Both the position numbers and the translations under genes were made by a program. From a virus: a DNA stretch of 32,771 nt. Every line of letters begins with the position of its first letter. Position 1 is the first letter of the stretch. Below the pieces are notes generated by a model. It saw nothing but the letters and a program-made list of their open reading frames with translations. It was not told where the DNA came from and searched no databases. Shown here in pieces: positions 1-32,771 of the stretch. The stretch lies in the IMG/VR virus record IMGVR_UViG_3300042311_001491, positions 1-32,771 of that record; one strand, given 5' to 3'.

Positions 1-384
1 TGAACCATCATAAGTTGGTCTAGATACGGCTGTAATAAGATGAGTTGTTTTAAAACCTAAACAAGTTCCCCTAGCTAATTTTTTGTATTCACATTTGTTA
101 GCATAAAAATAACCAATTTCAGAAAGTGTATTATTTGTGGAAAAAATAATCCACCAATCATTTTCTAAATTTCTAGCACCAATAATAACATATGGAGCAT
201 ATGAACATATCTTATTGGACGGTTCAGTTATTCTAGTTAATCGATCTCCTTTAGATGATTTATTAATAGCATTTCTTGCCATTACATAATCACCTTCTTT
301 CATTCCGAAAAAAGAATCATCTTTACTCATAGAACCATTAAAGGTATTTTGAGTAAGTGAAGAACTTGTATTTTTATCACTCAT
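1..384 (-). CDS. Large virion protein, N-terminal part (cut by window edge)
   Basis: An open frame starts at ATG 384-382, one base after the TGA of the gene upstream, and runs for 128 codons off the left edge without a stop. The peptide begins MSDKNTSSSLTQNTFNGSMS and continues with a segment of the form GDYVMARNAIN, then SNKICSYAPYVIIGARN and DWWIIFSTNN..SEIGYF. N-termini of this style (an asparagine-rich lead, a 'G.Y..ARNA' segment, then 'IIG...WIIFST.N..SEIG') occur in large tail-stabilisation or muzzle-type proteins of phages of Bacteroidota, which carry beta-propeller-like repeats. That assignment comes from memory of such sequences and not from a search. Its place directly after the two connector-like genes supports a tail role. 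Confidence 0.6.
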   Translation of the reverse strand, partial: MSDKNTSSSLTQNTFNGSMSKDDSFFGMKEGDYVMARNAINKSSKGDRLTRITEPSNKICSYAPYVIIGARNLENDWWIIFSTNNTLSEIGYFYANKCEYKKLARGTCLGFKTTHLITAVSRPTYDGS

Positions 385-385
385 A

Positions 386-1348
386 TCAATACGAACTAAA
401 CATTTTAATATACTTAGCAAAAAACGCTCTTCTTGTAACAGAGTAAGCTTTTTTAATATCGTTAAACTCAAACTGATTTACAATACTTGCTGCTAATATT
501 CTTTCATTTCTTAAATTGGTTTCAACTCTCTGTTGTAAATTTTGACTAACAGAATAACCTTTTTCTTCAGCCAATTCAATCGCTTTAGATTTTAAGTAGT
601 ATTCATAAAAAGAATTAATCAAATCATGATCCAAAACTAAAAGGTCCCCTTCATCGTTTTCCATCATACCTTCATAATTCAAATACATTGTTCCATTGGT
701 AATAGAAGAAAAAATAAAATTTCCTCTTATACTTACGTTATTAAAGCTTTTAAAACTTTTAGTAAAACAATATTCAGAATCTTCAACCGCAGGAGAATTT
801 ACTAACTTTAACGGTATAAGTTCTTTGTGAACTCTTACATGACTATTGTATTCTTGAACAATAACGGTTGCATTTCCTTTACAATCAATTTTAACTCTAT
901 CGCTTGGAACACACATGCAATTAGTATAAGGTGTATGACAATCACTACAAGAATCATTATGTGAACACGGAGTACATGTTTCTAGATCAATTTCCGGAGG
1001 AGCAGGTAAACAAATATCAACATGTTCCGCATTTGGGTTAAAGTTTGGAACTGGAACTACTAAAGTTTGAACTAAAGTAGGTCTAGGTAAAACTTCGGTA
1101 AATGAATTCATCATAAAAGCAAAATTAAATGTATCAAAATCAGATGGTAATTTTCCTTTACCGTTTCTAATTTCCACAGTACGCTGCTTTGTTTGATTTA
1201 ATTTTAAACCTAAAAATGAATTTACATACTTAGCATGTTTGATGAAATCTTGAGGATCAATCATTCCATCAGAATCCATTGTAGAAAAATCACTTTTTAA
1301 CTCAGCCATTAAAGAATCAAAAGTTCTATATTTTATTTTATATGACAT
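386..1348 (-). CDS. Virion connector / tail-ring-like protein with Cys-rich insert
   Basis: 320 residues. The N-terminus (TFDSLMAELKSDF, then IDPQDFIKHAKYVNSFLGLK, then a K/R..VEI.NGKGKLPSDF segment) follows a pattern I associate with head-tail connector or ring proteins of crAss-like and other Bacteroidota phages. A compact cysteine cluster lies at about residues 125-146, with CTPC, CSDC and CMC motifs. It looks like a metal-binding or disulfide knob inserted into the fold. The C-terminal third is helical and charged. The gene lies 3 bases after the 239-residue gene (1352-2071), which has a related architecture, and they are probably made together. Exact role unproven; the virion assignment rests on position and pattern. 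Confidence 0.6.
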   Translation of the reverse strand: MSYKIKYRTFDSLMAELKSDFSTMDSDGMIDPQDFIKHAKYVNSFLGLKLNQTKQRTVEIRNGKGKLPSDFDTFNFAFMMNSFTEVLPRPTLVQTLVVPVPNFNPNAEHVDICLPAPPEIDLETCTPCSHNDSCSDCHTPYTNCMCVPSDRVKIDCKGNATVIVQEYNSHVRVHKELIPLKLVNSPAVEDSEYCFTKSFKSFNNVSIRGNFIFSSITNGTMYLNYEGMMENDEGDLLVLDHDLINSFYEYYLKSKAIELAEEKGYSVSQNLQQRVETNLRNERILAASIVNQFEFNDIKKAYSVTRRAFFAKYIKMFSSY

Positions 1349-1351
1349 TTT

Positions 1352-2071
1352 TTATCGCATTATATTTTGTGCATTATCCGAAGTATCTGAAGGAATTTGC
1401 GCATTCCCCATTAAATCTTGTCTTACCATTCCAAGAATGTCTGCAACTAAATCATCTGAATATGGTGCAAAATCATCTTGACGGTAAGTACATTTGGGTT
1501 TGTTTAATTCAGTACACTCTTTACAATCAGCTAACTCTTCTGTTTCCAAACAATAACCTACTACATTTTCTTCGAAACAAGCTTGAACCGTAACAGCAGA
1601 CCAATTAACATTAGGGAAATATAAATATCCACCCTTTTCCCAAAAATATTTAACCTTATTATATTTAAAGTTTACCGATTTAGTTATTTCATGAAACTTT
1701 AATAAAGTAATTTGTTCAACTTTTTCTGAGGTATCTACAGAAAAAACTAATTTTATCAAAGATCCTTTATCCACTTGCAACATCTTAGGTAATTTAAACC
1801 TTGTTCTTTTATAAGTACATTCCGTTTTAACTCCTAAACAATCTGCTTCAATTTTATCAACATCAATTAGTTGCACAACAGGCAACCATTGAAATGCAGA
1901 ATCTCCTTTCATTAATTTTTTCTCATTATACTTTCTTCTAATTAATACATCTCCGTATTTTTTAAAAATGCTGTAGAGAAAATTATCGGTTACGAAAGCA
2001 TCTTCGTTATGAAGTTTATATAAACCTCTTATTTCAGATACAATGCTGCGTATAGTTCTATTATTTTCCAT
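1352..2071 (-). CDS. Putative tail adaptor / connector protein
   Basis: 239 residues. The N-terminal segment (RSIVSEIRGLYKLHNEDAFV, then a tyrosine- and lysine-rich helix with LIRRKYNEKKL) is of a type seen in structural connector proteins of phages of Bacteroidota, in which a short helical region precedes a beta-rich body. Near the C-terminus is a CKEC...C motif at about residues 187-197, another instance of the cysteine enrichment seen across this gene cluster. It sits between the 157-residue gene and the 320-residue connector-like gene, with 8- and 3-base gaps, so it is in the same transcript. Function is inferred from position; no enzymatic motif is visible. Confidence 0.55.
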   Translation of the reverse strand: MENNRTIRSIVSEIRGLYKLHNEDAFVTDNFLYSIFKKYGDVLIRRKYNEKKLMKGDSAFQWLPVVQLIDVDKIEADCLGVKTECTYKRTRFKLPKMLQVDKGSLIKLVFSVDTSEKVEQITLLKFHEITKSVNFKYNKVKYFWEKGGYLYFPNVNWSAVTVQACFEENVVGYCLETEELADCKECTELNKPKCTYRQDDFAPYSDDLVADILGMVRQDLMGNAQIPSDTSDNAQNIMR

Positions 2072-2079
2072 TTTTTATT

Positions 2080-2553
2080 TTATCTTTTGTACGTTAAACA
2101 ATTCGTCCAATTATCTTTAAACCAATCGCTACACTTTTTCTTAAAGCTTTTTTTCGGATAAAAAGAATAAAGCTCATTGTTTTCAACATTGGTTGGAAGT
2201 ATTTTATTTAAATACATAATTTTCATTAAATTATTTTCTGTACCAAAATTTAAATGAAATATCCTTTTGTTGTATTTTTTAGATGCAGCAAAATCAATTG
2301 CTTGTTTTTTATTTTCTCCACAATTATTTAAAAAGATAACAGCAAAATTTTCAGGAAGAATAACTCCATATGGATTTCTCTGAAGTTCTTTTATTATTTC
2401 TTCTTGTACTAATAACAACAATCTTTTGAATTCTGTAACTGAATTAATTTTATTAGAATATTCCGGATATTCTTTAATAAACTTTTGATACTGAAGTCTT
2501 TCAAATACAGAAACAAATCTTTTAGTTTTTCTAATTTTTACTGAAGAGTTCAT
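2080..2553 (-). CDS. Conserved phage protein of unknown function
   Basis: 157 residues, basic (many Lys and Arg), with no membrane segment and no signal peptide. It starts with a Lys/Arg-rich stretch, then a helix (LLLLVQEEIIKELQRN), the motif PYGVILPENFAVIFLNN, a central 'AIDFAASKKYNKRIFHLNFGTENNLMKI' type region, and a basic tail. I recall proteins of this pattern next to structural genes in phages of Bacteroidota, but no function is known to me. It begins a transcription unit: a terminator lies at 2591-2619 and a TATTTTTG -7-like element at 2577-2584, about 24 bases upstream of the ATG. The basic charge could mean nucleic acid binding; that is a guess. Confidence 0.6.
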   Translation of the reverse strand: MNSSVKIRKTKRFVSVFERLQYQKFIKEYPEYSNKINSVTEFKRLLLLVQEEIIKELQRNPYGVILPENFAVIFLNNCGENKKQAIDFAASKKYNKRIFHLNFGTENNLMKIMYLNKILPTNVENNELYSFYPKKSFKKKCSDWFKDNWTNCLTYKR

Positions 2554-2576
2554 AGATTAAAATACTGATTTTAAAT

Positions 2577-2584
2577 CAAAAATA
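2577..2584 (-). promoter_or_regulatory. Putative Bacteroidota-type promoter, -7 element
   Basis: On the minus strand this reads TATTTTTG, a perfect match to the Bacteroidota -7 consensus TAnnTTTG. It lies just downstream of the terminator at 2591-2619 and 24 bases before the ATG of the gene at 2080-2553. No TTG is found at the usual -33 distance, so it would be weak or need an activator. Confidence 0.4.
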
Positions 2585-2590
2585 CAAATA

Positions 2591-2619
2591 AAAAGCGGAC
2601 CTATTACAGATCCGCTTTT
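2591..2619 (-). terminator. Rho-independent terminator after collagen-like gene
   Basis: Arms at 2591-2601 and 2609-2619 form an 11-bp stem with one G-U pair and a 7-base loop. In minus-strand RNA it is followed by a U-rich run. It lies about 35 bases after the stop codon of the collagen-like gene (2655-3350). Confidence 0.85.
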
Positions 2620-2654
2620 ATTCAAACTACACACAAACCAAAGTAGTATTGAAT

Positions 2655-3350
2655 TTATAACTTTCTTAAAAAACCTTTAACTGATTGTAATGAGAATCCG
2701 GGAACGTTTAAATTCCTAATTAATACTCTTAGCGTATCTCCTGATACAACGTTTGGAATAATAAAATGCATTGTTTTTGAGTTTAATGATGGGTCCAATT
2801 CAAAAACAATAAACGGAGTAATAATGGGAGTTCCAACTGGATATAATCCGTTAATACCCACACCTACTTGAATTTTACTATTTGGATCTTCATCGGTACA
2901 ACAAAAATCTATTGTCCAAATAAATGTACCAGCACTTAATGTAGTATGTTCCATAATAGGATAACCCAATGGTACTCCAACATCTGACCAATCTGTATGA
3001 GTTATATTGGTGACGGTAACATCTCCGCTACCAAAATAAGTATGTAGTTCTGGAGTATATACAGGACCGGCCGGACCTTGAGGTCCCGGTAAACCATCGA
3101 CTCCATTTACTCCAGGTACACCTTGTGGTCCAATAGGACCTGGTACACCTTGTGGTCCAATAGGACCTTGAGGACCTGTTAATCCAATAGGACCTTGTGG
3201 ACCTGGAGTTCCGTTTGTTCCGGAAACTCCGTTTGTTCCAGGAAGTCCTTGTGGACCAATTGGTCCTTGAGGTCCTACGGGTCCACGTGGTCCTCGTTCA
3301 CCACGCAATCCTTTATTTTCAGAACCGCAACTTGAACATGTATCTCCCAT
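2655..3350 (-). CDS. Collagen-like fibre protein with C1q/TNF-like head
   Basis: 231 residues. After a short cysteine-containing N-terminus (CSSC at residues 5-8) come 28 uninterrupted Gly-X-Y triplets (about residues 14-97), rich in GPQ, GPI and GVP. This is the signature of a collagen-like triple helix. The rest (about 98-231) is beta-rich and looks like a small trimeric globular head of the C1q/TNF type: it has evenly spaced hydrophobic strands and ends 'SVKGFLRKL'. Collagen-like stalks with trimeric heads are known in phage tail and head fibres. The CSSC at the base might cross-link or bind metal. It is followed by a strong terminator, so it probably closes a transcription unit with the 514-residue protein upstream. 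Whether it sits on the capsid or the tail cannot be read from sequence. Confidence 0.8.
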
Positions 3351-3361
3351 TTTAATATTTA

Positions 3362-4906
3362 TTAAATAATTATTGGATCCGTTGTTGTAATATTAACTTG
3401 AGTAGTAGCAATTAAATTTGTTACATTTGCATGCATGGTTTGATTTGCTACTAAATCACTAAGCAGATTTATGTTTACAGCTACTGCCGAATTAATAGAT
3501 TTTCCAGGACCTATATTATAAATTTCAGTATCTTTTAATTGTAGATCGATAGTGGCATCTTGAAGATCCAGTCCATGTGAAGTAATAGCTGGACTATAAT
3601 TCTTTAATCGACTGTCGTTAAATAATATTTTGTTAGTACCTGTTGTTTTATTTAAAGTAGCTACTGAAACATCTAACACGTTACTAATTTTAACTAATGT
3701 AGATTGATCAATTACCCCAATAACATCTGCCCCATCATTTAATACCAATAAAGGTTGTCCATCACAAATAATTTCAGAATCTTTTATTTTAAATTTAACA
3801 TCTCCTCCAGAAACTCCAATAAGAATACCATAATCAAAATTAGTAATCTTTCCACTATAAGTTAAATTTCCTGAGTCTTGTCTTATTGCTGGAATTAAAG
3901 GTGAAACAGAACCATCTATGTTTAATCCACTTAAATCAATATTAACATTTGGAGAATTCTCAATCATTACCGCAGCATTATTTGAAGCATTTGTGCTTAA
4001 GTTTCCTTTAATTACGATTGGAGAATTTATATTTGTTAAGTTTCTTAAATAAATAGGATTTTGTTGTAAAACAGTATTTCCTTGATAATCGTCAACATCC
4101 ATTACTCCAGCAGAACCTCCTCTAATTGTAGCAATATACTGATTAGTACCAGATAAAACTTTTCCTTTAAATCTAAACTCAAAACAATCAGATAAAGTTA
4201 TTCCATCTTGTGCTCCTGACATTAAATCAAACTCAACATCAATTCGACTACCAGCGTTTTGTAAAAAAACTACTCCTCCAATTCCAGGGTTAGTAGTTAT
4301 AAATCTACCGTTTCCTCTTACGTAATAATTAACTGCTGTAACTGGATCATCTACAAAACAATTATTAGGACAAATAACTGCAGTATTCTCATAAAAGTAA
4401 TATTTTACTTGAGAAGCAAATGGATTGTTTCCTTCAGAGTAAACTCCCGGATAAACAAAAACTTGATCATTTGGTAAAGCTGCCGCTTTTGCTGCTGCAA
4501 GTGTAAGAAAATGTTTATCAAATCTAGTTCTTAAAGCCGTTGCATCATTACCTAATTTAGAAACAAATAAAGTATTTTGAACAATAACTTCAGAAGGTCC
4601 AATGGGTCCTTGAGGTCCAACCGCACCAGCAGGTCCAGCTGGTCCAACGGGTCCTATTGCTCCAGCTGGACCTGCTGGTCCTTGTGGTCCTGGAAGTAAT
4701 TGTAAATTACATCCAAAAGTAGCCATGTTAATAAACGCTTCTTCTAAAGTCATTCCTTGTGTAACAAATATATTTTCATCACAACCTATAGGTTCTCCAG
4801 TCCAAACAAATGAAGCCATTGGAAAAGCGTAAGATGGTCCTGAATTATTTGGTTTAACGCATTTACAATCGTTATGACATTTTTTACAAATAGTGCAATC
4901 GTCCAT
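3362..4906 (-). CDS. Collagen-like / beta-helix fibre or tailspike-like protein
   Basis: 514 residues in three parts. Residues 1-16 hold five cysteines (pattern C..C..C...C.C). About 30-70 has an FVWTG..I.C...I.VTQG.T.EEA segment resembling the N-terminal part of the 166-residue protein (6257-6757), a likely shared attachment domain. About 70-105 has 11 Gly-X-Y triplets. From about 115 to the end comes a long region opening with '[24 protein letters not shown]' type sequence and '[10 protein letters not shown]', followed by repetitive short beta-strands with regular Asn and Gly turns. This is typical of right-handed beta-helix (pectate-lyase-like) tailspikes. Such a protein would recognise or depolymerise a surface glycan, but I cannot point to catalytic residues. 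It precedes the collagen-like gene by 11 bases. Confidence 0.75.
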
Positions 4907-4921
4907 TTTTAAAAAGTTTAA

Positions 4922-5587
4922 TTAATTTAATAAAGAGTTAGCTTCAGCAAAAGATCCAAATGAAGCAACTGATCCTATATACATATCACAGTCAAAACAT
5001 TTTATTACAAGACCTTCTGTAAATATAGCTGTAAAGAAAGATCCTATTTCTGTAGGAGTTACGTTTTCTAAAATCAAGTAATCCAATAATATTCGTAAAC
5101 CACTTGCCCCATTAAAAGTAGAAGCTTCTACTATACTTAAATTGGGAAAAGCTACAGTTATGTTTGAATTTTCTAATAATAATGTAACAGCTTCGGCAAA
5201 ACTAGAATCACAACAAGGAGGCTCCAAATTAGCAAAAGTTGTTTCATAATCAACAGCATCCGTAACGTTTAGACTATGATTCAAACAACAAGGATATTTA
5301 ACTCCGGGTGTTGTTGATGGAGGAGTAGGTATTGTTTGTAGAAACAAGGTTGCTAAAATTTTATAATCAGCATAAGATCCTAAAAAATAATAACCTTTTT
5401 TTGACGTACAATCAGGACAACATAAAGTTCCAGAATTAGATAAAACTATTCCGTTTGATAATATTGTAGTCAACTCTTGAGCTAAACTACTTCTCGTTGC
5501 TACAGCCAATCTAGCTTTAGCTTTTTTGTATAAATCAATTAAAGGATTTATACAATCACTCATAGGTGAACAACATTCTTTATTCAT
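4922..5587 (-). CDS. Cys-rich presumed virion protein, tandem paralogue A
   Basis: 221 residues, the same length as its neighbour at 5589-6254 and clearly its paralogue. Both carry 12 cysteines in nearly the same order (Cys-Cys near the N-terminus, a lone Cys, CCP.C, CC, CC, C.DC) and share the motifs 'CCP.C......G.YFLG' and 'G.VIKC.DC...IG'. The protein also looks internally duplicated: an N-terminal unit (about residues 38-77, 'GIVLSNSGTLCCPDC' then 'YYFLG') and a C-terminal unit (about 184-215, 'GLVIKCFDC' then 'MYIG') follow the same plan of helix, Gly-Val/Leu, a C..C pair, Gly, helix. CxxC pairs suggest zinc-ribbon knuckles or disulfides. I recognise no named family. The setting among fibre genes implies a virion part; function unknown. 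Confidence 0.65.
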   Translation of the reverse strand: MNKECCSPMSDCINPLIDLYKKAKARLAVATRSSLAQELTTILSNGIVLSNSGTLCCPDCTSKKGYYFLGSYADYKILATLFLQTIPTPPSTTPGVKYPCCLNHSLNVTDAVDYETTFANLEPPCCDSSFAEAVTLLLENSNITVAFPNLSIVEASTFNGASGLRILLDYLILENVTPTEIGSFFTAIFTEGLVIKCFDCDMYIGSVASFGSFAEANSLLN

Positions 5588-5588
5588 C

Positions 5589-6254
5589 TTACAAAAGTAT
5601 ATTCATTATTGATACTACGTTTTCAGGTATACCAATAGATATTTTACAATCATTACACTTAATAACAACACCTGTTGTAAGAAGCGATATTAAAATAGAA
5701 TGAATGTATTCTTCATCAGCATATGGTTTTTCTTCTAAAATTAAATTAACGATTTGATTTAATGAAGTTAAACCATTTAACGTAGATATTTCTACAACTC
5801 CCAAATTTAATAAATCGGTAAAACTAGGATACTTTTCAAATAAAGTTTTAAGTTCAGTAAATAACAGTGTATCGCAACATTCAATTGAATTTTGAATTTG
5901 ATCTAATAACTCTTCAATATCTACTGATGAAGTTAAAGATGCTTGGTATGTAGTGCAACAAGGAATATCTCCAGTAAAAGAAGGCCAAGAAGTTAAAGAT
6001 GTAACTAATAAATTTAAAGAAGTTAAGTTTCCTAAAAAATATAAACCAGCATCATCGACACAATTTGGACAACAAAGAAGTCCATCTTTTTTTGATACAA
6101 ATCCTTCAGTTAAAATATTTGTTAAAACAGTTCCCACAGCAACCCCAGAAGATTCAGATTCTCTAACAGCAAGACCCACAATATACGCAACTGGATTTAA
6201 ACAATTAGTTGTAATGGATCCAATTGGGATAATATTTTCATTTCCGCAACACAT
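5589..6254 (-). CDS. Cys-rich presumed virion protein, tandem paralogue B
   Basis: 221 residues and 12 cysteines, paralogous to the product of 4922-5587, which starts 1 base after this gene ends. Shared landmarks are the N-terminal CC, a Cys-Leu/Ile-Asn-Pro segment, 'LLCCPNC' followed by 'GLYFLG' (about residues 72-90), two further CC pairs, a 'VVEISTLNG' segment matching 'IVEASTFNG' in the other copy, and a C-terminal 'GVVIKCNDC' followed by 'ISIG'. As in the partner, the N- and C-terminal thirds repeat the same C..C-Gly unit. The two copies differ at most other positions, so the duplication is old. A hetero-oligomer of the two is possible. No family name recognised. Confidence 0.65.
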   Translation of the reverse strand: MCCGNENIIPIGSITTNCLNPVAYIVGLAVRESESSGVAVGTVLTNILTEGFVSKKDGLLCCPNCVDDAGLYFLGNLTSLNLLVTSLTSWPSFTGDIPCCTTYQASLTSSVDIEELLDQIQNSIECCDTLLFTELKTLFEKYPSFTDLLNLGVVEISTLNGLTSLNQIVNLILEEKPYADEEYIHSILISLLTTGVVIKCNDCKISIGIPENVVSIMNILL

Positions 6255-6256
6255 AG

Positions 6257-6757
6257 TTATCCTATTAAAGTTTGAACTTGATCATTTAACTGAGTAACTA
6301 AGTCTGTTAAATTTTCAACCGATTCTTGTAACAAATCTATTTGAGTAGCTTGTGAGCAAATAGTATTTCCCAAAAATTGAACATACTCATTAATATTAAT
6401 AACTTCAGCTCCCAATGTTTCTTGAAAACATTCTGCTACTGAAACAGTTAATGATGTATTATCGGTTCCAATAACTACTTCTGATGAACAACAGTTGTTA
6501 ATTTTATTAATAAGCAATTGGATAACTTCAATAAGTTTTTCAGGAGGACATTCTTTTTCTCCCAAAAGATCACCAAAGTCTAAAGATTCAATGCTTATCG
6601 CTTGATGAATATCTTTTAATTTTTTTCCAATTTTTTTAATTACATCTTCAATTGTGTCACCATCGCATATCTCAATACAATAAACTTTTCCTCCAGTCCA
6701 AATAATACACTTGGAAGGAGTTTTAACACAAGGTAAATCTTTATCAAATAATCCCAT
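6257..6757 (-). CDS. Cys-containing tail/baseplate-like protein with coiled-coil end
   Basis: 166 residues, nine cysteines. The N-terminal segment 'CIIWTGGKVYCIEICDGDTIEDVI' type sequence (about residues 17-40) is a pattern I associate with N-terminal domains of tail or fibre proteins in phages of Bacteroidota. It is echoed in the 514-residue fibre protein ('FVWTG..I.C....FVTQG.TLEEAF'). The last 45 residues have hydrophobics in heptad register (ICSQATQIDLLQESVENLTD and onward) and probably form a trimeric or dimeric coiled coil. It lies 2 bases before the Cys-rich paralogue pair and 16 bases after the 250-residue Cys-rich gene. It probably attaches the fibres; inference from domain sharing and position. 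Confidence 0.6.
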   Translation of the reverse strand: MGLFDKDLPCVKTPSKCIIWTGGKVYCIEICDGDTIEDVIKKIGKKLKDIHQAISIESLDFGDLLGEKECPPEKLIEVIQLLINKINNCCSSEVVIGTDNTSLTVSVAECFQETLGAEVININEYVQFLGNTICSQATQIDLLQESVENLTDLVTQLNDQVQTLIG

Positions 6758-6773
6758 ATCTATAAAATACTAA

Positions 6774-7526
6774 TTAATTTTGGTCTATGCAAGGAATTCC
6801 TGTTGGAGTTTGAGTAAACCCTGAAACAGAAGGTCCTATAAAAGTTAATAAATTGTATGAATTAACACAAACGCAAATAGTTCTCACTAAAGGAACCAAA
6901 GTGTTAATATTTTCAGTAATAGTTTCATTGTTACAATTTACATAAGATAATACTCCAACAGAGTTTGCTGTAAAAGATAAATTTACGTTTACGCAAGGAG
7001 GACAACATGCGCGATTATCCATTGTCCTTTCTCTTATCAGTATCTGATACTCAACAATAGATTTCATTGGATCAACTGGACAACATAAACTAATTCCTTC
7101 CATGCGTTCCATTGCATCTCTCCAATAATGTTTAACAAAGTTTTTAATTATTGGATAACAAGGATCAGGTTCTTTTTCAATAAACAAATTATTTAAAACA
7201 ATATGCGGAACTTCTTTTGGTTCAGGTAAACAATCTTTACAACAATCAAAAATATCAAGAGTAACGAAAAAAGTTTTCCATTGAACTATTTTATACAAAA
7301 CCGGATCACATGTTTTGGTAACATCAATAAGTTCGTAACAACCAGTGGTTTTATTTTTTGAAATATTCTCAATGTTTGATAATACTTTTTTAATTAATTT
7401 ATCAGGAATATTATCATTGTAATATTCTCCATTAAATTCAAAAACAATTATTTGTCGATTCACCTCTAAAGGTTTTTTAGAAGTACAACATACTAATTGA
7501 TAATATTCCAATTTTTCTAAAAGCAT
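6774..7526 (-). CDS. Cysteine-rich protein of unknown function, presumed virion
   Basis: 250 residues with 17 cysteines (about 7%), many as adjacent pairs or CxxC: CC at residues 13-14, FDCCKDC in the middle, LCCPV, ACCPPC and CVC towards the end. The N-terminal half is helix- and strand-mixed ('QIIVFEFNGEYYND'), and the C-terminal part is beta-rich, ending in a Gly/Thr/Pro-rich tail. There is no signal peptide or membrane segment. It follows the 61-residue zinc-ribbon gene by 2 bases and precedes the 166-residue coiled-coil gene, so it belongs to the presumed tail-fibre transcript. Intracellular assembly would favour zinc binding; oxidation in free virions could give disulfides. No family recognised. 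Confidence 0.55.
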   Translation of the reverse strand: MLLEKLEYYQLVCCTSKKPLEVNRQIIVFEFNGEYYNDNIPDKLIKKVLSNIENISKNKTTGCYELIDVTKTCDPVLYKIVQWKTFFVTLDIFDCCKDCLPEPKEVPHIVLNNLFIEKEPDPCYPIIKNFVKHYWRDAMERMEGISLCCPVDPMKSIVEYQILIRERTMDNRACCPPCVNVNLSFTANSVGVLSYVNCNNETITENINTLVPLVRTICVCVNSYNLLTFIGPSVSGFTQTPTGIPCIDQN

Positions 7527-7528
7527 GA

Positions 7529-7714
7529 TTATTGTTTTTTGTTTTTTCTTTTTAAGTCTCTATATGTTAAATTTGGAGAAACCGATAAAAGTTGATCAAT
7601 TTCAACATTTACCTTACTTATACATTTAGAACAACATGTTCTACCATCTTTAGCTTTTACTAAATAAGCTCCTGTACATGTACACGTATTACAATTTGGA
7701 CAAAATGTAGACAT
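7529..7714 (-). CDS. Small zinc-ribbon-like protein
   Basis: 61 residues. Seven cysteines fall in the first half: CPNC..C.C at residues 5-13 and CCSKC at 27-31, separated by a short beta-hairpin-like stretch ('GAYLVKAKDGRT'). This is the layout of a four-cysteine zinc ribbon with extra thiols. The C-terminal half is a basic helix (YRDLKRKNKKQ). It sits between the 187-residue and 250-residue genes with 1- and 2-base gaps and is probably translated with them. It might be a virion component or an assembly factor. It may also be a remnant of the Cys-rich domain found in neighbouring proteins. Function unknown. Confidence 0.6.
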   Translation of the reverse strand: MSTFCPNCNTCTCTGAYLVKAKDGRTCCSKCISKVNVEIDQLLSVSPNLTYRDLKRKNKKQ

Positions 7715-7715
7715 T

Positions 7716-8279
7716 TTAACAAGTTTTACAAGTGAGTTTTCCTAATAGTTCATATGCATAATTATACATCATCATTCCTTTTTTACAGTCACCATCGATT
7801 TCAACAAGAGCTTTTGCTGCTTTTAAATATCCATCTATGGTATTAAGTAAATCAAACTTTTGTTTTGTTTCAAAATCTGGTTCACACGGACCCAAGTTTA
7901 AAGATGCATAAATTTTCTTCAATAATATTTGAGCCTTAACATCGCGTAGATGATACTTCTCATCATACAAAACATTGTTTGGCGCAACAGAATATTGAAT
8001 GGTATAAATACCATCAGGTAAAGGATATTGTTGTAATCCACAATTATCTGTTTGAATATTTAACATACATGCATTTAAATTCAAAACAAATCCTTGTTCT
8101 AAAGCAGGAGTAGTCGTAGTTGTGAATTCAACACATTCGTTAAATCCCGGAAGTTGTATTTGCAAAGAAGCTCCAGAATAAGGAAGCAACGGTTCATATA
8201 CACTAAAGTCTTCAATTCTCAAAACACATTCAACTAATGCATCTGAAATATTTATTTTTATGTTATGTGTTCCACCCAT
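7716..8279 (-). CDS. Putative structural protein of Bacteroidota-phage type
   Basis: 187 residues. The N-terminal half is beta-rich, with the segment 'YPLPDGIYTIQYSVAPNN', followed by 'HLRDVKAQILLKKIYASLNL' and a helical C-terminal part ('FDLLNTIDGYLKAAKALVE') that ends TCKTC. I recall proteins of this plan (a beta domain with 'PDG.Y.I.YS' then helices with 'Y..AAKAL.E') in virion clusters of phages of Bacteroidota, but know no assigned function. It starts a run of seven closely spaced genes down to 2655. A strong terminator lies just upstream (8295-8331), so a promoter is needed in the 15-base interval or some readthrough occurs. I see no clear promoter there. Confidence 0.55.
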   Translation of the reverse strand: MGGTHNIKINISDALVECVLRIEDFSVYEPLLPYSGASLQIQLPGFNECVEFTTTTTPALEQGFVLNLNACMLNIQTDNCGLQQYPLPDGIYTIQYSVAPNNVLYDEKYHLRDVKAQILLKKIYASLNLGPCEPDFETKQKFDLLNTIDGYLKAAKALVEIDGDCKKGMMMYNYAYELLGKLTCKTC

Positions 8280-8294
8280 AATGCATAATATAAA

Positions 8295-8331
8295 AAATGG
8301 AGAATAGAGTAAAATCCTCCATCCTCCATTT
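8295..8331 (-). terminator. Rho-independent terminator after 522-residue virion gene
   Basis: Arms at 8295-8309 and 8317-8331 pair over 15 bp in minus-strand RNA (two G-U wobbles) with a 7-base loop, followed by a short U run (8291-8294 side). It lies 19 bases after the stop of the gene at 8351-9919. Confidence 0.85.
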
Positions 8332-8350
8332 AAGTAAAATTTAAAATTTA

Positions 8351-9919
8351 TTAAATTGCTGCGTAAACAAATGGTGTATGAGAACTTGTCAATAAAGAAA
8401 CTTGACTGTTACCAGCTCCTGCCAACCATGCTGCCATAAACGCTTCAAATAAAGCTGTTGTTGGAGATGTTGAACCACTACAAGGAATATAAATATTCAA
8501 TTCGTAATTTTCAGAAGTGAAAGCACTCGAAATGTTTTCTTTAAATGGAATCTCATGACGAATAATAAATCTAGTATACAAACCAGATCTATTAATGTTA
8601 GAAAGCAATTTATCGCCTTGTTCGATTTCACGCAATCTTTGATCTTCAGACCAGTTGTTTGTTCTACGAGGAGCATCATCGATAAACTCACGTAAAACTT
8701 CTTCACCAAAACCTTGACCTGAAAAACCAGTGTGTTCGCAAACAGTACATAATTGATCAATACAAGCTTTTCCAGTTCTGTCAACTAATGCTAAACTTGT
8801 GATTTGAACAGGTTCAACATCAAAACCATCAGAATATTGGAAAGAACAGTTACCGAATTTTGTTTCAACATAAGCTCCTGAAATACGAATACCTGCTAAA
8901 GTACCAGGAATATATCCAGGTGAAACATAGTTATCGAAAATATTTGAAGCTGAATAACCAGCGGCTACAGCTTCAGCTGCAGTTGCAAACCAAGGAACTT
9001 GATTTTGATCGTAAACAATCGGTCTAATAAAATGCATGAAGTAAGGGTTAGAAATAATATCTTTCGCCCATTGTAACATGATTAAAGTAGAATCAATTCT
9101 TTGAGGACCTACCGCTTCAACATCACAACAACCTCCATATGCAGTTACATATCTTGGAACTTTGTTATTTAAAACTGACAAATAAGCAGAACCACCTAAA
9201 GCGATTTGCAAATTATATGTTTCACCACAATAAAACTCGTAGTTACAACCTCCGTATTCATTTAAATCTAGAGTAGCAACTGTTGTTGGTACAGCCGATC
9301 CTTCAACAGTACCTAAAGTAAGTAAATCACCAGTAGTATACCCTGTTCCATTGTCTGATTCTTCTACTGAAAGAACTTCACCACCTGAAATCACAATATC
9401 TACAGTCATTCCGCTACCAGTACCTCCAGTTACAGGAACGTTTTGATAAACTCCATCTGTATAACCAGCACCAGGGTTAGCTGGAGAAAGAGTAGTTGTA
9501 TTTGTAAAATTAGTATTACCAATATGACAAACAGCTACTTCTGGAGCAGCACAAACTATTTTTTCAAAACTAGTAATATACTTAGGATTAATCAGTTTTG
9601 ATTTACTTGACTCTTGATAACCTCCGTGAAAAGGACCAATTTTGTCAACTGAATGAAATGAACTGTTAGCCAAGTATAACATTTTACCACCTGTTACAGC
9701 AGCAGATGCAGCTATTACAGAAGTTCCTACCGTAGGATCAAAGAAACCAAAAGTTCCTGGACCTAAAGCAAAAGGAGCGTTGAGATTTTTAAGTTCTGCT
9801 GAATGAACACCAGCAGTAGTAAGAAATCCAGATTGAACACCAGATTGAACACCTGATGCTACTTGAGTTGGTTTTGACCCTAAATAAGGTTTTCTCCAAT
9901 GAGATAATCTTTCTTGCAT
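8351..9919 (-). CDS. Abundant-type virion protein, unknown (sheath/tube/head candidate)
   Basis: 522 residues. It starts MQERLSHWRKPYLGSKP, followed by a short VQSG tandem repeat. A beta insert at about residues 145-215 ('GAGYTDGVYQNVPVTGGTGS', then 'NGTGYTTGDLLTLG') is a domain type found inserted in structural proteins of large phages. The C-terminal half has 'RRTNNWSEDQRLREIEQGDK' and 'RFIIRHEIPFKENISSAF', and ends in an Ala-rich region. It is transcribed apart from its neighbours, with terminators on both sides (9961-9996 and 8295-8331), as expected for a protein made in large amounts. Candidates are a tail tube, a sheath or a second head protein; I cannot choose. It contains several cysteines (GGCCDVE, CTVCEHTG), unusual for capsid-type proteins. 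Confidence 0.6.
   Translation of the reverse strand: MQERLSHWRKPYLGSKPTQVASGVQSGVQSGFLTTAGVHSAELKNLNAPFALGPGTFGFFDPTVGTSVIAASAAVTGGKMLYLANSSFHSVDKIGPFHGGYQESSKSKLINPKYITSFEKIVCAAPEVAVCHIGNTNFTNTTTLSPANPGAGYTDGVYQNVPVTGGTGSGMTVDIVISGGEVLSVEESDNGTGYTTGDLLTLGTVEGSAVPTTVATLDLNEYGGCNYEFYCGETYNLQIALGGSAYLSVLNNKVPRYVTAYGGCCDVEAVGPQRIDSTLIMLQWAKDIISNPYFMHFIRPIVYDQNQVPWFATAAEAVAAGYSASNIFDNYVSPGYIPGTLAGIRISGAYVETKFGNCSFQYSDGFDVEPVQITSLALVDRTGKACIDQLCTVCEHTGFSGQGFGEEVLREFIDDAPRRTNNWSEDQRLREIEQGDKLLSNINRSGLYTRFIIRHEIPFKENISSAFTSENYELNIYIPCSGSTSPTTALFEAFMAAWLAGAGNSQVSLLTSSHTPFVYAAI
9828..9851. repeat. 12-bp tandem duplication inside the 522-residue virion gene
   Basis: CCAGATTGAACA occurs twice head to tail (9828-9839 and 9840-9851) and encodes the repeated VQSG in the N-terminal region. 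It is a small, recent-looking slippage or duplication event. Confidence 0.8.
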
Positions 9920-9960
9920 GTCTTTAATTTTAATTTATAAATAAGATATAATATAATCAA

Positions 9961-9996
9961 AAAAAACTAATTATTCATATTTTTAATTAGTTTTTT
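9961..9996 (-). terminator. A/T-rich terminator overlapping the end of the 237-residue gene
   Basis: Arms 9961-9973 and 9984-9996 are perfectly complementary over 13 bp with a 10-base loop. In the minus-strand RNA the stem ends in a run of U. The stem overlaps the last codons and stop (9983-9985) of the upstream gene. The stem is A/T-only except one G-C pair, so termination may be leaky. Confidence 0.6.
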
Positions 9997-10696
9997 CATT
10001 TTGGTTATCATTAAGTTGAGATTGATTATACATCTCCAAAGGTCCTGCTATAAGAGAAGCTGCTTCTTTTATGAAAAGGATGCCTAAATCCGTTTTAAAT
10101 TCACAATCAAAATTACTTGTTGAATAAGTTTGAGTATCTAAATTTAAAACACCAACCTTTTCAACGTTTTTAGGAAAACGATAATAAGTTAGTTTAACAT
10201 TTTCAATATCAAATTCATCGTTGGTATAAATTTTTAATCTGAAATCTTCAAGAGTACAAAAAGTATGACCCCAATTAAAATTAGGTTGTTTAAATTCGTC
10301 TCTTAAATAAAGATCAGCATTTGATTCACCAACTAAAAAACACATCATTTTTAATGGTTTTTCGCAACACTTAGACTTAGCATCAAACTCAATTCGTTTA
10401 AATTCAAAATAATCTGAAAATAATTTTTGAGATAAATAATATCCATCTTTTTTCGCTACAGTTAAGTCTGTAGGCAAAGTTAAGATTTCGTTAAAATCAT
10501 CCAATCTTTTTTTAGTAGATTCATCTCCAGCTTTTAGTACATTTAATCCACTTAAGTTTTTTCGTAACCAGTTTATTCTACCTTCATTGTATGCGGATAT
10601 TATTTTAACATCGGGCAAATTATCAAAATCTTGTGAATCTAATTTATTTAATTTTTCTTTAACCAAATAAAGTATTTTTTCTACGGGAGTGCTCAT
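9983..10696 (-). CDS. Head-tail connector / ring protein
   Basis: 237 residues. The N-terminal helical part ('VEKILYLVKEKLNKLDSQDF', then 'ISAYNEGRINWLRKNLSGLN', then 'GDESTKKRLDDFNEIL') closely follows a pattern I associate with connector or ring proteins of phages of Bacteroidota, usually of the form 'V.EAFN.AQ..WVRRQL.G.N...EG.E.T..RIDDLQ'. The middle and C-terminal parts are beta-rich. It lies downstream of the capsid and head genes, as expected for a protein docking under the portal. It is preceded by a terminator (10713-10734) that ends the small peptide gene. The start MSTPVEKIL is well placed in an A/T-rich leader. Confidence 0.65.
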   Translation of the reverse strand: MSTPVEKILYLVKEKLNKLDSQDFDNLPDVKIISAYNEGRINWLRKNLSGLNVLKAGDESTKKRLDDFNEILTLPTDLTVAKKDGYYLSQKLFSDYFEFKRIEFDAKSKCCEKPLKMMCFLVGESNADLYLRDEFKQPNFNWGHTFCTLEDFRLKIYTNDEFDIENVKLTYYRFPKNVEKVGVLNLDTQTYSTSNFDCEFKTDLGILFIKEAASLIAGPLEMYNQSQLNDNQNEKTN

Positions 10697-10712
10697 ATTT
10701 TTTTACTAAAAA

Positions 10713-10734
10713 AACCGAGGAATTACCCTCGGTT
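10713..10734 (-). terminator. Rho-independent terminator after Lys/Gly peptide gene
   Basis: Arms AACCGAGG (10713-10720) and CCTCGGTT (10727-10734) are perfectly complementary, with a 6-base loop. On the minus strand the stem is followed by a run of seven U. It lies 4 bases after the stop codon of the 38-residue gene. Confidence 0.9.
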
Positions 10735-10738
10735 AAGT

Positions 10739-10855
10739 TTAACACTTTTTTCCACCTTTTTTCATGGATCCTCCCATTTTCATTTTAGGAGGAGTTTTTT
10801 TAACCGGTCCTCCTTTTTTCATTTTAGAAGAATCTTTTGACATAGTTTTTTTCAT
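10739..10855 (-). CDS. 38-residue Lys/Gly/Met-rich basic peptide
   Basis: An open frame of 38 codons starts at ATG 10855-10853 and ends at TAA 10741-10739, directly before a strong terminator. The product begins MKKTMSKDSSKMKKGGPVKK and repeats the element K-M-K-x-G-G three times (MKKGG, MKMGG, MKKGG), ending KKC. It is extremely basic, with no acidic residue except one Asp. Small peptides with repeated KKGG elements occur in many large marine phages, usually near structural genes, without a known role. Its own terminator, A-rich leader and place among head genes argue that it is real and expressed. It could bind DNA or a negatively charged virion surface; that is inference. Confidence 0.7.
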   Translation of the reverse strand: MKKTMSKDSSKMKKGGPVKKTPPKMKMGGSMKKGGKKC

Positions 10856-10909
10856 TGTTTTACTTTTTAGAAGTTTTAATTTAATGAAAAAAAACGTCAA
10901 ATCAAAATA

Positions 10910-11935
10910 TTACCAGTATCTCTCTTTTACACTTTTCTGAACAACATCACAAAATTCTTGATTTACTGGATTTGAGAAGAATTCAACTACTTCAGAAGTA
11001 TTTCTACCTAAAGAAACCACTTCTTTTGTTTCAGAGTCAACATAGTTGTGAGAATTATTGTTAATTACAATTTGATTGTAATTATATAAATCTTGCACAA
11101 TAGCTTTAATAAACAATGTTTCTCCTTTTAATTCAGATGCTGCAATAAATCTATTTGCTGCATCTTTAATGGTTCTGATGTTTTTTCTACCATTTAAATA
11201 AGCATCAAGACTTTCATAAAGAGTATCTTTACTCGTTCTTAATTTAAACGAACTTGCATCAGGCATAAGAATTTTTGAAATATAAAATAGTTTATTATTA
11301 CCTTCATCCATTAAATTTTCCAAAATCGCAATAGCTTTATTTTTAAGTCTAGTAGATTCATTTCCAGATTTAGCATCTTCAAATTCATTTGATAAATACC
11401 AACGTTTTCCTTCTTTATCGCAAGCTTCTTTGTCAGTTGAACATAATGAAAATCCTCCACACTTTAAAGAATAATATTTTACTAAATCTAAAATATCATC
11501 TTTTGGAAATAAAAATAATTCATTATTATCAAAAGATATTGATATAGTTGAATAAAAGTCTTTATTTGTTGGATAAAAAGTTTTAACATTATTCCAAAAT
11601 GTATCTTTTTCTAATTCGGAATCAGGAATAACATTAAAAGAATGAGCTTTTTCTAAATATTGAACCGCTTTTCTTATACTTAAAATTTTAGCGTTTTTTT
11701 CTTCTTTATCTAGAATTCCTTTAATTGATGGATGTTCTTCATCCAAACCGTTTATATATCGTCTAACTCCACCTGCTTTTGAAATATAAGCCATTGGTTC
11801 GCTGTGTGAAACTTTTGGAAAAACAACCATTTCATAACCTTCTAATCCCATAGAAGTATTAGTTTCTTTAACATTAGGTTTAACTGAAATTGATCCAAAT
11901 TCAAAAGTTTCTTTATTTTCTTTATTTTTTTCCAT
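10910..11935 (-). CDS. Head-associated protein of unknown function
   Basis: 341 residues, first gene after the major capsid gene and separated from it by a strong terminator. The N-terminus is polar and charged ('MEKNKENKETFEFGSISVKP'). The middle is helical with 'SIRKAVQYLEKAHSFNVIPD', and a Lys/Asn-rich C-terminal half is also helical. No enzymatic motif, signal peptide or membrane segment is visible. In tailed phages this place often holds a capsid auxiliary, cargo or decoration protein. A promoter-like pair (TTTG at 11977-11980 and TAATATTG at 11950-11957 on the minus strand, 19 bp apart) lies just upstream, suggesting separate transcription. The family is not recognised. Confidence 0.5.
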   Translation of the reverse strand: MEKNKENKETFEFGSISVKPNVKETNTSMGLEGYEMVVFPKVSHSEPMAYISKAGGVRRYINGLDEEHPSIKGILDKEEKNAKILSIRKAVQYLEKAHSFNVIPDSELEKDTFWNNVKTFYPTNKDFYSTISISFDNNELFLFPKDDILDLVKYYSLKCGGFSLCSTDKEACDKEGKRWYLSNEFEDAKSGNESTRLKNKAIAILENLMDEGNNKLFYISKILMPDASSFKLRTSKDTLYESLDAYLNGRKNIRTIKDAANRFIAASELKGETLFIKAIVQDLYNYNQIVINNNSHNYVDSETKEVVSLGRNTSEVVEFFSNPVNQEFCDVVQKSVKERYW

Positions 11936-11949
11936 GTTTGTGTTTTTTA

Positions 11950-11980
11950 CAATATTACAAAAAAAAAGAAAGCTAACAAA
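11950..11980 (-). promoter_or_regulatory. Putative promoter for the 341-residue head gene
   Basis: On the minus strand a TTTG (11980-11977) is followed after 19 bp by TAATATTG (11957-11950), one mismatch from TAnnTTTG. The spacing fits the Bacteroidota -33/-7 consensus. It overlaps the terminator of the capsid gene and lies 15 bases before the ATG at 11935, so the leader would be short. Confidence 0.4.
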
Positions 11981-11996
11981 AAAATGTTAGCTTTCT
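11967..11996 (-). terminator. Rho-independent terminator after major capsid gene
   Basis: Arms AGAAAGCTAAC (11967-11977) and GTTAGCTTTCT (11986-11996) are perfectly complementary over 11 bp with an 8-base loop. In minus-strand RNA they are followed by an unbroken U run encoded at 11959-11966. It lies 18 bases after the capsid stop codon. Confidence 0.92.
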
Positions 11997-12013
11997 AATT
12001 TATTATTTTATAA

Positions 12014-13651
12014 TTATAATGATCCTCCAGTTATAGGATTTCTCATTACAAATTTCAATAATTTTGTTGGATCTTCTACGAATAAAGCTGGATAAGATTG
12101 CTCCATGTCAACTTGATAACCGTCAAATCTATCAGAAGCTTGGAATCCAGAAGTTCTACCTAAATAATCCATGTTACCATTACGGTATCTCCACATAAAC
12201 TCATTATCAAACTTGTTTCTCAACATTTTGATATTTCCTTTTTTCATTTCTGTAATATCAAAAATGATAAAGCTGTAAGAAGAAAGTCTGTAACCTGTGT
12301 GAAGAATTGGGTTTTCAATATCATTCGCTTCAGTTGGATCTAATGCTGGATTCAATACAAATTTAACATTCGCCAAGAATGGAATTTTGAAACGAGTAAA
12401 CGCGATACCGTAAGATAAATCCATTGATTTACCTTCGATTGCACCGATGTCAGCAGCTTGAATATCCATAGGTTTAGAAAACGCTTTTCTTTCGATTGCA
12501 TCACTAACCAGTTTCATTCCACCTATACCAGTTTGAATAATTAATTCATTCTGAGAATCTGGACCTTTGAAATTAATTCTACCGTTGTAGAAATTAAATA
12601 ATTCAGAATCAAACATGTCTAAAGTGAAATCTTCTAAATTGAAGATATTTTTAAACGAGTTATCAGTTTGTTTCCATAAACCTACAGACAAACGCATTTC
12701 AGATGGAGAACCTGCTTCAGAAGTTATTCTACCTCCTTTACCCCACATAAGGTAATTTTCAATATCAGTAGCAACTTTTTGTATATGAGATTTTTCTAAT
12801 TCTGTAACATACGTTTTAGAAATAGTTCCCTTTTCCAACGCACCTTTCATATACGGTGTTCCAACTAAATTAGCAAAAGCTTCAACAGAACGAATCGACG
12901 GATCATTTTTTGAAAACTTAGGATCATTGGAAATATTCCAAATTTCAGTTACAGGTAACTTACCATCAGAAGTCAATCCTTTTTTCATTACTAATTCCGC
13001 TTTTGATGATACAGAATAACTAGCGTGCGCTCTTGCATTACCTACGTAATTATAAAACTCACGATACTTTCTTGTTGCCATCATATCTGAGAAGTTTTGA
13101 CCTTCTGGAGATTTTGCAGAACCTACTCTAAAGTATTTTGTTCCGTTTCTCAAGAAACGATTATCAAAAACTTTTGTTGAATCAGAATTTACAATAGTAA
13201 CCGTATAAAAAGCATACGTTTGACTATGTGTAATTTCACGAGATACAATGTACAACTCCATACCATTCATTTTATCGTAAGTGATAATATCACCAACTCC
13301 AAATTTTCTCTGGTTTAGCTTAATACGGAAAGGTAAACCATCACGACCTTTGTTTACGTTTGATGGATCTAAGTCTTCCATTGAAACAGGAAGTTCTTCA
13401 GCGATTGGATGTTTCCAAGAATAACGACCATCTGGATCGTCAACATCAATGATGTCAGCTTTATCAAATGATGCCATTGTATACAAAGGAACATCTACTA
13501 ATTTGGATTGTTGAAATAATTCAATAATCCCTAAATCGGTTGGTTTTCTTTCTCCAGCCAATTGGTATAAATGGTTTTCTTGTACGCGAGAATTAACTTC
13601 TAAGTATGTATCTCGTGTGTGAATACCATTGTTTAATACAGGTGTACTCAT
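12014..13651 (-). CDS. Major capsid protein (HK97-fold candidate)
   Basis: 545 residues. Position is the main evidence: it follows terminase, portal and an acidic scaffold-like protein, and a strong terminator comes directly after it. The layout suits an HK97-fold capsid protein: an N-terminal arm, a strand-rich segment with 'YSWKHPIAEELPVS' (about 75-88) that may form the E-loop region, a long spine-helix candidate near 'TYVTELEKSHIQKVATDIEN', and a C-terminal A-domain-like region ('RYRNGNMDYLGRTSGFQASD') ending NPITGGSL. It is longer than the simplest capsid proteins (about 300-400 residues) and near the 490-550 typical of crAss-like phages. Codons in this gene look more G+C-rich and uniform than in its neighbours, consistent with high expression. 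Confidence 0.8.
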   Translation of the reverse strand: MSTPVLNNGIHTRDTYLEVNSRVQENHLYQLAGERKPTDLGIIELFQQSKLVDVPLYTMASFDKADIIDVDDPDGRYSWKHPIAEELPVSMEDLDPSNVNKGRDGLPFRIKLNQRKFGVGDIITYDKMNGMELYIVSREITHSQTYAFYTVTIVNSDSTKVFDNRFLRNGTKYFRVGSAKSPEGQNFSDMMATRKYREFYNYVGNARAHASYSVSSKAELVMKKGLTSDGKLPVTEIWNISNDPKFSKNDPSIRSVEAFANLVGTPYMKGALEKGTISKTYVTELEKSHIQKVATDIENYLMWGKGGRITSEAGSPSEMRLSVGLWKQTDNSFKNIFNLEDFTLDMFDSELFNFYNGRINFKGPDSQNELIIQTGIGGMKLVSDAIERKAFSKPMDIQAADIGAIEGKSMDLSYGIAFTRFKIPFLANVKFVLNPALDPTEANDIENPILHTGYRLSSYSFIIFDITEMKKGNIKMLRNKFDNEFMWRYRNGNMDYLGRTSGFQASDRFDGYQVDMEQSYPALFVEDPTKLLKFVMRNPITGGSL

Positions 13652-13673
13652 TTTTATTTTTGATTTTTAATTA

Positions 13674-14852
13674 TTACTTACCTAAACTGAAAACGCTATT
13701 TCTTTTTAACCCACTTTTTTTAACTACGTTCTGTGAAGAAACTTGTGTTTTAGAAACAGGTACATGTGTAGCTATTTTTCTATTTGCATCCTTTATTTTT
13801 TCTTGAGCATTTATAGAAACTTCTTTTCTAATTTTAGTTTCTAAAGAGTTTAAGATTAAACTAGGATCTTTTAATATAGCTAAAGCTAATACAACCGAAG
13901 CCATATCAGGATTTTCCCCATATTGTTTTTGTTCTAATAAATACTGAAGTTCATTAACCTGTTCTCCGTTTAAAGATTGAAATCTTTTTTCAGCAAGACC
14001 TGTAAATAAATTTTGTTTAGTATCATTATCTAAAACAATTCCAGATATATCTGGTGATTTTAAAACAGTAACTACATTTTGAATTTTTTTATGTTCGTTT
14101 TGAAGTTCTTGTTTTTTAATTAAATCTTGATCAGCTAATCTTTTCTTTAAAATAATAGCTTGTTTTTCATCTAATCTTTTTTTATACTTTTCAGCATAAT
14201 TAGTTAAAGTGTCTCTATCTTCCAAAGCAGTAATATCATCTTCAATGTCTTCATTACTTAAAATTCCTTCCATTTGATGATACTCTCTAACTATTCTAAT
14301 TGCATCTTCTTTTTTTGTTGGATCCAAATCTAAAGTTTCTTGAACTTTAGATAGCTGAGAAAACATTGAAGTTAAATCAGATTCTTTAGCACCGTTTAAA
14401 GAAAATACTACAACGTCTTGAACCGATTTAGGTAAACGTTTAAACAATTCAACTGGTGCAGCTTGTGAAGCTCCTGTTACAGCATCTTCAATATTTCTAG
14501 AAATTAATTCTTCAAAATCTTCTGATGTATACTCAGTTAAATCTTTTTCAGGATTACCCTCATCATCAATAAACACTTTAATTAACCCTTTTTCTACTAA
14601 ATTCGAAACAGCTTTTAACATTGGAGAAGAGTCAATAGTTTTTTCTTCCTCCTCCTCTTCTTCTTCGTCATTATTAAGATTGTCTAAATCGACATCAGTT
14701 TTTTCTTCTTCACTTTCTTCTTCATTATCTAGTTCATCCAAAACTGAAGCATCAGGAGGTGAAGTGAAAACATTTTTTCTGTCACCACCTTCAACAGTTT
14801 CTTCCGAAAACATGTTGTCAAAGTCTACGTCATTAATTTCTTCTTTACTCAT
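13674..14852 (-). CDS. Acidic scaffold-like protein
   Basis: 392 residues, between portal and major capsid genes. The first 75 residues are very acidic, with a run of eight glutamates at about residues 62-70, followed by helical segments. About residues 205-265 have coiled-coil character ('YKKRLDEKQAIILKKRLADQ', then 'KKQELQNEHKKIQNV'). The C-terminus is basic ('VVKKSGLKRNSVFSLGK'). An acidic, helical protein with a short basic tail, directly upstream of the capsid gene, is the usual profile of a capsid scaffold: the basic end binds capsid subunits and the protein leaves or stays as internal cargo. No protease motif is evident. Spacing to the capsid gene is 22 bases. Confidence 0.65.
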   Translation of the reverse strand: MSKEEINDVDFDNMFSEETVEGGDRKNVFTSPPDASVLDELDNEEESEEEKTDVDLDNLNNDEEEEEEEEKTIDSSPMLKAVSNLVEKGLIKVFIDDEGNPEKDLTEYTSEDFEELISRNIEDAVTGASQAAPVELFKRLPKSVQDVVVFSLNGAKESDLTSMFSQLSKVQETLDLDPTKKEDAIRIVREYHQMEGILSNEDIEDDITALEDRDTLTNYAEKYKKRLDEKQAIILKKRLADQDLIKKQELQNEHKKIQNVVTVLKSPDISGIVLDNDTKQNLFTGLAEKRFQSLNGEQVNELQYLLEQKQYGENPDMASVVLALAILKDPSLILNSLETKIRKEVSINAQEKIKDANRKIATHVPVSKTQVSSQNVVKKSGLKRNSVFSLGK

Positions 14853-14956
14853 TTTGTTTTGTGTTTGTGTATTAATAATATAACGATTTTTGCACCTTTT
14901 AACTAATTTAAAGTTAAAAATCTTATAAGTTTTATTTTTTTACAATTAGACTATTG

Positions 14957-17737
14957 TTATTTTTTGTCATACTTGTTTTTATTAATCTTAGCTTCAAGTA
15001 ACTGATTCGAACTAATTTTAAGGTCTGCGTTTATTTTTTCGCGCTCAATATTATTTTTATCAGTTTCAATTTTATTTGTTTGACTTGCTTCTTGTTGCTT
15101 AGTTCTCATGGTATCTCTATAAACTTCTTCTTCTTTAATTGTTTTCATTAAATCAACTTGATCGGAAGTATTATTTTTATTAATATCTTGCATAGCAGCG
15201 TAACCAGAAGTCATTATTTGAGATTTGAGTAAATCTGTTTGTCTATCCAACATATTTTGTAAAGCTTTAAAGTTATTAGACTTATCAACTTCAGCTTGTT
15301 TTATTTGATTTTCTTTTTCTAAAATCTCAAGTTTTCTTTGATGTTCTAGTTCAGAATTTTTTTGTTGTTTAGCTTCTATCTTCTTTAAAGCTAAATTTAA
15401 ATCCACAAGAGAATCCATTTGCATTATTTCAGGAGCATCTGTAATACTTGCACCGTTTGTGTTAGTCTTCATCACCCAATCTTTAATAGAAGAAAGCATA
15501 GACCTACGAGAACTATTATTGTCACAAAAAACCTGAAAGTCACGTAAAGTTAAATCCGTTCCATCTATTTCAAACAAAGCTCTTTCATCTGGGTCTATCA
15601 TTTGCTGTAAGATAAAAGAAGGTTTATTTGAAAAATAATATTGAGCTGCAGTTGTTCTCATTTCATGAATTCTAGGCATTAGTTTATCAGCATGATTTAT
15701 AAAATAAGTTTCAGTTCTATTGTAACTACCTACTTGAGTTTGTTCAATTTCTGTAGCAGTTGGGGAAGATCCAGTTCCTCCAGTTTGTTGTCCATTTCGT
15801 GTTGGAGAAAAACCAAGTAAATCGTTAGCCATTTCTTTTGCATATCTAGATATACTTATTCGAGAAAGTAATCTTTGAGATTGCTCCATATTTAACACTT
15901 GCATGTGGCTAAAACTTGTAGGAGATTCAATGTTAGCCAAAGTGTTATCTAAAGGAAGAATTTGATATTCATGCATAACACCTCTTGCTTTGATATAATT
16001 ATTCTTACCCCAAGAACCATCAATTGAATGTTTAGGTAAAGAGTTTTGGTCCAAAGCTACTACAGGCCCTAATTCATCAGCAAGTATATCGGTTAATTGA
16101 TTGTTTGCAATATTAAATATTATTTGCGCAGGTTTAAGTAGATCAACTACACTTTTAGTATTGTTTAATCTATTTGAAAAATTACCTCCTTCAATGGGAA
16201 GTCTAGATCCCCATCTGTTTAAATCGGATTTGAATTGACATTTAATCGGTCCTGGTTTTTTAGATCCAATTCCTAAATAAATGCAATCATAAATACTATT
16301 TTCATCATCATAAACAGATTTAAAAACTGGTTGAATTCCAGATATTTTTCTAGCACCCCAAGTTTCATTAACATAAAACCAATCAATATGTTGACCAAAA
16401 ACTAAAGTGTTTATATTTTTTTCGTTAGTAAACTTGTTATTGTAAATAGGATTAATTTGTTGAACAAAGTTTTCATCAACCAGAGTTTCAAAAGATTCTC
16501 CGTTTTCCTTTATCTCGAAAAGCATTCCTAATTTCTTTTGAGATTTCCAATAAACCGTAGTCATTCTAAGCATTCCTAAACTATGAACTAAAGCAGTGTC
16601 TGCAGTTTTACCTAAAATGTAATCTATAATATCAACACCTTGTTGTTCGTAATTAGAACGAGCCATTGCTACATTCTGCATCATCCCAATACTATGTTGT
16701 TTATTTTGCTCAAAAGTTTTAGATGCATCCCAATTACTTGCTGCATCAATTCCACCATCCAAAAATTTAGAATCCATTACTGGAGAAGAAGCAACTAAAG
16801 ACTCTAATTTTTTAAAATTCTCTTCGTCTAAGTCTTCACCACAAATATCTATAACATCACTTACTGAACAAACATCAAAAAAACCAGCATAATTACCTTC
16901 AGATACCCATTTAACGTTTGGAGATTTATGAGAAAAAGTAAGATATGGATTTTTTAATTCTACGCGATAATCATCATTTAATAAATTAATATGCCAATAA
17001 GCTGAATCGGTTATAAGATAATCACCATAACTATCTCTTTCCAAATCATCTAAATTAAATCGATGAGTATCTATTTTGTGTAATTTATTGGCCCAAATCT
17101 CATACATGTTTCGATAATCTTTTTTGTAAAAATTATCAATAGCAGGTATTTTTTCAGTTAAATTTGGAACTTCCAATTGTTTTGCTGCTTCTGGATCATC
17201 CATTTTATAACCAGCTTCTAAAAGAGCTTGAGTCATTTTTGATCTACCGTAATCTAAAACAACTTTTTCAATGTCTTTTTGCTTTAATTCAATTATTTCA
17301 TTTACTGAATTTTCATCAACTGCTCGGTACTCAATTTTAGCAGAACCTCTTTGAGTATATTCGTTTAATAAAACATTATAGTAAGTCGGTATTAATGGGA
17401 AAAACTGTAAGTCCATTGAATCCGGAATTGGAATATCATCACTCATTATAGTGTCATATACTTCTTCCATATCCTCATCAAAATCTTGAGGAATATAATC
17501 TTCTCGATCAAGAATACCGTAAGCTAGATTATAATTTTTAATTAATCTTTTTGCCTTTCCTTCAATTTCTTGTAAACCTTGAAACTCTAAAAAATCCACA
17601 TTAAGTTTAACCCAATCATCATTTTTTTCAGAATTGGGTATCATTTGAACAGGTTGTATTGAAGGAAGCAGTGATGAGTTTGAAAACAAATCATCAATTC
17701 CATTCATTATGTCTAATGCACCTTTTACTTGACTCAT
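14957..17737 (-). CDS. Portal protein
   Basis: 926 residues, directly after the terminase large subunit gene (8-base gap). It forms the dodecameric DNA channel at one capsid vertex and docks the terminase. Visible features are an N-terminal helical region with 'LMNEYTQRG'-like segment (LLNEYTQRGSAKIEYRAVDE), then 'SYGDYLITDSAYWHINLLND' and 'LKNPYLTFSHKSPNVKWVSE' (about 230-275), which is typical of portals of large Bacteroidota phages including crAss-like ones. The last 150 residues are a Gln/Lys/Glu-rich coiled coil ('EHQRKLEILEKENQIKQAEV') that may form the barrel or extend into the capsid. It is longer than most portals (500-800). Gene order and length make the call firm even without a database search. 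Confidence 0.8.
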   Translation of the reverse strand: MSQVKGALDIMNGIDDLFSNSSLLPSIQPVQMIPNSEKNDDWVKLNVDFLEFQGLQEIEGKAKRLIKNYNLAYGILDREDYIPQDFDEDMEEVYDTIMSDDIPIPDSMDLQFFPLIPTYYNVLLNEYTQRGSAKIEYRAVDENSVNEIIELKQKDIEKVVLDYGRSKMTQALLEAGYKMDDPEAAKQLEVPNLTEKIPAIDNFYKKDYRNMYEIWANKLHKIDTHRFNLDDLERDSYGDYLITDSAYWHINLLNDDYRVELKNPYLTFSHKSPNVKWVSEGNYAGFFDVCSVSDVIDICGEDLDEENFKKLESLVASSPVMDSKFLDGGIDAASNWDASKTFEQNKQHSIGMMQNVAMARSNYEQQGVDIIDYILGKTADTALVHSLGMLRMTTVYWKSQKKLGMLFEIKENGESFETLVDENFVQQINPIYNNKFTNEKNINTLVFGQHIDWFYVNETWGARKISGIQPVFKSVYDDENSIYDCIYLGIGSKKPGPIKCQFKSDLNRWGSRLPIEGGNFSNRLNNTKSVVDLLKPAQIIFNIANNQLTDILADELGPVVALDQNSLPKHSIDGSWGKNNYIKARGVMHEYQILPLDNTLANIESPTSFSHMQVLNMEQSQRLLSRISISRYAKEMANDLLGFSPTRNGQQTGGTGSSPTATEIEQTQVGSYNRTETYFINHADKLMPRIHEMRTTAAQYYFSNKPSFILQQMIDPDERALFEIDGTDLTLRDFQVFCDNNSSRRSMLSSIKDWVMKTNTNGASITDAPEIMQMDSLVDLNLALKKIEAKQQKNSELEHQRKLEILEKENQIKQAEVDKSNNFKALQNMLDRQTDLLKSQIMTSGYAAMQDINKNNTSDQVDLMKTIKEEEVYRDTMRTKQQEASQTNKIETDKNNIEREKINADLKISSNQLLEAKINKNKYDKK

Positions 17738-17745
17738 GTTATAAT

Positions 17746-20004
17746 CTATTTAATGTTTTTAAAAAATCTTTTACCTGATTTTTTAATTTGTTGTGAATGT
17801 GAATTTCCTATATGGTTAAAAGGAGATCTATTTAATTTAGTCATTTTATTCGGGTTATCCAAATTTTCGTCTTCATCTGTTTCAGTTACGTGAGATTTAG
17901 TATTTCTCCTATGCGCCCTTTGTAATTCAACAAATGTTATTAAAGCTGCTAATGTAACTATTCTATCGACGTTTAACCCTTTAAAATAAGCAAGCATTTC
18001 CTTAATGACCATTATATCTTTAATACGAGTAACACCTTTAATTCTAATCTTAACATTACCTTCTTCATCTAAAATTTCATGAATATTTTCTGTTAAATAT
18101 TTCAATAAATAATTTAATATAGTTTTATCAAATAAATTGCCTGTATTTCTCCAACCATAATCATAAAACTGAGTATCCATTCTAGAATCAAATTCATTAG
18201 AAAAAGAAAATTGTTTTTTGGGAACTAAATATTTCTGAAGTCTTTTTATTTTCATATCATCGATTAACAACGATACATTGTTTTCACATAAAGTCCATGC
18301 TTTATACAATAAAATTATTTTTATTATTTGTTCATGAGTATCGTTTATATCATCATATCTTCCTGTCCAAACACAAACAATTTCATCTCCTTCTAAACAA
18401 GTTTCTGTTGAACCATCTACGTTTCTAGTAATAAAATGAGAATTTCTATAAACATAAATACATGCTAAAGAGTTAGACGTTATAGTTTTTCCTTGACCTA
18501 CTGGATCGACTGATGCATAATAAGTAGTAAGAGGAATAAGATTTCTTATAGGTCTTTGATACATTACAATTGCTCCAGTTTTATCCTCAGTTTTTGGATC
18601 CAACGGGAATTCAGAAATAGGTTCTTTTTGTGAAGGAGATATTATAATTTTTTCACCAGACTCATCATCTAAGTCATATTCCAATTCAACAATTTCATAA
18701 GGAACTTCTCCTCTTATAATTCTCTTTTCTTCAGCTTCTAAAATACTTAACGGCATAATAGATTGTCCTCTGAATTTAAAAGCTTCATTTAAATAAGTCG
18801 GTTTTTGAGAACATCTAATGGCATACGATTTTGGATCTAAAGTATTTCTCCAAATTTCTTTTTGTTCTTCTAAATATTTTAATGCTCCTTCAACATCTGA
18901 ATTACCGTACTTATCTATAAAACCAGTCATAGCATGTACTTCAGAAATAAATAAACCTGTTTTAGCTTCAGGCATTTCCGAATCAATTAGTTTATTGTTT
19001 ACAGCATAAAAACCATTTACTTCTGCAGCATACATGTATTTTTTCAATGGTTCACATTCAGACAAATCTCCAACAGAACCAGCCGCTACAAAAAAACCTG
19101 TAGATTCATTCCCATCCTCTACAGCCGATCTCATGAATTCATAAGTAGTATCCATCTTAGCAGCGATACCAGCTTCTTCGTGATAAAAAATACTTTTTGC
19201 CCCACCGACTCCATTTGTCGCACTTCTTTCAAAAGTAGTTGATGTTAATACACCCTGTCTTCCAGTCTCAGTGGATTGTTTTGTAATTGGGTTTATTGTA
19301 TCAATAGATTGTTTCCAGTTACCATCACCTCCTTTTATGGGTCTAAACCAAGCGGTTTCTTTATTTAACCAGTTTCGATAAGAATTTAAATATCTCCAAG
19401 TACCTTTTGTTCCATTAACGTATAAATCTAAAGATGCTCCCATCTGTAAAATGGTAGATGGTTCGAACCAGAAACGATTAATTAATTTAGCAGCATGATA
19501 ATAACTGGAACCGAATTGTCGTTTTTTTGTAATTATTCCATGAAGACCTTTTAGTTCAGCAATAAACTCATAAAGGTCCATCCTAACGTGAGCATCTGTT
19601 AAACTAGGAAAATCATCAATCTTTCTCTTTTTATTAAAAATTGGTAAAAAGTTTAACCAAAAATACATGTCTCTACTAAAGTACCATTTATTTTTTCCGT
19701 CAATGATAAAAATACCTTTTCTGGATTTTAATTTTTCAAAATCCCAAAAATCAAGAAACCCTTTTGAGTTATAAGGTTCGTTGCAATAGTAACCATTGGC
19801 TAAAAAAGATTTTTGAGTACTGAATAAAACAGCTAAAGTTTTTTCATTAAAATTATATTCACCTACTTCTTTAAAGTAAGTTTCTTCTAAATCTAAAATA
19901 AATTCCTGTTTATTAGGATAAGTTATTTCAGACCAAGAACCGTTTATGAATGCTGGAATTTTTTCATAAATTTCTCCAGGCATTGAATATTTATTAATCA
20001 TCAT
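17746..20004 (-). CDS. terL: Terminase large subunit
   Basis: 752 residues. This is the ATPase and nuclease motor that cuts and packages DNA through the portal. A deviant Walker A of the terminase type, TKKRQFGSSY, lies at about residues 159-168. A Walker B with catalytic glutamate, SIFYHEEAG, lies at about 271-279. A C-terminal RNase H-like nuclease domain has acidic candidates at 'YYASVDPVGQG', 'VSLLIDDMK' and 'NVDRIVTLAAL'. A long N-terminal extension of about 120 residues precedes the ATPase. It overlaps the 184-residue gene upstream by 11 bases and precedes the portal by 8. Length matches terminases of crAss-like phages (about 700-780). Confidence 0.9.
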   Translation of the reverse strand: MMINKYSMPGEIYEKIPAFINGSWSEITYPNKQEFILDLEETYFKEVGEYNFNEKTLAVLFSTQKSFLANGYYCNEPYNSKGFLDFWDFEKLKSRKGIFIIDGKNKWYFSRDMYFWLNFLPIFNKKRKIDDFPSLTDAHVRMDLYEFIAELKGLHGIITKKRQFGSSYYHAAKLINRFWFEPSTILQMGASLDLYVNGTKGTWRYLNSYRNWLNKETAWFRPIKGGDGNWKQSIDTINPITKQSTETGRQGVLTSTTFERSATNGVGGAKSIFYHEEAGIAAKMDTTYEFMRSAVEDGNESTGFFVAAGSVGDLSECEPLKKYMYAAEVNGFYAVNNKLIDSEMPEAKTGLFISEVHAMTGFIDKYGNSDVEGALKYLEEQKEIWRNTLDPKSYAIRCSQKPTYLNEAFKFRGQSIMPLSILEAEEKRIIRGEVPYEIVELEYDLDDESGEKIIISPSQKEPISEFPLDPKTEDKTGAIVMYQRPIRNLIPLTTYYASVDPVGQGKTITSNSLACIYVYRNSHFITRNVDGSTETCLEGDEIVCVWTGRYDDINDTHEQIIKIILLYKAWTLCENNVSLLIDDMKIKRLQKYLVPKKQFSFSNEFDSRMDTQFYDYGWRNTGNLFDKTILNYLLKYLTENIHEILDEEGNVKIRIKGVTRIKDIMVIKEMLAYFKGLNVDRIVTLAALITFVELQRAHRRNTKSHVTETDEDENLDNPNKMTKLNRSPFNHIGNSHSQQIKKSGKRFFKNIK

Positions 20005-20548
20005 AAGCTGAAGTTATATTACCTCTGTTTCGTGGACCTTGAATTGTTTCATTTTCAATTACTAAATCTTTTCTCGATTCATCAAATTGTTTTTTGACAT
20101 CTCTAAAACTTTTAGCCATATCCATAATTGCTTTAATTGATGCTGGTTCCAATGTAATTGAAGCTGAATTTACACACTCCGAAGCCATTCTATTTAAAGT
20201 TTCTGCTAACAATGTATATGCTAAACTTGACGACATTGTATACATTTCAGTAAGTCTCTCTTTAGCGTGCAAAACTATCTTATGCTCTATATCAAAATTG
20301 CATTCTAAATCTTGTAATATCTTAAATTCCCTATCGTAAATAGAATAATTGAAATATGGATTATCTCTAGATTCATGACAACAATATGCGAGATAAGCAT
20401 ATACTTTCATGTGATCTTTTTTAAAATGAGTTTTTATTCTTTTCAGAAATGGAATGAGTTCGCAATGCTCAGTTAATTTAACTTCACCTTTCTCAAATTT
20501 AAATATTCTTATTTGAGTATCTAAATTATCTCTAGTATTACTTTCCAT
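19994..20548 (-). CDS. Packaging-associated protein (small terminase candidate)
   Basis: 184 residues, overlapping the terminase large subunit by 11 bases and the RecB-like nuclease gene by 11 bases. Mostly helical: 'LIPFLKRIKTHFKKDHMKVY' then 'AYCCHESRDNPYFNYSIYDR' and a helix with 'AKERLTEMYTMSSSLAYTLL'. A segment of the form 'S..NPY.NY...+R' recurs in proteins directly upstream of terminases in phages of Bacteroidota, in my recollection. The place next to the large subunit makes it a candidate small terminase subunit, but no helix-turn-helix is obvious and the family is not confirmed. It may instead regulate packaging. Confidence 0.5.
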   Translation of the reverse strand: MESNTRDNLDTQIRIFKFEKGEVKLTEHCELIPFLKRIKTHFKKDHMKVYAYLAYCCHESRDNPYFNYSIYDREFKILQDLECNFDIEHKIVLHAKERLTEMYTMSSSLAYTLLAETLNRMASECVNSASITLEPASIKAIMDMAKSFRDVKKQFDESRKDLVIENETIQGPRNRGNITSAYDD

Positions 20549-21392
20549 ATTTTTTTTCTTTGAATGTTTTTAAAAAACTAGAATTTTCTTTTATGAAATT
20601 AATTATGGAAATAGCTTCTCTTTCCATATAATCAACAGGATGTGAAGTTATTGATTTTATAATAGGGTTACCTTGATCGTCTAAATGATAAATAGGGAAA
20701 CCATATTCATCAACTGATTTTGTTTCGAATAAAACATGCTCTAATTTTAAATGTCTAGGTGTCAAATTATAATTATGTTTTCGAATCATATACATGTAAA
20801 TAGAAAGCTGTAGAGAATAATGGATGAAATTACAATCGTCTAAATGTTTTAGAATTCTCAACATTTTTTTACTAACCCCCAATCTGTTTTTAAATCCTTC
20901 AAATTCAAGCTTCTTATTTGTCTTGTGATCATATACATCAATATAATTTTTAATTATTTCAACTCGATCTGACTGACCACAAATTTTTGCCGATTTTAAA
21001 AACATCATGTGTTCCGCATAAATACCTTCAGTCAATTGTTGAGGGATTGATAATTTTTTATCTCCACTCATAATAGGAGGATAAACTGGATAAACCAAAC
21101 CTTCTCTTTCTTGTAGAGGATTGTCAATTAATTGTTTTTCTTTTTTATAATGGTATCTTGACCCTAAATCAGTAGCTCTTTTATTTTCTTTACTCCATAT
21201 ATCTAAAATATCATCAACCGATAAACCAATGTATTTTTTAGTTTTACCTTCCCCCGTAGAACACTTAGATGCAACTTTTCTTTCATCAAACTCTTCAGTA
21301 AAAAGTTCCAATAACGTTGTAACACTTGTCCATTCAATGTTATCACCATCATTGCTTAAATATTTATGTCCTGCTTCAGTAAAATATATCAT
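20538..21392 (-). CDS. PD-(D/E)XK nuclease (RecB/Cas4-like)
   Basis: 284 residues. The opening 'HKYLSNDG', 'SVTTLLELFTEEFDERKVAS' and 'ATDLGSRYHYKKE' (about residues 8-88) match the usual N-terminal plan of RecB-family phage nucleases. Catalytic candidates are the Glu in 'TEGIYAEHMMF', Asp in 'GQSDRVEII', and the core 'DVYDHKTNK' (D.K-type motif IV) at about residues 150-160. They are followed by 'SLQLSIYMYM', the Q...Y helix of this superfamily. All core residues are present, so it should be active. Phages use such enzymes in recombination, DNA-end processing or host DNA breakdown. Linked to packaging genes here; it overlaps both neighbours slightly. Confidence 0.8.
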   Translation of the reverse strand: MIYFTEAGHKYLSNDGDNIEWTSVTTLLELFTEEFDERKVASKCSTGEGKTKKYIGLSVDDILDIWSKENKRATDLGSRYHYKKEKQLIDNPLQEREGLVYPVYPPIMSGDKKLSIPQQLTEGIYAEHMMFLKSAKICGQSDRVEIIKNYIDVYDHKTNKKLEFEGFKNRLGVSKKMLRILKHLDDCNFIHYSLQLSIYMYMIRKHNYNLTPRHLKLEHVLFETKSVDEYGFPIYHLDDQGNPIIKSITSHPVDYMEREAISIINFIKENSSFLKTFKEKKYGK

Positions 21393-21841
21393 AGTCCTTT
21401 TAGTTTTCTGATTTCAAAACGAGCTTCAATTGCTGTTATGGATTTATCTGAAGTAATACTATTCAAAAGAATATTATATTTTTCTTTTGTTATTTCTGAT
21501 GATTCGAATAATTCATCTAACATTTTTTTGTAATTCAATATTATACTTATCTCAACGTTATCATCATCACTTATATATGTAGGCCATTTTCCAGCTTTAC
21601 ATGTATAACTAAGAGATCGAGAAGCTAATTCTAAAGAACAACCACATAAACCACAACAAGGAGCTGTAGCTTTAATAACGCAACTTTTTCCTTCTACATC
21701 TAAATGTTCGCAAGGAGAATTGCAAAAAGTTAATCTTTCTTTTGCAATTTCTTCAACAGTATCATTAGTAAAAACTTTATTTCTTATTCCCTCCAGAATT
21801 TTCTTTTTGTTCTGCCAAACGGTTATTATATTTTTGCTCAT
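21389..21841 (-). CDS. Small zinc-binding protein with CC..CGC motif
   Basis: Start taken at Met 21841; an ATG at 21859 gives 6 more residues. The sequence has 'ILEGIRNKVF', a leading 'VEEIAKERLTFCNSPC', then 'CCGLCGCSLELASRS' and a final Cys before 'GKWPT'. About eight cysteines in this order suggest a zinc-ribbon or knuckle. I recall the same pattern (R..iC..C, then CC..CGC.L..K.RS, then C....W) in small proteins of Bacteroidota phages, with no function known to me. The C-terminal part is helical. The gene overlaps the upstream HU-like gene by 65-83 bases in another frame, which is unusual. It overlaps the nuclease gene by 4 bases. Confidence 0.6.
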   Translation of the reverse strand: MSKNIITVWQNKKKILEGIRNKVFTNDTVEEIAKERLTFCNSPCEHLDVEGKSCVIKATAPCCGLCGCSLELASRSLSYTCKAGKWPTYISDDDNVEISIILNYKKMLDELFESSEITKEKYNILLNSITSDKSITAIEARFEIRKLKGL

Positions 21842-22184
21842 ATTTCTCATTTTCTTCATGTAATTTTTTCAATCCTCTTTTTAAAAGCAATACTCTAGTT
21901 TCAGTTAAATATCTGCTTTTAGCTTTATGATTTCTAGAAATTCTTTCACTTAATGCGATCTCAAGTCTTTTGATCAGTTCAGTTAATTTTCTTTCAGATA
22001 AAACTAATCTACCCAAACCTAAAAGAATTATGTTTGGAGATTTTAATGTTTTAACATGATGATAAACATTTTTATAATAAGTCTCAGTTATATCCATTAG
22101 CATCTTAGGATCTATATCTTTTTCAGCAGCAACTTTATTAACTAAATGTTTTACTTTAGTTGATGATTCAAATTTACGACTCAT
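21777..22184 (-). CDS. HU/IHF-like DNA-binding protein candidate
   Basis: 135 residues. The segment 'IDPKMLMDITETYYKNVYHH' then 'KTLKSPNIILLGLGRLVLSE' (about 22-65) fits the HU/IHF plan: two helices, then a beta part starting 'p.I.l.glG.f'. After that the protein is helical and basic ('ETRVLLLKRGLKKLHEENEK') with a Lys/Asn tail. The flexible DNA-bending arm of HU is not obvious. crAss-like phages encode IHF-like subunits near packaging genes, which fits this location. The 3' end overlaps the zinc-binding gene by up to 83 bases. It starts 11 bases inside the end of the winged-helix-like gene. Confidence 0.5.
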   Translation of the reverse strand: MSRKFESSTKVKHLVNKVAAEKDIDPKMLMDITETYYKNVYHHVKTLKSPNIILLGLGRLVLSERKLTELIKRLEIALSERISRNHKAKSRYLTETRVLLLKRGLKKLHEENEKYEQKYNNRLAEQKENSGGNKK

Positions 22185-22533
22185 TTTTGTATCCTAATTT
22201 TATTGTATAAACTAAATTCTTATTACACACTATATCCGGAATAGATAACTTTACAGATTTATTATTTTTGTCTATTAAAGGTTTTTCAGAATTAAGACAT
22301 TCAGCTATAAAATTTCTCACTGATTGTTTGTGTTTAAAAACTTTTAGTTCAACCATTTTTTCACAAAAGTCAGTTAGTTTAATTTCATCTAAAATACCTA
22401 ACCATGATAAACAATTTATTTGAGTATCTGAAAAATTCTGATCAACTTTATTAATAAATAAATAAGTTATTATCTGAAATTTAACTATTTCAAAAGAATC
22501 AACTCTCTTTATATCATTTTTTTGATGTATCAT
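22174..22533 (-). CDS. Winged-helix-like regulator candidate
   Basis: Start taken at Met 22533, giving 119 residues and a 20-base overlap with the upstream gene; an ATG at 22560 would make 128. It begins MIHQKNDIKRVDSFEIVKFQ. The segment 'FSDTQINCLSWLGILDEIKL', then 'FCEKMVELKVFKHKQSVRNF' and 'IAECLNSEKPLIDKNNKSVK' follow a helix-turn-helix plus wing plan. The protein at 29973-30347 has a similar order of elements. It is in the same transcript as the HU-like protein and nuclease. It may be a transcription regulator or a DNA-packaging factor; the fold is an inference from secondary structure. Confidence 0.45.
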   Translation of the reverse strand: MIHQKNDIKRVDSFEIVKFQIITYLFINKVDQNFSDTQINCLSWLGILDEIKLTDFCEKMVELKVFKHKQSVRNFIAECLNSEKPLIDKNNKSVKLSIPDIVCNKNLVYTIKLGYKNES

Positions 22534-22726
22534 TTTCAGATGGTTTTTTATCAATTTCACTTTGAATCATAAATCTTTCAGCTCTAGATTTCAACATAAG
22601 TAATTTGTTGTATTCTATACTAGCATGTAATTTATGATATAAAGCTTCTTTTCTTAAAAGAGGAATAGATGAATCTAAATATTGCTCTCTTTCAGTTTTA
22701 TTTTCTTCATTATTAGAATCAGCCAT
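22514..22726 (-). CDS. Small helical protein, first gene of packaging transcript
   Basis: 70 residues, charged and helical, with 'SIPLLRKEALYHKLHASIEY' at about residues 20-39 followed by 'NKLLMLKSRAERFMIQSE'. No cysteines, no signal peptide. I recall short proteins with this pattern near packaging genes of Bacteroidota phages but know no function. A convincing promoter lies upstream (22757-22788), with a 30-base leader, so this is the first gene of the unit that goes on to the terminase and portal. It is A/T-rich and the start codon follows an A-rich leader with no Shine-Dalgarno sequence. Confidence 0.6.
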   Translation of the reverse strand: MADSNNEENKTEREQYLDSSIPLLRKEALYHKLHASIEYNKLLMLKSRAERFMIQSEIDKKPSENDTSKK

Positions 22727-22756
22727 TTTTTTGTTTTTTAACTATTTTTAATTTAT

Positions 22757-22788
22757 CAAAAATAAACTTTATTAAGTTAAAAAACAAA
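22757..22788 (-). promoter_or_regulatory. Bacteroidota-type promoter for the packaging/structural unit
   Basis: On the minus strand TTTG (22788-22785), 20 bp, then TATTTTTG (22764-22757). This matches both halves of the Bacteroidota consensus (TTTG at -33, TAnnTTTG at -7). The -33 half overlaps the U tract of the terminator at 22788-22813. Transcription should start near 22750, about 25 bases before the ATG at 22726. Confidence 0.75.
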
Positions 22789-22813
22789 AACCAATTAAAT
22801 TAATAATTGGTTT
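22788..22813 (-). terminator. Rho-independent terminator after HNH gene
   Basis: Arms AAACCAATT (22788-22796) and AATTGGTTT (22805-22813) are perfectly complementary over 9 bp with an 8-base loop. In minus-strand RNA they are followed by UUGUUUUUU. It lies 11 bases after the HNH stop codon and separates the lysis/HNH unit from the packaging unit. Confidence 0.85.
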
Positions 22814-22823
22814 CTATTCTATT

Positions 22824-23480
22824 TCAGTCTTCGGTTATTACCTTTTCCGTTTCTGGATCCAATTTATGAAAAAAACGTTTTCCTTTATAGGCACTACCTT
22901 TTGAACAATTTTCAGATTCCCATAAGGGTTGAATATTACTAAGTTGCCATGCTTCTCTTATACCTTTTTCGGATTTGTCAAATAAAACAAGAGGTTTAAT
23001 GTGATCTATATGCCAACCAGATCTACCATAATTATCCCAAGACATACCTGGTTTAAAATTACTCTCTAGATGTTTTTTTAAAGTTTCTGAAGAATACCCT
23101 ATAATATCAAATGTTTTATTAACTTTTTTACCACGTAATGATTCAGAAACAGAAGCTCTTATTCGCGATGACAATTTTAATATTGGATTTTTGTTAATCT
23201 TTGTAGCATACTTTTTATCCGAAACAGCTTTTATTGCTCGATAATGTTTGCTTTTTTTGTAAAGTTTTATCTTTTCTTTATTTTTTTCTCGATACTGTTT
23301 ATCTAATTCACGTTTTAACTCTCTATTGTTTTGTCGCCAAATTTTTAAATATTCTGTTCTACTCGGTTCTGTCTTTTTACGACACTTTTTACATTGCCCT
23401 CTAAATCCATCTTTAAGAGTTGATGATTTCCCAAAATTATCATAAGACAACTCTTCTTTACAAATTGAACAACGTTTCAC
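22824..23480 (-). CDS. HNH homing-type endonuclease
   Basis: 218 residues. A four-cysteine zinc finger at the N-terminus (C4, C7, C30, C33), then a long Lys/Arg-rich helical linker with three similar blocks (about 45-95), then the HNH nuclease core. The core has 'GWHIDHIKPLVLFD' with His-Ile-Asp-His at about 157-160, 'LSNIQPLWESEN' at about 180-191, and a Lys-Gly after it. All core residues are present, so it is probably active. Free-standing HNH enzymes of this kind are selfish elements in phages that cut sites in relatives lacking them. It sits at the end of a transcript before a terminator, next to the packaging unit. It overlaps the basic 100-residue gene by 4 bases. Confidence 0.85.
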   Translation of the reverse strand: MKRCSICKEELSYDNFGKSSTLKDGFRGQCKKCRKKTEPSRTEYLKIWRQNNRELKRELDKQYREKNKEKIKLYKKSKHYRAIKAVSDKKYATKINKNPILKLSSRIRASVSESLRGKKVNKTFDIIGYSSETLKKHLESNFKPGMSWDNYGRSGWHIDHIKPLVLFDKSEKGIREAWQLSNIQPLWESENCSKGSAYKGKRFFHKLDPETEKVITED

Positions 23481-23767
23481 TTTAATCTTTTATTATTACC
23501 ACGTCCATTTCTGGCGCGGTTAGTAGAAGCTTTTTCTTTGACTAGTTTTCCTGATCTAGTATGAGATAAATCCTTGTTATCCCCATTACCATATGTTCCA
23601 GCCTGACGATTTGCTTTGTTTAATGCCGCTCTGTATTTTTTTCTTTCTGGAGTTTGATGATAAGCTTTATCATATGCTTGTTTTTTCGCTCTAGCTTCAG
23701 GATTACTTCTGAGATATTTTGCTGATTCACTAGTTCCAGTAGATTTACCTGCTCTTTTATTTCTCAT
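23477..23767 (-). CDS. Basic conserved phage protein of unknown function
   Basis: Start taken at Met 23767 (96 residues); an ATG at 23779 gives 4 more. Very basic and Ala/Arg/Lys-rich, with the pattern 'KRAGKSTGTSESAKYLRSNP', 'EARAKKQAYDKAYHQTPERK' and 'DLSHTRSGKL', ending 'NRARNGRGNNKRLK'. I recall proteins of this pattern (KRAGKS.GTS...Y....PEARAKK..YD) in many large phages of aquatic bacteria. They lack a known function, although the 'D.SH' segment recalls phage proteins near HNH genes. It lies between endolysin and HNH gene and overlaps both. It might bind DNA; inference from charge only. Confidence 0.6.
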   Translation of the reverse strand: MRNKRAGKSTGTSESAKYLRSNPEARAKKQAYDKAYHQTPERKKYRAALNKANRQAGTYGNGDNKDLSHTRSGKLVKEKASTNRARNGRGNNKRLK

Positions 23768-24353
23768 CAGTAAGTCCAATTAAAACGTTTCCTTTTTGAG
23801 ATGAAGGATAAACAAAACCTAATAATCTTTGTCCTTCTGTTTTAGACCAAATTTCAGTTCGCATTATATGATTTCTATAAGCAACTTCTTTTCCTTCGCG
23901 ACTACCGTCACTGTTTGAATTCCCGTCAACAGTGTCAAAATGAACTTTACCGTCATGTTCGTAAATATCAACAACTGTACTAAAGTGACCATTTTTTTGT
24001 CTTTTTCCGTTTCTAAAAACGGCCCAAACAGCTACAGCTCCTTCAACTGGTTCTGTATGCCAATTACCTTCCATTGGTTTACCTTTTGCTGTTTGATTTA
24101 TTTGCTTATTGCTTGATGGAGAAATAAACAAATGATTTAAACCAACTTGTTTCCAAACCAATCTAGGTAAAAAACCACACCAAGGAGCACCTGTGTAAAA
24201 ACCAACTGAACGCATCAATCGCTCAAAACCTTTTTGAATAAATCCTTTGTTTCCAGGAATTTCTTGTTGACCAACATAAGTCTTTACAAGTTCAGCAGCT
24301 TTTTTTCCTTTTTCAAAATCGTAAATCCATTCAATTTCTTTTTTCTTTTCCAT
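23757..24353 (-). CDS. CHAP-domain endolysin (peptidoglycan hydrolase)
   Basis: 198 residues. A CHAP-type cysteine amidase/endopeptidase would cut peptide cross-links or amide bonds in murein at lysis. Catalytic candidates are Cys59 in 'GAPWCGFLPRLVWKQ', His123 in 'KNGHFSTVVDIYE' and the following 'VDGNSNSDG' (about 142-150), which matches the third acidic/Asn position of the family. The preceding 'VGQQEIPGNKG' is also typical of this group. There is no signal peptide, so export depends on the holin. Position two genes after the holin and directly after the patatin gene supports a lysis role. The start MEKKKEIEW follows the patatin by 18 bases. Confidence 0.85.
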   Translation of the reverse strand: MEKKKEIEWIYDFEKGKKAAELVKTYVGQQEIPGNKGFIQKGFERLMRSVGFYTGAPWCGFLPRLVWKQVGLNHLFISPSSNKQINQTAKGKPMEGNWHTEPVEGAVAVWAVFRNGKRQKNGHFSTVVDIYEHDGKVHFDTVDGNSNSDGSREGKEVAYRNHIMRTEIWSKTEGQRLLGFVYPSSQKGNVLIGLTDEK

Positions 24354-24371
24354 GTTTGTGTATTTTAATTT

Positions 24372-25328
24372 TTAAGAAATATACTTATTAAAAGCGGATA
24401 TTTTTTTTAAATTAGAGGAGAAAGTTATTTCTCCATCTTTTTTCATATCATCAATATTTTTACTCGATGCATTGTCTACAGAACCATCTGAATATTTTAC
24501 AACACTTTCACATCTAACATACATATCAGTTTCTCTAACTTGATATTGTAAAGAGTAATGAACATTTTTATCAATTGCATCTAAGGTAGAATCAATCACA
24601 TTTGATGCAACTTGTATTCCATCATTAACATCTGATTCATTAATATCGGTTTCTTTAAGATTATGAGTTTTTCTTCCAGTAGTTACTGACAATAAAGCTA
24701 TTTTAACTACATTTTCACATTGAGTTCTAGCAATATTATAACCGATTTGACTTGGGTTGTTTGCTTTCATTCCACCGTCCGAATGATAAACTCCATTTAC
24801 CTTATACGCATTAAAGTATCTAGGTGCAGCTGCAGAAGCTCTTACAACCTCCCACAATTTCGCATTTTCTCCATTTTGTTCGGACCAAACAAAACCTTCA
24901 CCCGTATCAACATAAGATCCTCTGGATGTCCACACTCTTAAAGTATCATCAGATACTCTAGTTGTACATATTACCAACAATGTAGAATCAATATCTTGGA
25001 TCATTGTATTTTCACCAATGTAGTGTTTAAGTAAACGGTTTAAAGTCTTATCTGAATATTTTGATCGAAACCATCTAGGAAAAAAAGATTTTTTAAAAAT
25101 ATCAAAACCGTAAACAGTATAAAATTGAATTATTCTAGGCCAAGATATTCCAAGCGCTCTAAGTGTAGCAACAATTGCACCTGTTGATGTTCCAGCAATA
25201 AGATTAGGTAATTTTTTTAAACTAGGATACAGCTTAGAAGCCATTTCCATAAATATGCATAAAATTAAACCTCTTATTCCCCCACCATTGTAGGAATGAA
25301 TTATAAAAATTTGAGTAAATGGATTCAT
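24372..25328 (-). CDS. Patatin-like phospholipase in lysis cassette
   Basis: 318 residues. It has the complete patatin signature: oxyanion loop GGGIRG (15-20), nucleophile elbow GTSTG with Ser48, and the DGG motif with Asp184 ('YHSDGGMKANNPSQIG'). The Ser-Asp dyad is intact, so lipid acyl-hydrolase activity (phospholipase A-type) is expected. The C-terminal 120 residues are polar and hydrophilic. There is no signal peptide. The gene lies between holin (1-base gap) and endolysin (18-base gap), which suggests it acts at lysis, perhaps on inner or outer membrane lipids in place of a spanin, which I did not find here. Patatin-like enzymes also serve as anti-phage effectors (CapV of CBASS), but the context here points to lysis. 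Confidence 0.85.
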   Translation of the reverse strand: MNPFTQIFIIHSYNGGGIRGLILCIFMEMASKLYPSLKKLPNLIAGTSTGAIVATLRALGISWPRIIQFYTVYGFDIFKKSFFPRWFRSKYSDKTLNRLLKHYIGENTMIQDIDSTLLVICTTRVSDDTLRVWTSRGSYVDTGEGFVWSEQNGENAKLWEVVRASAAAPRYFNAYKVNGVYHSDGGMKANNPSQIGYNIARTQCENVVKIALLSVTTGRKTHNLKETDINESDVNDGIQVASNVIDSTLDAIDKNVHYSLQYQVRETDMYVRCESVVKYSDGSVDNASSKNIDDMKKDGEITFSSNLKKISAFNKYIS

Positions 25329-25329
25329 G

Positions 25330-25893
25330 TTATTCGTCTTTAGTTTTTGTGGTTTTCTTAAGCTTTAAGAAAGAGTGAAGTTTTTTAATTAATGGGACAT
25401 ACTCATCCCATCCAAGTTTTTCAAAATTCTCAATATTCGAAATTATTAAATTTAAAATAGTGAAGTTTAAAAGAAAGTAATAAAAGATCTTGTAGATGTT
25501 TACATCAATCACACTGTTTGGAATTTGAACAGTGTCCATATTGGCAGCAAATATATTTACGCAACCTAAAAATGTAAAATATACACACATTTTAATAACT
25601 CCTCTTGGTGCTTTTTTAGAACTATAAACTCCATTTCTTCTAGCATGAAGTATTCCGGTAAACATTTCCATTATAAATAAAACAAGGATTCCTAAAAATA
25701 TTATTAATTGTATTCCAAAATATTTTTCAAAAAAAGAAGCTCCTACTGTGGTAAGTGTAGATGTAACTAATAATATTTTCATTTGTGGTATATGGATAAA
25801 AGAAGTTAAAAAATCTAAACCGTTTTCAAAACCTTGTTGATCTGAAAGTATATTTAAATTTTTTGAAACAACTTGTTTTACATTTTCATTCAT
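25330..25893 (-). CDS. Holin (phi29/toxin-secretion holin-like)
   Basis: 187 residues. Four hydrophobic segments at about 38-54, 58-80, 99-117 and 135-153. The central motif 'FIMEMFTGILHARRNGVYSS' followed by 'KKAPRGVIKMCVYF' is the hallmark of the holin_4_1 family (acidic residue and Gly at the end of a membrane helix, a short basic loop with Ser-Ser-Lys-Lys, Gly, Lys, then the next helix). The extra N-terminal soluble segment and basic C-terminal tail are longer than in small holins. It would form the membrane lesion that lets the endolysin reach murein. It starts the lysis cassette and follows the fibre genes by 28 bases. Confidence 0.8.
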   Translation of the reverse strand: MNENVKQVVSKNLNILSDQQGFENGLDFLTSFIHIPQMKILLVTSTLTTVGASFFEKYFGIQLIIFLGILVLFIMEMFTGILHARRNGVYSSKKAPRGVIKMCVYFTFLGCVNIFAANMDTVQIPNSVIDVNIYKIFYYFLLNFTILNLIISNIENFEKLGWDEYVPLIKKLHSFLKLKKTTKTKDE

Positions 25894-25921
25894 AATATAA
25901 TATACTAAATATTTATTAAAC

Positions 25922-27091
25922 TTATTTATTTACGAAGTAAATATTACCATTTATTGTAACCGTAGTAGTTGCTGAAGCAAACCAAAAAGGAAGCAAACAA
26001 TGACCGTCATAAAGTCTTAAATCTAATTTTCTTTGATAACTTAAACTTCCTGAGTTAGGTAAAGGTATTGAGTTTGAAGCCATTGGATTAAAACAAATTA
26101 AACTTATTGTTCCACTTACATAAGATGTTCCTAAAGTTATACTTTGGATACTTTGAATCCCTTTATCCCCAGCTTGTAACTGAAATGGAACAAAGGTTCC
26201 TACTGTGGCAGTTGCAGGAAAAGAAGTTATAGTTCCTGTTCTTCCAGCAACACCATCTGAATTAGTATAAGTTAATGTTGTATTTGCAATAGCTGCAGCA
26301 TTTCCAGTAGAAACAGTAACTAAAATACCAGCATATATCCCTAAACCTGATGTAGAACCGTTATTATCTCTGGGTGGTAAAGTGGGTTGTGTTATGGCTT
26401 GAGCTGTAAGCGTTGTTACAACTAAACCGCTATTAACCCATAAAACATCAAACAAATTAAATTGTCCTGCAACGGTTCCAGACATATTAATATCTCTTAA
26501 ATACCAAGCACCTGCTCCAGGAGAGCCTACGTTTATACATCCTGTATCTGGAGCCAAACTACCATTAGTATTTCTACCATTTAAACCAGGAGTTCCTACA
26601 GACCATGCTCCCGGAAAACCAGAATCTTTAGAATGACTATACATTACTCCTGCTGCTTCTGGAGCTGTACCTACTTTATAAATTGACCTTACTTCGCCAG
26701 TTATTTCAGAATCTCCTTGATTTTGTAACTTAACTCTACCTGAAGGATCTAATGTTTCAACCTTGTCGTTAATTATTCTTAAAGTTTCATTTTGTCCTAA
26801 TGATATTCTTAATAATATTATTTCAGTACCACCTATATCCTTTTTAAGAATAATTGTATTTGGGATACCGTTGTTAAAAATATTAACATATTGAATTTTT
26901 CTTGTTGTTGTTGAAGCAGGAGCTGCTACAGCTACGGTTGTTGTTGCTGAAGAAATAATACCGTTTGAATCTATCGGATTTGATACAGAAGATGCTGTTA
27001 CATCAGTGTAACCAATTTGATAATGTATCGATCCAGCAACAATTGTTTGAATTTCAAATGACTGATTTGTAGCACCAAGAGTTATTTGCAT
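25922..27091 (-). CDS. Fibre or surface virion protein, beta-rich
   Basis: 389 residues, rich in Ser, Thr, Gly and Val with strong beta tendency. N-terminal part has 'SFEIQTIVAGSIHYQIGYTD', then Thr/Ala-rich linkers. A middle segment with 'GNETL' type turns ('LGQNETLRII') is followed by 'GFPGAWSVGTPGLNGRNTNG' and 'GAGAWYLRDINMSG'. The C-terminus has 'YDGHCLLPFWFASATTTVTI' and ends FVNK. It follows the tail-fibre gene by 1 base and precedes the holin, the usual site of fibres or head decoration proteins. I recognise no family with certainty. Its equal length with the gene before it (389) is probably chance, as the sequences do not resemble each other. Confidence 0.55.
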   Translation of the reverse strand: MQITLGATNQSFEIQTIVAGSIHYQIGYTDVTASSVSNPIDSNGIISSATTTVAVAAPASTTTRKIQYVNIFNNGIPNTIILKKDIGGTEIILLRISLGQNETLRIINDKVETLDPSGRVKLQNQGDSEITGEVRSIYKVGTAPEAAGVMYSHSKDSGFPGAWSVGTPGLNGRNTNGSLAPDTGCINVGSPGAGAWYLRDINMSGTVAGQFNLFDVLWVNSGLVVTTLTAQAITQPTLPPRDNNGSTSGLGIYAGILVTVSTGNAAAIANTTLTYTNSDGVAGRTGTITSFPATATVGTFVPFQLQAGDKGIQSIQSITLGTSYVSGTISLICFNPMASNSIPLPNSGSLSYQRKLDLRLYDGHCLLPFWFASATTTVTINGNIYFVNK

Positions 27092-27092
27092 T

Positions 27093-28262
27093 TTATAAAT
27101 TATTTAAAATTGTTTTCATTCTAATTACTTCTTGAAAAGATAAACCGGATCCTCCACCAGTAGCATTAAAAGTAAAAGTATTAGCTGGAGATTCCGTTAT
27201 AGTGAGATTAGTTCCAGCTACTAAGGTTATAGGATCTTGTTTTCCATTCCACGTGCTTTTTTCAGAAGATGTTACGCCTAAGTAACCTCCAACCCATGTT
27301 CCCCCTGAATTAGTCCAATAAGCACCATTATCTTGTCTCATAAAAAGTTTTTGTCCTGTTGTAGGAGCAACAGACGGATTTGATGATGCGCTTAATACGA
27401 TTTCAGGTAAATCAACTAAAGTAGATAAATCAATATCAATGCTTCCCCCTCCAGCTGTTACAACTGTTAAAGTTTGAGTACCTGAATCATAAGAAGCATT
27501 TTGAAGTAAATTCTCAATAGGTAAATCAATATTTTGAGTACTTCCATCCGCCCAAGTAAAAGCTAAATTTCCAGTAGAAGGTGTATAAATAACAGATGAA
27601 GCTCTACTGTTAGTAGATGGAACTTTTGAATCAGCTCCAAGTGGAGCATATCCATTAGCTGAACCTTTATTAGAAATATTTTCAGGAGTAAAACCTAAAG
27701 CATTTTGTTTTCCGTTCCAAGTTGTTTTTTCAGCATCTGTAGCAAATCTATGAGTTGAATCTTCAACTATAGTTGTTGCTGATTGAGTTCCTGTATGGTT
27801 TGCTCTATTTCTGTTTGCATTATCTCTAACAGTTAATTGAGCAGGTGTCTCAAATCCAAGAGGATTGGACGAATCATATTTAGTATTCCATTTATTAGCA
27901 TTTTCAAAAGTATACGGTGTTACAAACGTATCATTATTTGTACCAGCATTTACTTCTGCTAAAGTTGCTTGCCATGGTATTGGAGAAGTAATCCAGCTAG
28001 TACCGTTTGAGTAATATAGACCAGCTGCATAAAAAGTACCACCTAAAGTTCCAGGTAACCACCAAGTTCCTTGTGAATTTTCAACCCAATAAAAAGCTCC
28101 GGGTGCAGAACTAGGTAAAGGTAAGGCGCTAAAATCAGTAACTATAATAGGGTTTACTCCTCCTAATAAATCATTAACTGTTAAAAAAGGATTAGTATCG
28201 GAAGGACTGTTAGCGTTTATTAAAGCTAGAAATTGGTTTAATGGAAGTTTCTGTCTTAACAT
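27093..28262 (-). CDS. Tail-fibre-like protein with NHTGTQ and NGKQ motifs
   Basis: 389 residues. Characteristic fibre motifs are visible: 'NRNRANHTGTQSATTIVEDS' at about residues 150-170, then 'ATDAEKTTWNGKQ', repeated later as 'VTSSEKSTWNGKQ' (about 330-345). NHTGTQ segments and 'WNGKQ' hinges are common in long tail fibres. The end 'GGGSGLSFQEVIRMKTILNN' resembles C-terminal tips of Bacteroidota-phage fibres in my recollection. The N-terminus (MLRQKLPLNQFLALINANSP) may join the virion. The next gene, a 117-residue beta-rich protein, lies upstream by 3 bases and may be its partner or chaperone. Host receptor binding is inferred. Confidence 0.7.
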   Translation of the reverse strand: MLRQKLPLNQFLALINANSPSDTNPFLTVNDLLGGVNPIIVTDFSALPLPSSAPGAFYWVENSQGTWWLPGTLGGTFYAAGLYYSNGTSWITSPIPWQATLAEVNAGTNNDTFVTPYTFENANKWNTKYDSSNPLGFETPAQLTVRDNANRNRANHTGTQSATTIVEDSTHRFATDAEKTTWNGKQNALGFTPENISNKGSANGYAPLGADSKVPSTNSRASSVIYTPSTGNLAFTWADGSTQNIDLPIENLLQNASYDSGTQTLTVVTAGGGSIDIDLSTLVDLPEIVLSASSNPSVAPTTGQKLFMRQDNGAYWTNSGGTWVGGYLGVTSSEKSTWNGKQDPITLVAGTNLTITESPANTFTFNATGGGSGLSFQEVIRMKTILNNL

Positions 28263-28265
28263 AAT

Positions 28266-28619
28266 TTAGTTTTTTACTTTATGTATTACATAAGCTTCCG
28301 ACAATTGAGTTTCAACAGTACAACCAATTAAATTCCCAATACTTAAATCTTGTTTTATTTCTAAAATCATACCTGGTTTTAACGGAACCGAATCAATTAA
28401 AATATCAGTATTTCCATAATTCCAAACACTGTATGCAATTAAACCATCTGGAATAGTATGAGTTGAACTTGGAATTAAATTAAAAAAATAAGGAGTCTCA
28501 TTAATTCTTTCAGAAGAAGGAACGCTTTCGCTTACATCAACTGATGAAAATAATTTCTTTACATCAATTGCTAATAACAATTTCTGTAACTGTAATCCTA
28601 ATTTATCAATTCTGTCCAT
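28266..28619 (-). CDS. Small beta-rich presumed virion protein
   Basis: 117 residues. A short helical N-terminus (MDRIDKLGLQLQKLLLAIDV) is followed by strands separated by Pro and Asn turns ('IPDGLIAYSVWNYGNTDILI', then 'LKPGMILEIKQDLSIGNLIG'). This looks like a small beta-sandwich of the kind found in capsid decoration proteins or fibre bases. It is the first gene of the fibre group, behind a terminator (28666-28694) and a TATATTTG -7-like element, so it begins a transcription unit running to the lysis cassette. It has only one cysteine, in contrast to the Cys-rich cluster. Function not recognised. Confidence 0.5.
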   Translation of the reverse strand: MDRIDKLGLQLQKLLLAIDVKKLFSSVDVSESVPSSERINETPYFFNLIPSSTHTIPDGLIAYSVWNYGNTDILIDSVPLKPGMILEIKQDLSIGNLIGCTVETQLSEAYVIHKVKN

Positions 28620-28650
28620 GCTATAATATAATAATTATTACAATTATACG

Positions 28651-28658
28651 CAAATATA
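28651..28658 (-). promoter_or_regulatory. Putative promoter (-7) for fibre-lysis unit
   Basis: On the minus strand this reads TATATTTG, a perfect match to TAnnTTTG. It lies directly downstream of the terminator and 32 bases before the ATG at 28619. No TTG is present 19-21 bp upstream, so an activator may be needed. Confidence 0.5.
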
Positions 28659-28665
28659 TAATAAA

Positions 28666-28694
28666 AAAAGTAGAGATGGAATGTCTCTACTTTT
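28666..28694 (-). terminator. Rho-independent terminator after secreted-protein gene
   Basis: Arms AAAAGTAGAGA (28666-28676) and TCTCTACTTTT (28684-28694) are perfectly complementary over 11 bp with a 7-base loop, followed in minus-strand RNA by further U residues. It lies 15 bases after the stop codon at 28709. Confidence 0.9.
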
Positions 28695-28708
28695 ACAGGA
28701 AATTTATA

Positions 28709-29119
28709 TTAATTTTTTTCTGAATTCTTTTTGGTCAATCCATCTCGCGCTCGTCTGTATTTCAAAAGATTTAAAGAATCGGATTTTATTAAAGGTAAAG
28801 AATTAATTGCTGTAATATTGGGTCGAAATAAAATGTGTTCATTCGCGTTCAATTTTTGAGCAAAATAAAAATATTTTGAAATCTTAATATCATTTTGATC
28901 ATTCAAAATATCTTGAGTTTTTACACCCTCTGATATTAGAAAATCGTTTTGATAAATTTGATTTTCAAAACAAGCTACTGTCAATTCTGAAACAGTATCC
29001 GTTTTCTGGACATGTTCATAAACTGTTTTTGATTTCTGGACATCGGTTCCATTAGCGAAAACCGATCCTACGCACAATAAAGTAAACGTAAGTAATAATC
29101 CGAGGATTGACTTTTTCAT
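28709..29119 (-). CDS. Secreted small protein with signal peptide
   Basis: Start taken at Met 29119 (136 residues) rather than the ATG at 29146, because the shorter form begins with a textbook signal peptide: MKKSILGLLLTFTLLCVGSV, cleaved after 'VFA' (about residue 22). The mature part is about 114 residues, polar, with Val- and Lys-rich segments and one Cys ('LTVACFENQI'), and no recognised domain. A phage protein exported to the periplasm or outer membrane may block superinfection, aid lysis (a spanin-like part) or change the host surface; none of these can be shown here. No lipobox is present. A strong terminator follows. Confidence 0.65.
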   Translation of the reverse strand: MKKSILGLLLTFTLLCVGSVFANGTDVQKSKTVYEHVQKTDTVSELTVACFENQIYQNDFLISEGVKTQDILNDQNDIKISKYFYFAQKLNANEHILFRPNITAINSLPLIKSDSLNLLKYRRARDGLTKKNSEKN

Positions 29120-29157
29120 AAAGCCAAAATTAAAAATAAATTCCATACTACCAAATA

Positions 29158-29520
29158 TTATTGATTATAATATCCTACAACAAAAGAATCAGTAAAAGGA
29201 ATAACCACTAAATAATCCTCATTATCTTGAGGATTTAAATAAACTCTTGATGCATGAACTATTCTATCCATTGGTATAATAACAATTGTTCCTTCTTTAA
29301 CATCCAAATTTTTTACATCGGGTCCTACTTTTACAACTGGAACTGCATTTATTTTAAATGTTTCGCTTTTCTGAAATTCTTCCCTCATTTCTTGTTTAGC
29401 ACCTTCGCTTAAAAGAACACCTTTAGCTTTATCATTAACGTTTGGGATATAAGGTCTTACTAAAATTTGATTTCCAATAAGATTTAAATCTTCAAGTTTT
29501 ATTTGTTTTACGTTACTCAT
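29158..29520 (-). CDS. GroES-like co-chaperonin candidate
   Basis: 120 residues. The N-terminal 'NLIGNQILVRPYIPN' followed by 'AKGVLLSEGAKQE', then 'NAVPVVKVGPDVKNLDVKEG' and 'TIVIIPMDR' matches the order of the GroES beta-barrel: first strand 'd.vlv.p', mobile loop with Gly and a hydrophobic 'GVLL', then 'G.VvavGp......GD.V'. GroES normally has about 95 residues; T4 gp31 has 111. The extra length here falls in the segment 'QEMREEFQKSETFK'. It could replace host GroES in folding the capsid protein with GroEL, as T4 gp31 does. It lies before the secreted-protein gene and 10 bases after the GIY-YIG-like gene. Confidence 0.55.
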   Translation of the reverse strand: MSNVKQIKLEDLNLIGNQILVRPYIPNVNDKAKGVLLSEGAKQEMREEFQKSETFKINAVPVVKVGPDVKNLDVKEGTIVIIPMDRIVHASRVYLNPQDNEDYLVVIPFTDSFVVGYYNQ

Positions 29521-29530
29521 ATATTTGTTT

Positions 29531-29980
29531 TTAATCGATTTCTGTTAAATTTTTTCTATAAAAAGTTCCTAAAATATTATTGTTTAAAAATATAGATCTT
29601 TTAAGAGCATCATACATCATTAAATATTTTGCTTCATAATATGTTAAGTCACCTTTTGTTTTGCAAATTCTAATAATTTTTTTATCAAACATCCATTCTG
29701 GATTATTAATAAAATCTATCAACACTTCACTGGATCCACAATATTTTTCAAAGTTATAAGTTTTTACACGTTTATAGGTTTTTTTTCTTTTATCTGTAGA
29801 CATTTCTTTTCTAGCTAAAGGTCTTTTCACAGTAGAATAAAAATCTTTTTTCCCGATATAAAGTTTCACTTCTTTTGTTTTAATGTTTGTAAAAATTAAA
29901 ACGTAAATAAAACCTTTCCAATCCTCTTCAATATTGTGTCTAGTTATGACTGTGTTCTTAAAAGTCCAATCTTTATGCAT
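29531..29980 (-). CDS. GIY-YIG-like nuclease
   Basis: 149 residues. The motifs are 'KGFIYVLIFTN' (FIY at about 24-26), 'LYIGKKDF' (YIG at about 41-43), a basic region with 'RKEMSTDKRKK', 'YCGSSEVLI' at about 80-88, and 'DLTYYEAKYLMMYDAL' with a Glu at about 116. These follow the order of the single-domain GIY-YIG phage nucleases (FIY, YIGKK, YGSS, then Y.E). It may be a homing endonuclease or a repair enzyme; there is no extra DNA-binding domain. It starts inside the winged-helix-like gene's end (8-base overlap). Catalytic Tyr and Glu are present. Confidence 0.6.
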   Translation of the reverse strand: MHKDWTFKNTVITRHNIEEDWKGFIYVLIFTNIKTKEVKLYIGKKDFYSTVKRPLARKEMSTDKRKKTYKRVKTYNFEKYCGSSEVLIDFINNPEWMFDKKIIRICKTKGDLTYYEAKYLMMYDALKRSIFLNNNILGTFYRKNLTEID

Positions 29981-30347
29981 CTAAAGAATTTAAAAGAAGT
30001 TTAAATGTTATTTCAGGATCCAACTTTTCCGAAAATTTATATTTTCTAAAATTCATTTTTTCAATTATTCCAGAATTAATTAATTTTCTAGTTGAATTAT
30101 TAAAAGCTTCTGGATTTATTTTTCTTCCAGTAGAAAGTAATTGTTTTAACGCATATGTAATCGTAAACTCTTTAGACATTTCATATCTTAATAAGTGAGC
30201 AAGTAATATTAAGTCACTTGAGTTCAATTCAGCTTTATAATGAATGCTTAATACTTTAGCATAAATCATATAATATTCTTCTGATGAAAATACAGCTCTT
30301 ATTAGTTTTGAAGGACCGCTTTCTACTACTGTTACTGTTGAAGACAT
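29973..30347 (-). CDS. Winged-helix-like regulator, first gene of leftward block
   Basis: 124 residues. After a short N-terminus, about residues 42-110 show a helix ('NSSDLILLAHLLRYEMSKEF'), a second helix ('ITYALKQLLSTGRKINPEAF'), a recognition-helix-like 'NNSTRKLINSGIIEK' and a strand pair with 'RKYKFSEKL'. That order is typical of winged helix DNA-binding domains of MarR or phage replication/regulator type. The resemblance to the product of 22174-22533 is in the plan only. The 18-bp perfect palindrome at 30351-30368 sits 3 bases before the ATG, suggesting that it represses its own transcript. It is the first gene of the leftward block. Confidence 0.5.
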   Translation of the reverse strand: MSSTVTVVESGPSKLIRAVFSSEEYYMIYAKVLSIHYKAELNSSDLILLAHLLRYEMSKEFTITYALKQLLSTGRKINPEAFNNSTRKLINSGIIEKMNFRKYKFSEKLDPEITFKLLLNSLDA

Positions 30348-30350
30348 TTT

Positions 30351-30368
30351 ATCATAATTAATTATGAT
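30351..30368. promoter_or_regulatory. 18-bp perfect palindrome, candidate operator
   Basis: ATCATAATTAATTATGAT reads the same on both strands. It lies 3 bases upstream of the ATG (30347) of the winged-helix-like gene, in its leader. This is where a dimeric repressor could bind or where an RNA hairpin could mask the start. Related TATCAT/ATGATA halves recur at 30704-30733. Confidence 0.55.
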
Positions 30369-30449
30369 GCGAATGTAATATTATTTATTCAAATAAAAGC
30401 TGTAAAAAGAGATTAATTTGTTTTGAATTTAAAAAGTTTATCCATAGCT

Positions 30450-30463
30450 TATGCGTACGCGCG
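30450..30463. other. Alternating purine-pyrimidine tract 1 (CG-rich)
   Basis: TATGCGTACGCGCG is a 14-base unbroken alternation of pyrimidine and purine with CG steps, prone to left-handed (Z) DNA under negative supercoiling. It carries GTACGCG (30455-30461), which is repeated at 30602-30608. Confidence 0.6.
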
Positions 30464-30529
30464 AATATACTTACTAATACTAATAATAACTTTTATAATA
30501 AACTATTCTTTTCTACAGCTTATATATAA

Positions 30530-30562
30530 ACTTATTAACATTATTATTATACTTATTAACAA
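30530..30562 (+). repeat. Two 11-bp direct repeats, 22 bp apart
   Basis: ACTTATTAACA occurs at 30530-30540 and again at 30552-30562. The start-to-start distance of 22 bp equals about two helical turns, so bound proteins would face the same side. This is like iterons or paired activator sites in an A/T-rich zone. Confidence 0.55.
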
Positions 30563-30581
30563 TTATAAGTATACTTTGAAA

Positions 30582-30608
30582 TATGCGCGCACGCGTGTAT
30601 GTACGCGA
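30582..30608. other. Alternating purine-pyrimidine tract 2 (27 bp, Z-DNA-prone)
   Basis: All 27 bases strictly alternate between purine and pyrimidine, with seven CG steps and GCGCGCACGCG at the core (30586-30596). This stands out sharply from the surrounding A/T-rich DNA. It ends in GTACGCG followed by ATATAC, echoing the first tract. Confidence 0.65.
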
Positions 30609-30672
30609 TATACTAATTTTTTTCAAAAAAATATTTTTAATAGTTTATTTTTTTAAATGTACATTTGTTTCG

Positions 30673-30703
30673 TTGCACTTCTAAAAATTTACGGTTAGGT
30701 GTG
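30673..30703 (+). promoter_or_regulatory. Putative promoter of rightward block
   Basis: TTG at 30673-30675, a 20-bp spacer, then TAGGTGTG at 30696-30703, one mismatch from TAnnTTTG. Transcription would start near 30709, within or just before the inverted repeat at 30704-30733, and reach the ATG at 30753 after about 44 bases. Confidence 0.4.
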
Positions 30704-30733
30704 AAAGATGATATTGGAAACAGTATCATCTTT
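30704..30733 (+). promoter_or_regulatory. Inverted repeat at start of rightward block (operator or terminator)
   Basis: AAAGATGATA (30704-30713) and TATCATCTTT (30724-30733) are perfect inverted repeats with a 10-base loop, followed by CTTTTATT. As RNA it could be a terminator for an unseen rightward transcript or a 5' leader hairpin. As DNA it lies over the predicted start point of the candidate promoter and would suit a repressor. The TATCAT/ATGATA halves also occur in the palindrome at 30351-30368. Confidence 0.5.
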
Positions 30734-30752
30734 CTTTTATTAAAACCTTTTT

Positions 30753-31040
30753 ATGATTTCATTTACAATTTGTCCAGAAACTTTATCTTATCCCAAGACT
30801 AAATTTACTCCAGATAATTTAATTTATTTGATTGATATTTATTTAAAGAAAGAAAAAAAAGAACCAAGTATTTTAATTTTATCGATTCAAGATTATAATG
30901 AATTATTATCTTATGTTGATCAACACTCTGACCTTTTTTACACAACAGAAAAAGTTAAAATTAAAATAGATACTTTTCATTTTACACTCGAATTAATTAG
31001 AACTCATGACTTGTCACCAGGAGATATAAGAATTTACTAA
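30753..31040 (+). CDS. Small protein of unknown function, first rightward gene
   Basis: 95 residues, beginning MISFTICPETLSYPKTKFTP. It is mixed alpha/beta with a Lys-rich turn ('YLKKEKKEPSILILSIQDYN') and a final 'LIRTHDLSPGDIRIY'. No motif is recognised, and there is no signal peptide or membrane segment. It is the first gene of the rightward block, behind a candidate promoter and an inverted repeat. A second promoter lies between it and the next gene (31057-31087), so it may be transcribed alone. Small proteins in this position of phages often act early against host functions, but nothing here shows it. Confidence 0.55.
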   Translation: MISFTICPETLSYPKTKFTPDNLIYLIDIYLKKEKKEPSILILSIQDYNELLSYVDQHSDLFYTTEKVKIKIDTFHFTLELIRTHDLSPGDIRIY

Positions 31041-31056
31041 AAAACTTTATATTAAT

Positions 31057-31087
31057 TTTGCAGTTAATTATAATTTAGTTATACTTG
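31057..31087 (+). promoter_or_regulatory. Bacteroidota-type promoter
   Basis: TTTG at 31057-31060, a 19-bp spacer, then TATACTTG at 31080-31087, one mismatch from TAnnTTTG. The start of transcription should be near 31094, about 26 bases before the ATG at 31120. This is one of the clearest promoters on the plus strand of the window. Confidence 0.65.
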
Positions 31088-31119
31088 CACTATTATTAAT
31101 TAAAACAAAATCGTAAATT

Positions 31120-31599
31120 ATGAAATTGCACTTGGTAAAACTAAAATGTAATGTACAGAATGAGAAAGGTGAAGTTAAACCTATTTCCACTTCTATTTTA
31201 ATTCACAGAGCTGTAAATTTTACAGATGCTGAATCAGAAACTGTAAAGTATTTTAACGAACAAGCTGAATCAGAAAAGTATCATAACATTTCAAGTATTT
31301 CAGTAATGTTAGTTGAAAATGTTTTACTTACACCAGATGAGCCAGAAAATCCTTGGTTTAAAATCAAAATCTCAATTACAGACATTGATGATAAAAGTTC
31401 AACTACAACTTATTTGATTCAAGAAGAGTCAATGGAAAAAGCTCAGAAAAAAGCTAAATCTTTATTCATCAACACTTCTTGTACGATTGATTTAAAATCA
31501 AGTTCGGTTATCAAAGTTCATCACTACATTGAGCTTCCTGAAATAACTGAAGAAAATGAAAACAATGGTTTTGAAGATACTGATGATGAAGAAAAATAA
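31120..31599 (+). CDS. DUF4494-like protein with acidic tail
   Basis: 159 residues. Two similar halves: 'VKLKCNVQNEKGEVKPISTS' with 'AVNFTDAESETVKYF', then 'PWFKIKISITDIDDKSSTTT' with 'LIQEESMEKAQKKAKSLF'. The plan (WFK.K....D.....+....YL..A.S...A) recalls DUF4494, a family I know from Bacteroidota and their phages, with no known function. This supports the host assignment. The C-terminus is very acidic (NNGFEDTDDEEK). After the TAA the same frame continues with another acidic stretch of 16 residues before a second TAA at 31648-31650, an oddity described in the findings. It follows the promoter at 31057-31087. Confidence 0.6.
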   Translation: MKLHLVKLKCNVQNEKGEVKPISTSILIHRAVNFTDAESETVKYFNEQAESEKYHNISSISVMLVENVLLTPDEPENPWFKIKISITDIDDKSSTTTYLIQEESMEKAQKKAKSLFINTSCTIDLKSSSVIKVHHYIELPEITEENENNGFEDTDDEEK

Positions 31600-31671
31600 A
31601 ATACTTTCAATATTTCTGGTGATGATGTCGATGATGGTGATGATTTTTAAGTAATAAAAATGAAATAAAAT

Positions 31672-31699
31672 AAACCTATCTGTTTTTACAGGTAGGTTT
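31672..31699 (+). terminator. Rho-independent terminator in rightward block
   Basis: Arms AAACCTATCTG (31672-31682) and CAGGTAGGTTT (31689-31699) pair over 11 bp with one G-U wobble and a 6-base loop, followed by TAATTT. It lies about 73 bases after the DUF4494-like gene stop and 17 bases before the next ATG, so the genes downstream need readthrough or a hidden promoter. Confidence 0.8.
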
Positions 31700-31716
31700 T
31701 AATTTATAAACTGAAT

Positions 31717-31878
31717 ATGTTCCGAATAAAAAATATAATTAAATGGTTTTCTGAATTATTTTATTCAGAGTGTCCTAAATGTAAAACAAATACTGTTAAA
31801 TTTAGCCACGAAGAACATTTTTCTCCAGGATCTCCAGATGTTTATTATTGTAAAAACTGTAAAGAATATTTTATATGA
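31717..31878 (+). CDS. 53-residue zinc-ribbon protein
   Basis: An open frame of 53 codons starts at ATG 31717 and ends at TGA 31876-31878, whose first bases overlap the ATG of the kinase-like gene (ATGA). The product begins MFRIKNIIKWFSELFYSECP and has CPKC at about residues 19-22 and CKNC at about 45-48, the four cysteines of a zinc ribbon. The N-terminus is a basic amphipathic helix. The stop-start overlap with the next gene argues for translational coupling and for it being a real gene. A role in transcription or protein binding is possible; function unknown. Confidence 0.7.
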   Translation: MFRIKNIIKWFSELFYSECPKCKTNTVKFSHEEHFSPGSPDVYYCKNCKEYFI

Positions 31879-32348
31879 ATGTAAAAGAATTCAGTAAATA
31901 TCAAGAAGATATAGTTTTACAACACGACATATATGGTCTTATTGTAGGTGAAAAAATAGGATCTGGTTTATTTAGAGATGTTTACGAGTACGTAGATCGA
32001 AAAGATTTAGTTGTAAAAATAGCTAAAGACACTAGAGGAAATATTTGTAACTCTATTGAATTTCAAGTGTGGTCTGAAGTTATGTATTTTAAAAACGAAT
32101 TGGAGGAAATAAAAAACTGGTTTGCTCCAGTAGAATCAATTTCCACTAATTGTTGTGTTTTAATAATGAAACGAACGCAAGAAAAACCAAATAAAAAAAG
32201 ACCTGACTTATTACCAAAATTATTAGTTGATACTCACTATGATAATTTTGGTTGGATTGGTGATAAATTTGTTTGTCATGATTATGGATCTCAACCTTTT
32301 TTTAAAGATCTAACAGTTAATCAATTAAAAAAATTAATAAAAAAATGA
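31875..32348 (+). CDS. Minimal protein-kinase-like protein
   Basis: 157 residues with kinase-fold landmarks in order: a glycine-rich loop 'GEKIGSGLFRDVY' (about 25-37), a strand with Lys48 in 'LVVKIAKD', Glu62 as alpha-C candidate, hinge-like 'VLIMKR' at about 95-100, a catalytic-loop-like 'LLVDTHYDNFGW' with Asp119 and Asn124, then 'FVCHDYGSQ' (DFG-like DYG at about 136-138). A typical kinase has about 250-300 residues; here the region between the hinge and the catalytic loop is very short and the C-lobe is almost absent. It may be an active minimal kinase or a degenerate one. ATGA overlaps link it to the zinc-ribbon gene and to the exonuclease gene. Confidence 0.65.
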   Translation: MNVKEFSKYQEDIVLQHDIYGLIVGEKIGSGLFRDVYEYVDRKDLVVKIAKDTRGNICNSIEFQVWSEVMYFKNELEEIKNWFAPVESISTNCCVLIMKRTQEKPNKKRPDLLPKLLVDTHYDNFGWIGDKFVCHDYGSQPFFKDLTVNQLKKLIKK

Positions 32349-32771
32349 AAATATTTTATGACTGTGAGTTTTTAGAAGGAACTCAAAAAAAATTATTCGG
32401 ACGTTCTGTTCCAACAATTGATTTAATATCAATAGGAATGGTAAATGAAAACGATGATTCCCTGTATTTAATTTCAAAAGAATTTAATCTAAAAGAAGCT
32501 TGGAATAGATATGATTTAAAAACTGAAAATTCTTACGGGTGGCCTGAAGGAAGAAAATATAAAGTATACTGGATTCGAGAAAATGTTCTTAAGCCAATAT
32601 TTGATTATTTTATTAAACTTGAAAAAGCTGATAATTATAGAAAATCACAATTGAACGTGGCTACTAAAAAAGTAAATGAAAACTTTAGTTATAGAAATTT
32701 CAAAAAACTTTTGAGTAAACACGGTAAAACTAGAAACGAAATAAAATTTGGAATTACTTCTTTTATTTTAG
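32345..32771 (+). CDS. DEDD-type 3'-5' exonuclease, N-terminal part (window edge)
   Basis: Starts at ATG 32345, overlapping the kinase-like gene's TGA by 4 bases, and remains open to the end of the window (142 complete codons). The beginning MKIFYDCEFLEGTQKKLFGR followed by 'IDLISIGMVNENDDSLYLIS' holds the Asp6-x-Glu8 pair of DEDD exonucleases. The plan (Y D x E F ... DLISIGmV) matches the Rv2179c-like 3'-5' exoribonuclease family, which occurs in phages of Bacteroidota. The segment 'YWIRENVLKPIFDYF' also fits. The later Asp residues and the final catalytic His lie beyond the edge. Likely RNA or DNA processing or turnover. Confidence 0.8.
   Translation, partial: MKIFYDCEFLEGTQKKLFGRSVPTIDLISIGMVNENDDSLYLISKEFNLKEAWNRYDLKTENSYGWPEGRKYKVYWIRENVLKPIFDYFIKLEKADNYRKSQLNVATKKVNENFSYRNFKKLLSKHGKTRNEIKFGITSFIL

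What the first reader, a model, noticed from the sequence alone, without database searches (positions are those of the whole stretch)
386..7714. Cysteine-rich virion gene cluster
Eight neighbouring genes that lie among connector and fibre genes encode proteins with CxxC, CC or C.C clusters: nine Cys in the 320-residue protein (six in a short window), 12 each in the 221-residue paralogues, 17 in the 250-residue protein, nine in the 166-residue protein, seven in 61 residues, and five in the first 16 residues of the fibre at 3362-4906. Phage virion proteins usually have few cysteines. A shared scheme, either zinc knuckles made in the cytoplasm or disulfides formed in released virions, may stabilise a whole tail or fibre assembly. 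I know of no described phage appendage built like this.
Basis: partly seen in the sequence, partly recalled or inferred. Interest (0 to 1): 0.75.

Follow-up and report, generated by a model that had tools for sequence, protein, structure and literature searches.

The report
Cysteine-rich tail module of environmental crassviruses
A block of genes in this uncultured phage encodes a tail collar and tail fibres unusually rich in the amino acid cysteine, probably so that sulphur cross-links can hold the tail together outside the cell; a smaller-scale version of this trick has already been seen in the gut phage crAss001, but the very cysteine-rich fibre proteins found here are undescribed.

Summary
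In detail: genes at 386-8279 encode 3.86% Cys (99/2567 residues) against 1.06% elsewhere, with CC and CxxC pairs in excess. The window is an environmental crassvirus relative (Crass_capsid, CrAss_Ring_1 and _2 families). The cluster sits between major capsid/connector genes and ring proteins R2/R1, where ΦcrAss001 encodes its fibre-docking hub. The 187-residue protein at 7716-8279 has the fold of the crassvirus tail-hub protein THA. The Cys pattern is conserved: several new families recur in related loci, three of them in more than 100, one averaging about 720 residues with 46 conserved Cys positions. Published cryo-EM of ΦcrAss001 shows disulfides joining hub, R1 and R2, so 'no described phage appendage built like this' is not correct in kind. 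Disulfides are the best explanation for most proteins: Cys are lost in pairs, are not replaced by His, and one relative carries thrombospondin type-1 domains. One member, the 61-residue protein, looks like a zinc ribbon instead (C-to-H swaps at a single ligand position). So: one shared tail module, two cysteine chemistries. No disulfide or zinc was observed directly. Verdict: real, clade-wide, a new variant of a known kind.

The parts
386..1348 (-). Ring protein R1 homologue (320 aa) with an inserted Cys-rich segment (residues about 113-156) absent from gut crassvirus R1
   Evidence: PF24228 CrAss_Ring_1 E=4e-5 in the window (below the Pfam cut-off); relatives exceed the cut-off (46.6 and 34.8 bits against 27); alignment with crAss001 gp43 and other gut R1 shows the insert; 10 conserved Cys columns in 67 sequences
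1352..2071 (-). Ring protein R2 homologue (239 aa, 7 Cys)
   Evidence: PF25702 CrAss_Ring_2 E=1.7e-20; C-terminal Cys pair conserved from gut crassviruses to this clade
2080..2553 (-). 157 aa; homologues in about 70 loci; in the position of crAss001 gp42 (HU/IHF-like), position only
   Evidence: tblastn and gene order
2655..3350 (-). Collagen-repeat fibre (231 aa) with N-terminal CSSC and a CC pair
   Evidence: PF01391 E=4.6e-16; no homologue among the fetched loci by filtered tblastn
3362..4906 (-). Collagen-repeat fibre (514 aa), five Cys in the first 16 residues, followed by a degenerate W-T-G-x-x-I-x-C motif
   Evidence: sequence; PHROG tail-fibre matches over the collagen stretch; Cys positions
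4922..5587 (-). 221-aa Cys-rich protein, paralogue 1 (new family, CCPxC signature)
   Evidence: 12 Cys columns conserved in 9 sequences
5589..6254 (-). 221-aa Cys-rich protein, paralogue 2
   Evidence: 32% identical to paralogue 1, all 12 Cys shared
6257..6757 (-). 166-aa protein with the Cys-Trp domain (C..W.G..I.C...C.GDT..DV); the same N-terminal domain heads proteins of up to 1274 aa in relatives
   Evidence: alignment; at least 574 viral contigs; no confident Pfam or PHROG match
6774..7526 (-). 250-aa, 17-Cys protein; short member of the repeat family that reaches 887 aa in relatives
7529..7714 (-). 61-aa small protein with zinc-ribbon signature CxxC...CxC...[C/H]xxC
   Evidence: homologues in 129 loci; all four substitutions at one ligand column are His; weak sequence and fold matches are mostly zinc domains
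7716..8279 (-). 187-aa probable tail-hub protein (THA, crAss001 gp38-like), 8 Cys, C-terminal CxxC
   Evidence: AlphaFold2 pLDDT 92.8; Foldseek hits phi17:2 structural protein E=1.1e-10 and a cr128_1 protein taken to be its gp38 homologue E=2.5e-3, prob 1.00; phi4:1 counterpart found by MS/MS
8351..9919 (-). [quoted passage not shown] identity by position only
   Evidence: homologue of phi17:2 gp63 / phi4:1 gp61, the latter found by MS/MS; profile comparison with gp36 negative
9983..10696 (-). Ring/connector protein in the R3/R4 position
   Evidence: PHROG 29507 virion structural protein E=1.5e-7; homologue of phi17:2 gp64 / MS/MS-detected phi4:1 gp62
12014..13651 (-). Major capsid protein, no Cys
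   Evidence: PF23898 Crass_capsid E=7e-22

Best explanation
The cluster is the tail-hub and tail-fibre module of an environmental crassvirus relative. The 187-aa protein (THA) forms the docking collar on rings R1 and R2; the Cys-Trp, 221-aa, 250-aa and collagen-repeat proteins are fibres or fibre-attachment subunits docked to it. Most cysteines form structural disulfides, inside the fibre subunits and between hub, ring and fibre subunits, as in phage crAss001. Since no phage-encoded thioredoxin or glutaredoxin was found, they probably form after lysis or under host redox control. The 61-aa subunit instead binds zinc and probably acts as an adaptor next to the hub. Shown here: gene identity and order, conservation, Cys patterns, hub fold. 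Inferred: disulfide formation, zinc occupancy, the docking arrangement, and stability as the benefit.
For: Crass_capsid and ring proteins R1/R2 flank the cluster. The gene order capsid - ring - auxiliary - THA - ... - R2 - R1 matches crAss001. THA fold match. crAss001 virions have disulfides between hub proteins, hub and rings, and R1 and R2 (PMC10172136); its THA has 11 Cys in 215 aa. The R2 C-terminal Cys pair is conserved across both groups. Cys columns are conserved: 46 in the repeat family, 12 in the 221-aa family, 13 in the Cys-Trp domain, 9 in THA, 10 in R1. Outside the small protein, only 7 of 756 substitutions at Cys columns are His, the background rate. Cys are lost in pairs, not fours: repeat-family columns 1133/1179 lost together in 30 sequences and singly in 2; R3 columns 35/218 17 against 1; most tree-corrected contrasts agree in direction. 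One relative has three TSP1 domains, a disulfide fold (E=9e-33). In the small protein 4 of 4 substitutions at one position are His. No thioredoxin or glutaredoxin in 22 related records. Phi4:1 counterparts of the auxiliary, ring and hub proteins detected by MS/MS.
Against: No disulfide or zinc was observed in this clade. Profile comparison of the hub family with crAss001 gp38 was negative and no crAss001 chain appeared among the 50 listed PDB fold matches; the link to gp38 rests on the cr128_1 homologue and gene order. The repeat unit has an odd number of Cys (5) and a C-x2-C...C-x2-C spacing that could also bind zinc. The co-loss pairs were picked from the same data, so their significance is inflated, and two control pairs showed no clear direction. 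TSP1 domains occur in only 1 of 27 genomes searched, not in the window.
Confidence: 0.66

Rival explanations
1. Most of the proteins are zinc-knuckle proteins folded in the reducing cytoplasm; zinc, not disulfides, stabilises the fibres.
For: CxxC and CCxxC motifs abound. The small protein has a convincing zinc-ligand signature. The repeat unit has C-x2-C...C-x2-C spacing in many copies. Phages assemble in the cytoplasm and no thioredoxin or glutaredoxin is encoded.
Against: His replaces Cys at the background rate in all families but the small one (7 of 756). Losses come in pairs rather than fours. The spacing of the two Cys before Trp varies between x1, x2 and x3. CC pairs are common. The only solved relative uses disulfides (PMC10172136).
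Confidence: 0.17
2. Mixed or partly non-structural use: a few conserved disulfides, while the rest of the Cys are metal-scavenging, adhesive or redox-switch residues that act on contact with the host.
For: Odd Cys numbers per repeat and per family leave possible unpaired thiols. Hosts and receptors are unknown.
Against: The very high conservation of nearly all positions (most above 90% in the repeat family) suggests structure rather than loose binding.
Confidence: 0.12
3. The Cys richness is a compositional by-product or a chance run in one genome.
For: None beyond the small size of the window.
Against: Same genes, same Cys columns in more than 100 loci; the neighbouring capsid genes lack Cys.
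Confidence: 0.01

Closest known systems
Fibre-docking hubs and tail barrel of Bacteroides phage crAss001 (THA gp38, THB gp39, R1 gp43, R2 gp40; Structural atlas of a human gut crassvirus, PMC10172136)
   Same: Same gene order around it, homologous R1 and R2, THA-like fold with a Cys-rich C-terminus; disulfides are the published stabiliser there.
   Different: Here the Cys-rich scheme extends to the fibre or fibre-attachment proteins themselves (up to 57 Cys in one protein in relatives), R1 carries an extra Cys-rich insert, a zinc-ribbon-like protein sits in the THB position, and the fibres are encoded next to THA rather than after the portal. No THB homologue was found.
Cellulophaga phages phi4:1 and phi17:2 (Lightbulbvirus) structural module
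   Same: Homologous auxiliary, ring and hub proteins, detected in phi4:1 virions by MS/MS; small Cys-containing proteins follow the hub gene.
   Different: Their distal fibres are Cys-poor and no Cys-Trp or repeat-family gene was found.
Leptolyngbya phage Lbo-JY46
   Same: Closest annotated portal (27.5% identity over the full length); has a Cys-Trp domain protein and homologues of THA and the auxiliary protein.
   Different: No small zinc-ribbon or repeat-family homologue detected; lower overall Cys content.
Thrombospondin type-1 repeats (Pfam TSP1_spondin, TSP_1)
   Same: Found in one relative's module protein that bears a Cys-Trp-like motif (L075:17927-19609).
   Different: Not present in the window and in only 1 of 27 genomes searched.

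Membership tests
Crassvirales-like phage | Crassvirus-type major capsid protein | tested here: met
   PF23898 E=7e-22, 77.9 bits against cut-off 27
Crassvirales-like phage | Multiple ring protein genes (R1, R2, R3/R4) | tested here: met
   R2 above the Pfam cut-off; R1 above it in relatives, below it in the window; R3/R4 by position and MS/MS-detected homologue
Crassvirales-like phage | Membership in one of the named ICTV families | tested here: inconclusive
   Best annotated portal relative 27.5% identity (Lbo-JY46), gut crassviruses about 20-23%; no whole-genome classification was done
crAss001-type disulfide-stabilised docking hub | THA (gp38) homologue | tested here: met
   Foldseek to the cr128_1 protein taken as its gp38 homologue, E=2.5e-3, prob 1.00, TM about 0.5; sequence-profile test negative, so a moderate result
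crAss001-type disulfide-stabilised docking hub | THB (gp39) homologue | tested here: not met
   The profile of the 61-aa family does not find gp39; the 61-aa protein takes its place in gene order only
crAss001-type disulfide-stabilised docking hub | Conserved Cys in R2 | tested here: met
   C-terminal Cys pair aligned across gut and environmental R2; which bonds they make in gp40 was not readable in the paper text
crAss001-type disulfide-stabilised docking hub | Disulfides in the virion | not testable with these tools
   Needs virions
Zinc-ribbon protein (61-aa gene) | Two CxxC-type knuckles with C/H exchange | tested here: met
   Columns 12, 15, 45 are 100% Cys; column 42 is 96% Cys and otherwise His only, in 101 sequences
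Zinc-ribbon protein (61-aa gene) | Significant match to a known zinc fold | tested here: inconclusive
   Best sequence E=0.012 (GATA); fold E=0.45 (RING); weak hits mostly zinc domains, none significant
Thrombospondin type-1 repeat protein | TSP1 domain in the window proteins | tested here: not met
   Absent from the window; present only in L075

The most novel reading that the evidence does not exclude
A widespread group of environmental crassviruses builds its whole fibre apparatus from densely disulfide-cross-linked proteins, including one of about 720 residues with 46 conserved cysteine positions, so that tail fibres made as reduced chains in the cytoplasm harden by oxidation after lysis, with a zinc-ribbon adaptor fixing them to the hub before that.
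Probability: 0.3. Interest if true: 0.78.

Novelty: new variant of a known kind. Interest (0 to 1): 0.58.

Why it matters
Phage tail proteins are usually thought of as Cys-poor because they fold in a reducing cytoplasm. This clade shows a conserved and large-scale departure in a very common environmental phage group (at least 574 viral contigs carry the Cys-Trp domain). It extends the published crAss001 disulfides from hub and rings to whole fibres and poses a testable question: when and how do the bonds form. It also supplies four unnamed protein families (Cys-Trp domain, repeat family, 221-aa family, small zinc-ribbon protein) for annotation.

Tried and rejected
Single-protein scans of viral contigs with the 221-aa and 250-aa proteins, and tblastn in annotated phages with these and the 166-aa protein, found nothing; even the strongest relatives' versions give no hit in annotated phages. 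A division of the clade into Cys-rich and Cys-poor lineages was dropped: it came from the 10-kb flanks. Longer contigs of 'poor' phages carry the Cys-Trp gene further downstream, after inserted Cys-poor fibres. Profile comparison of the hub with gp38 and of the 522-aa protein with gp36 was negative. PDB fold search with the hub gave only weak beta-sandwich matches. The Evr1_Alr search was uninformative because its controls did not ring. The MAG contigs with the Cys-Trp domain look like binned phage contigs (L183 also carries R2), not host genes. Literature searches found no earlier description of a Cys-rich crassvirus fibre module; the library lacks most subscription journals.
Full report
OBSERVATION. 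Genes 386-8279 encode 99 Cys in 2567 residues, 3.86%, against 1.06% in the other genes of the window (p = 7e-18). The clustering of rich genes is reached in 105 of 20,000 gene-order shuffles. CC and CxxC are three to four times commoner than in shuffled proteins; CxC is not.

WHAT THE PHAGE IS. The window is a 32.8-kb virus record. Its major capsid protein is a Crass_capsid protein (E=7e-22), its portal and terminase match portal and terminase PHROGs, and the last two genes of the cluster are ring proteins R2 (CrAss_Ring_2, E=1.7e-20) and R1 (CrAss_Ring_1, E=4e-5, below the cut-off here but above it in relatives). The nearest annotated portal is that of Leptolyngbya phage Lbo-JY46 at 27.5% identity; gut crassviruses and Cellulophaga phages follow at about 20-23%. 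It is therefore a relative of Crassvirales outside the well-studied gut families. The viral collection holds at least 583 contigs with a related capsid gene and at least 574 with the Cys-Trp domain.

WHERE THE CLUSTER SITS. Reading with the genes, the order is capsid, 341-aa, ring (R3/R4 position), 522-aa (auxiliary position), 187-aa, 61-aa, 250-aa, 166-aa, two 221-aa, two collagen fibres, 157-aa, R2, R1. In phage crAss001 the order is capsid, gp33, gp34 and gp35 (rings), auxiliary, THA, THB, R2, gp42, R1. The cluster thus lies at the hub position, with fibre genes inserted. The 187-aa protein was modelled with high confidence (pLDDT 92.8): a beta-rich N-terminal part followed by three long helices. 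Its fold matches the phi17:2 structural protein (E=1.1e-10) and a 167-residue protein of phage cr128_1 (E=2.5e-3, probability 1.00). That protein has the length of the cr128_1 homologue of crAss001 gp38, and I take the two to be the same. By sequence profile alone the link is not detectable, so I call this a probable THA.

VIRION EVIDENCE. In Cellulophaga phi4:1 the counterparts of the 522-aa (gp61), ring (gp62) and 187-aa (gp56) proteins, and the small Cys-containing proteins that follow (gp55, gp54), are annotated as structural from experimental MS/MS (correspondence through phi17:2). gp54 and gp55 correspond to window genes by position only. The 61-aa, 166-aa, 221-aa and 250-aa families have no direct proteomic evidence.

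CONSERVATION OF CYSTEINES. Over all fetched loci, which partly overlap, the small protein occurs in 129, THA in 135, the Cys-Trp domain in 107 and the 250-aa (repeat) family in 107. Numbers of columns with at least 60% Cys: repeat family 46, Cys-Trp 13, 221-aa family 12, R1 10, THA 9, small 6, R2 4. The window's 250-aa protein is a short member of the repeat family: the family has a median of 719 residues and 7.3% Cys, and 93 members contain mostly three or four copies of a repeat of about 62 residues, YxLxxC...DLSxYVGxVI...C-x(1-3)-CW...F..CxxC. The Cys-Trp domain heads proteins from 166 to 1274 residues whose distal parts differ and may carry fn3 domains, as expected of an attachment domain with exchangeable ends. 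In 68 loci with THA and the R2-side genes both present, the stretch between them has a median of 92 Cys, overall 5.45%; these loci were partly chosen by the Cys-Trp domain, so they are not a random sample.

A CORRECTION MADE ON THE WAY. Within 10 kb of the capsid gene the clade seemed to split into Cys-rich and Cys-poor lineages. Longer records show that the 'poor' ones carry extra Cys-poor fibres next to THA and in many cases keep a Cys-Trp gene further on. The split is not a real presence/absence pattern.

DISULFIDE OR ZINC. [quoted passage not shown] Its THA has 11 Cys in 215 residues and a CGC near its C-terminus. R2 keeps a C-terminal Cys pair across gut and environmental phages, and R1 of this clade has a Cys-rich insert absent from gut R1. 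Sequence tests point the same way. Zinc ligands exchange between Cys and His; in the small protein all four substitutions at one ligand column are His, whereas in all other families His makes up 7 of 756 substitutions, the background rate. Disulfides are lost in pairs; the strongest co-losses are pairs, e.g. 30 joint against 2 single losses in the repeat family while the other Cys stay, and contrasts on family trees for the selected pairs go the same way, though they are few and the pairs were chosen beforehand. One relative's module protein contains three thrombospondin type-1 domains, a disulfide fold. No thioredoxin or glutaredoxin was found in 22 related records, so if disulfides form they are likely spontaneous after lysis or host-assisted. 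Against this, the repeat has five Cys and a spacing that zinc could also use.

MECHANISM, WITH STATUS. (1) Hub protein on rings R1/R2: fold and order shown, docking inferred from crAss001. (2) Fibres attach through Cys-Trp and related domains: inferred. (3) Disulfides stabilise hub, ring and fibre: inferred, well supported by the relative. (4) The small protein binds zinc: inferred from C/H exchange. (5) Benefit is stability outside the cell: inference only.

COMPARISON AND NOVELTY. The principle, a disulfide-stabilised crassvirus tail, is known. New are the extension to whole fibre families, the scale of Cys use, the R1 insert, the zinc-ribbon-like companion, and the breadth across environmental phages. 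I rate it a new variant of a known kind.

Noticed in passing
21389-21859: A 156-aa protein with eight clustered Cys (CxxxC...CCGLCGC) lies upstream of the terminase genes, outside the cluster; homologues in 60 loci keep about eight Cys and one is in Lbo-JY46. No family match.
   Followed up: partly
L075:17927-19609: Phage module protein with three thrombospondin type-1 domains (TSP1_spondin E=9e-33), one fn3 domain and a Cys-Trp-like motif; rare (1 of 27 genomes searched).
   Followed up: partly
24372-25328: Protein with a GGGIRG...GTSTGA patatin-like phospholipase motif (PHROG 25573, unknown function).
   Followed up: no
22824-23480: Probable HNH-type endonuclease with two CxxC pairs.
   Followed up: no
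small proteins of L035, L042, L059, L068, L072, L083, L088, L092 (e.g. L092:17126-17329): Several relatives' small zinc-ribbon proteins share a C-terminal peptide close to WGxDRYxNLxKF, seen in loci that have the long repeat-family protein; it may be a docking peptide.
   Followed up: no
L180-L183: Cys-Trp domain genes in MAG contigs labelled Chitinophagaceae, Campylobacteraceae, Sphingomonadaceae and Pseudomonadales; probably phage contigs binned with bacteria (L183 also has ring protein R2).
   Followed up: partly
L193 (G003:C1:37000-56500): Some relatives have large Cys-poor fibres inserted between the hub/small genes and the Cys-Trp gene, making the module about 24 kb from capsid gene to R2.
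   Followed up: partly
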